A DNA stretch of 47,396 nucleotides from Hoeflea sp. Lineage in GTDB: Bacteria > Pseudomonadota > Alphaproteobacteria > Rhizobiales > Rhizobiaceae. The notes beneath the pieces were generated by a model, which was not told the DNA's origin, did not search any database, and saw only the letters and a program-made list of their open reading frames with translations. Of the stretch, positions 1-47,396 are shown piece by piece. A program made the translations under genes and the position numbers. Position 1 is the stretch's first letter, and every line of letters starts with the position of its first letter. The stretch covers positions 1 through 47,396 of the forward strand of contig NZ_NVXQ01000012.1 in NCBI RefSeq assembly GCF_002733955.1, written 5' to 3'.

Positions 1-289
1 CAACCAGCTTGGCCTTGATTTCCGAGACCACGTCAATCGCGGAGTTCATGCCGGTATAGGCGACGTCAACCTTGGCGGCGCCGAGGCCGAGAGCGTCCTG
101 AACGGTTGAAAGGGCCTTGTTGTCCGAACGCATGGTGGTTGCGATCGACCAGTAAGCGGCGTTGTCCGCAGCCGTTTCGACGCGATAGCCGGAGGAAACG
201 CGGTTTTGAGTGGTTTCCATATCGGAGTTGATCGAACGGAGCGTGGCGAGTGCAGACATTGCTGCGGAGTTGGTCATGATGCTTGCCAT
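1..289 (-). CDS. fla: flagellin, N-terminal part (cut by window edge)
   Basis: The first 96 residues of a flagellin, the filament subunit exported by the flagellar type III system. The start MASIMTNSAAMSAL and the D0/D1 helix segment (NAAYWSIATTMRSDNKAL) are nearly identical to the two complete flagellins next door. The start at 289 is supported by alignment with those paralogues and by an AGGGACA purine run just upstream. The C-terminal part lies before base 1. Its leader is shorter and more diverged than those of the other two copies but keeps the same hairpin. Known family; the copy number (three or more) is typical of Rhizobiaceae complex flagella. Confidence 0.93.
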   Translation of the reverse strand, partial: MASIMTNSAAMSALATLRSINSDMETTQNRVSSGYRVETAADNAAYWSIATTMRSDNKALSTVQDALGLGAAKVDVAYTGMNSAIDVVSEIKAKLV

Positions 290-294
290 GGAGG

Positions 295-323
295 TGTCCC
301 TTTTTGACATTTTACGCGGGACA
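295..323 (-). promoter_or_regulatory. leader hairpin pairing the flagellin ribosome-binding site
   Basis: In the transcript UGUCCC (complement of 318-323) can pair with GGGACA (complement of 295-300), and the GGGAC half is the purine run that would serve as ribosome-binding site just before the ATG at 289. The same arrangement occurs before both other flagellin genes. Role inferred: translational control. Confidence 0.5.
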
Positions 324-480
324 TACCGGACTTAGTTTACCGGCAACGGCGGCAAGACATCATGCCAGTCGCGATCAATCTCAGGATCGTCGACCCACCG
401 TTTCTTGACGGTCAAAATGCCCAAACATGGTTACTGAATGTTTAATCGGTTCGACTTTCTTCAGATCATTTCCAGAATGC

Positions 481-509
481 AAAAACGCCGGGGATTGCTC
501 CCCGGCGTT
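481..509 (-). terminator. rho-independent terminator of the second flagellin gene
   Basis: A perfect 10-bp stem AACGCCGGGG/CCCCGGCGTT (484-493 with 500-509) with a 6-base loop, followed on the minus strand by TTTTTG. It lies 40 bases after the stop of the flagellin gene at 549-1520. The same stem follows the third flagellin gene. Confidence 0.85.
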
Positions 510-548
510 CTGACTTGTTCAACTCTGAAATCGAGCCTGATGCGTTCC

Positions 549-1520
549 TTAACGGAACAGCGACAGGATGTTCTGCGAGCTGGAGTTGGCGATCGACAGG
601 GCCTGGATGCCGAGCTGCTGCTGTGTCTGCAGAGCCTTCAGGCGGGTCGATTCCTCGTTCATGTCCGCATCAACCAGACGGCCCACACCCTTGTCGATGG
701 AGTCCATCAGGTTGGAGACGAAGTCGTCCTGCATCGAGATGCGCTTGTTGACAGCACCGAGGTTGGACGCGGCGTCGGTCATCTGCGTCAGCATCGAGTC
801 GACAACACGGATCATGTCATCAACCTGCTGGTCGGTGGTTGCGTTTGTCAGAGCAATCGCGGTACCGGAACCAGCCGTGGTGGCAGTACCATCGGCGTCG
901 ATCAGGTAGTAGTTGGCAGCCGTACCAGTGCCATCCGGGTTGAGGGCATCGGCATCGATGTCCTTGGTCAGGATACCGAGGCTTTCGTTGGTCGTGCCAA
1001 TCAGGGTTGTCGACGTGGCGTTGACGCTCAGCGTGGTCAGCGAGACCTTGCCGGTGGAGTCACGGTTGAAGCCGCCGACGATTTCCTTGTTGCCGATAGC
1101 AGCTGCACCGTCGTTGTTGAGCCAGTTTTCACCGGAGAACGAGGCCGATTCGGAAATTGAGGTAAGCTGGTTCTTCAGCTCGGTCAGTTCCTTGTCGATC
1201 TTGGTCTTGTCAACACCAGGCTCGCGGGCAGCAACCAGCTTGGCCTTGATTTCGGAGACAACGTCGATGGCCGAATTCATACCGGTGTAGGCGACGTCAA
1301 CCTTGGCAGCGCCGAGGCCGAGAGCGTCCTGAACGGTGGAGAGTGCCTTGTTGTCCGAACGCATGGTGGTTGCGATCGACCAGTAAGCGGCATTGTCTGC
1401 AGCCGATTCAACGCGATAACCGGAAGAGACGCGGTTCTGCGTGTTTTCCATGTCGGAGTTGATCGAACGGAGCGTGGAGAGTGCAGACATTGCTGCGGAG
1501 TTAGTCATGATGCTTGTCAT
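549..1520 (-). CDS. fla: flagellin
   Basis: Complete 323-residue flagellin: conserved N-terminal helical domain (about 1-140), short variable centre (about 140-215) and conserved C-terminal domain ending SSSQNILSLFR. Secreted without a cleaved signal peptide and assembled into the filament. By eye it differs from the next copy (1865-2836) at only 15 residues, most of them in the centre, so the pair is a recent or homogenised duplication. It has its own leader hairpin and its own terminator, so it is probably a separate transcript. In S. meliloti the order fliP-flaA-flaB-flaD-flaC is known; which paralogue this is cannot be decided from sequence alone. Confidence 0.97.
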   Translation of the reverse strand: MTSIMTNSAAMSALSTLRSINSDMENTQNRVSSGYRVESAADNAAYWSIATTMRSDNKALSTVQDALGLGAAKVDVAYTGMNSAIDVVSEIKAKLVAAREPGVDKTKIDKELTELKNQLTSISESASFSGENWLNNDGAAAIGNKEIVGGFNRDSTGKVSLTTLSVNATSTTLIGTTNESLGILTKDIDADALNPDGTGTAANYYLIDADGTATTAGSGTAIALTNATTDQQVDDMIRVVDSMLTQMTDAASNLGAVNKRISMQDDFVSNLMDSIDKGVGRLVDADMNEESTRLKALQTQQQLGIQALSIANSSSQNILSLFR

Positions 1521-1526
1521 GGGGAT

Positions 1527-1561
1527 TGTCCCTTTGAATTACGCGATACTGATGAGGGACA
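1527..1561 (-). promoter_or_regulatory. leader hairpin pairing the flagellin ribosome-binding site
   Basis: UGUCCCU (complement of 1555-1561) can pair with AGGGACA (complement of 1527-1533), a perfect 7-bp stem with a 21-base loop. The 3' arm holds the purine run upstream of ATG 1520. A competing small stem GGGA/TCCC directly before the ATG shares the same purines, so two alternative folds exist. Confidence 0.55.
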
Positions 1562-1797
1562 TACCGGGCTTATGAATTTACCGGTCATGCGGTGCGGCAT
1601 CATGCCTGTCGAAACCTTCTGACTTTGCAGAAGCGCTTCTTCCCGTCATGTTGACTGCATATTCCCAGAGCAGGCTTTCCAAGAGATTAATCTGAAATCA
1701 AAAAATTGAGGGATTCGTTATAGTTAACAGTCATTTAAATATCGTTATGGCGCACCTGTCGGTGCCCGGGAAGACAAGTCCAGAGGATATACGACGT
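1562..1797 (-). promoter_or_regulatory. flagellin upstream region with conserved element
   Basis: Intergenic stretch that should hold the promoter of the flagellin at 549-1520. AAGAGATTAATC (plus strand 1681-1692) recurs at 2995-3006, in both cases about 160-170 bases upstream of the ATG; a shorter TTTAATC occurs near 441-447 before the partial flagellin. I see no clear sigma70 or sigma28 consensus. Otherwise no gene here. Confidence 0.4.
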
Positions 1798-1825
1798 AAA
1801 ACGCCGGGGATTACTCCCCGGCGTT
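1798..1825 (-). terminator. rho-independent terminator of the third flagellin gene
   Basis: A 10-bp stem AACGCCGGGG/CCCCGGCGTT (1800-1809 with 1816-1825), followed on the minus strand by TTTAC. It lies 39 bases after the flagellin stop at 1865 and is identical in stem sequence to the terminator at 484-509. Confidence 0.82.
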
Positions 1826-1864
1826 CCGACTTGTTCAACTCTCAAATTGAGCCTGATGCGTTCC

Positions 1865-2836
1865 TTAACGGAACAGCGACAGCACGTTCTGCGAGCTGGA
1901 GTTGGCGATCGACAGGGCCTGGATACCGAGCTGCTGCTGTGTCTGCAGAGCCTTCAGGCGGGTCGATTCCTCGTTCATGTCCGCATCAACCAGACGGCCA
2001 ACACCCTTGCTGATGGAGTCCATCAGGTTGGAGACGAAGTCGTCCTGCATCGAGATGCGCTTGTTGACGGCACCGAGGTTCGACGCGGCGTCGGTCATCT
2101 GCGTCAGCATCGAGTCGACAACACGGATCATGTCATCAACCTGAGCGTCGGTGGTGGTGTTTGTCAGAGCAATCGCAGTCGCGGAGCCAGCCGTGGTGGC
2201 AGTGCCGTCGGCGTCGATGAGGTAGTAGTTGGCAGCCGTACCGGTGCCATCCGGGTTGAGGGCGTCGGCATCGATGTCCTTGGTCAGGATACCGAGGCTT
2301 TCGTTGGTCGTGCCGATCAGGGTTGTCGACGTGGCGTTGACACCCAGAGTGGTCAAGGTGACCTTGCCGGTGGAGTCACGGTTGAAGCCGGCAACAATAT
2401 CCTTGGTGCCGGTAGCAGCTGCACCGGTGTTGTTGAGCCAGTTTTCACCGGAGAACGAAGCCGATTCGGAGATTGAAGTAAGCTGGTTCTTCAGCTCGGT
2501 CAGTTCCTTGTCGATCTTGGTCTTGTCGACACCAGGCTCGCGGGCAGCAACCAGCTTGGCCTTGATTTCGGAGACAACGTCGATCGCCGAATTCATACCG
2601 GTATAGGCGACGTCAACCTTGGCAGCGCCGAGGCCGAGAGCGTCCTGAACGGTGGAGAGTGCCTTGTTGTCCGAACGCATGGTGGTTGCGATCGACCAGT
2701 AAGCGGCATTGTCTGCAGCCGATTCAACGCGGTAACCGGAAGAGACGCGGTTCTGCGTGCTTTCCATGTCGTTGTTGATCGAACGCAGGGTGGCGAGCGC
2801 AGACATTGCTGCGGAGTTAGTCATGATGCTAGTCAT
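1865..2836 (-). CDS. fla: flagellin
   Basis: Complete 323-residue flagellin with N- and C-terminal D0/D1 helical domains and a short central region; ends SSSQNVLSLFR. It is the first flagellin after fliP, the position held by flaA (the principal filament subunit) in S. meliloti, but the assignment by position is only an inference. The leader is long (318 bases to the fliP stop) and carries the conserved upstream element and the ribosome-site hairpin, so it is most likely transcribed from its own promoter rather than by read-through from fliP. Confidence 0.97.
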   Translation of the reverse strand: MTSIMTNSAAMSALATLRSINNDMESTQNRVSSGYRVESAADNAAYWSIATTMRSDNKALSTVQDALGLGAAKVDVAYTGMNSAIDVVSEIKAKLVAAREPGVDKTKIDKELTELKNQLTSISESASFSGENWLNNTGAAATGTKDIVAGFNRDSTGKVTLTTLGVNATSTTLIGTTNESLGILTKDIDADALNPDGTGTAANYYLIDADGTATTAGSATAIALTNTTTDAQVDDMIRVVDSMLTQMTDAASNLGAVNKRISMQDDFVSNLMDSISKGVGRLVDADMNEESTRLKALQTQQQLGIQALSIANSSSQNVLSLFR

Positions 2837-2841
2837 GGGAT

Positions 2842-2875
2842 TGTCCCTTAAAAAAACGCAATACTAAGAGGGACA
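2842..2875 (-). promoter_or_regulatory. leader hairpin pairing the flagellin ribosome-binding site
   Basis: UGUCCCU (complement of 2869-2875) pairs with AGGGACA (complement of 2842-2848): a 7-bp stem with the ribosome-site purines in the 3' arm, exactly as in the other two flagellin leaders. The loop sequence differs, so the stem itself is what is conserved. Confidence 0.55.
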
Positions 2876-2994
2876 TACCGGGCTTATGGATTTACCGGTC
2901 ATGCGGTGCGGCTTCATGCCTGTCGGAACCTTCTGACTTTGCAGAAGTGTTCCTTCCCGTCATGCAGGCACCATAATCCCAGCATTGGCTTTCG

Positions 2995-3006
2995 AAGAGA
3001 TTAATC
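2995..3006 (-). promoter_or_regulatory. conserved flagellin upstream element
   Basis: AAGAGATTAATC, containing the palindrome GATTAATC, sits at the same distance from the ATG as its twin at 1681-1692. Candidate binding site for a flagellar class III activator; inference only. Confidence 0.3.
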
Positions 3007-3093
3007 AAAAGTCAAAATTGAAAGTTATCTCAAGACGGTTAACATCAGCTTAAGGGCGCGAAAATTGCGCTAACCATGTTTCGGGCCGCAATG

Positions 3094-3119
3094 ATGCCCG
3101 GCCGGTCGCCGGCGGGCAT
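3094..3119 (-). terminator. stem-loop after fliP, possible operon end
   Basis: ATGCCCG (3094-3100) pairs with CGGGCAT (3113-3119), with an inner CCGG/CCGG stem. It lies 36 bases beyond the fliP stop. There is no T run after it on the minus strand, so it may be a weak or factor-dependent terminator or an mRNA-protecting hairpin. Confidence 0.35.
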
Positions 3120-3154
3120 ATCAATGCCGCGGACACACGCCGCGCGGCAGATTG

Positions 3155-3892
3155 TCAGATGAAGGAACGGATGAGACTTCCGACCATCAGGTTCCAGCCG
3201 TCGATGAGGACAAAGAACAGGATCTTGAACGGCAGCGAGATCGCGGTCGGCGGCAGCATCATCATGCCCATCGACATGGTGATGGTGGCCACGACCAGGT
3301 CGATCACCAGGAAGGGCAAGACAACGAGGAAGCCGATCTCGAAGCCGCGCCTGATCTCGGAGATCATGAAAGCGGGCACCAGCACGCGCATGTCGATCTT
3401 GCCTTCGGATTCCGTCGTCTGGCCGCGCTCGTCGGCGATATCGATGAACAGCGTCAGGTCCTTGGGCCGCGTGTTGACCAGCATGAACTCGCGGAACGGG
3501 TCGGAGATCAGCTCGATCGCCTCGGCTTCGGTGACCTGGTTTTCGAGCAGCGGATTGATGCCCCGCTCCCAGGCCTGATCGAAGGTCGGCGCCATGACGT
3601 AGAAAGTCATGAACAGGGACAGGCTGACCAGGATCATGTTGGCAGGCGTTGTTGCCAGTCCCATACCCGAACGCAGGATGGCGAAGGCAATGATGAACCG
3701 CGGAAAGCTGGTCACCATGATCAAGATGCCAGGCGCCACCGACAGGACGGTCAGCAGACCGAAAGTCCGAATGATCCAGCTCGCGACAGACCCGTCGACC
3801 GGCGCCTGCAACACGTTCGGGTCTATGATCTGGCCCTGAGCCGCCGTTGCAAATGCCATCATGGCCGCAAAGGCTGAGATAAATCGAATCAT
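3155..3892 (-). CDS. fliP: flagellar export gate protein FliP
   Basis: FliP forms, with FliQ and FliR, the inner-membrane export gate of the flagellar type III apparatus. The 245-residue protein has a cleavable signal peptide (about 1-20) and the usual hydrophobic helices, including the conserved SFPRFIIAFAILRSGMG segment and the MGMMMLPPTAISLPFKI segment near the C-terminus. Length fits the family. Its ATG overlaps the fliL stop by 4 bases, so it is the last gene of the flgB-fliP operon. fliQ and fliR are not in this window. Confidence 0.96.
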   Translation of the reverse strand: MIRFISAFAAMMAFATAAQGQIIDPNVLQAPVDGSVASWIIRTFGLLTVLSVAPGILIMVTSFPRFIIAFAILRSGMGLATTPANMILVSLSLFMTFYVMAPTFDQAWERGINPLLENQVTEAEAIELISDPFREFMLVNTRPKDLTLFIDIADERGQTTESEGKIDMRVLVPAFMISEIRRGFEIGFLVVLPFLVIDLVVATITMSMGMMMLPPTAISLPFKILFFVLIDGWNLMVGSLIRSFI

Positions 3893-4392
3893 TCGATTAC
3901 AAATGTCCTTAGAAGGAGCTCGTTGACGCGGCCTTCCGACCGCAATTTCACGCGTTCACGCAGGTCTTCGCGCAAATACTGAAAGCCGCGCGGTCCTTCT
4001 ATCTGCTGAAGCGAAACCGTACGCAGATAGGCAAGAATGTCCTGATGGATCCTGTCGGCGAGTTTGTTGTCCGGCTCATCATTGAAAACCAGCGAGACTT
4101 CGACTCGGATCCAGTTGTCAGAAGGGTATGACAGATTCGTAGTGATCGGCTCAAGCGCGACGACGTTGGCTCTTACGACCGCTTCGCCGTCCTCCCCTTC
4201 TTTTTCGTCCTTTGCATCCGGTTTTTCGACTTTTGCGACTTCAGGCTGCTTGACCTGAGGCGCGATCATGCCGCCGACAACCCAGCCGCCGCCGCCCGCG
4301 ATCGCGCTCAAGACCGCCACGATTGCGATCGTGACGATGAGCCCGGACTTCTTTTTGCCGCCGTCCTCTTCTTCGATGTCAGTTAGTGCCAT
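3889..4392 (-). CDS. fliL: flagellar basal-body-associated protein FliL
   Basis: FliL is a single-pass inner-membrane protein that surrounds the stator and supports motor torque. The 167-residue protein has a short acidic/basic cytosolic N-terminus (EEEDGGKKK), one membrane helix (about 18-40), and a periplasmic domain with the family signature around NLSYPSDNWIRVEVSLVF. Starts 11 bases after the flgH stop and overlaps fliP by 4 bases. Confidence 0.95.
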   Translation of the reverse strand: MALTDIEEEDGGKKKSGLIVTIAIVAVLSAIAGGGGWVVGGMIAPQVKQPEVAKVEKPDAKDEKEGEDGEAVVRANVVALEPITTNLSYPSDNWIRVEVSLVFNDEPDNKLADRIHQDILAYLRTVSLQQIEGPRGFQYLREDLRERVKLRSEGRVNELLLRTFVIE

Positions 4393-4403
4393 GGGTCAGA
4401 CCG

Positions 4404-5108
4404 TCAAATCGGAGAAAGAATGTCGACAAGCTGCTGACCGACGGGAGGTTGCTGGACTTCTGTCAGTCGTCCGCGCCCGCCGTAAGAGACGCGTGCTTCC
4501 GCGATCTTGTCGTAGGCTACCGTGTTGTTGTGATCGACATCCAGAGGCCGGACGATGCCCGCCACGTTGAGAATGCGAAGCTCCTGGTTGACCCGCACTT
4601 CCTGGCTGCCGCTGATGACCAGGTTGCCATTTTGCAGGATCCCGGTCACGACCGCTGCGACCCGCAACTGAAGCTTCTCCGAGCGTTCGGTGGTGCCTGC
4701 ACCCTTGGTCGAAGTGTCTGATCCGAAACTCAGGTCGTTGGATCCGATCGACGAGACGATCGGAAGGTTCCAGCCCGCATTGATGCCGCTGGAATTCTTG
4801 CGGCTGCGGTCGGTGGCGTTGTCGAAGCTGGCCTTGTCATTGATCGCCAGATCAACAGTGAGAATATCGCCGACGCTGACTGCGCGCGCATCCTGAAACA
4901 GTTTCGAGCGCCGGTCGTCCCAGAGCGAAAAGCTGGCTGAACGGGCCGCAGGCTGCTTGGGATAGGCCGCCATCTGCGGGGTTTCGCCATAGGCAAGGCC
5001 TGAGCCCACCGGGCTCATCGTTGGCGCCCGGCCAACCTCTTTCAATGTCTGCGAGTTGCAAGCGCCGAGCGAGAGAGCAAGAGCGGTGACTGCGAAGGCC
5101 CTAATCAT
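4404..5108 (-). CDS. flgH: flagellar L-ring lipoprotein FlgH
   Basis: FlgH forms the outer-membrane L ring of the basal body. The 234-residue protein carries a lipoprotein signal with lipobox LGAC (Cys17), and the family core from about 60 onward, including SVGDILTVDL and a long domain of beta-strand character ending near the C-terminus. Its start overlaps the motE stop by 4 bases. Length matches the family. Confidence 0.96.
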   Translation of the reverse strand: MIRAFAVTALALSLGACNSQTLKEVGRAPTMSPVGSGLAYGETPQMAAYPKQPAARSASFSLWDDRRSKLFQDARAVSVGDILTVDLAINDKASFDNATDRSRKNSSGINAGWNLPIVSSIGSNDLSFGSDTSTKGAGTTERSEKLQLRVAAVVTGILQNGNLVISGSQEVRVNQELRILNVAGIVRPLDVDHNNTVAYDKIAEARVSYGGRGRLTEVQQPPVGQQLVDILSPI

Positions 5109-5632
5109 GATGGATCCTTGGGTTGCTCGGGGGCAGCGGCGGCGGCGATGATGGTGGTCAAGGCTGCTGCCTTCTTGGTGTCCATCTCGTTGAGGATCGA
5201 ACTTGCCAGCCGCGGGCTGAGTTTCATGACGATGGCGGCCGCGATGCCCGGCTTGACGATTTCAAGCTGCGCTGCGGCGGAATCGGGCGCCATGTTCTTG
5301 TAGATTTCCACCAGCTGGGTGTCGGCGACCTGCATGAAGTCTTCACGCTTCTTCAGCCATTCCCGGTATTTGGCAGACCCTTCCTCGAGCTGGCGCATGC
5401 GTTCATCGACATCCGCCTGGAGCTCTTCGAGTTCCTTCTTCTGCAGCAGGTAGCGCTGGTCACGCGCGGCATCGGCGATGTTGCCGCAGAACGCGCGGAT
5501 CTCGGCTTCCAGGCTGGGTGGCGGGGCCTGCTGCGCGAGGGCACCGGGGGCAATCATGCCTAGCATGATGACCGCTGCGGCGCCGGCGCCACGGGACCAT
5601 CTGCGCGAGTGTGTTTGCTTTTGCCTGATCAT
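5105..5632 (-). CDS. motE: MotE-like periplasmic chaperone of the motility protein MotC
   Basis: 175 residues: signal peptide (about 1-33), a charged helical segment likely to form a coiled coil (about 58-95), and a C-terminal domain with NMAPDSAAAQLEIV and KLSPRLASSILNEMD, which recalls MgtE-N/FliG-type helices. Position between flgI and flgH is that of motE in S. meliloti, where MotE is a periplasmic chaperone for MotC, a rhizobial motor protein. The single Cys49 after the signal could allow a disulphide-linked dimer. Overlaps flgI and flgH by 4 bases each. Identity rests mainly on synteny plus architecture. Confidence 0.85.
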   Translation of the reverse strand: MIRQKQTHSRRWSRGAGAAAVIMLGMIAPGALAQQAPPPSLEAEIRAFCGNIADAARDQRYLLQKKELEELQADVDERMRQLEEGSAKYREWLKKREDFMQVADTQLVEIYKNMAPDSAAAQLEIVKPGIAAAIVMKLSPRLASSILNEMDTKKAAALTTIIAAAAAPEQPKDPS

Positions 5633-6822
5633 TGCAGCACCAGTTCTGCATGCAGCGCGCCGGCGGATTTGATGCCCTGGAGAATGGCGATGATGCCATC
5701 AGGCGTGACGCCAATGGAGTTGAGGCCTGCGACCAGGGTTCTGAGATCCGGTCCATCGATGATGGCAACCTGCCCACCGTCGACGCCTGCCGTGATGTCG
5801 GTCAGCGGCTCGACGGCCGTCACGCCATCGGAGAACGGCAAGGGCTGCACGACCGTCGGGGTCTCGTTGATCTGCACGGTGAGCGTGCCGTGGCTGACCG
5901 CCACCTTGGAGACACGGACATCATTGCCGATGACGATCGTGCCGGTGCGCTCGTTGACAACCACGCGGGCCGGCGTGTCGGTTTCAACGACCAGCCCCTC
6001 GAGCTCTGCCGTCAGCCTGGCGAGATCGGCCCGCGGCGGCTTGCGCACGGCGACCGAAGTGGAGTCACGAGCTTCGGCAATGGCGGTTCCGTAGCGCGCT
6101 TCAGAAAAAGCATTGATGACGTCGGCCATGCCGACGGCGGTGGTGAAGTCCGGGTTGCGAAGCTGGTATACCAGCCCGTCGACCTGTTTGAATTTTGCCG
6201 GAATCTCGCGTTCGATGATGGCGCCGCCGGGCAATCTGCCTGCAGTTGCCGTGCCCTGCTGCAGCGTTGCCGCATCCCCCTGGGCATTGATGGCCGAGAC
6301 GATCACCGAGCCCTGAGCCACAGCATAGATCTGGCCATCGGCGCCGGACATCGAGGTCATGACCAGCGTGCCGCCACGCAACGACGTCGCGTCGCCAAGC
6401 GACGAGACGGTGACATCGATGCGCGAGCCGAGGCTTGCGAAAGGCGGCAGGTTTGCCGTCACGATCACGGCCGCCACGTTGTTGACACGGGATGCGCCGC
6501 CTTCGGTGGAAATGCCGAGGTTCTGCAGCATTGCGCGGAGTGATTGCTCCGTGAAGGGGGAATTTCGCAGGCCGTCACCGGTGCCTTGCAATCCGACGAC
6601 CAGGCCATAGCCGATCAACTGGTTGTCGCGCCCGGCCTGCAGGGAGGCAATATCCTTGATGCGTGAGGCAGCGCCTGCCGGACGGATGAAGCTCAAGCCC
6701 GATCCGGATGCGAAAGCGTCGACGGAGCCCTGTCCGGTTCCGATTGCAGGACCAGGCTCCGAACCGGCCAAGCAGAGCATGGCAACCCAGATGCTGAGTA
6801 TCTTGGCAAGTTTGCGGATCAT
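5629..6822 (-). CDS. flgI: flagellar P-ring protein FlgI
   Basis: FlgI polymerises in the periplasm into the P ring around the rod. 397 residues with a signal peptide (about 1-28) and the typical core beginning SRIKDIASLQAGRDNQLIGYGLVVGLQGTGDG and ending in a segment (VAGLNSIGVTPDGIIAILQ) shared by the family. Slightly longer than the usual ~370 because of the N-terminus. Overlaps flgA and motE by 4 bases. Confidence 0.97.
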   Translation of the reverse strand: MIRKLAKILSIWVAMLCLAGSEPGPAIGTGQGSVDAFASGSGLSFIRPAGAASRIKDIASLQAGRDNQLIGYGLVVGLQGTGDGLRNSPFTEQSLRAMLQNLGISTEGGASRVNNVAAVIVTANLPPFASLGSRIDVTVSSLGDATSLRGGTLVMTSMSGADGQIYAVAQGSVIVSAINAQGDAATLQQGTATAGRLPGGAIIEREIPAKFKQVDGLVYQLRNPDFTTAVGMADVINAFSEARYGTAIAEARDSTSVAVRKPPRADLARLTAELEGLVVETDTPARVVVNERTGTIVIGNDVRVSKVAVSHGTLTVQINETPTVVQPLPFSDGVTAVEPLTDITAGVDGGQVAIIDGPDLRTLVAGLNSIGVTPDGIIAILQGIKSAGALHAELVLQ

Positions 6823-7301
6823 TTCGCCGCTACCTGTATGCTGCCGTTCTCCATCACCGTTCCGGAAATGATGACACCGGATTCAATGTTGCGGACACGG
6901 ATGAAATCACCAATGGCTGCGTTCTCAAGCGGCGTGCCCATCGCAGTGATGGTCAATCCATTGCCACTGAAGACAAGCGAGACAGGCTTGCCTCGCACCA
7001 CGGCCCAGGAATCGCGCAATGCCGCCACCGGAATGGTGCGGCCGGGCAACAGGGTTCGGGTTGTCACCTTGCCGACGACTTCGCCCGTTACCTCTGCGTA
7101 ACCGCCACGAAGATTGGGATTGGTCACCTCGACCTCGCGAACCGCGTCCTCGAGGAGCTCTTCGCCCGGGTAAATGGTTCTTTCAGGCACGACTGCCGTA
7201 CCGCGCCCGGCGTGCGCCATGGGCATGGCGCACAGCAGACCGAGCGAGACAAGAGCCGCGCGAACGAGGCCTTGCAAAGGCTGTGTGGGGCGAAACGTCA
7301 T
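6819..7301 (-). CDS. flgA: P-ring assembly chaperone FlgA
   Basis: FlgA is a periplasmic chaperone for FlgI. This 160-residue form has a signal peptide (about 1-31) and a SAF-like domain (about 37-100, with LPGRTIPVAALRDSW) followed by the C-terminal domain (VVRGKPVSLVFSGNGLTI to SGTVMENGSIQV). Shorter than enterobacterial FlgA, as is usual in rhizobia. It starts 22 bases after the flgG stop and overlaps flgI. Confidence 0.94.
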   Translation of the reverse strand: MTFRPTQPLQGLVRAALVSLGLLCAMPMAHAGRGTAVVPERTIYPGEELLEDAVREVEVTNPNLRGGYAEVTGEVVGKVTTRTLLPGRTIPVAALRDSWAVVRGKPVSLVFSGNGLTITAMGTPLENAAIGDFIRVRNIESGVIISGTVMENGSIQVAAK

Positions 7302-7323
7302 GTCTGCCTTATCCTTTTATGAC

Positions 7324-8109
7324 CTAGAGGTTCTGAGAAACGACGGACGCCATTTCATCCGCCGCCTTGATGATCTTGGAGTTCATCTCGTAAGCGCGCT
7401 GTGCGGAAATCAGGTCGGTGATTTCCTTGACGGGATCAACATTGGACGCTTCGAGGTATCCCTGCTGGATGTGGGCAAAGCCTGGATCTGCCGGCACACC
7501 GACGATCGCGGGGCCGGACGCCACAGTCTCGCGGAACAGGTTGTCGCCGAGCGGCTCAAGGCCTGCTTCATTGACGAAGTTCGCCAGGGTCAGCTGCCCC
7601 AGATCCTGAAGCTCGACATCATCGCCGATACGGGCCAGGATCTGGCCGGTGCGGGAGATCTGAACTTCGCTGGTTTCATCCGGGAACGTGATGCCCGGAA
7701 CCACCACATAACCGTCGATGGTCACCAGCTGGCCTTCAGCATTGGTGTTGAAAGCGCCGGCGCGCGAATACTGGGTTTCGCCATCCGGAGTTTCGACCTG
7801 GAACCAGCCGCGACCGACGAGTGCCAGGTCGAGCTTGTTCGAGGTCCCGACCAGGCTGCCCTGAATGTGCAGGTTGCGAACCGCGGAGGTCTGGACGCCG
7901 AGACCGACATGCGCGCCCTCGGGCACGATTGCCTGATTGGAGGCGTTCGGGACGCCCGAGTTCCGCTCAACCTGGTAGAGCAGGTCGGAGAATTCGGCGC
8001 GGGCTCTCTTGAAGCCCGTGGTGTTGATGTTCGCCACGTTGTTGGCGATCACTTCAAGATTGAGCTGCTGGGCATTCATACCGGTAGCTGCGATGGCCAA
8101 AGCCTTCAT
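7324..8109 (-). CDS. flgG: flagellar distal rod protein FlgG
   Basis: FlgG builds the distal rod of the basal body. The 261-residue length fits the family. N-terminal rod motif [23 protein letters not shown] (about 20-42) and C-terminal motif [17 protein letters not shown] through [16 protein letters not shown] are both plain. Starts 10 bases after fliE. Confidence 0.98.
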
Positions 8110-8119
8110 GGCATATTCC

Positions 8120-8455
8120 TCAGATTTGCATACGTGCGATTTCGAGATAAGCAGTGACCATCTTGTCGCGGATTGCGACTGCGGTCTGCAGCGACTGTTC
8201 GGCCGCCATTATGGCGTCGACAACTTCACGGGTCGGGACTTCACCCTTTATGGCTGCGAATGAGTGACTTTCGGCCGTTTTCAGGTTGGTAACGACACCC
8301 TCACCGAGGTTCTTCAGCGTCTCGGCAAAGGAGCCGGGCTGTTGTGCACCGGCAACCGCAGGCATGGCGGGCATGGAAGCGGCGCTGGCCATATCCGTTT
8401 CGCCCGGACCAGCAAGTCCTGACAGGCCCGAAAGGCCGGAAATCTTATCAATCAT
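8120..8455 (-). CDS. fliE: flagellar hook-basal body protein FliE
   Basis: FliE is the junction protein joining the MS ring to the rod. 111 residues with a variable Met/Ala/Gly-rich N-terminus and the conserved C-terminal part ([21 protein letters not shown] ... [28 protein letters not shown]). Overlaps flgC by 4 bases. Confidence 0.96.
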
Positions 8456-8877
8456 TGGCTAGCCCTCAGCAGTTCAATGGTCATGGACACCAACTCCCTG
8501 GTCTGCTTCACAGTCTGCAGGTTGGCTTCGTAAGACCGGTTGGCCTCACGCATGTCGGCCAGTTCCACCAGAACGTTGACGTTGGGAAGCTTCACCATGC
8601 CGTTCTTGTCAGCGGCAGGGTTGCCCGGGTCGTATTCGATGATGAACTCGCCGGGATCGTTGTCGATCTTGGAAATTTCAGCACGCGTGGCGCCGGTTGC
8701 GCGATCGAGTTCCCAGGAAAAGCTGATCGTCTTGCGGCGATAGGCGTCTTCGCCCGGCGTGTTGCCGGTCGACTGGGCGTTGGCAAGGTTCTCGGAAAGG
8801 ATGCGCATTCGTGTTTCCTGAACATTCAGGCCAGACGAAGCGATGCGGGAAGCGAGCGAAAGTGGATCAACCGGCAT
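8452..8877 (-). CDS. flgC: flagellar proximal rod protein FlgC
   Basis: FlgC is a proximal rod subunit. 141 residues with the rod signature [23 protein letters not shown] near the N-terminus and the C-terminal [19 protein letters not shown] helix. Two bases after the flgB stop. Confidence 0.97.
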
Positions 8878-8879
8878 TG

Positions 8880-9263
8880 TCAGCGCCTCACGGTCAGGAG
8901 CATCATGCGGTGAAAGGCCTTCACCATTCCTGTGTTGAGTTCGTACATACGTTTGATCTCTCCGGTCTTGCTCATTTCTTCAGGCAAGTTGACTGAGTTG
9001 CCCGAGGGCTGCACATCCACATCGCCAAAACTCTGGCTGCGAACCGCGCCACGCATCGGGTCTTCCTGGATGTGGCCGGGCTGCGTTGCGGCCATGCGAA
9101 CTTGCGGCTGCGTCTGGTCGAGAACGGCTTCAAAAGCTGAAACTTCCCGGACCGCGTAGCCCGGTGTGTTGGCGTTCGCGATGTTTCCGGCAACCACGGT
9201 CTGACGCACGGTCAGCCAGTGCGATTGCTTGGATGCCAGTTCGAAAAGCTGAATCGGCTGCAT
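8880..9263 (-). CDS. flgB: flagellar proximal rod protein FlgB
   Basis: FlgB is the most proximal rod subunit. 127 residues with the motif [19 protein letters not shown] (about 19-37) and the C-terminal [26 protein letters not shown]. First gene of the flgB-fliP run: it follows a 237-base gap, so a promoter is expected just upstream. Confidence 0.97.
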
Positions 9264-9343
9264 GGAATTTCCCTGTCCTTAACAAGCTCCGAGAATAGGC
9301 CGTTAATCTTGCGTGTGCCTTGCGGGAAATTAACCAGTTGTTA

Positions 9344-9361
9344 AGCTCCCTACGTGGAGCT
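9344..9361 (-). promoter_or_regulatory. small hairpin upstream of flgB
   Basis: AGCTCC (9344-9349) pairs with GGAGCT (9356-9361) around a 6-base loop, about 80 bases before the flgB start. Could be in the flgB leader or an operator; function unknown. Confidence 0.25.
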
Positions 9362-9398
9362 CAGTGCTGTTTCGAACGGATGCTGATGTGGCTTTTAT

Positions 9399-9425
9399 TT
9401 GCGCGTTCCCTACCGGAAGGCGCAA
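9399..9425 (-). terminator. strong stem-loop between the fliI-linked orf and flgB
   Basis: TTGCGC-g-TTCC (9399-9409) pairs with GGAA-g-GCGCAA (9415-9425), interrupted by one G-G mismatch, loop CTACC. It lies 76 bases beyond the stop at 9501. No T run follows on the minus strand (AAATAAAAG), so termination is a guess; processing or partial attenuation is possible. Confidence 0.35.
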
Positions 9426-9500
9426 TATAAAACCAAAAGTGGCCGGCCTGGCCGCCAGCCACAGTTCGTGTATGTCAGACAGCCACGCGGGGCGGCTGCA

Positions 9501-10079
9501 TCAACGCTGGATGACTTCACCGTTCGAGGTAATGATCACCCATTGGCCGTCACGCTTTTCAAGAGTGGCGAGGCGGGAATTGTCCGGCAGGACGGAACCG
9601 ATGCGAACGATGTACATGCCTGACGTGTCTTCTATCAGCGCTCGGCCATTGGCTACATGCAGGAGTTTGTAGCGCGGTTTGCCGGGGAAGCTCTCATTGG
9701 GATCAACGCGGGTTGAGCCCGCACCGCCGCTGGTTCCGTCGCCGGAACTGGAGACCGTGGCCGTGACGATCGGGTCAAAGGCCGACGGCTCCGCAGCGCC
9801 ATCCTTTTCATCAGGAATCGCCAGAGGCGAGACATTGACGAGAGAACGCCCAGCCGTTTCCGGCAAGTCCCGGGTATCGCTGTAACTCATGGGAGCGATC
9901 CCGAAGCTTTCCTGATTGAAGAAAACATACCAGGGAAAGAATGCCGCCGCCGTAGCCAGCATGAAGCCGGCGACGGCCACCAAACGGTCGCTACTGCGCC
10001 TGGGAGAGGATTTGGGAGCCGAAGCCTCTTCTTCCTCAATCTCGACGCTGGCATTGTCCGCCTTGTTTGCATCGGTCAC
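9501..10079 (-). CDS. conserved rhizobial flagellar-locus protein, membrane anchored
   Basis: 192 residues, function not known to me. Acidic Ser/Pro-rich cytosolic N-terminus (about 1-33), one membrane helix (about 34-55, AVAGFMLATAAAFFPWYVFF), a low-complexity periplasmic linker rich in Ser/Gly/Asp (about 80-120), and a folded C-terminal part of about 60 residues with short beta-like segments (RALIEDTSGMYIVRIGSVLP). An orf occupies the same place after fliI in S. meliloti-type clusters. Its start overlaps the fliI stop by 4 bases, so it is translated with FliI. Confidence 0.8.
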   Translation of the reverse strand: MTDANKADNASVEIEEEEASAPKSSPRRSSDRLVAVAGFMLATAAAFFPWYVFFNQESFGIAPMSYSDTRDLPETAGRSLVNVSPLAIPDEKDGAAEPSAFDPIVTATVSSSGDGTSGGAGSTRVDPNESFPGKPRYKLLHVANGRALIEDTSGMYIVRIGSVLPDNSRLATLEKRDGQWVIITSNGEVIQR

Positions 10080-11455
10080 GGATTCGTCCTTTCCTTGGCG
10101 GGTGATGAGGCAGGCAGACCGGCCGCAACCTTCATCGCGTCCGCGAGTTCAGCGAAAGCATCGGCGCTTGGCGGCTGTTCCGGGGTCTGGCGCAATGTCT
10201 CGTAAATCACCGGCGTCTGCTTGATCGCCATCTCCAGTTCCGCGTCGGTGCCCGGCCGGTAACCGCCGATCAGGCGCAAGTCGCGGGTTTCCTCGTAACG
10301 ATGGATCAAGGCCTTGATGCGCATCACCAGTTTCTCCTCGTCGCCGCGCCAGGCCTTGCGGGCGAGACGGGAGATCGAGGTCAATGGATTGACTGGCGGA
10401 TAACGTCCTTCATCGGCGAGCGCCCGGTCGAGGACGAGGTGACCGTCCAGAATGCCGCGGGCAGAGTCTGCCACCGGGTCGTTGTGATTGTCGCCGTCGA
10501 CCAGGATGGAAACGATGGCGGTGATGGCACCGGCACCTTCCGGTCCGGGGCCGGCCCGTTCGAGCAGACCCGGCAAAGCCGTGAACACCGATGCCGGGTA
10601 CCCGCGGGCAACCGGCGGCTCGCCGGCAGCCATGCCGATTTCACGCAGCGCATGGGCGTAGCGTGTCAGGCTGTCGACGATAAGGAGAACATTTTCACCA
10701 CCATCCCTGAAGTGCTCGGCAATGGCCATGGCTGTCAGGGGCGCCATCTTGCGCTGCATCGGGCTTTCGTCACTGGTGGCGACCACGGCGACGGTCTTCG
10801 CCATGTTGGGGCCAAGCGTGTCCTCGATGAATTCGCGGACTTCGCGGCCACGTTCGCCGACGAGGGCGACGACGGCGCGGTCAAAATCGGCTGCCTTGGC
10901 AAACATCGACAACAGCGTCGACTTTCCGACACCCGAGCCCGCGAAGACACCAAGGCGCTGTCCCTGGCACATCGGCGTGAAAACATCGACGACGCGGATA
11001 CCGGTCTTAAGCGGCTTGTCCACCCGCTGTCGCAGCATCGAGGCCGGCGCAGCGCCGGTCACCGACCGTCGTTGCGGCCCCTGCGTGAGGGGGCCGAGCC
11101 CGTCGACGGGATTGCCAAGCGCGTTGATGGTGCGGCCGCACCAGCTCTTGTCAGGCGACAACCGGAAAGGTCCGCGGCGCCAGACCCTTTCGCCGATATT
11201 GGCCTGGGATGCGCCGTCCACCGGACAGGCGATCAATTCATCAGGACCAAGGCTTACCACCTCGGCAAGTTTGGCGGTCTCGCCTTGACGAAAGGTCAGA
11301 AAATCACCGATCCGGGCGTATCGGGACAACCCGGCCACCACATAGTGACCAGGCGCGACAGAGGTCACGGTCCCGGAAATATCATAGGCGCCTACCGGCG
11401 TGGAAAAAGTGCGAACCTTGCCGGCAAGCATGGCCAGCCCTTGCCGAGCGCTCAT
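10076..11455 (-). CDS. fliI: flagellum-specific ATPase FliI
   Basis: FliI is the hexameric ATPase of the flagellar type III export apparatus, related to F1 beta. 459 residues with Walker A GSGVGKST (173-180), the downstream GERGREVREF motif, Walker B-like NVLLIVDSLTRYA, and the PARGYPASVF segment typical of the family. Starts 55 bases after flgF. Confidence 0.98.
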   Translation of the reverse strand: MSARQGLAMLAGKVRTFSTPVGAYDISGTVTSVAPGHYVVAGLSRYARIGDFLTFRQGETAKLAEVVSLGPDELIACPVDGASQANIGERVWRRGPFRLSPDKSWCGRTINALGNPVDGLGPLTQGPQRRSVTGAAPASMLRQRVDKPLKTGIRVVDVFTPMCQGQRLGVFAGSGVGKSTLLSMFAKAADFDRAVVALVGERGREVREFIEDTLGPNMAKTVAVVATSDESPMQRKMAPLTAMAIAEHFRDGGENVLLIVDSLTRYAHALREIGMAAGEPPVARGYPASVFTALPGLLERAGPGPEGAGAITAIVSILVDGDNHNDPVADSARGILDGHLVLDRALADEGRYPPVNPLTSISRLARKAWRGDEEKLVMRIKALIHRYEETRDLRLIGGYRPGTDAELEMAIKQTPVIYETLRQTPEQPPSADAFAELADAMKVAAGLPASSPAKERTNP

Positions 11456-11510
11456 GATGCACCGGTCTCCGGCGTTCCCGACAGGCTATCTAACGGACCC
11501 GTGATCAAGA

Positions 11511-12236
11511 TCATCTTCCGCTGCCCAATGTCCGGATGGCTTCCTTGAAGACATCTTCGGTCGACTTGGTCATCGCCGAGACGTTTTCAAAGGCGCGTGA
11601 AATCATGATCAACCGGCTCATCTCGGCCATGGCGTTGACGTTTGAATTCTCGATATAGCCCTGGACCAAGCCGGCGCTGTCAGCATCGACAACGGGTTCG
11701 GGCGGGATTGTCGGCACAATGCCGAGAGAAGCCTTGCGGGTGAAGCCATCGCTGAAGTCGGCCGCGAACAAACCGATCGCCCCGCGTCTGAAGCCATCCT
11801 GGGTCAATCCGCCATCACGTCCAGCCTTGGGCGGCTCCCCATCGGGGTCGAGCTCGATCGGTGCTTCGCCCGGATCAAGCACGGGATATCCGTCCACATT
11901 GACCAACTGGCCAGCGGCGGTGAGCGTGAAGCGGCCGTCCCGGGTCAACATGTTGCCCGAAGGTGTCTCGATCATGAACCAGGCGTCGCCGCGAATGGCA
12001 AAATCGAACTGGCTGCCGGTGCTCTTGAGGCCGCCATTCGCCGTTGTCAGGTAATCCTGCCCCTGGTCGACGAAGGAAACATCGGTCGAACCGGTATTGG
12101 CCAGAACCTCGTTGAACTTGACTTCGGTTGCCCGGAAACCGGTGGTGTTGGCATTGGCGACATTGTCGGCCAAGGTCGTCAGGCGACGTTCCAGTGCAAT
12201 CTGCGATGATAGCGAAACGTAGAGCGAACTCTGCAT
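11511..12236 (-). CDS. flgF: flagellar proximal rod protein FlgF
   Basis: FlgF is a rod subunit. 241 residues from the start at 12236 (MQSSLYVSLSSQIALERRL), chosen over a longer frame open to 12362 because the family begins here and because the ATG overlaps the preceding stop as TGATG. N-terminal rod motif TTLADNVANANTTGFRATEVKF and C-terminal VQGYIENSNVNAMAEMSRLI are both present. Confidence 0.95.
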   Translation of the reverse strand: MQSSLYVSLSSQIALERRLTTLADNVANANTTGFRATEVKFNEVLANTGSTDVSFVDQGQDYLTTANGGLKSTGSQFDFAIRGDAWFMIETPSGNMLTRDGRFTLTAAGQLVNVDGYPVLDPGEAPIELDPDGEPPKAGRDGGLTQDGFRRGAIGLFAADFSDGFTRKASLGIVPTIPPEPVVDADSAGLVQGYIENSNVNAMAEMSRLIMISRAFENVSAMTKSTEDVFKEAIRTLGSGR

Positions 12237-13018
12237 CAGCGGCCCCCAAGTTTGAGATTGTTGATCGAGAGCATCAGTTCCGGCGAGATGCCGAAACCGG
12301 TCGAAGACCCCAGCAGCAGGCTCGAACTGGCCGATCCGCCTGACGGGTTCTCGAGCTCCCACAGAGCGGTGAAGCGCTGCATGAAGAGGTTGAGCTTCTC
12401 GGGATCCTTGAAGTCTTCCAGGTCGAGACGCGACTCGAGCATCTCTGCCTGTTTGTCGATGTCGGATGCGGCGACTTCAGCAGGAATGCCGAGTGCTGTC
12501 CGCACGACCTCATACAAGGCAGTGTCAGCGAGAATGCCGTAGACAGAATCTACTTCCGGGATGGTGCGTTCGAAATAGAGCGCCAGACGCACGCCGGTAT
12601 TGTCGACGCCGGCCTCTTCTTCCAGCGACAGGCGGTGGTACTTGTCCACCGTACCCTGCTGCGCCTTGGTGAAGATGGTTGCCGTTTCACCGTGGCGGGC
12701 GAAATTGTAGGTCTCGGCAAATTCCTTGTACTTGGTATCGGCAAGCTGGTTGGCGAAGGCATCATCATTGTCGACGCCCTCGGTCAGCACCTTGCGCATG
12801 AAAGCCTTGGCGTAATTCATGTCTTCAAGGCCATGCGCCTTCATGGCGTAGTTGAAGAGGCGCGTGTCGGCCATGAATTCGTCGACCGACTTGATCTCGG
12901 AAATCCGCTCGAGATAATACTCGCTTTCCCGGGCAATCTGGGGTTGGCTGGCAATCCGCTCTATAGATCGCGGAAGATTCTGAGCGATAAGATTGTAGCT
13001 GGTGTAAGTTGATGTCAC
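12236..13018 (-). CDS. DUF1217 family flagellar protein
   Basis: 260 residues, strongly helical, starting MTSTYTSYNLIAQNLPRSIERI, with the repeated-helix features of DUF1217 proteins (VDEFMADTRLFNYAMKAHGLEDM, ALYEVVRTALGIP). No signal peptide or membrane helix. DUF1217 proteins are found in alphaproteobacterial flagellar clusters, just upstream of flgF as here; the molecular role is unsettled. First gene of the leftward run, divergent from motA across 204 bases. Confidence 0.88.
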   Translation of the reverse strand: MTSTYTSYNLIAQNLPRSIERIASQPQIARESEYYLERISEIKSVDEFMADTRLFNYAMKAHGLEDMNYAKAFMRKVLTEGVDNDDAFANQLADTKYKEFAETYNFARHGETATIFTKAQQGTVDKYHRLSLEEEAGVDNTGVRLALYFERTIPEVDSVYGILADTALYEVVRTALGIPAEVAASDIDKQAEMLESRLDLEDFKDPEKLNLFMQRFTALWELENPSGGSASSSLLLGSSTGFGISPELMLSINNLKLGGR

Positions 13019-13222
13019 CGGATGAACCCCTCATGTGTCCCAGGGCTCATCGCGCAGATCCATAACCGGCGCAGCCCCAGCAAGCATGTCCCGGATTAGG
13101 CCACCTTGCTTGTGCGAAGCTGAAGGTTGCAGGGCGCCGTTCATCAAGCCGACAGATTCAGCTTCACACAAGGCTCAACCCGTAGTGATTGTTTTGCATG
13201 TCATTTATCGCGGCGGGGCACC
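13019..13222. promoter_or_regulatory. divergent promoter region between the DUF1217 gene and motA
   Basis: 204 non-coding bases between two divergent flagellar operons. It must hold promoters for both. I find no convincing sigma70 or sigma54 consensus or palindrome. A GGCGGGG ribosome site precedes motA. Confidence 0.5.
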
Positions 13223-14101
13223 ATGAACATCATTATTGGTTTTGTTATCACTATCGGCTGTGTGCTCGGCGGCTTCATGGCGATGGGCGGGCACATCGAA
13301 GTGCTCAACCAGCCGTTCGAACTCGTCATCATCGGTGGCGCGGCGATCGGCGGTTTCATCATGACCAACCCGGTAAAGACCATCAAGGATACGATTGCCG
13401 CCCTGGGTGAAGCCTTCAAGGGCAAGGTTCCCAAGGAGCGCGAGTATCTCGACACGCTGAGCATTCTCTATTCCCTGATGCGCGACCTGCGCACCAAGAG
13501 CCGCAACGAGATCGAAAGCCACATCGACAATCCGGAAGAATCCGACCTGTTCCTTTCCGCCCCGACGGTGCTGAAGAACAAGGAACTGACCTCTTTCATC
13601 TGCGACTATGTACGGCTGATCATTATCGGCAATGCGCGCCCGCATGAAATCGAAGCGCTGATGGACGAGGAAATCCAGACCATCGCGCAGGACCGCCTAA
13701 AGGCCTATCACGCCCTGAGCACCATGTCGGACGCCTGCCCGGCGATCGGCATTATCGCCGCTGTTCTGGGTGTTATCAAAGCGATGGGAGCGATCAATGA
13801 ATCGCCGGCTGTTCTGGGTGGCCTGATCGGCGCCGCGCTGGTGGGAACCATGCTCGGGATTTTCCTGTCCTACTGCATTTTCAGCCCGATCGCCACGAAT
13901 GTGAAGATCGTGCGGACCAAGCAGAACCGGCTTTACACCATCGTCAAGCAGACCCTGCTGGCCTACATGAACGGTTCGGTTCCGCAGGTTGCTCTCGAGC
14001 ACGGCCGCAAGACCATCTCTTCCTATGAGCGTCCTTCCATCGATGCTGTTGAGCAGGAAATGATGAATCCTGGCGGCGGCGGCGAAGCAAAGGCGGCTTG
14101 A
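13223..14101 (+). CDS. motA: flagellar motor stator protein MotA
   Basis: MotA forms, with MotB, the proton-driven stator. 292 residues from ATG 13223 ([23 protein letters not shown]); a frame open further upstream was rejected because family homology begins here and GGCGGGG lies at ribosome-site distance. Four hydrophobic segments, with the last pair around [17 protein letters not shown] and [20 protein letters not shown], and the family end. motB is not adjacent, as in S. meliloti where motB-motC lie elsewhere in the cluster. Confidence 0.97.
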
Positions 14102-14105
14102 TCCA

Positions 14106-15059
14106 ATGAGTATTGCAACCGAAGCCCTGCAATCTTCGAACCAGCACGGATTTGATCCGGACCTTCTGGACCGGATGATCGGCGTCAAGGGAAACGGCGC
14201 CGACATCGAGTCGCGAAGCCAGACCCTGCTTGGCGCACTTGGCCCGGTTCTGTCGGCCACGTTCCTGAGCGCGACGGGCGTGACGATCGACGCCCGCCCG
14301 GGCGAGATCAAGCTGGGCCGGCGACGCGAGTTGCTTGCCGAGTTGTCCGGCGACACCGTGTATTGCGAAGCGACGATTGCCAACTGGTCAACGGACATCT
14401 GCAGCCTGTGCGGAACCAAGCTGATCATCGGCATGGTCGAGTGTCTGCTCGGCGGCTCTGATCCCGACCAGCTCGATATTGCGGCCCGGCCGCTCTCGGG
14501 TATCGAACTCGACATGTCGCTGGTGGTGTTCGAACAGCTCAACGACAGCCTTCGGGGCCTGGTCGCGACCAAGCCTGACGCCAAGGCACGGGCGAAGAAC
14601 CCGCAACCCGAATATCCCGAGGCGGAAGACGATCCGATCGCGAATTTTCACGCGGTGGCAATGACACTGGATATCGAATTCGGTTCGGTTGCCGCGCCGC
14701 TGACACTGATCCTTCCGCAGTCCGTTCTGCTCAAGACCAAGATCAACCCGGCCAAGCTCGACAAGAAGTCTGACCCCAACAAGGGTGAGTGGACGGAGCG
14801 GCTGAGTGATCGCGTTTCCAAGTCGCAGATCAGCCTGCAGGCAGCCGTGGCGCTGCAGCCGCTGGCCCTGGGGGAAATCAGCCGGTTGCAGCCCGGTGAT
14901 CTGCTGGCTTTCGCCCATAACGGCGATATCGAGGTGACCCTGAGCGCAAATGGACAACCGCTGTACACCTGTGCTCTGGGCCGGGCGGGCTCGCGCTACA
15001 TGGTCAAGGTTGAAGGCCAGGCGGGACCGGACGAAAACTGGAAGACAGATTTTAAATGA
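14106..15059 (+). CDS. fliM: flagellar motor switch protein FliM
   Basis: FliM is the C-ring subunit that binds phospho-CheY and links FliG with FliN. 317 residues with a diverged middle (CheC-like) domain (about 40-225) and a C-terminal SpoA/FliN-like domain (about 235-310, LQAAVALQPLALGEISRLQPGDLLAF). The N-terminus lacks the usual LSQxEIDALL CheY-binding motif and has instead FDPDLLDRMIG (about 16-26). Four bases after motA. Assignment is supported by place between motA and fliN. Confidence 0.92.
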   Translation: MSIATEALQSSNQHGFDPDLLDRMIGVKGNGADIESRSQTLLGALGPVLSATFLSATGVTIDARPGEIKLGRRRELLAELSGDTVYCEATIANWSTDICSLCGTKLIIGMVECLLGGSDPDQLDIAARPLSGIELDMSLVVFEQLNDSLRGLVATKPDAKARAKNPQPEYPEAEDDPIANFHAVAMTLDIEFGSVAAPLTLILPQSVLLKTKINPAKLDKKSDPNKGEWTERLSDRVSKSQISLQAAVALQPLALGEISRLQPGDLLAFAHNGDIEVTLSANGQPLYTCALGRAGSRYMVKVEGQAGPDENWKTDFK

Positions 15060-15119
15060 GATGGCGCCCCGCGAGCCGCATGACAGGCTCCGGGCAAGCT
15101 TCAGACGGGATAAAGCTAT

Positions 15120-15818
15120 ATGGCTAGCGAAAAAGCACTTGATGGCACTGAGGATCTTACGGCGCAGGACGACGGCGCGATAGATGAAGCCGTGGGTGGC
15201 CTTCGCGACGTGTTGAAAAAAGATACCGGCATGGAGCCGGATCTCACTGAAGAAAGCGTGGATGGTATGGGTGGCGCAGCAGCCTTTGGTTCCGATTTTG
15301 GCGCAGACTTCGAAGATGACACTGCAGCCGACGATCCCTTCAACATCGGTGACGCCACAGCGGACACATCCGATTTTGGCGCCGTTGGCCTCGATGCACC
15401 GGGCCTGGGCGACGATTTCGGCGGCGATTTCGGTGGCGCGCCAGATCTGGGCGGACCGGACCTGAGCGCACCGAGCGCCGGCAAGTCACTGGTTCAGGAT
15501 TTTGGCTCATCGCCAGCCGCCGACCCCAGCGTCAAGATCGGCGCGAGCGGCAGCACCAACCGGGTTGACCTGGTTCTCGGCATTCCGATCGACGTGCAGA
15601 TCATCCTGGGTTCCAGCCGCATGGCGGTCTCCAGCCTGATGAACCTGTCGGAAGGCGCTACGATCGCGCTGGACCGGAAAATCGGCGAACCTGTGGATAT
15701 CATGGTCAATGGCAAGCTTATTGGCCGCGGAGAGATTACAGTTCTCGAAACCGACGACACCAAATTTGCTGTCAAGATAATCGAAGTCATCGGCGAACCG
15801 CAGAAGAAGTCGAACTGA
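15120..15818 (+). CDS. fliN: flagellar motor switch protein FliN with long acidic N-terminus
   Basis: FliN is a C-ring subunit and an export docking site. The C-terminal ~85 residues are the canonical SpoA domain ([20 protein letters not shown] ... [21 protein letters not shown]). The first ~140 residues are low complexity, rich in Asp, Gly, Ala and Phe, with repeated DFG units. At 232 residues it is well above the ~140 of enterobacterial FliN. Sixty bases after fliM. Confidence 0.94.
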
Positions 15819-15819
15819 T

Positions 15820-16860
15820 ATGACCAGCTATGATGAGTTCTCCCCCGAAAGCACCGAAGTCGGCACAGTCTTGACGCCGTCGGAGAAGGCTGCAGCCGTG
15901 CTGCTCGCCATGGGCAAACCGGTGGCGGGCAAACTGCTGAAATTCTTCGAGCACGAAGAACTGCAGGAAATCATCAAGAACGCCCAGAACCTGAGAACCA
16001 TCAAGCCGCAGGAACTGGTTGAACTGGTCAATGAATTCGAAGACCTGTTCAGCGAAGGCGCTGGCCTGATGGACAATGCCAAGGCAATGGAAGGCATTCT
16101 CGAAGAAGGCCTGACGCCTGACGAGGTCGACGGACTGCTCGGACGCCGGACCCAGTTTGCCAGCTACGAAACATCGATCTGGGACCGGCTTCAGGATTCC
16201 GATCCCGACCGCGTCGGCAAGTTCCTGGAGAGCGAACATCCGCAGACGGCAGCCTATATCGTTTCGATGCTGCCGACCGCATTTGCCGGCCGGACCCTGA
16301 TGAAACTGCCCGAGAAGGTCCGCGTCGACATTGTCCGGCGTGCCGTCGACCTGAAAAACGTGAACCCGAGGGCCGCGGAAATCATCGAAGCCCGGGTTCG
16401 GGATCTGGTCGACGCCATCGAGGCGGAAAAGGCCAGCACCGGTTCGGTCAAGGTGGCCGAGATCATGAACGAGCTGTCGAAGCCCGATGTGGAATCGCTT
16501 CTCGGCGCACTGGAGACGGTTTCCAAATCCGCCGTCGAAAAGGTGCGGCCGCGGATCTTCCTGTTCGACGACATTCTCATGATGCCGCAGCGCAGCCGCG
16601 TTACGCTGTTCAACGACATCTCTGGCGACATCATCACCACGGCACTGCGTGGTGCCGACCCGACCCTGACGGAGGCGGTCCTGTCTGCCATCGGCGCGCG
16701 TCAGCGCCGCATGATCGAATCGGATCTGTCCGCTGGCACCGCCGGCGTCAGCACGCGTGAAATCGCTGTCGCACGGCGCAGCATCGCCCAGGAAGCAATC
16801 AGGCTCGCCGGGCTGGACCAGCTGACGTTGCGTGAAGACGCACCTGCTGAAGCGGCATGA
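15820..16860 (+). CDS. fliG: flagellar motor switch protein FliG
   Basis: FliG is the rotor subunit that meets the stator. 346 residues with N-terminal (MS-ring binding), middle (EHPQTAAYIVSML, the EHPQ motif, about residues 130-133) and C-terminal domains (the torque-generating charged helix around DDILMMPQRSRVTLFNDI). Starts one base after the fliN stop. Confidence 0.97.
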   Translation: MTSYDEFSPESTEVGTVLTPSEKAAAVLLAMGKPVAGKLLKFFEHEELQEIIKNAQNLRTIKPQELVELVNEFEDLFSEGAGLMDNAKAMEGILEEGLTPDEVDGLLGRRTQFASYETSIWDRLQDSDPDRVGKFLESEHPQTAAYIVSMLPTAFAGRTLMKLPEKVRVDIVRRAVDLKNVNPRAAEIIEARVRDLVDAIEAEKASTGSVKVAEIMNELSKPDVESLLGALETVSKSAVEKVRPRIFLFDDILMMPQRSRVTLFNDISGDIITTALRGADPTLTEAVLSAIGARQRRMIESDLSAGTAGVSTREIAVARRSIAQEAIRLAGLDQLTLREDAPAEAA

Positions 16861-16872
16861 GCCTGAGCTGAC

Positions 16873-17964
16873 ATGGCTGAAGGCGAAGACAAAGACAGCA
16901 AAACAGAAGAACCAACAGAGAAAAAGATCAGGGACGCGGTGGACAAGGGCAATGTGCCCTTCAGCCGGGAAGTCCCGATTTTCGCGTCGACGCTTGGAAT
17001 GCTGGTTTTCCTGGTGTTTTTCCTTCCCAATAATGTTGGTCACTTCACCGAAACATTGCGGGACCTGTTCGAGCAGTCGGACGGGTGGCGGCTGGATAAT
17101 GGCGGCGATGCAGTTGCGCTGTTCCAGCTCCTGTTCTGGGAAGCCAGCGGAATCCTGCTGCCGGCCTTCGCGCTGCTGATCGGATTTGGCATTTCGGCCT
17201 CAGTCTTGCAGAACATGCCGAGCCCGGTTCTGGACCGGATCCAGCCCAAGCTCGAGCGGATCTCGATCGCCAAGGGCTTTGGCCGGATCTATGGCGCCAA
17301 GGGTTTTGTCGAATTCGGCAAGAACATCTTCAAGATTGCAGCCGTTTCAACGATCGTCGCGGTTGTGATGCAGACGGAATATTTCCGCTCGCTCGACTTC
17401 ATGTTCATGGACCCGACGCTGGTGGCGCCGGACATGGCGCGGATGGCCGGAAAGGTCATCACCGTTGTCCTGATCTGCACCGCGACGCTTGCCGTCGTTG
17501 ACCTGTTGTGGACCCGCTACAGCTGGCACCAGGACTTGAAGATGAGCAAGCAGGACATCAAGGACGAGCTGAAGCAGTCCGACGGTGACCCGATCATCAA
17601 GGCGCGTCAGCGCTCGCTTGCCCGTGACCGCGCACGCCGCCGGATGATCTCGGAAGTGCCGCGCGCGACACTGGTCATCGCCAACCCGACCCACTTCGCG
17701 GTGGCGCTTCGCTATGTCCGCGAAGAAGGCGGCGCACCGATCGTCATTGCGAAAGGCCGGGACCTTATCGCGTTGAAGATACGTGAAGTCGCCGAAGCGA
17801 ACGGTATTCCGGTTTTTGAAGACCCGCCGTTGGCCCGCTCCATTTTTGCACAAGTCTCGGTGGATAATTTCATTCCGCCAGTGTTCTACAAGGCTGTAGC
17901 CGAGTTGGTGCACCGAATTTATTCGACCAAACAAAATTCCAGAACTCCGGACGCGCGATCATGA
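16873..17964 (+). CDS. flhB: flagellar export and specificity-switch protein FlhB
   Basis: FlhB sits in the export gate and switches secretion from hook to filament proteins. 363 residues: charged N-terminus ending [13 protein letters not shown], four membrane helices (about 34-215), and a cytosolic domain with the self-cleavage motif NPTH (271-274) intact. Twelve bases after fliG. Confidence 0.98.
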
Positions 17965-18413
17965 AGCAGAATCCATTCTCCGCCGAGCAGGAAAAGATCA
18001 TCGCGGATGCGATCTGCACAGTCGCGAGCGAATTGCGCCTGATCGACGTGGCCGATCTGATTTCGATGCTGCGTTTCGAGCGCCATGGCGACCTTGCCGA
18101 TCTGGTGGCGTCGGCAGCAGAAATGTATTTTCTGCCCGGCACCATCAAGCTTGGAATCGGCGGCGATTATTACCTGGACTGGGGCGGGCAGCCGCGCGTG
18201 GTGCTGGATCTCGAAATTCGCCCGCAGAACGTGACGATCTATGCACGGCTGGTGCTGGAGCAGGACTGCGGCGGCATTGAAATCAACCATATCAATTTTG
18301 ACGAGCCGCTTGATAATCCCGATGACAACACGCAGGTGCTGGCGGAAAGTCTGCGTGCAGCGGCATTCCGTCCGTTCATTCCTGCCAACCACATTGCCCC
18401 ACCGGCCGCCTGA
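17961..18413 (+). CDS. conserved protein downstream of flhB, function unknown
   Basis: 150 residues, not recognised as a named family. No signal peptide or membrane helix; a helical N-terminal half (about 8-60) and a beta-rich second half ([36 protein letters not shown]). Overlaps flhB by 4 bases, so it is co-translated with the export gate and ends the rightward operon; it faces visR across 210 bases with no strong terminator seen. A cytosolic accessory role in flagellar regulation or export is a guess. Confidence 0.8.
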
Positions 18414-18623
18414 GCCGGGACTGGAAGCAGCCGAGACAGAGCTGGCCGCTGTCTGAACAGCTACACGTATCAGCCACCAAACAGCTCCAATGGGACATGC
18501 TGCGCCCGCGGCCTTGTCAGCTACTGCGGCACCCACCCATACGGATGCGCCAAGGTGTTGTGAGGCTTTGAAAGCGTGCCGGTGCGTTAGCGTTCGAATG
18601 AAGTCATCTGAGCGCCAGACCCA

Positions 18624-19385
18624 TCAGGCAATCACGCCAAGGCGAATGGCCTTCGCGATTGCCTGAATCCGGTTGACGGCATTCAGCTTCGTTGTCGCGG
18701 ACCCCAAATAGGCGTTCACCGTATGAACCGACAGATTCAGCTGTTCGCCGATGGCCTCGCTCTTCATGCCGTTGCCGACCAGCTGCAGGCACTCGATTTC
18801 GCGATCATTGAGGTTTTCTGATCCGGCAGAGATGCCGAAAGCGAGCCTCATCTTCTCGCGGATGACGGTGAGAGACTTCCTGTGCAGATCAATCAGCAGG
18901 TCATTGTTGAGCACGGCGCGGACATTGAAAAACAGCACAAAACCATTGCCCATGGTTCCAAGCTGCGCCGGAAACGCAAGATGGGTCTCGTCATTGGCTC
19001 CGGTGCTTGCCACGAAAACCGGTGAATTTGCGAAGGCCGCCGCGTCCTTCGGGTTGAAGATGACCGGTACGGGCGACGAGTAAAGGTGCTTGAGCAGAAA
19101 TTCGGACTGTCCGAGGATGAACTTGTTGACCAGGGCCTGAGACCCGGAGCTTTGCATTGCGCATTCAATCTGGCCAGGCTTCAGCAAAGTGTGGGCCTGG
19201 ACCGATAGCAGCGCAAAATCAGTAGCGCCACACAGCCTCTGCATCGTCACAAGTTTGGGAAACAGGTCCGCTGTTGAAGCGGAATTGCCCATCGCAGCAC
19301 CATTTGAACGTTCCGGGGACCGCTCCTGGGCCTGCTGGGCGTCTTGAGATGCTCCAAAATCCGTCAAAGTGCTTCCTTTGGTCAT
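18624..19385 (-). CDS. visR: LuxR-family master regulator VisR
   Basis: 253 residues: an N-terminal ligand-binding-like domain (about 30-180) and a C-terminal LuxR helix-turn-helix (about 192-250, LNDREIECLQLVGNGMKSEAIGEQL). In S. meliloti VisN and VisR act together as the global activator of flagellar, motility and chemotaxis genes. Here it is second in a two-gene unit, overlapping visN by 4 bases, in the fliF-visN-visR-flhB order of that species. The naming as VisR rests on this order. Confidence 0.9.
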   Translation of the reverse strand: MTKGSTLTDFGASQDAQQAQERSPERSNGAAMGNSASTADLFPKLVTMQRLCGATDFALLSVQAHTLLKPGQIECAMQSSGSQALVNKFILGQSEFLLKHLYSSPVPVIFNPKDAAAFANSPVFVASTGANDETHLAFPAQLGTMGNGFVLFFNVRAVLNNDLLIDLHRKSLTVIREKMRLAFGISAGSENLNDREIECLQLVGNGMKSEAIGEQLNLSVHTVNAYLGSATTKLNAVNRIQAIAKAIRLGVIA

Positions 19386-20053
19386 ATGATACGCTGACGA
19401 ACGGCGAGTGCAACAGCTTCGGAGCGTGTCTTTGCACCAGTCTTGTTCATGATGCTGGTGATGTAGTTGTTCACGGTGTTGCGGGATATGCCGATAATCA
19501 GGGCAATCTCGTCGCTGGTCTTGCCTTCACCAATCCAGGAGAGGCACTCCACCTCGCGGACTGTCAGATCCGAAAGGGCATTGTTGGTGGAGACGATCTC
19601 GGGATACTGCGATGTGTAATAGGCAACCGCCAGGGCGACATCACGCAGCCGATCATGGGAAAGCGAGATGTCCTTGTCGAACAGAAGCGCCAGCAACATG
19701 CGGGCCTGCCCGGCATTGTAGGGTATCAGGCACATCCTTGGCGCATAGTCGCTGGACAGGTCGTCCGGCGCATCAATTTCCTGAAACATTGGCTCGAAAG
19801 CCTGGAGACAGCGCCGGACCTCACTGGTCCGCGCCTCGCAATCAACCAGTGACGCACCGAACCTGCGAACGAGATTGAAGGGCCAGTTCGATGTCACGAT
19901 GAAATCATGGTTGCGATCGGAATACAGATCCGTACGAGCCAAAAGATAGGACCGTGCGCCAGCATAGGCGCAAATCAGCTCCATTCCGCCAGTCAGGTGC
20001 CCACAGGTCCGCTGCGCTTCCAAATCATGGATAAACGAACCACGCGTGTTCAT
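19382..20053 (-). CDS. visN: LuxR-family master regulator VisN
   Basis: 223 residues with an N-terminal regulatory domain (about 15-150) and a LuxR-type helix-turn-helix (about 161-220, LTVREVECLSWIGEGKTSDEI). Partner of VisR at the top of the rhizobial motility cascade. Slightly shorter than VisN as I know it (about 245), so a further-upstream start was considered, but the ATG at 20053 has no stronger rival. A perfect inverted repeat lies about 75-100 bases upstream. Confidence 0.9.
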   Translation of the reverse strand: MNTRGSFIHDLEAQRTCGHLTGGMELICAYAGARSYLLARTDLYSDRNHDFIVTSNWPFNLVRRFGASLVDCEARTSEVRRCLQAFEPMFQEIDAPDDLSSDYAPRMCLIPYNAGQARMLLALLFDKDISLSHDRLRDVALAVAYYTSQYPEIVSTNNALSDLTVREVECLSWIGEGKTSDEIALIIGISRNTVNNYITSIMNKTGAKTRSEAVALAVRQRII

Positions 20054-20689
20054 CAGCCCCCCTTATCTCGTCTCGTGCGCGCGACTGTCAGCGCACAAAC
20101 GTCACATCAAAACCTGGTCAGGGAAGTCGGTATCCTTACGCTACTCGATACCGATTGCCTCATCAGCGAGACCAAACCGCCATCACTTGTTTCGTCACGG
20201 GCAAAATCCACGAATCACTTCCCCGCAGATACAGTGTGCCGAAATTCACCCCGAGAAAACATAGCCATTTTCTGGGACTGGACAGGCAGAACAATCTATG
20301 AGGCAGTTTACTTGGATTTTAGCGATTTGCATCCGGTTTCGCCGAATCACGCGAACTAACCTGTGAGTTCCCGATATCGAGAACAGTCACGCGCTGTCGA
20401 GGGCCCCGGTGTGGCAGGACTTCGGCAACGCTGCGTGAAGATGGATATATGGTCTTGATGCAGGGTGGCGGGGCTACCTGATGTTACCCTGTCTAACCCC
20501 GAAGCGAGCCTCCTGGGGCCCGAATAGCGGCCTCAAGCGGCCTGCTGGAGCGGTTCTGCGATGCAGACCCGCCCTGCCCTTCCGTACCGTTGCGGCGGAT
20601 AGAGCATCCACGTCTTGTCTGAAGGAGGTATCTGCGGCCAGGCGAAAATTGCCTTGCGCGAGTATCGCTTGCCCTTGCCGGTGGCGAAA
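20054..20689. other. 636-base intergenic region between visN and fliF
   Basis: Holds the visN promoter and the end of the fliF transcript. The only structure I can support is the inverted repeat at 20127-20154. Short open frames near 20533-20690 have no family resemblance and one continues antisense-frame reading inside fliF, so I do not call them genes. Confidence 0.6.
20127..20154. promoter_or_regulatory. inverted repeat upstream of visN, candidate operator
   Basis: TCGGTATC (20127-20134) and GATACCGA (20147-20154) are perfect complements 20 bases apart centre to centre (two helical turns), 74-101 bases before the visN start. The geometry suits a dimeric regulator; an RNA hairpin is the alternative. 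Confidence 0.45.
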
Positions 20690-22372
20690 CTAGGCCGCTT
20701 CGCTCGAGGCCCAGCTTCTGAGGATCTTGGCGGCCCGTTCTTCGTTGATCTCGACCATCCGTGCAAGACGGCGTTCGGGACCTTCCTTGACCCGGCGGTT
20801 GAAGGCGCCGGAGTCTTCGAGTTCCAGATCGGATTCGCTTTCCTCGCCAAACCCGAAGTCCGCGCCGAAGCCTTCCATGGCCATCGAGTTGCCAGCGGCA
20901 CCCATGGCTGCAGGAGAGAAGTCAGGCAGTTCGAGTTCGTCATCCAGGCCCAGTTCATCCTGAGCGGAGGCGCCAACCGTGCTGCGGAGCAACGGGCGGA
21001 AGCCGAACATGATCAGCAGGACTGCGACTGTGATGAACGCCAGGGCGTTGATGATCGTGCCAAGCTGGGTTTTCAAGGTATCCATGAAGCCCGGCTGTGC
21101 GGCATCTGCAGTCAGGATCTCGCTGGCGAGGAACTCCATGACGGTGACGGTGGCACGGTCGCCGCGTTCGACGTCGATGCCGGAGGCAGAGGCAACAACC
21201 TGCTCGAGTTCCGCGAGATAGGCGGCGGTCTCTTCAGGGGTTGGCTCACCGCCAAGCATGGCGTCGATGCGCGCCTTGTTGACCACAACGGCGATCGACA
21301 GGCCTTCGACATTGTAGCTGTTGCGTACGGTCGACACGGTCTTCGAGTTGATTTCGAAGTTGGTCTGCTCTTCCTTGCGCTCGGCCAGTTCACTCGACTT
21401 GGGACCAGCAGCTCCTGTCGCCTCCGGACCCTGGTCAGGAATATTCTGTTCGACAGTGGCCGGGGTGCCGGCGGCAGATTCGCTGGACGTCTGGTTTTCG
21501 CGTGTTACCCGGATCGACCGCTCGACGCGGGATTCGGGATCGTAGACGGTTTCCTGGATCTGCTGGCTGTCGGTATTGACCGTCGCATTGACGCTGGCCC
21601 GGAAGTTTTCAATTCCGAGGAACGGCGACAAGGCCTTTTCAATGTTGGTTTCAACCTCGGTCTGGACCATCTGGACGATCGACAGGGAGCGGTTGAGATT
21701 CGAATTGGAGAAATCATCTCCGGCAGCGAGCAGCTTGCCGGTCGCGTCGAGCACCGTGACTTCGTCAACATTCAAGCCTGGCACCGATGAGGCTACCAGG
21801 TGCCGGATTGAATCGGCAGCGCGGTTGGCAAGATTGCCGCTGCGCACCATGACTGATGCCGACGGTTTCTGGTCGCCGCGGCGGAAGTTGCCGCGGTCCG
21901 GCATGACGATGTGGACCCGGGCAGCCGAAATGCCGCTGATGGACTGGATGGTGCGGGCGATTTCGCCTTCAAGGGCGCGAACCCGGGTGACTTCCTGCAT
22001 GAAGCTGGTCAGCCCGAGGGAGCCGACATTGTCGAACAATTCGTAACCGGCGCTGTTGGAAGACGGCAATCCACGTTCCGCCAGCAGCATCCGGGCACGG
22101 CTGGTCATGCCGGCTGGAACAGTGACGGAAGATCCGTCCGTGCCTGTCGCGAAATCGATGTTAGCTTCGGCAAGAACCAAGCTGATCTGGTTTATGTCTT
22201 CACCTGAAAGACCGATATAGAGGGTCTCACGCGTTGGCTTGTTGAGGAATATGGCGGACCCTATGATCAAGAAAATCGACAGGGCACCGACTCCGGCAAG
22301 AGCCAACAGTTTCGTCTGACCGAGGCCGGCCAGATTCTTGGTGATTTGTGACAGCTGGTTCAACAGACTCAT
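20690..22372 (-). CDS. fliF: flagellar MS-ring protein FliF
   Basis: FliF forms the inner-membrane MS ring on which the motor is built. 560 residues from ATG 22372 (MSLLNQLSQITKNL); a start 36 bases upstream is possible but adds residues outside the family. Membrane helix at about 21-43, the two ring-building motifs (ETLYIGLSGEDINQISLVL; ISAARVHIVMPDRGNFRRG), a long periplasmic domain, a second helix at about 437-457, and the FliG-binding C-terminal tail (MVEINEERAAKILRSW). The last gene of the che-fliF run. Confidence 0.97.
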   Translation of the reverse strand: MSLLNQLSQITKNLAGLGQTKLLALAGVGALSIFLIIGSAIFLNKPTRETLYIGLSGEDINQISLVLAEANIDFATGTDGSSVTVPAGMTSRARMLLAERGLPSSNSAGYELFDNVGSLGLTSFMQEVTRVRALEGEIARTIQSISGISAARVHIVMPDRGNFRRGDQKPSASVMVRSGNLANRAADSIRHLVASSVPGLNVDEVTVLDATGKLLAAGDDFSNSNLNRSLSIVQMVQTEVETNIEKALSPFLGIENFRASVNATVNTDSQQIQETVYDPESRVERSIRVTRENQTSSESAAGTPATVEQNIPDQGPEATGAAGPKSSELAERKEEQTNFEINSKTVSTVRNSYNVEGLSIAVVVNKARIDAMLGGEPTPEETAAYLAELEQVVASASGIDVERGDRATVTVMEFLASEILTADAAQPGFMDTLKTQLGTIINALAFITVAVLLIMFGFRPLLRSTVGASAQDELGLDDELELPDFSPAAMGAAGNSMAMEGFGADFGFGEESESDLELEDSGAFNRRVKEGPERRLARMVEINEERAAKILRSWASSEAA

Positions 22373-22476
22373 TCTGTATCCGCGCTCAATAAAAGATGCC
22401 GGCCACATTGACCGGTAAGTTCACCCTAGACGGTGAAACTTGCGCGAAGATGGTCTGTTGCCGGAGCCCCGGTCAA

Positions 22477-22869
22477 TCAGAAGAAGTCGAGGTCGCCTGA
22501 GGCCTTCTGGTAGACATCGGCGGACGGGGGCTCGTGAATAGATGCTTTCAATCGCCTTTTCATGTCCTCCAGGGTGATCAGATTGAGAGCCGTGGTTATG
22601 TCAATCAGGTGTTCAGGCTCCAATCGCTGGCCGATGCCATCGAGAAAATTCGCAAGACCGTGAGTCTTCTGGACTGCAAGGTCGATCCCCTGCATGACCC
22701 GCATGTGATCCGGGGAGGCCAGAAACTCGGTGGAACGCCCGTTCGACAGGAGCGGCTCAAGCCGCTCGATCAGTTGTGCGACGTCGATCAGTTCAGAACT
22801 GATGCGGGCCATGACTTCACGCAACGGCTCGTTGCTGTCGCCGCCATGGTCGAAGGGCAATTGCGTCAT
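22477..22869 (-). CDS. cheT: CheT-like chemotaxis protein with CheZ-type DxxxQ motif
   Basis: 130 residues, mostly helical, placed directly after cheD as is CheT (earlier orf10) in S. meliloti, where it acts in signal termination and adaptation. It carries LDGIGQRL with Asp77 and Gln81, the spacing of the DxxxQ phosphatase motif of CheZ, in a helix-rich setting, and ends in an acidic-aromatic tail (SGDLDFF) that recalls the CheY-binding tail of CheZ. Dephosphorylation of a CheY is inferred, not shown. Fourteen bases after cheD. Confidence 0.78.
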   Translation of the reverse strand: MTQLPFDHGGDSNEPLREVMARISSELIDVAQLIERLEPLLSNGRSTEFLASPDHMRVMQGIDLAVQKTHGLANFLDGIGQRLEPEHLIDITTALNLITLEDMKRRLKASIHEPPSADVYQKASGDLDFF

Positions 22870-22883
22870 GATGGCGGTACTCC

Positions 22884-23441
22884 TTAGAAAAACTCGATCG
22901 ACGTATCCGCCGGCTTGGGTGCGATGATTTTTGGTGGCGCGGTTTCCAGTGCCACTGTCTTCTGCATTTCGGACCCGGAGAGCGGGTACTGCCGGGCGCG
23001 GCCACTGACCGGGAAATATTCGAGCTTGCGCCCGACATCGCCGCCGGTGTTGCTTCCGATCACCCGGATTCCCTCATCCTTGAGGAACTGCTGGGCAAAT
23101 TCGGCATTCTTCTCGCCAACATTGGAGAAGCCCGCGATTGTCTTGGCTCCGCCGATGATCTTGGCTTCCAGCCGTTCGCGCCGGGCCCCCTTCTTCAGCA
23201 GTCCGTTGATGAGCAATTCCATCAGGTGGACGCCATAGCGGGTTGCCTCGCCACCGGATCCATTGGCGGATCCGGGCAACAGGAAATGGTTCATTCCGCC
23301 GACACCAGCCACCGGATCACGGATGCATGCTGCGACACAGGAGCCGAGAATGGTCGACAAGACGACATCCGGATCGTCTGTAACTTTATACTCGCCCTGG
23401 ATCACGTGAATCCTGCGAAACTGGCCGTCTTCTGCTGTCAC
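22884..23441 (-). CDS. cheD: chemoreceptor glutamine deamidase CheD
   Basis: CheD deamidates glutamines in chemoreceptor signalling domains. 185 residues with the catalytic Cys35 in [14 protein letters not shown] and His52 in GMNHFLLPG, 17 apart as in known CheD, and the [11 protein letters not shown] segment. The C-terminus extends about 25 residues beyond the core and ends DTSIEFF, much like the CheT end. Overlaps cheY2 by 4 bases. Confidence 0.96.
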
Positions 23442-23827
23442 TTGAGAGCTCCAAACACGGCCTCGATCGCCGCTTTCATCTTCTCAATGGTGAAAGGCTT
23501 GGCCAGGACATTGTTCGCGCCAAGTGCTGCGGCCTTCTGCACCAACGCCCTGTCACCCTGGGCAGTCAGCATGATGAATGCAGCTTTCTTGGTGGCCGGA
23601 TTGGACCGGACCGCCTGCAGCAGGCCCAGACCATCCATCTTCGGCATGTTAAAGTCCGAAATAACCAGGTGGTGGGGTTGCTGGGCCATGATCTTGGCAC
23701 CTTGCTCGCCATCGCCGGCCACAGTGATCTGTGTGAAACCGAGTTGCTGAAGCGCGTCACCCAGCAAGAGCCGGCTGGTCACCTGATCATCAACGATGAG
23801 AACCTTGATTTTCTGTGCAATAGACAT
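23438..23827 (-). CDS. cheY2: chemotaxis response regulator CheY2
   Basis: Single receiver domain, the regulator that binds the motor in S. meliloti. From ATG 23827 it has 129 residues and the phosphorylation site is Asp58 ([12 protein letters not shown]), the number known for S. meliloti CheY2; an ATG one codon upstream (23830) is equally possible from its overlap with cheB. Acidic pair DD near the N-terminus and the conserved Lys in LAKPF are present. Confidence 0.95.
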
Positions 23828-24894
23828 CATGCGACCCTATCTTTGCGAGAGGTTGTTGTTGTTGACTTGAGGATTTCGTCCCCAATCTGATTGAGTGGAA
23901 ACTGGTGATCGACAGCACCGATCTCGTGCGCAACGCGCGGCATGCCGTAGACCACACAGGATTTTTCATTCTGGCCGATCGTGCTGGCCCCAGCCTTCTT
24001 CATGTCAAGCAGGCCTGCCGCGCCATCACGTCCCATCCCGGTCAGGATGACGCCGACGGCCTTGCGCCCGGCGAGCTTGGCGACGGATCTGAACATGACG
24101 TCGACGGATGGCCGATGCCCATTGACCGGCGCTCCCTCAATCAGCATGCAGCGAGGCGCTGTCGCATTGGAGATTTCCATATGACGTTCGCCACCCGGTG
24201 CGAGATAGATGCGGCCGATTTCGAGCCGATCGCCGTCTTCGGCTTCCTTGACCTGCGGTGCGCATAGCCGGTTCAGCCGTTCAGCAAAACTCTTGGTGAA
24301 GGTTGCCGGCATGTGCTGGGTGATGACCGTAGGCGGACAATTTGCCGGAAATTTGGTCAAAACCGCGATCAGAGCCTCGACGCCCCCGGTTGATGCTCCG
24401 AGCGCGATGATCTTGCGTGCCGGCTGATAATCGCTGGGCGCTGCGTAAACAGGCGCTGCGACAGCCGGCTGGCCGGCGATGACCGGGTCCGGCAGATGCC
24501 TTTGCGACCGTGCTGCCGCCTTGACGGTTTCGGCAAGCTCGGCGAACGGGCTCGGATCACCCGGCAATGGCTTGCCGATGCAATCGAATGCGCCGATCTC
24601 GAGCGCCGCCAGCGTCGCCTCGGCGCCTCGCTGGGTCAGGGTCGAGACCATGATCACCGGCATGGGCCGGAGTTTCATGATCTTTTCGAGAAACTCGATA
24701 CCGTTCATGTTGGGCATCTCGACATCGAGTGTGACGACATCGGGATTGAGCCGCTTGATCGCGCTTCGGGCCTCCATGGCGTCGGCGGCTTCGCCGACAA
24801 CCTCGATGCCCGGATCAGAGCGCAACACAGCCCTGATCAGGCCCCGCATCGTCGGGGAATCGTCTACGATGAGAACACGTGCTCGTGCTGCCAT
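23827..24894 (-). CDS. cheB: chemoreceptor methylesterase CheB
   Basis: CheB removes receptor methyl groups and deamidates. 355 residues: receiver domain (about 5-120, Asp57 in [12 protein letters not shown]), linker, and methylesterase domain (about 160-350) with the catalytic triad Ser168 (GASTGG), His194 (TQHMP) and Asp290 (GMGRDG). Starts 5 bases after the cheR stop. Confidence 0.97.
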
Positions 24895-24899
24895 GATGG

Positions 24900-25781
24900 T
24901 CAGACCTTTCCCTTGTGGCGGTAAGTGGTGACGCCGGTGTTGTCAAAACGGTCCTTGCCCTCACCGGACAGACGTTCTGAGTGACCGATATAAAGATGCC
25001 CGCCTGGCGGCAGAAGATCCGCGTAACGAACCCAGATTTTGGCCTGGGTGACTTCGTCGAAGTAAATCACCACATTGCGGCAGAAGATCACGTCGAATGG
25101 ACCCCGGAAGGGCCACTGCGCCATCAGGTTGAGCTCCTTGAAGGTGATCAACTGCTTGACCTGGTCGCTGACCTGCCAGCGTTTTTCCGGCGTCTGCGAG
25201 AACCACTTGCTACGCATTCCGGCCTCGACTGTCTCGAGGGCCTGCGCATCGTAGACGCCGGCCTTTGCCTGCGCGATGATTTTGGGGTCGATATCCGTGG
25301 CGAGGATCTTGAAGTCCAGGTTTGCCACGTTCGGCGCCATCGAGAGCACCGTCAGCGCGATCGAATAGGGTTCCTGCCCATCAGAGCACGCAGAGGACCA
25401 GATGCGGACCCGTCCGCCAGCCCGCGCACGGGTGAGAAGGTCCGGAAGCACTTCATTGCGAAGATGCTCGAAATGGTGGTTTTCGCGGAAGAAGCGGGTG
25501 AAGTTCGTGGTCAGGAAACTCAGCATTTCCCGGCGTTCATCCGCACCGGCAGTGGAACTGACAAGGGCGCAATAGTCGCGGAAACTGTTCAGGCCGATCT
25601 GGCGCAAGCGCTTGGACAGCCGGGAATAGACCAGCGATGCCTTGGTCTCGTTGAGAGCGATGCCCGCATCGGAATAGATCATTGCCGCGATCTCTGCGAG
25701 ATCCTTGCGGGTGAGCGGGTACTCTCCCTTTACCAATGTGTCATCAGGACGTCCTGACTGGAGTATAGCAGCGGCGCTCAT
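24900..25781 (-). CDS. cheR: chemoreceptor methyltransferase CheR
   Basis: CheR methylates receptor glutamates with S-adenosylmethionine. 293 residues with the small helical N-terminal domain (about 22-90) and the Rossmann-type domain ([45 protein letters not shown]). Overlaps cheW by 4 bases. Confidence 0.97.
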
Positions 25782-26233
25782 GCGGCTTCACTTTCTATGG
25801 CGCCAAAGAGGGCGTTGAGTTGCAGGAAACAGATCATACGTTCATCCATCGGAATCATTCCGCGGATCTGCTCGCGATCCATGGTTTTGCTGACATCCGG
25901 CGCCGGGTGGATTTCCTCAGCCGAGATGGTGAAGATGTCCGACACCAGGTCGACGAGGAGCCCGACAGTCTGACTGCCGATCTGGGTGACTATAATGACA
26001 GACCCCTGGGAAGGTTCTGCTGGCGCCAGCCCCAGCCTCAGGGCCAGATCCATGACAGGCAGAACCGCACCGCGAAGGTTGATCACACCACGAACATGGT
26101 CCGGTGAATGAGGCAACATGGTTGCAGGGGTCCAGCTGCGGATTTCACGCACCGACACTACCTCGATGCAGAATTCCTGATCGCCGAGTGTGAAGGCAAT
26201 CAATTCCAGCATGTCGTTTTCAGAAATCCGCAT
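25778..26233 (-). CDS. cheW: chemotaxis coupling protein CheW
   Basis: CheW couples receptors to CheA. 151 residues, a single CheW SH3-like domain (ELIAFTLGDQEFCIEVVSVREI; RGVINLRGAVLPVMDLALRLG; VGLLVDLVSDI). Twelve bases after cheA. Confidence 0.97.
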   Translation of the reverse strand: MRISENDMLELIAFTLGDQEFCIEVVSVREIRSWTPATMLPHSPDHVRGVINLRGAVLPVMDLALRLGLAPAEPSQGSVIIVTQIGSQTVGLLVDLVSDIFTISAEEIHPAPDVSKTMDREQIRGMIPMDERMICFLQLNALFGAIESEAA

Positions 26234-26245
26234 CCTGTTTTCCCC

Positions 26246-28516
26246 TTATCCGGTCGCTGCGAGCATCATGTCAGGGCTAAGCGGCTGACCGCGAGAAGCC
26301 GTGACAACTGCGTCGACATCAAGGATGAGAGCCACTCGACCGTCGCCCAGAATGGTCGCCGCGGCGATACCAGGCACATTGGTGTAGTTGGCTTCGAGGC
26401 TCTTGATGACCACCTGGCGCTGACCCTGGATGGCGTCGACCATGAGCGCGCGCTGACCTCCGCCCTCGGATTCCACCAGCAACGCCACTCCGTCGACCGG
26501 ATTGGCAAGATCGGCGCGGAAGTTGAGGATGTTGCCGACATCGACCAGCGGGCAGAAGGTATCGCGGATGGCGATGAGCCGCTGGCTTGGACCGAAGGAG
26601 TGAATGTCGCTCTTCTCCGGCTGAAGGGTCTCGACGATCGCCGTGAGCGGCACAACCAGCGTCTGGTCGGCAACGGTCACAACCATTCCGTCAAGAACCG
26701 CCAGTGTCAGCGGCAGGCTCATGGTAAAGACCGACCCCTTGCCAGGCTTGGAGGTGATCGAAATCCGCCCTCCCAGCGCCTGAATGGAGCGCTTGACCAC
26801 ATCCATGCCGACGCCACGTCCGGAGATGTCGGAGATCTTGTCGGCAGTCGAGAAGCCGGGATGGAAGATCAGGTTGTCGATATCCTCGTCGCTGAGGTTC
26901 GATTCCGGTGTGATAAGGCCATTCTCGATGGCCTTGGCCTTGACCCGCTCGCGATTGATGCCTGCGCCGTCATCGGCAATCTCGATAACAATCCGTCCGG
27001 AGCGGTGTTTCGCGCTTAGTTTCAGGATGCCTTCGGGGTTCTTGCCGAGCTCGGTGCGTTTTTCCGGACCTTCGAGGCCGTGATCGACGGCGTTTCGGAT
27101 CATGTGGGTCAAAGGTTCGGCGATCTTGTCGATCACCGTCTTGTCGACCTCGGTGTTCTCGCCTTCGGTCACCAGCTTGACGCTCTTGCCGGTCATGTCG
27201 GCAATTTCGCGAACGATACGGCCCATGCGCTGGAATACCGGCTTGACCGGCTGGGCGCGGATGGCCATGACGCTGTCCTGGATTTCCCGGGTCAGCTGCT
27301 GAAGTTCTTCAAGGCCGAGGTTGACGGCGGATGAGCCGCCGCTTTCGTTCTCGACAACGCTCTGCGCCAGCATGGCCTGGTTGATGACCAACTCGCCGAC
27401 CAGGTTGATGAGGCGGTCGACACGGTCCAAGTCCACGCGGATGGTCTGCGGTGCGGCAGGAACCGCGGGTACCGCAGCTTCCTTCTTCTCGGCTTCCGCG
27501 GCGATAGCCTTGGCAGCGAGCGGCATGTTGGCCGGGGCCAGCTGAGCCGGTTCCTGTGCAGCAGGGGCCGCCTCGGGGGCTGCCGTTTCCGTGGCAACGA
27601 CCGGCTCGTCTTCCAGCAGGGAGAGATCAAACGGCACTGCGGCCATCGGCTGTTCTTCGCCCATGGCGTCGGGCGCGGCGAAAGCCTCTTCGTCGGCGCC
27701 AGCCGTGATCTCGACGGTGGAGTCCCATTCGACGAACTCGAACACCTGGCGGATGGCTTCTTCATCGCTTTCGGTTTCAACCCGGATCAGCCAGGAGAAG
27801 TAGGCGCCTTCCGGATCAAGCAGATCCAGCGAAGGCAGATCGTCGGTCTCGCAGCGCACCTGAAGATCGCCCAGCTTGGCGAGTTCGCGCAGGATCAGGA
27901 CTGCTTCATTGCCCTTGGCGTAAAGGTCCGAGCGGGGCTTGAAGCGAACCGTGAAGACCGAAGCTGCAGCATTGATTGCCAGTTCGTCGTCGCCGTCGAT
28001 GCTGTCAAAGCTGAACGGGACCGGCTGGAAGCCGCTGTCGTCGGTCGCAGCCGGCGCCTCTGCTACCGGTGCTTCGGGGGCGGCTTCGGGCTTCGGTGCC
28101 GGGGCAGCCGGGGCGGAAGCGCTGGGCAAGGGCTGTCCCTTGGCATAGGCTTCAAGTTCCGCCACCAGACCCGAGGTACGGGAGGCCTCTACCGTGCCAC
28201 CGTCGCGCGATGCCGCGGTCAGATCCGCCAGCACGTCGGCGGAGCGAAGCATCACCTTGAGCAGGTCCGGCGAAGCCTCAAGCTTGTTGGATCGAACGCA
28301 ATCAAGTGTTGTCTCGAACACATGCGCGAAGGAGACGAGATCATCGAGCCCGAAAGCTCCAGCGCCACCCTTGATCGAATGCACGGCGCGAAAAACCGCA
28401 TTTACCGTTTCCGGATCGGTATCGCCGTCATTGAGTCGGAGTAGACCGGATTCCAGTTCTGCGAGTTGCTCCTCGCATTCCTGGAAAAAGATCTCCTTGA
28501 TTTCATTCATATCCAT
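26246..28516 (-). CDS. cheA: chemotaxis histidine kinase CheA
   Basis: 756 residues: Hpt domain with phospho-acceptor His46 (AVHSIKGGAGAFG), an Ala/Pro/Glu-rich linker (about 130-170), a regulator-binding region, a second Ala/Glu-rich linker (about 310-355), dimerisation helices (VGELVINQAMLAQ), HATPase domain (HMIRNAVDHGLE; DDGAGI; GRGVGMDVVK) and a C-terminal CheW-like domain. Phosphorylates CheY1, CheY2 and CheB. Thirteen bases after cheY1. Confidence 0.97.
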   Translation of the reverse strand: MDMNEIKEIFFQECEEQLAELESGLLRLNDGDTDPETVNAVFRAVHSIKGGAGAFGLDDLVSFAHVFETTLDCVRSNKLEASPDLLKVMLRSADVLADLTAASRDGGTVEASRTSGLVAELEAYAKGQPLPSASAPAAPAPKPEAAPEAPVAEAPAATDDSGFQPVPFSFDSIDGDDELAINAAASVFTVRFKPRSDLYAKGNEAVLILRELAKLGDLQVRCETDDLPSLDLLDPEGAYFSWLIRVETESDEEAIRQVFEFVEWDSTVEITAGADEEAFAAPDAMGEEQPMAAVPFDLSLLEDEPVVATETAAPEAAPAAQEPAQLAPANMPLAAKAIAAEAEKKEAAVPAVPAAPQTIRVDLDRVDRLINLVGELVINQAMLAQSVVENESGGSSAVNLGLEELQQLTREIQDSVMAIRAQPVKPVFQRMGRIVREIADMTGKSVKLVTEGENTEVDKTVIDKIAEPLTHMIRNAVDHGLEGPEKRTELGKNPEGILKLSAKHRSGRIVIEIADDGAGINRERVKAKAIENGLITPESNLSDEDIDNLIFHPGFSTADKISDISGRGVGMDVVKRSIQALGGRISITSKPGKGSVFTMSLPLTLAVLDGMVVTVADQTLVVPLTAIVETLQPEKSDIHSFGPSQRLIAIRDTFCPLVDVGNILNFRADLANPVDGVALLVESEGGGQRALMVDAIQGQRQVVIKSLEANYTNVPGIAAATILGDGRVALILDVDAVVTASRGQPLSPDMMLAATG

Positions 28517-28529
28517 AGGAAAGATCCTG

Positions 28530-28895
28530 TCAGGCAGTTACACGCTCGATGGCTGCAATCAGTTTGGATGGGTCAAAAGGCTTGACAATCCAACCGGTTG
28601 CTCCGGCTTCACGGGCGCGGTTCTTCTTCTCCGCGTCGCTTTCAGTCGTCAGAACCAGAATCGGGATTGCGCGGAAGCGGTCGTTCTGCCGCACGCCTTC
28701 AATGAAGCCGAAGCCGTCAAGCCGCGGCATGTTGATGTCGGTGACGATGACATCGGGATTGGATTCCTCGAGAACTTCCAGTCCCTCGACACCGTCTTCT
28801 GCCTGCACAGTTTCGAAGCCGGCATTGTTCAGGGTGACCAGGAGCATGTTGCGGATCGTCCGCGAGTCATCGACCGTGAGAACCTTCTTCTTCAT
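28530..28895 (-). CDS. cheY1: chemotaxis response regulator CheY1
   Basis: 121-residue receiver domain with Asp53 (VTDINMPRLDG), the N-terminal acidic pair and Lys in IVKPFDPSK. In S. meliloti, which has no CheZ-dependent scheme, CheY1 is the phosphate sink that drains CheY2-P through CheA. Overlaps cheS by 4 bases. Confidence 0.95.
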   Translation of the reverse strand: MKKKVLTVDDSRTIRNMLLVTLNNAGFETVQAEDGVEGLEVLEESNPDVIVTDINMPRLDGFGFIEGVRQNDRFRAIPILVLTTESDAEKKNRAREAGATGWIVKPFDPSKLIAAIERVTA

Positions 28896-29191
28896 TTCAG
28901 TATCTCCTTTGGAAGCAGAGCTTCATCCGAAATTCCTAACAATTGTAGAGTCTTGACGAATACGTCCGAAGCTGGAGCTACCTTGAAGTTCTGTTCCTCG
29001 GCACGCCAGCTCTTGGCAGCGGCAAGCAGCACCTGGATACATTGAGCACCAACACGGCTCACTTCAGATGCGTCGAGATCGATGTCCTCACCCTTGTGGG
29101 CGAGAACCTGTTCATGCAGGCGGCTGGCTGCGTTGAGGTCGAGAACCTCCGGCAGTTTCAGTACCTTCGGTGATGTACCGTCAGTCGACAT
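28892..29191 (-). CDS. cheS: STAS-domain protein CheS
   Basis: 99 residues forming one STAS-like domain (LNAASRLHEQVLAHKGEDIDLDASEVSRVGAQCIQVLLAA). In S. meliloti the gene in this position, cheS, makes a protein that binds CheA and raises its affinity for CheY1-P, speeding signal termination. No phosphorylatable Ser is evident in the usual STAS site (VSRVGAQ). Overlap with cheY1 supports a joint role. Confidence 0.88.
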   Translation of the reverse strand: MSTDGTSPKVLKLPEVLDLNAASRLHEQVLAHKGEDIDLDASEVSRVGAQCIQVLLAAAKSWRAEEQNFKVAPASDVFVKTLQLLGISDEALLPKEILK

Positions 29192-29254
29192 GTCGGCTAT
29201 CCTTACTTGTGAATGGGCGGAAGCTGTTTGCTGCGATCTGTTGCTTAATCAGGC

Positions 29255-30829
29255 TCATCGCGAGAGCCTCCTCTGGACGGGTTGCTGGGCGGATGGCGCA
29301 GAGGCCGGCTCAGCTGACAATTCAACGCTTTGGAATCCGGCATGGCGTTCCTGCTGGTGCAGCCGGATCTGTTCGCCAAGTTCGGTGATGACAAGATGCA
29401 GATCGGCCCCGGTTTCCGCAGCACTTGCGAAGCGCGCCCCGCCGGTGTCGATCGATGCCGCGATCCGGCCCAGGGAAGTCGCCGACCCAGCAATATGATC
29501 GGCCTCGGTCTGGGCCTGCGTGCCAACACCGGCAACGGATTGGGAAATGTTGCCAACCTGATCGACAAGGCCGGAAATCGCAGACCGGGTCTGGTCGACG
29601 AGCGCGACGCCGCGTCCGACATGGGATTTGGCATCCGAGACCAGATCCTTGATTTCATTGGCAGCACCTGCGGACCGCTGCGCAAGGGCGCGGACTTCAG
29701 TGGCGACCACGGCAAAGCCGCGTCCGGCATCGCCGGCACGGGCTGCCTCGATGCCAGCATTGAGCGCCAGCAAATTGGTCTGGAAGGCGATTTCCTCAAT
29801 CACCGAAATGATCTTGCCGATCTGTTCGGCGGAATTTTCGACACCGGCCATCGCATCAATGGCCTCGCCGACAACGCGGTCGCCGGCCTCGGCGCTGGTG
29901 CGGGCATCGGCGATCAGGGTTTCGGCCTTCAATGCGGTCTCGGCCGTCAGGCGTATGCGGCCTGCGATTGCTGCGAGGCCCTCATGCTCTTCACCGACTG
30001 ATTCACCGTGGCGTTCGATTTCGACGCGAACGGCTTCGAGGTCGTCGCTCAGCTGGATTGCCAGCTGCTGGGCTTTCTGCAGGTTGGCTTCGGAACCGGT
30101 GATCAGGTCTTCAAGACGGCTGGCAGCACGATTGAAGTCGTCGGCGGCCTGCTGGTGGATCTCGATGGCCTGAGGTTCGATGCGCACCGAGAGGTCGCCG
30201 TCGGCCAGTCTTGCCAGGGCTGCACCCAGGGTAGCAGCAACGCGCTCGCGTTCTTCGGTGATCTGGCCCTGGCGCTGGCTTGCCATCGTCTTGGCCTGGG
30301 AGTTCAACCGGTGTGATACCTGCATATCAATGTCGATCAGGGTTGCCTTGACGACATCGACCAAGCGGTCGGCGAGAAGGTTGCGGTCGGCCTTGCGCGA
30401 GAACGCCTTGAAAAGGCCTGTCCGGCTTTCATCGACCAGGCGGCGGATGACCCGTTCGAGCACCAGCGCATGTCCGCCAATTGACCAACCGGCTTCCAGC
30501 CCGATGCGCTGGCGAACTTCGCCCAGGATGACAGAGCGGTCGACATAAAGCCCGTCAAAGCGGCCGTCGGCCAGGATTGACCAGTGTGCCACTTCGAGCT
30601 CTTCCAGACGATCGATCTGACGGCTGGAGCTGAACAGAGAGGCAATTTCGGGGGTGTTTTGCAGACGTTCAAAAAAAGCGGAGAGTGCGACGCGGGCTTC
30701 GGCTTCGATCATCGGGCGCATGTCGCGCAGCCGATCATTGCTGTCCTGATCAAGCCTGGTCAGGTCGAGGCGCGCACGCAGGCCGTCAGCCGCAGCTGCA
30801 TCCCTCACCCTTGCTTGAACCTGCCCCAC
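29255..30829 (-). CDS. cytosolic protoglobin-type chemoreceptor (IcpA-like)
   Basis: 524 residues, no membrane helix: an N-terminal protoglobin domain (about 15-160), a helical linker, and a methyl-accepting signalling domain (about 285-480) with the hairpin tip [32 protein letters not shown] written by its flanks at about 345-376. First gene of the che operon, the place of icpA in S. meliloti. Start is GTG 30829 with GGGG upstream; an ATG at residue 37 would cut into the globin fold. The sequence at the proximal heme His position reads VRQRIGL instead of xHxRIGL, i.e. Arg106. No C-terminal CheB/CheR-binding pentapeptide. Confidence 0.92.
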
Positions 30830-31273
30830 GCGTTTAACCCCAACAACCGGCTACGAGCCGAAAACATCAGCCGGGCCTGCGGTGCAGCATTTGTGGTGGC
30901 AAAATATCGGATATACCTGTCGCGTCTGCTGACAGGACACAGCCAGTATCTCATACCGTGCGCCGCTTGGCCCATGAAAGTCTGGAAATCCGGTTCGTGC
31001 CGGAATCTCGGAGCGGCTTCATGCCTTTGTGGGAGCGGAACGATCACGCTATTCCACAATCCGGAGATTAGATTGTTTTTTACGTATTAATCCTTGCCCG
31101 AAGGTTAACGCCGGTTACCAGTGTTAATCATATAGTCGCCCCAAATCGGGGATCGTCTGATCGAGCCTCATAGAGTTTTGAGCGGTCTTTACTGTCACGC
31201 CGCAAGTTTCAGACAAGTTGCAGTGTGTAGCAATTGCGACAACGATGACGATGATGTCAGCTGGGATTGAGCA

Positions 31274-31384
31274 ATGACTGTTCTTGAAATAGGCGCGATT
31301 CTGATCGCGATTACCACTCTCGCGAGTTTTTCCCTCCTTCTTCGCAAGAGTGAGTCCCAGCGTCGCTTCAAACGAATCTTCTGA
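31274..31384 (+). CDS. possible small membrane protein (36 residues)
   Basis: MTVLEIGAILIAITTLASF followed by SLLL and a basic tail rich in Arg/Lys; stop at 31382-31384. The pattern (one hydrophobic helix, then positive charges) is that of bacterial small membrane proteins, but only a weak GGGA ribosome site lies upstream and no family is recognised. Could be chance. Confidence 0.3.
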   Translation: MTVLEIGAILIAITTLASFSLLLRKSESQRRFKRIF

Positions 31385-31510
31385 GCAATGGTTGGTCTGG
31401 ACAGCAACTGAATTGATGCTGCCGAAGCACCGTTTTATTTACTTGCTCAAGAGCTAACAGTTTAACCCCTGACTGCAAGATCTTGCAATCGAGTGGTGGT
31501 TGGCACCGTT

Positions 31511-31526
31511 CGGCCAGCTTTGGCCG
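31511..31526. terminator. small hairpin after the DUF1513 gene
   Basis: CGGCCA/TGGCCG with a GCTT loop, 48 bases beyond the last gene of the iron operon. No T run on either side, so termination is uncertain. Confidence 0.2.
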
Positions 31527-31573
31527 GCAACAAGATCCTGTCGCAGTCAGCTTCCCCTTCACGGCAACCTCAC

Positions 31574-32650
31574 TCAGGTACGCACAATGTGGTTGTCCCA
31601 GCTATATGCATGAGCGGCCTTGCCAAAACGGCCGGTCTCACTGGAACTGACAAAGCCATGCCGCAGAGCCTGAACACCGCAGGTGCCGGGATAAAACTCC
31701 AAGTTCACCGCTTTTCCGGTCTTTGTATCAAGCTGGACGATCACCCCACTCCTGGGGGATGAGACAGCAAGGGTTCCGCCGTCATGGCCGATCGCCACGG
31801 ATCCGGCATATTTTCCGAGTGCCGTTGCAGCGCGCTTTTCCAGCTCGACCGCAACGAGGCCCCGATCCTGATCAAGCCGGGCAAGGACAGGGACATCGTC
31901 AAGAATATCTCCCTCATACTGGCCACCAATCCAGACCTGATGAGCGGCGTCGATCGCCATGTGACGCAGAGACAAGCGATGCAGATCTGGGGTCAAGGTG
32001 TGGGAGGAGAGCAAAGTCCCGCTTTTTGTCTCGATGAGCGCGATGGACGGCGCCATGGTCGGCAGATTGAGCTTCTGGCGCCCCTGATCCGGATGGGTCC
32101 GGATTCCGCCATTGGCGACACAAAGCGTCCTGCCATCCGGCATCAGCACGATTTCATGCGGCCCAATGCCGTAAGACGGGAACTCGGAAATCCGCCGGAA
32201 ACCAGCGCTGGCATCGTAGATGCCGATGATCCCCTCGCCTGTCGCAAAGGCATTTTCTGCCGCGTAGAGCAGTCTTCCATCTGTGGAAAAGACCCCGTGA
32301 CCGTAGAAGTGCCTGTCTTCAGGCGTGTGAAACACAACAGGCTCGGTGGCTTGGTGCCGGTGCATCGCAACTGCGAAATTGCCGGGACGGCGGGCAAAGG
32401 CTACCAACCACTGAGCGCGAGGGTTTACAGCAAAGCCATGGCCGCGCGCGGGCAAGATGTGGGTCGAAACAATCGCCGCCGCTTGATCCAGAATGGCGAC
32501 GCCAAAATTGCCGTGCTGATCCCTGTAGGCGGAGGCAAACAGGACTTCTGACGCCAGCAGTTTTTCGGCTCCGACCGGCGTCAGGCTGTTCAGCCAGGCA
32601 AGGCCTGCGCCGGCCAGAAATTTGCGCCTTTCAAGGCCAACGCGTTTCAA
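31574..32650 (-). CDS. DUF1513 protein, Tat-exported beta-propeller-like
   Basis: 358 residues with a twin-arginine signal (GLERRKFLAGAGL, about 5-17) and repeated beta-propeller-like segments (HGFAVNPRAQWLVAFARRPGNFA; VFSTDGRLLYAAENAFATGEGIIGIYD; TVAIGHDGGTLAVSSPRSGVIVQ near the end). DUF1513 proteins end the imelysin-DUF1111-imelysin-DUF1513 gene set found in many proteobacteria and linked to iron. Tat export suggests it folds, perhaps with a cofactor, before secretion. Overlaps the imelysin gene by 4 bases; last gene of the operon. Confidence 0.88.
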   Translation of the reverse strand: MKRVGLERRKFLAGAGLAWLNSLTPVGAEKLLASEVLFASAYRDQHGNFGVAILDQAAAIVSTHILPARGHGFAVNPRAQWLVAFARRPGNFAVAMHRHQATEPVVFHTPEDRHFYGHGVFSTDGRLLYAAENAFATGEGIIGIYDASAGFRRISEFPSYGIGPHEIVLMPDGRTLCVANGGIRTHPDQGRQKLNLPTMAPSIALIETKSGTLLSSHTLTPDLHRLSLRHMAIDAAHQVWIGGQYEGDILDDVPVLARLDQDRGLVAVELEKRAATALGKYAGSVAIGHDGGTLAVSSPRSGVIVQLDTKTGKAVNLEFYPGTCGVQALRHGFVSSSETGRFGKAAHAYSWDNHIVRT

Positions 32651-33741
32651 TCGCCATCCCCAAACGAAAAGCCCACCGCGAGACCTCCGGCCTGCGCGAA
32701 TTCCTGATCCAGCCGGTCGATGATGATCTTGATGGCGTAATCCAGATAGAACAGCTTCTCTCTGGTCTCTGGATTGGCGAGTAGTTCGCTGACCGGCGCA
32801 TCAAGGCTCGCGGCGGTTCGAATGGCCTGTCCGAATTCAAAGCGAATGGTGTCTGCGAGCCTTGGCGCCATGGCTTTTGAGACGATCTCGAGGCCGCTTT
32901 CGTCAAACAGCGCTTGCAGACCCTCGAGATTTGCCACGACGGTGCGCAGGGTCATGTCCGAACGCCAGAACAGCGCCGATTTCGGGCGGTCGCGGGCGGC
33001 GTTTTGCTTGTCGAGGAAGGCGCTTAACCGGATGTCTCGAATGGCTTCGAGCCCGTGGATCATCTGGCCGAGCAACAGGTTCAATGCCTCCTGATCGGTT
33101 CTGAACAGCGGATTGTCCGTTCCGGGAGCGAGAAAAGCCGTGACAAGGGCAGAGCCATCCTGCCAACCGGCGATGATTTCACCCGACAGATTGACCAGAT
33201 TGGTGGCTGCGGCCTCGGCAAAAGCGCAACGGTGAGAAGATCGCTGTCCGGTGGCAAGGGCATCACCGCCATTGCCAAACAGCAGGTATTCGAGCGCGCC
33301 AAGACCCTGCATGGCAACGCTTAGCTCTGCGAGAGAATCCACATTGGTGACGGCCTCATTTCCTGAGGCAATCGCTCTCATCACCTGCTTTCTACCGGTG
33401 CCCTTGCGGTCAGGAAAAAACAGGATCCGTTCCAGCCGGTTGTCGGACATGACCGGGCCAAGCCGTAACCATTCCATCCGCGCCCAACGATCCGCCAGCG
33501 CACGAAAGCTATCACGTGCTGACTTCAGATTGAGGGCTGAGGGGGCGCCGCACAGCGTCGTCGTCGCGGTTTCGAGGTCCGATGCGGCAGCCTCGAACGC
33601 TGCATAGCCGGGGCGAATATAGCCCTCAAGCATGTTTTCCAGCACGGGCCCGATGGGCGGACGCGTGGATTGCTCTTCTGCCTTTGCGGCACTCGCGCCG
33701 AGCACCAGAAACAGCAGACAGATGAGGAACCGGTTCATCAC
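32647..33741 (-). CDS. imelysin-family periplasmic protein (His-less motif)
   Basis: 364 residues with a signal peptide (about 1-21) and an imelysin (peptidase M75/IrpA-like) helical-bundle domain. The family GxHxxE motif reads GLGALE (146-151): the His position is Gly148. Imelysins are periplasmic iron-regulated proteins, probably iron binding and not active peptidases. The double ATG at the start overlaps the preceding gene's stop, and it overlaps the DUF1513 gene by 4 bases. Confidence 0.9.
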   Translation of the reverse strand: MMNRFLICLLFLVLGASAAKAEEQSTRPPIGPVLENMLEGYIRPGYAAFEAAASDLETATTTLCGAPSALNLKSARDSFRALADRWARMEWLRLGPVMSDNRLERILFFPDRKGTGRKQVMRAIASGNEAVTNVDSLAELSVAMQGLGALEYLLFGNGGDALATGQRSSHRCAFAEAAATNLVNLSGEIIAGWQDGSALVTAFLAPGTDNPLFRTDQEALNLLLGQMIHGLEAIRDIRLSAFLDKQNAARDRPKSALFWRSDMTLRTVVANLEGLQALFDESGLEIVSKAMAPRLADTIRFEFGQAIRTAASLDAPVSELLANPETREKLFYLDYAIKIIIDRLDQEFAQAGGLAVGFSFGDGD

Positions 33742-35339
33742 AGGCTTTCCAGGAACTTGAGGAGATTGTCGCGCTCAGTTTTGTCCAGGCCGGCAAACCC
33801 GTCGCGCGCATTCTGCGCTTCTCCGCCGTGCCAGAGGATCGCTTCGGTCAGATTGCGCGCACGTCCATCGTGGAGAAAGAAGGTGTGGTCATTGACGATC
33901 TCGGTCAGGCCCGTGCCCCAGAGCGGAGGGGTGCGCCACTCGCGCCCACTGGCAGAGCCGACCTGTTGGCCATCGGCCAGTCCCTCTCCCATGTCATGCA
34001 GCAGAAAATCCGAATAGGGCCAGATCAGCTGAAACCGGTGCGCCTCGGTGGCGGCCCGACGCGAGGTGACAAATTTGGGGACGTGGCAGCTGGTGCAGCC
34101 GAGAGTGTAAAATGTCTGCTTGCCCGCCAGCACCGGGCCATCGTCCACTAGGCGGCGTGCCGGAACCGCCAGGTTCTGCGAGTAGAATGTGACCAGTTCG
34201 AGCACCGGATCGGGTGCCTCGGTCTGTCCCAGGTCCGCCTGCTCACCGGTTGGAAAGGCGAGGCACTCGGCTTGATGCGGTGTACAATCGCCATGACCGG
34301 CCGGGTTGTCTGGCGTCGCAATTCCGATATCCCCGGCAAAAGCATCTGCTGTTTGCTGACGCACCGTCGCGTTCTGGGCCTTCCAGCCAAAGCGTCCGAT
34401 GGCGAGTTTTCCGGTGGCGGGATCGCGGGCCATCGCAACGCGGCCGGACACGCCGTCGCCATCACGGTCATCCGGATCGGCGTGGGCGAGCAGATCCGCC
34501 GGGTGAATGGCTTCGATCAGCCCCATGCCAATCATCTGCGGCGTCATGCGCGGCGACAGCGTGGTCTCCGTGTCCATCGGCCCGTAGCCCAGATCAGCAA
34601 CGCTGTAGTCTGGCCTGCGCAAGGACACCACCGTGCCATCGGCCAGCTCGACAGGCTGCTCCTCATAGGCGATCACCATGCGGCCCTCGGCCTTCAGGCC
34701 AGGTACCGCGAGATCCTGAAGTTGCCCACCGTAAACCGGGTCAGGCAGCGAGGCGACGACAAAATCCTCAAGCGCCTTGCGCTCTTCATCGGTACGGGCC
34801 GGCCGTGCCAGGCGCAGGAACATCGAGGTGGCGTCCGCCGCCCCTTCGGGCGGATGGCCGCGGCCATCCTTGATGTGGCAACTCTGGCATGCCCGGGCGT
34901 TGAAGAGAGGCCCGAGACCATCTGAAGCCAGTGTCGAGGACGGAGATGACACCCAGAGTTTGCGGAACAGGGCGTTGCCGAGATTGAAGGTTTCCTCCTG
35001 TTCGAAGGACAGGTTGGCATTGAATTGCGACAGGGCATCGCGGTTGACAAGCTTTGTCGAGGTGCCGGCGCCGCCCTGCATCCGTTCGAAGCGTTCAGGG
35101 CTTTGAAAATTGCCTGTGGGCCGGACGACCCGTTGCACGCGGGTGCGATCCTTTTCAGTCAAATCATCCCGGATTTGTGGCAAGCCGGCGCCATCGGCTG
35201 CCCACCCTGGACCGGATAAAGCGAACAAGGCTGCAGCAAACAGCAGGGCTGACAGCACAGACAGAACCCCACCTCCGTGGCGGTGGGGGCTGCGGCCAAA
35301 CAATGAAAAGCAGGTGAATAGTGAAAAGTTTTTCGTCAT
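33738..35339 (-). CDS. di-heme DUF1111 protein (thiol-oxidoreductase-like)
   Basis: 533 residues from ATG 35339, with a signal/anchor helix (about 24-48) and two c-type heme sites, CQSCH (151-155) and CTSCH (415-419). An Asp-rich loop DDRDGDG near 290 looks like a calcium site. A start at 35429 in frame is possible but would put 30 residues before the signal. DUF1111 proteins resemble di-heme MauG/peroxidase-type enzymes; in this gene set a role in oxidising iron or reducing a partner in the periplasm is plausible. Overlaps the second imelysin gene by 4 bases. Confidence 0.9.
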   Translation of the reverse strand: MTKNFSLFTCFSLFGRSPHRHGGGVLSVLSALLFAAALFALSGPGWAADGAGLPQIRDDLTEKDRTRVQRVVRPTGNFQSPERFERMQGGAGTSTKLVNRDALSQFNANLSFEQEETFNLGNALFRKLWVSSPSSTLASDGLGPLFNARACQSCHIKDGRGHPPEGAADATSMFLRLARPARTDEERKALEDFVVASLPDPVYGGQLQDLAVPGLKAEGRMVIAYEEQPVELADGTVVSLRRPDYSVADLGYGPMDTETTLSPRMTPQMIGMGLIEAIHPADLLAHADPDDRDGDGVSGRVAMARDPATGKLAIGRFGWKAQNATVRQQTADAFAGDIGIATPDNPAGHGDCTPHQAECLAFPTGEQADLGQTEAPDPVLELVTFYSQNLAVPARRLVDDGPVLAGKQTFYTLGCTSCHVPKFVTSRRAATEAHRFQLIWPYSDFLLHDMGEGLADGQQVGSASGREWRTPPLWGTGLTEIVNDHTFFLHDGRARNLTEAILWHGGEAQNARDGFAGLDKTERDNLLKFLESL

Positions 35340-35446
35340 ACAACGCCGCCGAGCGTTAACATCAGCGAACGTATAAAACCGTTTCTCCGGGACCAAAACC
35401 GCCCCCGGAAATTGTGTCGCAGCTTTCATTGCTGTCTCATGACTGA

Positions 35447-35929
35447 TCAGTCGGCATCCGCCGGTGACGCATTCAACTGGCCATATTTCTCTTCACCCAG
35501 ATTGCCGAGAAGCTCGAGCTGAGTTTCAAGAAAATCGATGTGGCCTTCTTCGTCGGCGATCAGTGCCTCAAACAGGTTCTTGCTGACATAGTCTCCCTCT
35601 TGCTCGCAGATGTCGCGTGACTTGGTGTAGGCGTTCCAGGCATCCTGCTCGCCAGCCAGGTCGCTTTCGAGCACTTCGCGGATGTTCTGGCCGATCCTGA
35701 GCGGCGCAACCGTCTGCAGATTGGGAAATCCGTCGAGGAAGATGATCCTTTCGATGATCTTGTCGGCATGCTGCATTTCTTCAATGCTCTCCGCCCGTTC
35801 CTTCGCAGCCAGTTTCGTGTAGCCCCAGTCGTCAAGCAGGCGGTAGTGCAGCCAGTACTGGTTGACCGCGCCGAGCTCCAGAAACAGGGCTTCGTTCAGG
35901 CATTCGATGACTTTCTTGCTCTTTTTCAT
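35447..35929 (-). CDS. bfr: bacterioferritin
   Basis: Bacterioferritin stores iron as a 24-mer with heme at subunit interfaces. 160 residues; all di-iron ferroxidase ligands are at canonical numbers, Glu18, Glu51, His54, Glu94, Glu127 and His130, and the axial heme ligand Met52 is present. So it should be fully active. Unusually placed inside a periplasmic imelysin operon, 46 bases after bfd and about 107 before the DUF1111 start. Confidence 0.97.
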
Positions 35930-35975
35930 AAACCGTCCGTGTCCTTGTGGTGAAAACGCTCTGCATTTTGCACCA

Positions 35976-36293
35976 TCAGGCCACGAGTGGCGACTGTCTT
36001 TTGGCCGCAGACCTCTTTTTTGCCGTTTCCATACGCAGCCGCTGGTCCGCGATCCGCTTGAGCAGATCCACCACTTTGGGCTCGGGGCTCTGCATCTGGG
36101 CGTGGTAGCGCTGCGTTGTTTCGACGATGATGTCGATCACGCCGGGAAAACAGCCGCAGCATTTTCCGCGCGCGCTCATCGCCTGGTACACCTTCCCCGG
36201 CGTAATCAATTGCCACTCGTCTGCATTGAGGAAGTCCATGACGACGTTCTCAATGTCTTTCTTCGATACAATGTTGCAGCTGCAAACGATCAT
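35976..36293 (-). CDS. bfd: bacterioferritin-associated ferredoxin (Bfd-like)
   Basis: Bfd carries a [2Fe-2S] cluster and reduces the ferric core of bacterioferritin to release iron. 105 residues from ATG 36293 ([18 protein letters not shown]); the open frame extends 174 bases upstream into the imelysin gene, but homology starts at CSC. Cluster ligands Cys4, Cys6 and the CCGC pair are present. It has about 35 extra C-terminal residues, basic ([10 protein letters not shown]), beyond the usual ~65. Ten bases after the imelysin stop, 46 before bfr. Confidence 0.93.
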
Positions 36294-36303
36294 GGGTGTG
36301 CTC

Positions 36304-37578
36304 TCACTGAAAAACTGCGTCAGGGCTGTCGAGACTGTCGGACCCTTCCAAATCGATGGCGCCAAGCTCGAGTGCAGCGATGGCGCGTTCAATCGACCGG
36401 GTCTGCTTGACCAAAGCATCGATCGCCGCCTGAACCGTGGCGTTACCCGCTTCATTGCCGACAGCAATCATCTGGTCATAGGCTTCAACCTTTTCCGCGC
36501 GTTCGACCATCGCCTCCATCGCCTCCACGGTGGCGTCGAGGTCGGCCGAAAGCTCGGCTGCAATGGCGGGATCTTTTTCGGCGAGCAGATCGGCGAGCGA
36601 TGGGCCCGTCATTTCCGAACCGTCCGGCCGGGTGTAGGCGCCGGTATAGGCGGTGCGGATGCCAACGGCGTCATAGCGGTGCGAGTTGTGGGTATTGTCT
36701 GAAAAGCAGTCGTGCTCCTCCTCGGGATCACCGAGCAGCAGGCCAAGCTTCATGCGTTCGCCGGCCAGCTCGCCATAGGACAGAGATCCCATGCCGGTGA
36801 GGATGGTCGACAGGCCGCCGGACACGCCGCTTTCCTGGAGTGCAGCGCGCGCGGCGCCACCAGCCTTCCAGTTGGCAGCCATCTCTTCAAGATCGGTGAC
36901 CAGCAGGTCGCTTGCAGCGCTCAGATATTCACGGCGGCGGTCGCAATTGCCGTTGGTGCAATTCTCGAGGCTGTAATCCGTGACCGGGCGACTGCCGGCT
37001 CCCGGGCCGTTGCCATTGAGATCCTGACCCCAAAGCAGAAATTCGATGGCGTGATAGCCCGAGGCCACATTGGCTTCGATCCCGCCGGCTTCCTGCAGCG
37101 TGCCGGAGATGAACTCCGGGGTGATGGCGCCGGCATCGACGGTCTTGCCGTTGATCCTGATGGACGGGTTGGCAATCACATTGGCTGTAAACAGCGAATT
37201 CTCGTCGCTGTCGGAACCATAGCTCGCATCGACATAGTCGATCAGCCCTTCATCCAGCGGCCAGGCATTCACACGCCCTTCCCAGTCATCGACGATGGCA
37301 TTGCCAAAGCGATAGACCTCGGTCTGCTGATAGGGCACGCGGGCTGAAAGCCAGGCGGACTTTGCAGCCTGCACCGTTTCTTCCGTCGGATTTGCCAGAA
37401 GATCCTCGATCGCCTTGTCCAGCGCCCTGGCAGTTGCCAGCGCATCATCATATTTGGCTTCGGCGACATCGACATAATGGGCAATGACGGCTTCCGGCGT
37501 CACTTCGGCAAGGGCAATGCTGGTCATTGCGGTTGCGGCGGCAAGGCCAAGTCCGAACAGATATGCGAAGCGCTTCAT
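36304..37578 (-). CDS. imelysin-family periplasmic protein (IrpA/ICMP-like)
   Basis: 424 residues from ATG 37578, chosen because it gives a good signal peptide (MKRFAYLFGLGLAAATAM..., cleaved near residue 25); a frame open 36 bases upstream has none. The imelysin domain carries an intact GxHxxE motif, GYHAIE (174-179), thought to bind metal. Related to IrpA of cyanobacteria and ICMP of Pseudomonas, both iron regulated. Thirty-two bases after the Cys-rich gene, ten before bfd. Confidence 0.95.
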   Translation of the reverse strand: MKRFAYLFGLGLAAATAMTSIALAEVTPEAVIAHYVDVAEAKYDDALATARALDKAIEDLLANPTEETVQAAKSAWLSARVPYQQTEVYRFGNAIVDDWEGRVNAWPLDEGLIDYVDASYGSDSDENSLFTANVIANPSIRINGKTVDAGAITPEFISGTLQEAGGIEANVASGYHAIEFLLWGQDLNGNGPGAGSRPVTDYSLENCTNGNCDRRREYLSAASDLLVTDLEEMAANWKAGGAARAALQESGVSGGLSTILTGMGSLSYGELAGERMKLGLLLGDPEEEHDCFSDNTHNSHRYDAVGIRTAYTGAYTRPDGSEMTGPSLADLLAEKDPAIAAELSADLDATVEAMEAMVERAEKVEAYDQMIAVGNEAGNATVQAAIDALVKQTRSIERAIAALELGAIDLEGSDSLDSPDAVFQ

Positions 37579-37610
37579 GGGTGGCGATACTCCGGGTCCT
37601 GCAATCTCAT

Positions 37611-38132
37611 TCAATGGATCGACCCACTCGCGGGAGATCCGGCCAGAGTGGATCTCATGTCGATATCGGTAATCGCGCTGAGCGGGATCGGTGCAAGCCT
37701 GTGGCTGTGGCCGAGCAGGATTGCCGCATAGGCGCTGGCGCTCTCGATCACCTCGACACAGGCGTCGGAACAGGTGAGCAGCTTGGCTGACTGGACCAGG
37801 AGATCCTCATCGCCATGCTGGGCCCCCGAGACCATGCCAAGCACCAGGCACTCGTCGCGGCACAAATGCCCGGCACCGGGCTTGTAGAATCGCAATGGGC
37901 AGGTTGCGCAGGCGCCGAGCTGGCGCACAAGGGCTGCCATGGCATCGAGTGCGACCTGGCCATTGATTGCACCCAGCGCCTTGGCGTGAGCTGACCAAGC
38001 GGCATCCCAGTAGCGGGAATCAGAGTGAGCCAGGCCGGCTACCCAGTTGCGGTAGCCGTTGACGACCAGGTTCTCCGGCTGTTGGCGCAGATAGGCCGCA
38101 GCGGGACAATCGGCACAATCATCATGTTCCAT
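37611..38132 (-). CDS. cysteine-rich protein of unknown function heading the iron operon
   Basis: 173 residues from ATG 38132; the frame opens at a TTG (38159) and has ATGs at 38144 and 38141, but the GGGGA purine run best fits 38132. Not recognised. Eight Cys in four pairs: CADC (6,9), CATC (75,78), CRDEC (91,95), CSDAC (121,125), plus His residues near the C-terminus (GHSH). No signal peptide, so cytosolic; the pattern suggests metal or Fe-S cluster binding. First gene of the operon, closest to the Irr-like box. Could be a sensor, a scaffold or an iron donor for Bfr; no basis to choose. Confidence 0.82.
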   Translation of the reverse strand: MEHDDCADCPAAAYLRQQPENLVVNGYRNWVAGLAHSDSRYWDAAWSAHAKALGAINGQVALDAMAALVRQLGACATCPLRFYKPGAGHLCRDECLVLGMVSGAQHGDEDLLVQSAKLLTCSDACVEVIESASAYAAILLGHSHRLAPIPLSAITDIDMRSTLAGSPASGSIH

Positions 38133-38567
38133 TCGCGCCATCATTCCCCATGGATTCAAACATGAGTATTTCGGTAATGTATCAAGAAACTGGAGTCAAA
38201 CAGTTCAGTTTAGAACGCCTCCAAACTATCGGATTCTGCTTGATGAGAGTGTGCATCAACTCATTGTATTTTTTTGTTTTTTCTATCGACTGAGCTTGCG
38301 AAATCGGTGTCGTAATATCTGCTGATCAGACCGCTCAGGCCGGAGACATCGTTGCAGACGGAGTTATGCGATGACCGGACCGAGATTTCGGCAGCCAGTC
38401 GCCCGGCCGAACATGTTTGTAAAATGCCGTAGAGGCCCGGCGCGCGAAATCGAGGCTCCGATCCCTGGGCTGAGAGTCCGCTGAGCGAAAGTCCGCATGG
38501 CCGGCTGCGGGTCAGCTGCGGCAACTGATCCAATGCCGGCAGCGCCCGGTCGCGAAAAGACGTCTGT
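38133..38567. other. intergenic region between iron operon and marR
   Basis: About 435 bases. Its left part is the promoter region of the iron operon with the Irr-like box; TTGATG/CATCAA (38240-38245 and 38254-38259) followed by a T-rich run on the plus strand lies beside it. The rest, downstream of marR, shows no supported gene. Confidence 0.55.
38209..38225. promoter_or_regulatory. candidate Irr box (iron control element)
   Basis: TTTAGAACGCCTCCAAA matches the rhizobial Irr consensus TTTAGAA-N3-TTCTAAA at 12 of 14 fixed positions and extends to a longer palindrome (AGTTT...AAACT). It lies about 77 bases upstream of the Cys-rich gene. Irr is the heme-responsive Fur-family regulator of Hyphomicrobiales that represses iron-using and storage genes when iron is scarce. 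Confidence 0.6.
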
Positions 38568-39083
38568 CTAGATAGGATCGATATTGGTGAGCATCTGCCG
38601 CATCACCCGCAGGAAGACATCAAGATCTTCGGGCGATACGCCTGCGACCAGTTCATTTTCACAGGACAGGGCAACCGACAACAACTCGTCATGCGTCTTC
38701 AGGCCTGCTTCTGAGAGCCGCCAGAGCCGTTTGCGGGAATCATTCGAGGGTTGCTCGAAGCTGAGCAAGCCTTTCTGCAGCAGGTGTTTCAGTGCGCGGC
38801 TGACGGCGGCCTTGTCCAGGCGAATGACGTCGCAGACCCGGCTTGCGGTGATACCGGGCTCGATGTTGAGCATGGCAATTACCCGCCACTCCACAATTCC
38901 AAGGCCGAAATCACTGCGATAAATGGTTGACGTCTTGCGGCCCCAGGCATTGCTGACAGCATTGAGCAGAAACGGCGCGTAATGGGCAATATCGAGGATT
39001 TCCACCCCGTCGCGAAGCCGGGTAGGATTCGCAATGCGCGCGTCGGGCTTTCTGTCTTTGAGTGCCTGCGTCAAGCTTTTCAC
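38568..39083 (-). CDS. MarR-family transcriptional regulator
   Basis: 171 residues with a winged helix-turn-helix (about 62-130: VEWRVIAMLNIEPGITASRVCDVIRLDKAAVSRALKHL by its flanks) and the dimerisation helices at both ends. MarR proteins usually bind aromatic acids or their CoA esters and release palindromic operators. It is the last gene of the livK-P450 operon, two bases after the reductase, so it is probably self-regulated through the twin palindromes upstream of livK. Confidence 0.92.
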   Translation of the reverse strand: MKSLTQALKDRKPDARIANPTRLRDGVEILDIAHYAPFLLNAVSNAWGRKTSTIYRSDFGLGIVEWRVIAMLNIEPGITASRVCDVIRLDKAAVSRALKHLLQKGLLSFEQPSNDSRKRLWRLSEAGLKTHDELLSVALSCENELVAGVSPEDLDVFLRVMRQMLTNIDPI

Positions 39084-39085
39084 CT

Positions 39086-40264
39086 CTAGGTCGAGGAGAC
39101 CTGATACCCTTGGCTTTTCAGTTTGTCACGTGTCGGCGGCGCGCCGGATGCCAAAAGCTTGCGCGCCATCATGTGGGTGCGGGGGTCATTGACCGTTTCA
39201 ACCGCTGAAAGAACCTCGCCGGCAAACCGCAGCACCGCGCCATCCTCCCGCGAAACCTCGTCATGCTCGGGGATTGCAAAGCCCGCGATCTGGAGTTTGC
39301 TGTCGCCCTGATTGGACCAGAACCACGGAACGGCGGCGTAGCTGTCCGGTGTCTTTTTGGCCAGCCTGCGGGCGATCAGCCGGGCATGGTCGGTCGCCGC
39401 CTGAACACTCTCCAGCCGGACCAGCAACCCGGTGGCTGGATCCGGAAAGGCTGCACAATCACCGAGCGCCGAGATCATCGGATCGGAGGTCAGCAGTTGC
39501 GCATCGGTGCGCACACCGTTTTCGGTCTCAAGCCCCGCCTCTGCCGCCAGTTCGCTGTTGGGTCGCACTCCGGCCGCCAACACGACCAGATCGGCGGATA
39601 CGGTCTCGCCACTGGCCAGCACGATTCCCGTGTCTGTGACTTCGGTCACCGGCGCGCCCAACAGAACCGTGGTGCCCATGTCGCGGTGCATGGCCAGAAA
39701 CCGCTCCGACATCGCCTGTGAGACCACCCGCGCCATCAGCCGCAGCGCGGCTTCGGCAACGGTCACTTCCAGTCCCAGCCCCCGCGCCACCGCGGCGAAT
39801 TCAAGCCCGATGAAACCACCGCCGATGATCGCCACGCTTTGCGCCTCCGTCATCGCCTTTCGCAAGGCTCCGGCATCATCCAGCGTGCGCAGGTCAAGCG
39901 CCCGGTCAAGGCCGGGAATCGGCGGCCGCAGATTGCGTGTGCCGGTGGCGAGGATCAGGTGATCATAGCCGAGCGTGCCGTTTTCATGCACCACGCGTTG
40001 CGCCGCGCGGTCGATCTGCGTGACCTTGCAGCCCAGCAGGAGAGTGATGTTCTGGTCGTCAAAGAAGCTTTGCGGGCGCAGGCGCAACGCATCGGCCTCA
40101 CCTGTCTTGAGATAGTCCTTTGACAGCGGGGGACGCTGGTAGGGCAGATGCTGTTCCGCGCCAATCAGGGTGATCGGCCCGGAATGCCCTTCCTGGCGCA
40201 GGCTGACAGCGGCCTGCAATCCGCCCTGCCCGGCTCCGACAATGACGATGTGCGCTGTCGTCAC
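39086..40264 (-). CDS. FAD-dependent NAD(P)H:ferredoxin reductase
   Basis: 392 residues of the putidaredoxin-reductase type: FAD motif GAGQGG (about 9-14), the PYQRPPLSK segment, NAD motif GGGFIGLE (about 148-155), the ATGxR motif and the second FAD motif ALGDCAAF. Passes electrons from NAD(P)H to the adjacent [2Fe-2S] ferredoxin. Its ATG overlaps the ferredoxin stop by 4 bases, a strong sign that the two work together with the P450. Confidence 0.94.
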   Translation of the reverse strand: MTTAHIVIVGAGQGGLQAAVSLRQEGHSGPITLIGAEQHLPYQRPPLSKDYLKTGEADALRLRPQSFFDDQNITLLLGCKVTQIDRAAQRVVHENGTLGYDHLILATGTRNLRPPIPGLDRALDLRTLDDAGALRKAMTEAQSVAIIGGGFIGLEFAAVARGLGLEVTVAEAALRLMARVVSQAMSERFLAMHRDMGTTVLLGAPVTEVTDTGIVLASGETVSADLVVLAAGVRPNSELAAEAGLETENGVRTDAQLLTSDPMISALGDCAAFPDPATGLLVRLESVQAATDHARLIARRLAKKTPDSYAAVPWFWSNQGDSKLQIAGFAIPEHDEVSREDGAVLRFAGEVLSAVETVNDPRTHMMARKLLASGAPPTRDKLKSQGYQVSST

Positions 40265-40584
40265 ACCTGCTCCTCCGGCACGTGCACGCGCAATCCGTCA
40301 TGGGCCTCGGTCAGGGTGATCTGGCAGGAGAGGCGCGACGTTTCCTTCATTTCGGAGGCGGCACAATCGAGCATGTCTTCTTCGCTCTCACTGCGTGAGC
40401 CGGTCTTGCCGAGCCAGTCCTCCGCCACGTAGACATGGCAGGTGGCGCAGGCCATCGAGCCGCCGCATTCCGCGATGATGCCCGCGATATTGTTGTTGAG
40501 CGCCACTTGCATCACGCTTTCACCCGCGGCGGCGTCTACAGTGGTTTCGCTTCCGTCCGGCTGGATGTAGGTCACCTTCACCAT
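40261..40584 (-). CDS. [2Fe-2S] ferredoxin of adrenodoxin/putidaredoxin type
   Basis: 107 residues with cluster ligands Cys40, Cys46, Cys49 and Cys87 (C-x5-C-x2-C-x37-C), the spacing of vertebrate-type ferredoxins that serve P450s. Ten bases after the P450 gene and overlapping the reductase gene; expected to shuttle electrons to the P450. Confidence 0.95.
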   Translation of the reverse strand: MVKVTYIQPDGSETTVDAAAGESVMQVALNNNIAGIIAECGGSMACATCHVYVAEDWLGKTGSRSESEEDMLDCAASEMKETSRLSCQITLTEAHDGLRVHVPEEQV

Positions 40585-40594
40585 CAGCTCTCTC

Positions 40595-41818
40595 CTATTT
40601 CGCGATCAGTTTCAAAGGCAGCCTGTCGAGCGCCCGGATAGCATTGTTGGGTCGCCAGACGGCCTCGCCGGCCGGTTCGATCCGGGCCACCTTGCGCGCC
40701 ATGACGCTGAGCAAGGCCTCCAGTTCGCCGCGGGCAATGTTCTGCCCGACGCAGCCGTGGATGCCCGCGCCGAAGGCCATGTGGCCGACCGGCCTGCGGT
40801 CGATCCGGAACACCTCCGGGTCACCCCATTTGTCCGGATCCATGTTGGCGGCCCCGAGCACGCAGAGCACCTTGGCGCCTTCGGGCACCGGGTAATCCGC
40901 GATCTCCGTGTCCAGATTGGCGGTGCGGGCGAAGGTATGGACCGGAGAGGTGTAGCGCAGAACCTCTTCGAAAGCCGGCCGAGCCAGCTTCGGATCCTCC
41001 AACAATGCGTCCCACTGGGACGGGTTCTGCGAAAAGCACCAGAGCGCGTTTCCGATGCCGGTTACCGTGGTGTCGACGCCCGCCGACAGGAAAGACCGCA
41101 CCAGCATGCCGGCTTCTTCGGACGTGATCTCGCCTGCGTCCGCAGCCGCATAGACCATTGCGCCAAGACCGTCTTCCGTCAGCCGGTCGCGGGCGCAGGC
41201 CGCGGTGATCCAGCCACCGACTTCCGGCGCACGCTGCATGGCCGCACGGCGCCGGGCGTTGTCCGGGCCGACCGCGTTGAAGACGATGGCGCCGTAATCG
41301 ACCAGATGCCTGGTGTTGACATCCTTCATGCCGACCGCTTTCGGAAAGACGGTTGTCGGAAAGGCTTCCGCCAGATCCACGACACCCTCGATTTCGGATT
41401 GCTGGAGAAGCCTGTCGACGATCGCCTCGGCTGCGGCGGTGAAGTCGTCCATCAGCGTACGCACCACCTTCGGAGACAGCGCCTTGGACATGACTTTGCG
41501 GGTCTTGGTATGGTCCGGTGGATCGACTTCGAGGATGATGGACGGCGGCCGCCAGGGCTTCTCGAGCTTGAAGTCGTCCATGCCGATGCCGCGCGAAGAG
41601 ACGAAGTTTTCGTGGTCGGAAAAGGTCTTGCGGGTTTCCTCGTAACGTCCGACCGCGAGAACTGAATAACGCGGGATGAACACCACCGGCCCCGCCTCGC
41701 GCAGCGCGGTGTAGAACGGGCCCGGATCCAGCAGCGTCTCCTCGGAATAGGGATCGACGTCGAAGACGGGAATGGCGCTGTCCGGGGTGAGCGGGCGGTG
41801 GCCCTCGATAAGGCGCAT
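40595..41818 (-). CDS. cytochrome P450, CYP199-like
   Basis: 407 residues, soluble class I P450. Heme motif FGAGIHGCVG with ligand Cys356, ExxR Glu285-Arg288, oxygen-activating I-helix AGVDTT (about 246-251). From memory the N-terminal third (SSRGIGMDDF, EKPWRPPSIILEVDPPDHT) closely follows CYP199A2/A4 of Rhodopseudomonas palustris, which oxidise or O-demethylate para-substituted benzoates. The substrate here is inferred. Eleven bases after livF. Confidence 0.93.
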   Translation of the reverse strand: MRLIEGHRPLTPDSAIPVFDVDPYSEETLLDPGPFYTALREAGPVVFIPRYSVLAVGRYEETRKTFSDHENFVSSRGIGMDDFKLEKPWRPPSIILEVDPPDHTKTRKVMSKALSPKVVRTLMDDFTAAAEAIVDRLLQQSEIEGVVDLAEAFPTTVFPKAVGMKDVNTRHLVDYGAIVFNAVGPDNARRRAAMQRAPEVGGWITAACARDRLTEDGLGAMVYAAADAGEITSEEAGMLVRSFLSAGVDTTVTGIGNALWCFSQNPSQWDALLEDPKLARPAFEEVLRYTSPVHTFARTANLDTEIADYPVPEGAKVLCVLGAANMDPDKWGDPEVFRIDRRPVGHMAFGAGIHGCVGQNIARGELEALLSVMARKVARIEPAGEAVWRPNNAIRALDRLPLKLIAK

Positions 41819-41829
41819 GTCGTGTCCTT

Positions 41830-42540
41830 TCAGGCGTTCAGCGAGACGCCGATATGGCGGTTCAACAGGTCGGCATTGTTCCGGAGTTCGGCGGCAGGGC
41901 CGTCGTGAACGATGGCGCCATTGGCCATCAGCACCGCGCGGTTGGCAAAGCTCAGCGCCGCCGCGGCCTGCTGTTCGACAAGCACCACGGACCGGCGGCC
42001 ATCGCTGGCGAGGTCTTCGAACACCTGCATCAGCTGCTCGCAGATAACCGGGGCCAGCCCTTCGAGCGGCTCGTCCAGCAGCAGGATGTCCGGCGAGGTC
42101 ATCAGCGTGCGCGCAATGGCAAGCATCTGCTGCTCGCCGCCCGACAGCTGGGCGCCGCCATTCCTGCGCCGTTCCTTGAGCCTGGGGAACAGCGCATAGG
42201 CTTCCTCCAGCGTGGCATCCCCGCGCCGGGCGGAGAGCAGATTGTCCTCGACGCTAAGCGAGGCGAAGATATCGCGGGTCTGCGGCACCAGCCCCAAGCC
42301 CAAGGCCGAGCGCTTGTGCGGCGCCAGCCCTTGAATGGGTGCACCGTTCAGCGTGAGGCTGCCCTCGTGCAGTTTCGTCAGGCCCATGATCGTGGCCAAC
42401 AGCGTGGTCTTGCCCGCGCCGTTGCGCCCGATCACCGCAAGCCGCTCGCCCGGCTCGAGCCGCAAATTGACCCGGTCCAGCACATGGGTCGGCCCGTAGC
42501 CGGCGGTGACATTGTCGAGGCGAAGTCCTGCGTCAGTCAT
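41830..42540 (-). CDS. livF: LIV-type ABC transporter ATPase, LivF
   Basis: 236 residues from ATG 42540 (MTDAGLRLDNVTAGYG); a start 36 bases upstream adds a non-homologous tail. Walker A GRNGAGKTT, signature LSGGEQQM, Walker B DILLLDEP. One of two ATPases of a branched-chain-type importer. Overlaps livG by 8 bases and runs directly into the P450 gene, which ties the importer to P450 chemistry. Confidence 0.94.
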   Translation of the reverse strand: MTDAGLRLDNVTAGYGPTHVLDRVNLRLEPGERLAVIGRNGAGKTTLLATIMGLTKLHEGSLTLNGAPIQGLAPHKRSALGLGLVPQTRDIFASLSVEDNLLSARRGDATLEEAYALFPRLKERRRNGGAQLSGGEQQMLAIARTLMTSPDILLLDEPLEGLAPVICEQLMQVFEDLASDGRRSVVLVEQQAAAALSFANRAVLMANGAIVHDGPAAELRNNADLLNRHIGVSLNA

Positions 42541-43279
42541 GGCTGCCTCCGAGATAGAGTTCCCGCACCTTGGCATCGGCGGCGATTTCCTCCGGCGTGC
42601 CTTCGGTCAGGATCCGGCCCTGCACCAGCACGACGATTCGGCGGGCGACGCGGAAGACCAGATCCATGTCATGCTCGATGATCAGAACCGCCAGGTCCGC
42701 TGGCAGTCGTTCGATGGCATCGTCGATCAGGTGGGTTTCAGACGACGGCACCCCGGCGGCAGGCTCGTCCAGGATCAGCACCCTTGGCTTGAGCGCCAGG
42801 GTCAGGGCCAGTTCGACCAGCCTCTGCTGGCCATAGGCCAGGTTGGCCACCTTGCTGTCGGCCAATGGACCGAGATCGAACTGATCCATAAGGTCACGCA
42901 CCTCGGCTTCGGTTTGAGCGTTGCCGTCCGCAGCCCGGAAGAAGCGGTAGCCCCGCCTTTCGCGCTCCAGAATCGGCAGCCGCAGATTCTCGCGCACCGT
43001 GAGATCCTGGAACAGCGTGGTGATCTGGAACGTCTTGGCGATGCCGAGCCGGACCCGCTGCGCCTCGTTCAGGCCACCGATATCCCGGCCATCGAACCGC
43101 ACCGATCCGGCGGTGGGTGTCAGGATGCCGGTGACGAGGTTGGAAAAGGTGCTCTTGCCCGCCCCGTTCGGGCCGATCAGCGCCTTGCGGTCGCCCGGCC
43201 CGAGATCGAAGTCGATGTCTTCGGCCACCGTGAGGCCGCCGAAGCGCTTGGTCAGCCCTCTAACTTCAAGACCCTGCAT
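42533..43279 (-). CDS. livG: LIV-type ABC transporter ATPase, LivG
   Basis: 248 residues: Walker A GPNGAGKST, signature AYGQQRLVE (the usual LivG variant), Walker B RVLILDEPAAG, and the LivG-type C-terminus (GRILTEGTPEEI). Overlaps livM by 14 bases and livF by 8. Confidence 0.95.
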   Translation of the reverse strand: MQGLEVRGLTKRFGGLTVAEDIDFDLGPGDRKALIGPNGAGKSTFSNLVTGILTPTAGSVRFDGRDIGGLNEAQRVRLGIAKTFQITTLFQDLTVRENLRLPILERERRGYRFFRAADGNAQTEAEVRDLMDQFDLGPLADSKVANLAYGQQRLVELALTLALKPRVLILDEPAAGVPSSETHLIDDAIERLPADLAVLIIEHDMDLVFRVARRIVVLVQGRILTEGTPEEIAADAKVRELYLGGSHD

Positions 43280-44231
43280 GGCGCGCTCCCTTGATCAGAC
43301 GGGCCAGTCCCGCGGACGCCGAAATGATCCCCTTGGGCAGGAAGAACACCACGGCCAGAACCATCGCGCCGATCACGAACAGCCAGTTGAACGGATCGTT
43401 CGCCGCCGCCCAGTGATGCACGAACATGAAGATCAGCGTGCCCAGCACCGCGCCGTACAACCGTCCGGTTCCGCCCAGGATCAGCATGATCAGGGCTTCG
43501 GCCGACAGGGTGAAGGAGAAGCTTTCGAGGCTCACCAGCTGGGTAATTTGCGCCGACAGCGCGCCGGCAACACCTGCAATCGCCCCGCCCACGGTGTAGG
43601 CTGTGACCCGGCGCCAGTAGACCGATACGCCGATGGCCGCCATCCGGTCGGGGCTTTCGTGGATCCCGCGCAGGGATAGGCCAAACGGCGCACGGGTGAT
43701 AAGCGCGACAAACACGAAGATCACGACCACCACCGCCAGCGCATACCAGAACCCGGTCGTGCCGACGAAATCGAAGGCGAACATGCCCAGTACCGGCTCC
43801 ATGTGGATGCCGCGCAGGCCATCCGCGCCGCCGGTGATGTCGCGCGCCTTGTTGGCGATCTCGTGACAGATCGCGGCCACGGCAATGGTCAGCATGATCA
43901 GCGTCAGGCCTTGCGTTCGCATCAGCACAAGGCCCGAAACGAAGGCCAGGATCGACCCGGCCACGGCCCCGATCATGAGGCCGGCCAGTGGATCGGCCCA
44001 GACATGGATCGCAAACAGCCCTGCCGCATAGGCGCCAGCGCCATACATCGCCGCCTGGCCGAGCGTCGCAATGCCGGCATAGCCGAGCACCAGATCGAGC
44101 GAGAGCACCAGCACGACCATGATCAGGATACGGGTCAGGAAGGCCAGGTTGAAGGGCATCAGGAACGACAGCGCGATGGCGAGCGCCAGCAGCGCCAGCG
44201 GCGGGGCCCAGGATTTCATGAGCGGCGTCAT
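43266..44231 (-). CDS. livM: LIV-type ABC transporter permease, LivM
   Basis: 321 residues, about nine hydrophobic helices, with the family segments LVLGYAGIATLGQAAMYGAGAYAAG and RGIHESPDRMAAIGVSVYWRRV split by loops. Overlaps livH by 4 bases. Confidence 0.95.
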   Translation of the reverse strand: MTPLMKSWAPPLALLALAIALSFLMPFNLAFLTRILIMVVLVLSLDLVLGYAGIATLGQAAMYGAGAYAAGLFAIHVWADPLAGLMIGAVAGSILAFVSGLVLMRTQGLTLIMLTIAVAAICHEIANKARDITGGADGLRGIHMEPVLGMFAFDFVGTTGFWYALAVVVVIFVFVALITRAPFGLSLRGIHESPDRMAAIGVSVYWRRVTAYTVGGAIAGVAGALSAQITQLVSLESFSFTLSAEALIMLILGGTGRLYGAVLGTLIFMFVHHWAAANDPFNWLFVIGAMVLAVVFFLPKGIISASAGLARLIKGARHAGS

Positions 44232-45094
44232 GCGTGCGCCCTCCCCAGAAGGCCCTGCGGCCGCATGGCCAGGAGAATGATCACCAGCGCGTAGAAGGCG
44301 ATGGTGGACACGTCGGGCACGAGGTAACGGGTTGCGGTTTCCAGAAGGCCCAGCCCGAGTGCCGCGATGAAGGATCCGGCGATGGAGCCCATGCCACCGA
44401 CCGCCACCACGATCAGGAACAGCACCATGTAGCGGACCGGGTAATAGGCATCGATCGGCAGGATTTCAGCGCCGAGGATACCGCCCAGCGCGGCAAAGCC
44501 CGCACCGAGGCCAAAGGCAGCCATAAAGATCCAGTCGGTGTCGATGCCGAGCGCCGAGGCGGTGCTGCGGTTGTCGACGGCGGCGCGCAGGCGGATGCCG
44601 AACAGGGTCTTGTCCAATAACAGCCAAAGGCCGAGGATGGAGGCAAACCCGACCGCGATCACCACCAGGCGATGCACCGGCAGCGTCCGGAAGCCGAGAT
44701 CGACACTCTGCTTCAGGCTGTCGGGCAAGGGAATGCTGAGCAGGGACGAGCCCTGCCAGAGGTTGACCGAGGCGATCATCAGGAACGTCAGGCCGATGGT
44801 GGCCAGCACCTGCTGCAGATCGCCGAAATCATAGATCCGGCGGAAGATGACCCGCTCGAGCGGCAGCGAGACGATGACCGTGACCAGCACTGCAAGCACC
44901 GCCGCCGGCCAGAACGGCATGCCGTTCTCCTGCGCCAGCCAGTGCGCGAAGGTGCCGCCAAGCAGCGCAAAGCCGCCATGGGCGAGGTTGACCACCCGCA
45001 TCAGCCCCATGGTGATCGAGAGCCCGACGGAGATCATGAAGAGGATCATCCCGTAGGCGATCCCGTCCACGGCAATATTGAGAAAAAGTGTCAT
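44228..45094 (-). CDS. livH: LIV-type ABC transporter permease, LivH
   Basis: 288 residues, about eight membrane helices, starting with the family pattern IAVDGIAYGMILFMISVGLS and MRVVNLAHGGFALLGG. Seventy-two bases after livK, with a strong hairpin in that gap; overlaps livM by 4 bases. Confidence 0.95.
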   Translation of the reverse strand: MTLFLNIAVDGIAYGMILFMISVGLSITMGLMRVVNLAHGGFALLGGTFAHWLAQENGMPFWPAAVLAVLVTVIVSLPLERVIFRRIYDFGDLQQVLATIGLTFLMIASVNLWQGSSLLSIPLPDSLKQSVDLGFRTLPVHRLVVIAVGFASILGLWLLLDKTLFGIRLRAAVDNRSTASALGIDTDWIFMAAFGLGAGFAALGGILGAEILPIDAYYPVRYMVLFLIVVAVGGMGSIAGSFIAALGLGLLETATRYLVPDVSTIAFYALVIILLAMRPQGLLGRAHA

Positions 45095-45118
45095 TGGACC
45101 TGTCCGCGCCGGAAGGAT

Positions 45119-45143
45119 CCGGGCCGGAATAGCTCCGACCCGG
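45119..45143 (-). promoter_or_regulatory. stem-loop between livK and livH
   Basis: In the transcript CCGGGUCGGA pairs with UCCGGCCCGG (10 pairs including one U-G) around GCUAU. It has no T run, so it more likely protects the livK message or trims read-through than ends it. Such hairpins are common after binding-protein genes made in excess. Confidence 0.5.
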
Positions 45144-45166
45144 GACTAAGGATGCGAAGGTCGGGC

Positions 45167-46333
45167 TTACTGGTCCCAGCCCAGATCGCCGACGGTGGCG
45201 ATCACGCCCTTCTCGCGGTTGACCAGCAGACCGGAGTCGGCATCGCGCTCGACTTCGCGGATATAGACATTCTGGATCACGGTGCGGGTCTCGGGGTCCA
45301 TGGTCAGCGGGCCGCGCGGGCTTTCCCACTCGAGGCCGAGTGCCGATTTGACCGCTGCAGGGCCGTCGCTGCCGGCGGCCGCCACCATCTGGTAGATCAG
45401 GTGGGTGCCGTCATAGGCGCCAACGGAGGCCCAGTTGGCGACAGCGTCGGGGAACAGCTCCACAAGCTTGGCCTTGAACGCGGCGTTGGCCTCGGAGTCG
45501 TGTGCACCGGAATAGTGATAGGCGGTGCTCAGGCCGAGCGCCTCGTCACCAAGTCCCTGCAAATTGACCTCTTCGGTCTCGGCGGTGCCGAGGAACTTGA
45601 TGCCTTCGGCAGCAAGGCCGTTTTCATTGTAGGTCTTGGTGTAGGTAAAGGTCGGCGGGCCGCCCGGCAGGAAGGTGAACAGCGCATCGGGCGACTGCTC
45701 GCGCACGCTCTGGATGAAAGGCGTGAAGTCTGTGGTCGACAGCGGCATCCTGATCTGGTCCAGAACCTGGCCACCCTTGGCCTCGAAGGCAGCCTTGAAC
45801 GCCTTTTCGGCATCGATGCCGGGGCCGTAATCGGTGACGGTGGTCACCGCCGTGCGCATGCCCTGGTCATAGGCCCATTCGGCAAGCGGCGCCGTCACCT
45901 GCCACAGCGTGTAGCTGGTGCGCAGGAAGAACTCGCTTCCCGAGTTGATCGACGATGTCGCGGCGTTGAAGATCACGGTCGGTGTCTGGCTCTGCTCGAT
46001 CAGCGGCGCGACAGCAAAGGCATTCGGCGTGAAGGTGAAGCCGGCGAGATAATCCACCTGGTCGCGGATCAGCAGCTCCTGCGCAAGGCTGCGCGACTGG
46101 TCGGGGTTCGGACCGCCGACATCCTTGTAGATGAACTCGATCTCGTGATCGCCGGCCGAGGTACCGTTCTGCGCCACATAGGTTTCGATGGCTTGCTGAT
46201 ACTGCTTGCCGTAGATGGCGAAGGGGCCGGAAAACGGCGCGATGACGCCGACCTTGATGGTTTCCGCCAGCGCCACGCCCGGCACTGCTGAAGTGATTGC
46301 AGCCACCAGTGCCACAGAGAAAATCTGTTTCAT
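45167..46333 (-). CDS. livK: LIV-type ABC transporter substrate-binding protein
   Basis: 388 residues from ATG 46333, giving signal peptide MKQIFSVALVAAITSAVPG to ALA (about 1-23); a start 24 bases upstream would spoil it. Type I periplasmic binding fold (IKVGVIAPFSGPFAIYGKQ). Relatives in R. palustris bind benzoates and cinnamates as well as amino acids; the neighbouring P450 favours an aromatic acid, but the ligand is unproved. First gene of the nine-gene operon. Confidence 0.94.
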   Translation of the reverse strand: MKQIFSVALVAAITSAVPGVALAETIKVGVIAPFSGPFAIYGKQYQQAIETYVAQNGTSAGDHEIEFIYKDVGGPNPDQSRSLAQELLIRDQVDYLAGFTFTPNAFAVAPLIEQSQTPTVIFNAATSSINSGSEFFLRTSYTLWQVTAPLAEWAYDQGMRTAVTTVTDYGPGIDAEKAFKAAFEAKGGQVLDQIRMPLSTTDFTPFIQSVREQSPDALFTFLPGGPPTFTYTKTYNENGLAAEGIKFLGTAETEEVNLQGLGDEALGLSTAYHYSGAHDSEANAAFKAKLVELFPDAVANWASVGAYDGTHLIYQMVAAAGSDGPAAVKSALGLEWESPRGPLTMDPETRTVIQNVYIREVERDADSGLLVNREKGVIATVGDLGWDQ

Positions 46334-46376
46334 GCTATCCTCCCAGATTGCTGACACTCCCTCCCAGGAATGCGGA

Positions 46377-46390
46377 GTTGATTTATCAAC
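46377..46390. promoter_or_regulatory. palindromic operator O2, near +1
   Basis: GTTGATTTATCAAC: 6-bp perfect half-sites with a TT spacer. It covers the predicted start of the livK transcript, a classic repressor position, and matches O1 except for two symmetric changes. Confidence 0.7.
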
Positions 46391-46397
46391 TGACTGA

Positions 46398-46425
46398 ATA
46401 TTAGTGGACCGTGTTGACTTGTCAA
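46398..46425 (-). promoter_or_regulatory. sigma70-like promoter of the livK-marR operon
   Basis: On the minus strand TTGACA (46425-46420), 16-base spacer, TAATAT (46403-46398): near-perfect -35 and -10. Transcription is predicted to begin near 46391, giving a leader of about 58 bases before livK. Confidence 0.75.
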
Positions 46426-46426
46426 C
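46413..46426. promoter_or_regulatory. palindromic operator O1, over the -35 box
   Basis: GTTGACTTGTCAAC: perfect 6-bp half-sites with a TT spacer, covering the -35 hexamer. Centre-to-centre distance to O2 is 36 bases. The TTGA-N4-TCAA core is typical of MarR-family operators, and a marR gene closes the operon. Confidence 0.7.
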
Positions 46427-46497
46427 TCATGAGGAGAGCGAAATCCGCCATTCCCTGACCCGGTACACAAAAGCCGACCTGGATTCATAGCCTAAAC

Positions 46498-46522
46498 GCA
46501 AAAAGCACCCTTTATGGGCGCT
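46498..46522 (-). terminator. rho-independent terminator downstream of the tRNA-like remnant
   Basis: On the minus strand AGCGCCC pairs with GGGTGCT (one G-U) around ATAAA, followed by TTTTTGC. No complete gene lies upstream of it on this strand, which suggests it served the gene whose end survives at 46556-46568. Confidence 0.65.
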
Positions 46523-46555
46523 GGCTGAATATATTACCTGATAATCTGGGGAATT

Positions 46556-46568
46556 TGGTTGCGGGGGC
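46556..46568 (-). pseudogene. possible 3'-end remnant of tRNA-fMet
   Basis: TGGTTGCGGGGGC read on the minus strand is GCCCCCGCAACCA, identical to the acceptor stem plus CCA of initiator tRNA as known from E. coli. The T-loop that should follow is missing (ATTACAC instead of ATTTGAA). A terminator follows at the proper side. Thirteen bases could be chance. Confidence 0.35.
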
Positions 46569-46767
46569 GTGATTACACAGAGGCTTGTGGTATAATCTTA
46601 ATTGGGACTCGCCCTGGAAAGACTCTATTGCTCTAAAACACATTTGGCTCCAATTGGGTCAAAACCGGCTCGGCTCTAACGGGCCCAACTGTCGCATTAC
46701 TAATTGGCTGCTATGGTGGCGTCGCCTTAACCGAGCACAGCGCGCGATCATCGCCTGGGCATGAATT

Positions 46768-47396
46768 TCAGGCTTTGAACGACAAGGCGATCTCACGCCA
46801 AGTGCTGCTGGCGTGGGCGCGGAGTTGGCGATGATCGGTAGCGGTCATGTGTTTTCTATAAAGATGGAAAAGATTGGCAACATGGCAGTGGGTTGAGACG
46901 AAACGCTGGCATTGCTGTGCCGACTTGAACCGCACCATGCATTTCTTTCGTCGTCGCACGGGAAGGTGAGAATTCTCGACCCGGTTGTTGAGCCCTTTGT
47001 GTAATCGATGCTCGATACCCGGCATGAGCTGCCGCTTTGCAGCAAAGTAAGAGCGCGGCTTGTCTGTAACCATCACGAGTGGCGTGACGCCCTGGCTTTT
47101 CAGCAGTTTTCGCATCAGCCGGAGAGCGGTTCCCTTGTTTCTACGGCTTTGCAGCAGGGCATCGAGAACGTAACCGCTGGCATCGACGGCGCGCCACAGC
47201 CAGTATTTCTTTCCCTCTATGGACACGACCATCTCATCAAGATGTCATTTGTCAGCAAAATTGCCGCAGGACTGCCGACGAAGTTGAAGGGCGAACTTCA
47301 GGCCGAATTTCCTCGCCCATTCGGCAAAAGTCTGAAAAGACACCTCGATCCCACGCTCGGTAAGCAGGTCTTCAACGTCGCGCAGGCTCGGCGGAA
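46768..47396 (-). pseudogene. IS6-family transposase with an internal stop
   Basis: A DDE transposase of the IS6/IS26 family. In one frame the reading runs from the window edge (SLRDVEDLLTERGIEVSF) through to the stop at 46768, broken by TGA at 47245-47247 where relatives have Trp (DK-W-HLDEMVV). The catalytic Asp (HLDE), Asp (VTDKPRSY) and Glu (NNRVENSH) all survive. A restart at ATG 47232 would lose the first Asp. The N-terminal part lies beyond base 47396. Confidence 0.85.
46768..47396 (-). mobile_element. partial IS6-family insertion sequence
   Basis: At least the transposase-coding part of an IS6-type element; the left end lies somewhere between about 46569 and 46767 and the right end outside the window. 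I could not identify terminal inverted repeats. It borders the P450 operon and the tRNA-like remnant. Confidence 0.7.

Follow-up and report, generated by a model that had tools for sequence, protein, structure and literature searches.

The window, a 47,396-nucleotide stretch of a Hoeflea sp. contig that Bfd similarity likewise assigns to Hoeflea, carries seven closely packed genes on its minus strand between positions 31574 and 38132, which were delimited from the open reading frame listing and by profile searches (Table 1). The first-pass annotation had described an imelysin-DUF1111-imelysin-DUF1513 set split by bfd and bfr, and both the profile matches and the minus-strand layout bear this out. 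The junctions are short, as had been claimed: counted from the head gene, the intergenic gaps are 32, 10, 46, and 17 (or 107) bases, and the last two junctions are 4-base overlaps provided that the GTG/TTG starts are right, an ATG start for imelysin 2 giving 1 base. No prominent internal terminator was found (5 terminator-like sites versus 6.9 expected in shuffles), nor any prominent internal promoter between 31300 and 38500, where a consensus scan returned 0 promoter-like sites, the candidate at the head included, versus 2.3 expected in shuffles. Given the tight spacing and the lack of a credible internal terminator, the seven genes, which combine exported imelysin and di-haem proteins with a cytosolic Bfr-Bfd pair, probably form one transcription unit.

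Table 1. Genes and upstream elements of the imelysin-bfd-bfr cluster
Feature	Position	Strand	Remarks
Candidate Irr box/iron control element (ICE), TTTGGAGGCGTTCTAAA	38209..38225	-	putative; 12/14 positions of TTTAGAA-N3-TTCTAAA
Candidate -35 hexamer TTGACT	38194..38199	-	9 bases downstream of the ICE
Head gene	about 37611-38132	-	173 aa; alternative starts 38141, 38144, 38159
Imelysin 1 (IcmP type)	36304-37578	-	PF09375, 295 bits
bfd, [2Fe-2S] ferredoxin with C-terminal tail	35976-36293	-	PF04324, 28.9 bits (cut-off 26)
bfr, bacterioferritin	35447-35929	-	TIGR00754, 186.7 bits (cut-off 125.55)
DUF1111/DHOR di-haem oxidoreductase	33738-35429, or start at ATG 35339	-	PF06537, 306 bits
Imelysin 2 (GxxxxE type, PA4372-like)	32647-33741	-	PF09375, 159 bits
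DUF1513 protein	31574-32650	-	PF07433, 343 bits

Imelysin 1 has an M75 domain with the GxHxxE motif, here GYHAIE, as expected for the IcmP type, and it matches 7xrx, an insulin-cleaving metalloproteinase outer membrane protein, with 412 bits. In imelysin 2, the M75 domain has lost the motif histidine (GLGALE), which places the protein in the GxxxxE imelysin-like class (PA4372/IPPA) described in PMC3143127. The DUF1111/DHOR protein carries two CxxCH motifs, at 181 and 445, in keeping with its family. From reading the sequences, imelysin 1 is predicted to have an N-terminal signal peptide, the DUF1111/DHOR protein an export signal, and the DUF1513 protein a Tat-like N terminus (RRKFLAG). The four cysteines of the BFD domain in Bfd (C4, C6, C45, and C48) are invariant among 9 sequences; a sequence search of PDB chains returned no match for this protein. 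Bfr is a bacterioferritin with its ligand residues present (E18, E51, M52, H54, E94, E127, and H130), M52 presumably being the haem-binding residue, and a profile search found it to be the sole TIGR00754 match in the genome. Ferroxidase roles of the Glu and His residues are in part described in PMC7762939.

The head gene, the first one of ordinary size in a scan that covered genes of ordinary size, encodes a protein with no Pfam or NCBIfam match at 0.001. The protein is all-helical in an AlphaFold2 model (pLDDT 85, pTM 0.83), for which a comparison with PDB folds gave no convincing match, and homologues of its gene adjoin imelysin operons. As a trait of the family, the Cys richness noted earlier holds only in part: no Cys is invariant among 9 broader sequences, whereas 13 closer ones all share C75, C78, and C121 and nearly all share C125.

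We take RSP_1544 and RSP_1543 of R. sphaeroides to be imelysin 2 and DUF1513. In the R. sphaeroides papers, these two genes are called hypothetical, and they belong to an operon, hemP-irpA-bfd-bfr-RSP_1545-1543 (PMC4618611, PMC3413700), that has the same order as the window: imelysin, bfd, bfr, and di-haem genes, followed by two genes (consecutive tags). The combination is therefore not undescribed, as had been supposed. Indeed, dRNAseq strongly suggested that hemP-irpA-bfd-bfr is cotranscribed with RSP_1545-1543 (PMC4618611). Under iron limitation, irpA, bfd, and bfr of the wild type rose 4.05-, 2.71-, and 1.99-fold, while a second bfr, RSP_3342, did not respond (1.01) (PMC3413700); in this one organism, imelysin and bfd-bfr genes thus respond to iron in the same direction and not in opposite ones. 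There, the operon is controlled by IscR via the Iron-Rhodo-box (PMC4618611), OxyR is also involved, and Irr is dispensable for induction. In R. sphaeroides the operon starts with hemP and contains a further box internally, and another bfr lies outside it, whereas in the Hoeflea window the first gene of ordinary size encodes a different protein and is preceded by an Irr box, the genome having irrA, rirA, and a single bfr. We conclude that the gene order is already known from Rhodobacter, and that Hoeflea is mostly a new example, with some regulatory detail that is informative.

Other systems are less similar. PA4370-PA4373 of P. aeruginosa shares imelysin, DUF1111, and imelysin with the window, but its regulator differs, being Fur, and no bfr or bfd is named in it (PMC3143127). 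EfeUOB likewise joins an imelysin-domain protein to a haem peroxidase-like partner but includes the EfeU permease, of which there is none among the window's seven genes. Standalone rhizobial bfd-bfr loci encode the same Bfr and Bfd families, and many have an ICE nearby, either before bfd or between bfd and bfr; unlike the window, they have no imelysin within up to 9 kb on each side, some contigs being shorter.

The arrangement is not peculiar to one genome, since a gene-order search recovered it recurrently in Hyphomicrobiales and also in Rhodobacterales. Of the 74 genomes with imelysin genes in our order sample, 9 have bfr inside the imelysin cluster. Because the same order recurs in other genera, we regard it as more than chance. 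Adjacency was read from coordinate tables by eye, not scripted, and gene content was assessed by tblastn in 19 other genomes and 10 of 35 plasmid records. Wherever it is present, same-strand bfd-bfr follows imelysin 1 and precedes the di-haem gene, with two deviations: G008 lacks the di-haem gene there, and in Phaeobacter a porin gene stands ahead of bfd. Two genomes harbor bfd, one of them inside an imelysin-type operon, without any ferritin-superfamily match, a hint that Bfd may have a role beyond Bfr.

The interleaving is scattered and does not go back to one recent origin: well-supported branches force at least four changes on a Bfr tree and at least eight on an imelysin tree, although these trees do not separate gains from losses. 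The Bfr tree was a quick one with SH-aLRT only (107 of the 157 rows extracted, after removal of duplicates and with 18 of the standalone rhizobial loci retained); the imelysin tree held 57 of 68 rows, the 11 omitted being further copies from genomes already included, with G012 entered twice as identical rows. An old arrangement with many losses is attractive, because bfd-bfr occupies the same slot.

This scatter bears on whether the exported and the bfr-bfd halves are functionally coupled, as we propose they would be. They could instead be two iron gene sets, both useful in low iron, that share a promoter while their adjacency drifts, a reading that we find somewhat doubtful. The forced changes on both trees would fit it, and so would the named-relative scan (80 of 511 relatives kept), in which 62 of the 80 named Bfd loci show bfd-bfr without the other operon genes. 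Hoeflea itself varies: the genes are interleaved in the window and at L055, L056, and L057, split in H. marina, where bfd-bfr and the imelysins lie about 0.5 Mb apart, and reduced in H. halophila to bfd-bfr, the whole genome giving no imelysin match. Drift alone accounts less well for the constant slot of same-strand bfd-bfr, G008 and Phaeobacter aside, and for the interleaved bfr being the sole TIGR00754 match in 9 of 9 such genomes of the order sample.

The candidate promoter of the operon points to Irr. The sequence TTTAGAA-N3-TTCTAAA, which we take to be the Irr box/ICE consensus, is matched at 2 mismatches once in the window versus 0.02 expected; no second box of at least 11/14 was found anywhere in the window, and hence none directly before bfr. 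The candidate -35 is followed by a weak -10. With promoter hexamers read by eye at all ICE sites, the ICE-N9-TTGAC layout was present at all 14 operon heads examined, their boxes scoring 10 to 13 of 14 (lowest at L062, 10/14). This set comprises the window, 12 named loci with a tblastn match to the head gene, and L053 of H. halophila; L092, whose head-gene homologue is weaker, and the fragmentary L070, both found by profile, were left out. Three of the heads (L060, L062, and L105) precede head gene-bfd-bfr at loci without imelysin, and L053 has bfd-bfr plus a DHOR remnant. The layout also occurs at L045, where the imelysin operon lacks bfr. L045 was the only locus to show it among the 17 of 29 further imelysin loci scanned (outside the scan were L039, L043, L044, L048, L136-L139, and L141-L144); 10 of these 17 have a box-like site of at least 11/14 within 1 kb upstream, and 4 reach 13. 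Control by a RirA box was considered and set aside: the window has two TGA-N9-TCA sites, at -205 and -126 from the end of the head-gene upstream stretch, both away from the candidate promoter, and such sites also occur near several other heads.

Elsewhere in the genome, the pattern TTTRGANNNNTTCTAAA has four 1-mismatch places, which precede rirA, a cysteine desulfurase gene, nfu, and mbfA, its sole 0-mismatch match being the operon head. Since the genome-wide search gave 8 matches (5 places) versus 4 for a backwards control, single 1-mismatch hits are weak. Read by eye in this one genome, the nfu, suf, and mbfA boxes follow a -10, whereas the operon box precedes the -35. With an ICE at its candidate promoter and irr present in the genome, the operon is a putative member of the Irr regulon. 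According to PMC7762939, Irr represses or activates depending on the position of the ICE. At many standalone rhizobial bfr genes, the ICE also lies a few bases upstream of a hexamer, TCGACA, and box position may therefore not give the sign.

With confidence barely above even, we favour an iron-starvation operon that is activated by Irr and in which Bfr acts as a scarcity buffer. When haem and iron are low, apo-Irr would activate the operon by binding the ICE that lies directly before the -35. Judging from their families, the exported imelysins, the di-haem DUF1111 protein, and the DUF1513 protein would bind periplasmic iron and shift its redox state for import. The same presumed transcript would also yield Bfr, as a cytosolic ferroxidase buffer for incoming Fe2+, and Bfd, as its reductase partner for release, and this sole Bfr would serve less to store iron in times of plenty than to buffer it briefly when it is scarce. 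The operon anatomy, the box layout shared by the heads, the presence of irrA and rirA, and the iron-limitation response in R. sphaeroides favour this reading. Against it speak the empty consensus promoter scan at the head, the matches of the backwards control, the control of the R. sphaeroides operon by IscR with Irr dispensable, and the frequent separation of bfr-bfd from imelysins.

Under classical control, Irr would instead act as a repressor of the operon when iron is scarce, with derepression by iron, so that Bfr stores surplus and the imelysins handle periplasmic iron when iron is high. We consider this unlikely. In B. japonicum, iron derepresses bfr and mbfA, and sufA is Irr-repressed (PMC4902296); the mbfA and suf relatives in this genome have boxes too. 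The box positions read by eye, fixed 9 bases before the candidate -35 at the operon and after a -10 at the other genes, fit this poorly, as do the induction of the R. sphaeroides operon by iron limitation and the reported Fur regulation of the P. aeruginosa imelysin operon. It is also rather improbable that the operon follows an oxidative-stress logic, with iron-sequestering and peroxidase-like functions and with iron limitation acting largely through ROS and OxyR. In R. sphaeroides, iron limitation induces bfd and irpA in an OxyR-dependent manner, and more strongly when oxygen is present (PMC4176601), and bfd shares the H2O2 pattern of katE (PMC3413700); in Tateyamaria, moreover, imelysin 1 and the di-haem gene flank a Dps gene of opposite orientation. 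Yet the conserved element at the heads is an Irr-type box, and one bfr of R. sphaeroides (which of the two is unspecified) responds to iron limitation independently of oxygen (PMC4176601).

If Irr does activate the operon in low iron, the sole bfr would be starvation-induced, contrary to the reported rhizobial rule. Bacterioferritin is commonly regarded as a reserve of excess iron, and rhizobial bfr is reported to be switched off via Irr in low iron. We tentatively raise the possibility that in Hoeflea and its relatives Irr acts with opposite signs within one genome, repressing mbfA, nfu, and suf through start-overlapping boxes and activating the sole bfr together with bfd through a box upstream of the -35, which would make Bfr a scarcity protein. 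Hoeflea, marine bacteria that are not known as pathogens, shows three successive states in a single genus, with the genes interleaved, with the two sets split, and with the imelysins lost. Overall, the gene order shared with Rhodobacter under another regulator suggests that a scarcity role of Bfr and Bfd has persisted although the regulatory circuits differ.

We first analyzed the organization of the seven minus-strand genes. Open reading frames and family models gave the order head gene, imelysin 1, bfd, bfr, DUF1111/DHOR (the di-haem gene), imelysin 2, and DUF1513, confirming the set described by the first-pass annotation. The spacing it had reported also held: the first four junctions measure 32, 10, 46, and 17 bases (the fourth would be 107 if the di-haem gene begins at ATG 35339), and the last two are 4-base overlaps, given GTG/TTG starts. 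Since terminator-like sites between 31300 and 38500 numbered 5, compared to 6.9 in shuffled sequences, no internal terminator stands out. The seven genes presumably form a single transcript. At the sequence level, Met52 and the ferroxidase residues are present in Bfr, and two CxxCH motifs in the di-haem protein. Imelysin 1 carries GxHxxE and imelysin 2 GxxxxE, so that the pair matches the two classes reported for the P. aeruginosa imelysin operon (PMC3143127).

The window is a complete contig (G000:C5) of a 4.86-Mb genome rated 100% complete. Both M75 (imelysin domain) matches of this genome and its only TIGR00754 bacterioferritin lie in the window. PF00210 matched one further protein, for which Dps was the best fit with a score under the Dps model cut-off, and irrA is present (NF045678, 214 bits). 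By tblastn, the nearest Bfd relatives belong to Hoeflea, at 89% for H. halophila and 84% for both H. marina and H. alexandrii.

Positions and annotation of the features discussed
Feature	Position	Strand	Observation
Operon	window, 31574-38132	-	seven genes
Head gene	window, ~37611-38132	-	first gene
Resembling MarR-type regulator, ferredoxin reductase, [2Fe-2S] ferredoxin, cytochrome P450	window, 38568-41818	-	upstream neighbours, read from ORFs
Chemotaxis-like genes	window, 26246-30829	-	downstream neighbours, read from ORFs
CheA-like	window, 26246-28516	-	read from ORFs
Response regulator-like	window, 28530-28895	-	read from ORFs
MCP-like	window, 29255-30829	-	read from ORFs
rirA			Irr-box-like site precedes gene; NF008886, 273 bits
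Cysteine desulfurase			Irr-box-like site precedes gene; PF00266, under cut-offs of named NCBIfam models
Nfu protein			Irr-box-like site precedes gene; PF08712, PF01106
mbfA			Irr-box-like site precedes gene; NF045676, 566 bits
Dps (DNA starvation/stationary phase protection protein), as annotated	L136 (Tateyamaria omphalii plasmid), 8058-8528	opposite	
Imelysin 1, di-haem gene, imelysin 2	L142 (Sinorhizobium meliloti pSymB), 7402-13906		without bfr

The gene combination, which the first-pass annotation had not known as described, is already known, because data on irpA, bfd, and bfr of Rhodobacter sphaeroides are in print (PMC3413700, PMC4176601). Iron limitation raised RSP_1546 (bfr) 1.99-fold, RSP_1547 (bfd) 2.71-fold, and RSP_1548 (irpA) 4.05-fold in the wild type, and 4.52-, 12.31-, and 19.66-fold, respectively, in an irr mutant, while the second bfr, RSP_3342, did not respond (PMC3413700). 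With oxygen present, bfd and irpA depended on OxyR for their induction (PMC4176601). The portions of the R. sphaeroides literature consulted contain no discussion of the reason for the combination.

A search for the gene order in Hyphomicrobiales showed that it is recurrent. In an order sample of 121 genomes (74 with an M75 match, 95 with a TIGR00754 match), coordinates placed bfr inside the imelysin cluster on the same strand in 9 of the 74 imelysin-bearing genomes. Imelysin 1, bfd, bfr, the di-haem gene, imelysin 2, and DUF1513 follow one another in G000 (the genome of the window), G097, G060, G105, G029, G100, and G056; in G008 the di-haem gene was not found, and in G007 imelysin 1 is truncated and the di-haem gene broken. 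In all nine, the clustered bfr is the sole TIGR00754 match. Four further genomes (G004, G055, G025, and G110) carry bfd-bfr next to the imelysins in divergent orientation. Among the 192 genomes of a class sample, 40 besides that of the window carried imelysins, and in none of these was bfr beside them.

We also kept 80 named loci from 511 relatives; because Bfd served as the query and some contigs were short, these counts speak for Bfd loci only. The full seven-gene set occurred in 9 (Hoeflea, 3; Ahrensia, 3; Oricola, 1; a Phyllobacteriaceae MAG, 1; Salaquimonas, 1), bfd-bfr without any other operon gene at 1e-4 in 62, bfd alone in 5, head gene-bfd-bfr in 3 (Oceaniradius, and Roseitalea twice), and bfd-bfr with a di-haem remnant in 1 (H. 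halophila). A later profile search also detected the head gene in two loci, as a homologue in L092 and as a fragment in L070. Two loci keep bfd in genomes without any PF00210 (ferritin-superfamily) match: L046 (G069, rated 100% complete), where bfd is part of the imelysin operon and separates imelysin 1 from the di-haem gene, and L101 (G312), from a MAG.

An imelysin match was present in 35 plasmid records, of which 10 were examined; 2 were interleaved (Pseudorhodobacter turbinis and Phaeobacter sp. G2) and 8 were not. The Phaeobacter annotation reads hemP, peptidase, porin, (2Fe-2S)-binding, bfr, c-type cytochrome, imelysin, DUF1513. The Dps gene of L136 is flanked by imelysin 1 and the di-haem gene and so takes the slot of bfd-bfr elsewhere, and the DUF1513 match of L142 lies past a corA gene and is absent from the listed annotation.

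In interleaved loci bfd-bfr comes after imelysin 1, mostly directly. In Hoeflea itself, interleaving is seen in the window, L055, L056, and L057; H. marina carries the imelysins and bfr ~0.5 Mb apart on the same contig, with no Irr box found before bfd, and H. halophila lacks any M75 match genome-wide but retains the operon promoter layout ahead of bfd-bfr. The interleaved state requires 9 changes on the imelysin tree (57 rows), where well-supported branches force at least 8, and 14 on a quick Bfr tree (107 rows), where such branches force at least 4. We read this as an old arrangement dismantled many times, which the trees tested do not prove. L070 has a 71-aa head-gene fragment ahead of bfd-bfr and an Irr box just before bfr (positions 8633 and 9429); L040 carries a truncated imelysin 1 and a broken di-haem gene, and its bfd and bfr matches cover most of each gene. 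Both states are probably decay.

The head protein (~173 aa) is all-helical in an AlphaFold2 prediction, and Pfam, NCBIfam, and PDB fold comparison assigned it no family or fold. Its homologues adjoin imelysin 1 in either orientation; on Tateyamaria and Roseivivax plasmids, weak homologues lie after hemP (E values of 7e-7 and 2e-6). Across the Irr-box group, three cysteines (C75, C78, and C121) are invariant and a fourth (C125) is nearly so, a pattern that could represent a metal site; cysteine positions vary in the broader sequence set.

An Irr-type box (iron control element, ICE) lies upstream of the head gene (1 match in the window versus 0.02 expected); a consensus promoter scan reported zero sites in this region. 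We examined 14 heads: the window, 12 named loci with a head gene by tblastn, and H. halophila. In all 14, a spacer of exactly 9 bases separates the box (matching at 10 to 13 of 14 consensus positions) from TTGAC, and three of the heads lack an imelysin at the locus. Another 17 imelysin loci were scanned: a box-like site of at least 11/14 lies within 1 kb upstream in 10 (13/14 in 4), and the N9-TTGAC layout recurs only in L045, an imelysin operon that lacks bfr. The rule therefore seems to be local to this group. Genome-wide, a relaxed pattern gave one exact match, at the operon, and four places with one mismatch (L207 to L210), which lie ahead of rirA, the cysteine desulfurase gene, the Nfu gene, and mbfA, with 8 strand matches in total versus 4 for a backwards control. 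By eye, the box directly follows a -10-like hexamer at nfu, suf, and mbfA and precedes the candidate -35 at the operon; the same reading yielded no promoter assignment at rirA.

According to a review, Irr can act as repressor or activator depending on where the ICE lies, and rhizobial bfr is Irr-repressed in low iron (PMC7762939); in R. sphaeroides, a start within the box at mbfA was interpreted as repressor-like (PMC3413700). Because the box precedes the -35 here, this position dependence suggests that Irr would activate the window operon. However, many standalone rhizobial bfr genes also have the box a few bases ahead of a TCGACA hexamer, which counts against activation, and box position may therefore not decide the sign of control.

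Most likely, the window operon is an iron-starvation operon. It would make periplasmic iron-handling proteins together with the sole Bfr of the cell and Bfd, its partner for iron release, and the periplasmic and Bfr/Bfd halves may be coupled. Gene content, gene order, recurrence, and the box are established by the sequence analysis, whereas activation by Irr, the single transcript, and the coupling are inferred. Overall, it is an ordinary but useful addition to a published operon type, and the point worth attention is the sign of Irr control over a sole bfr.
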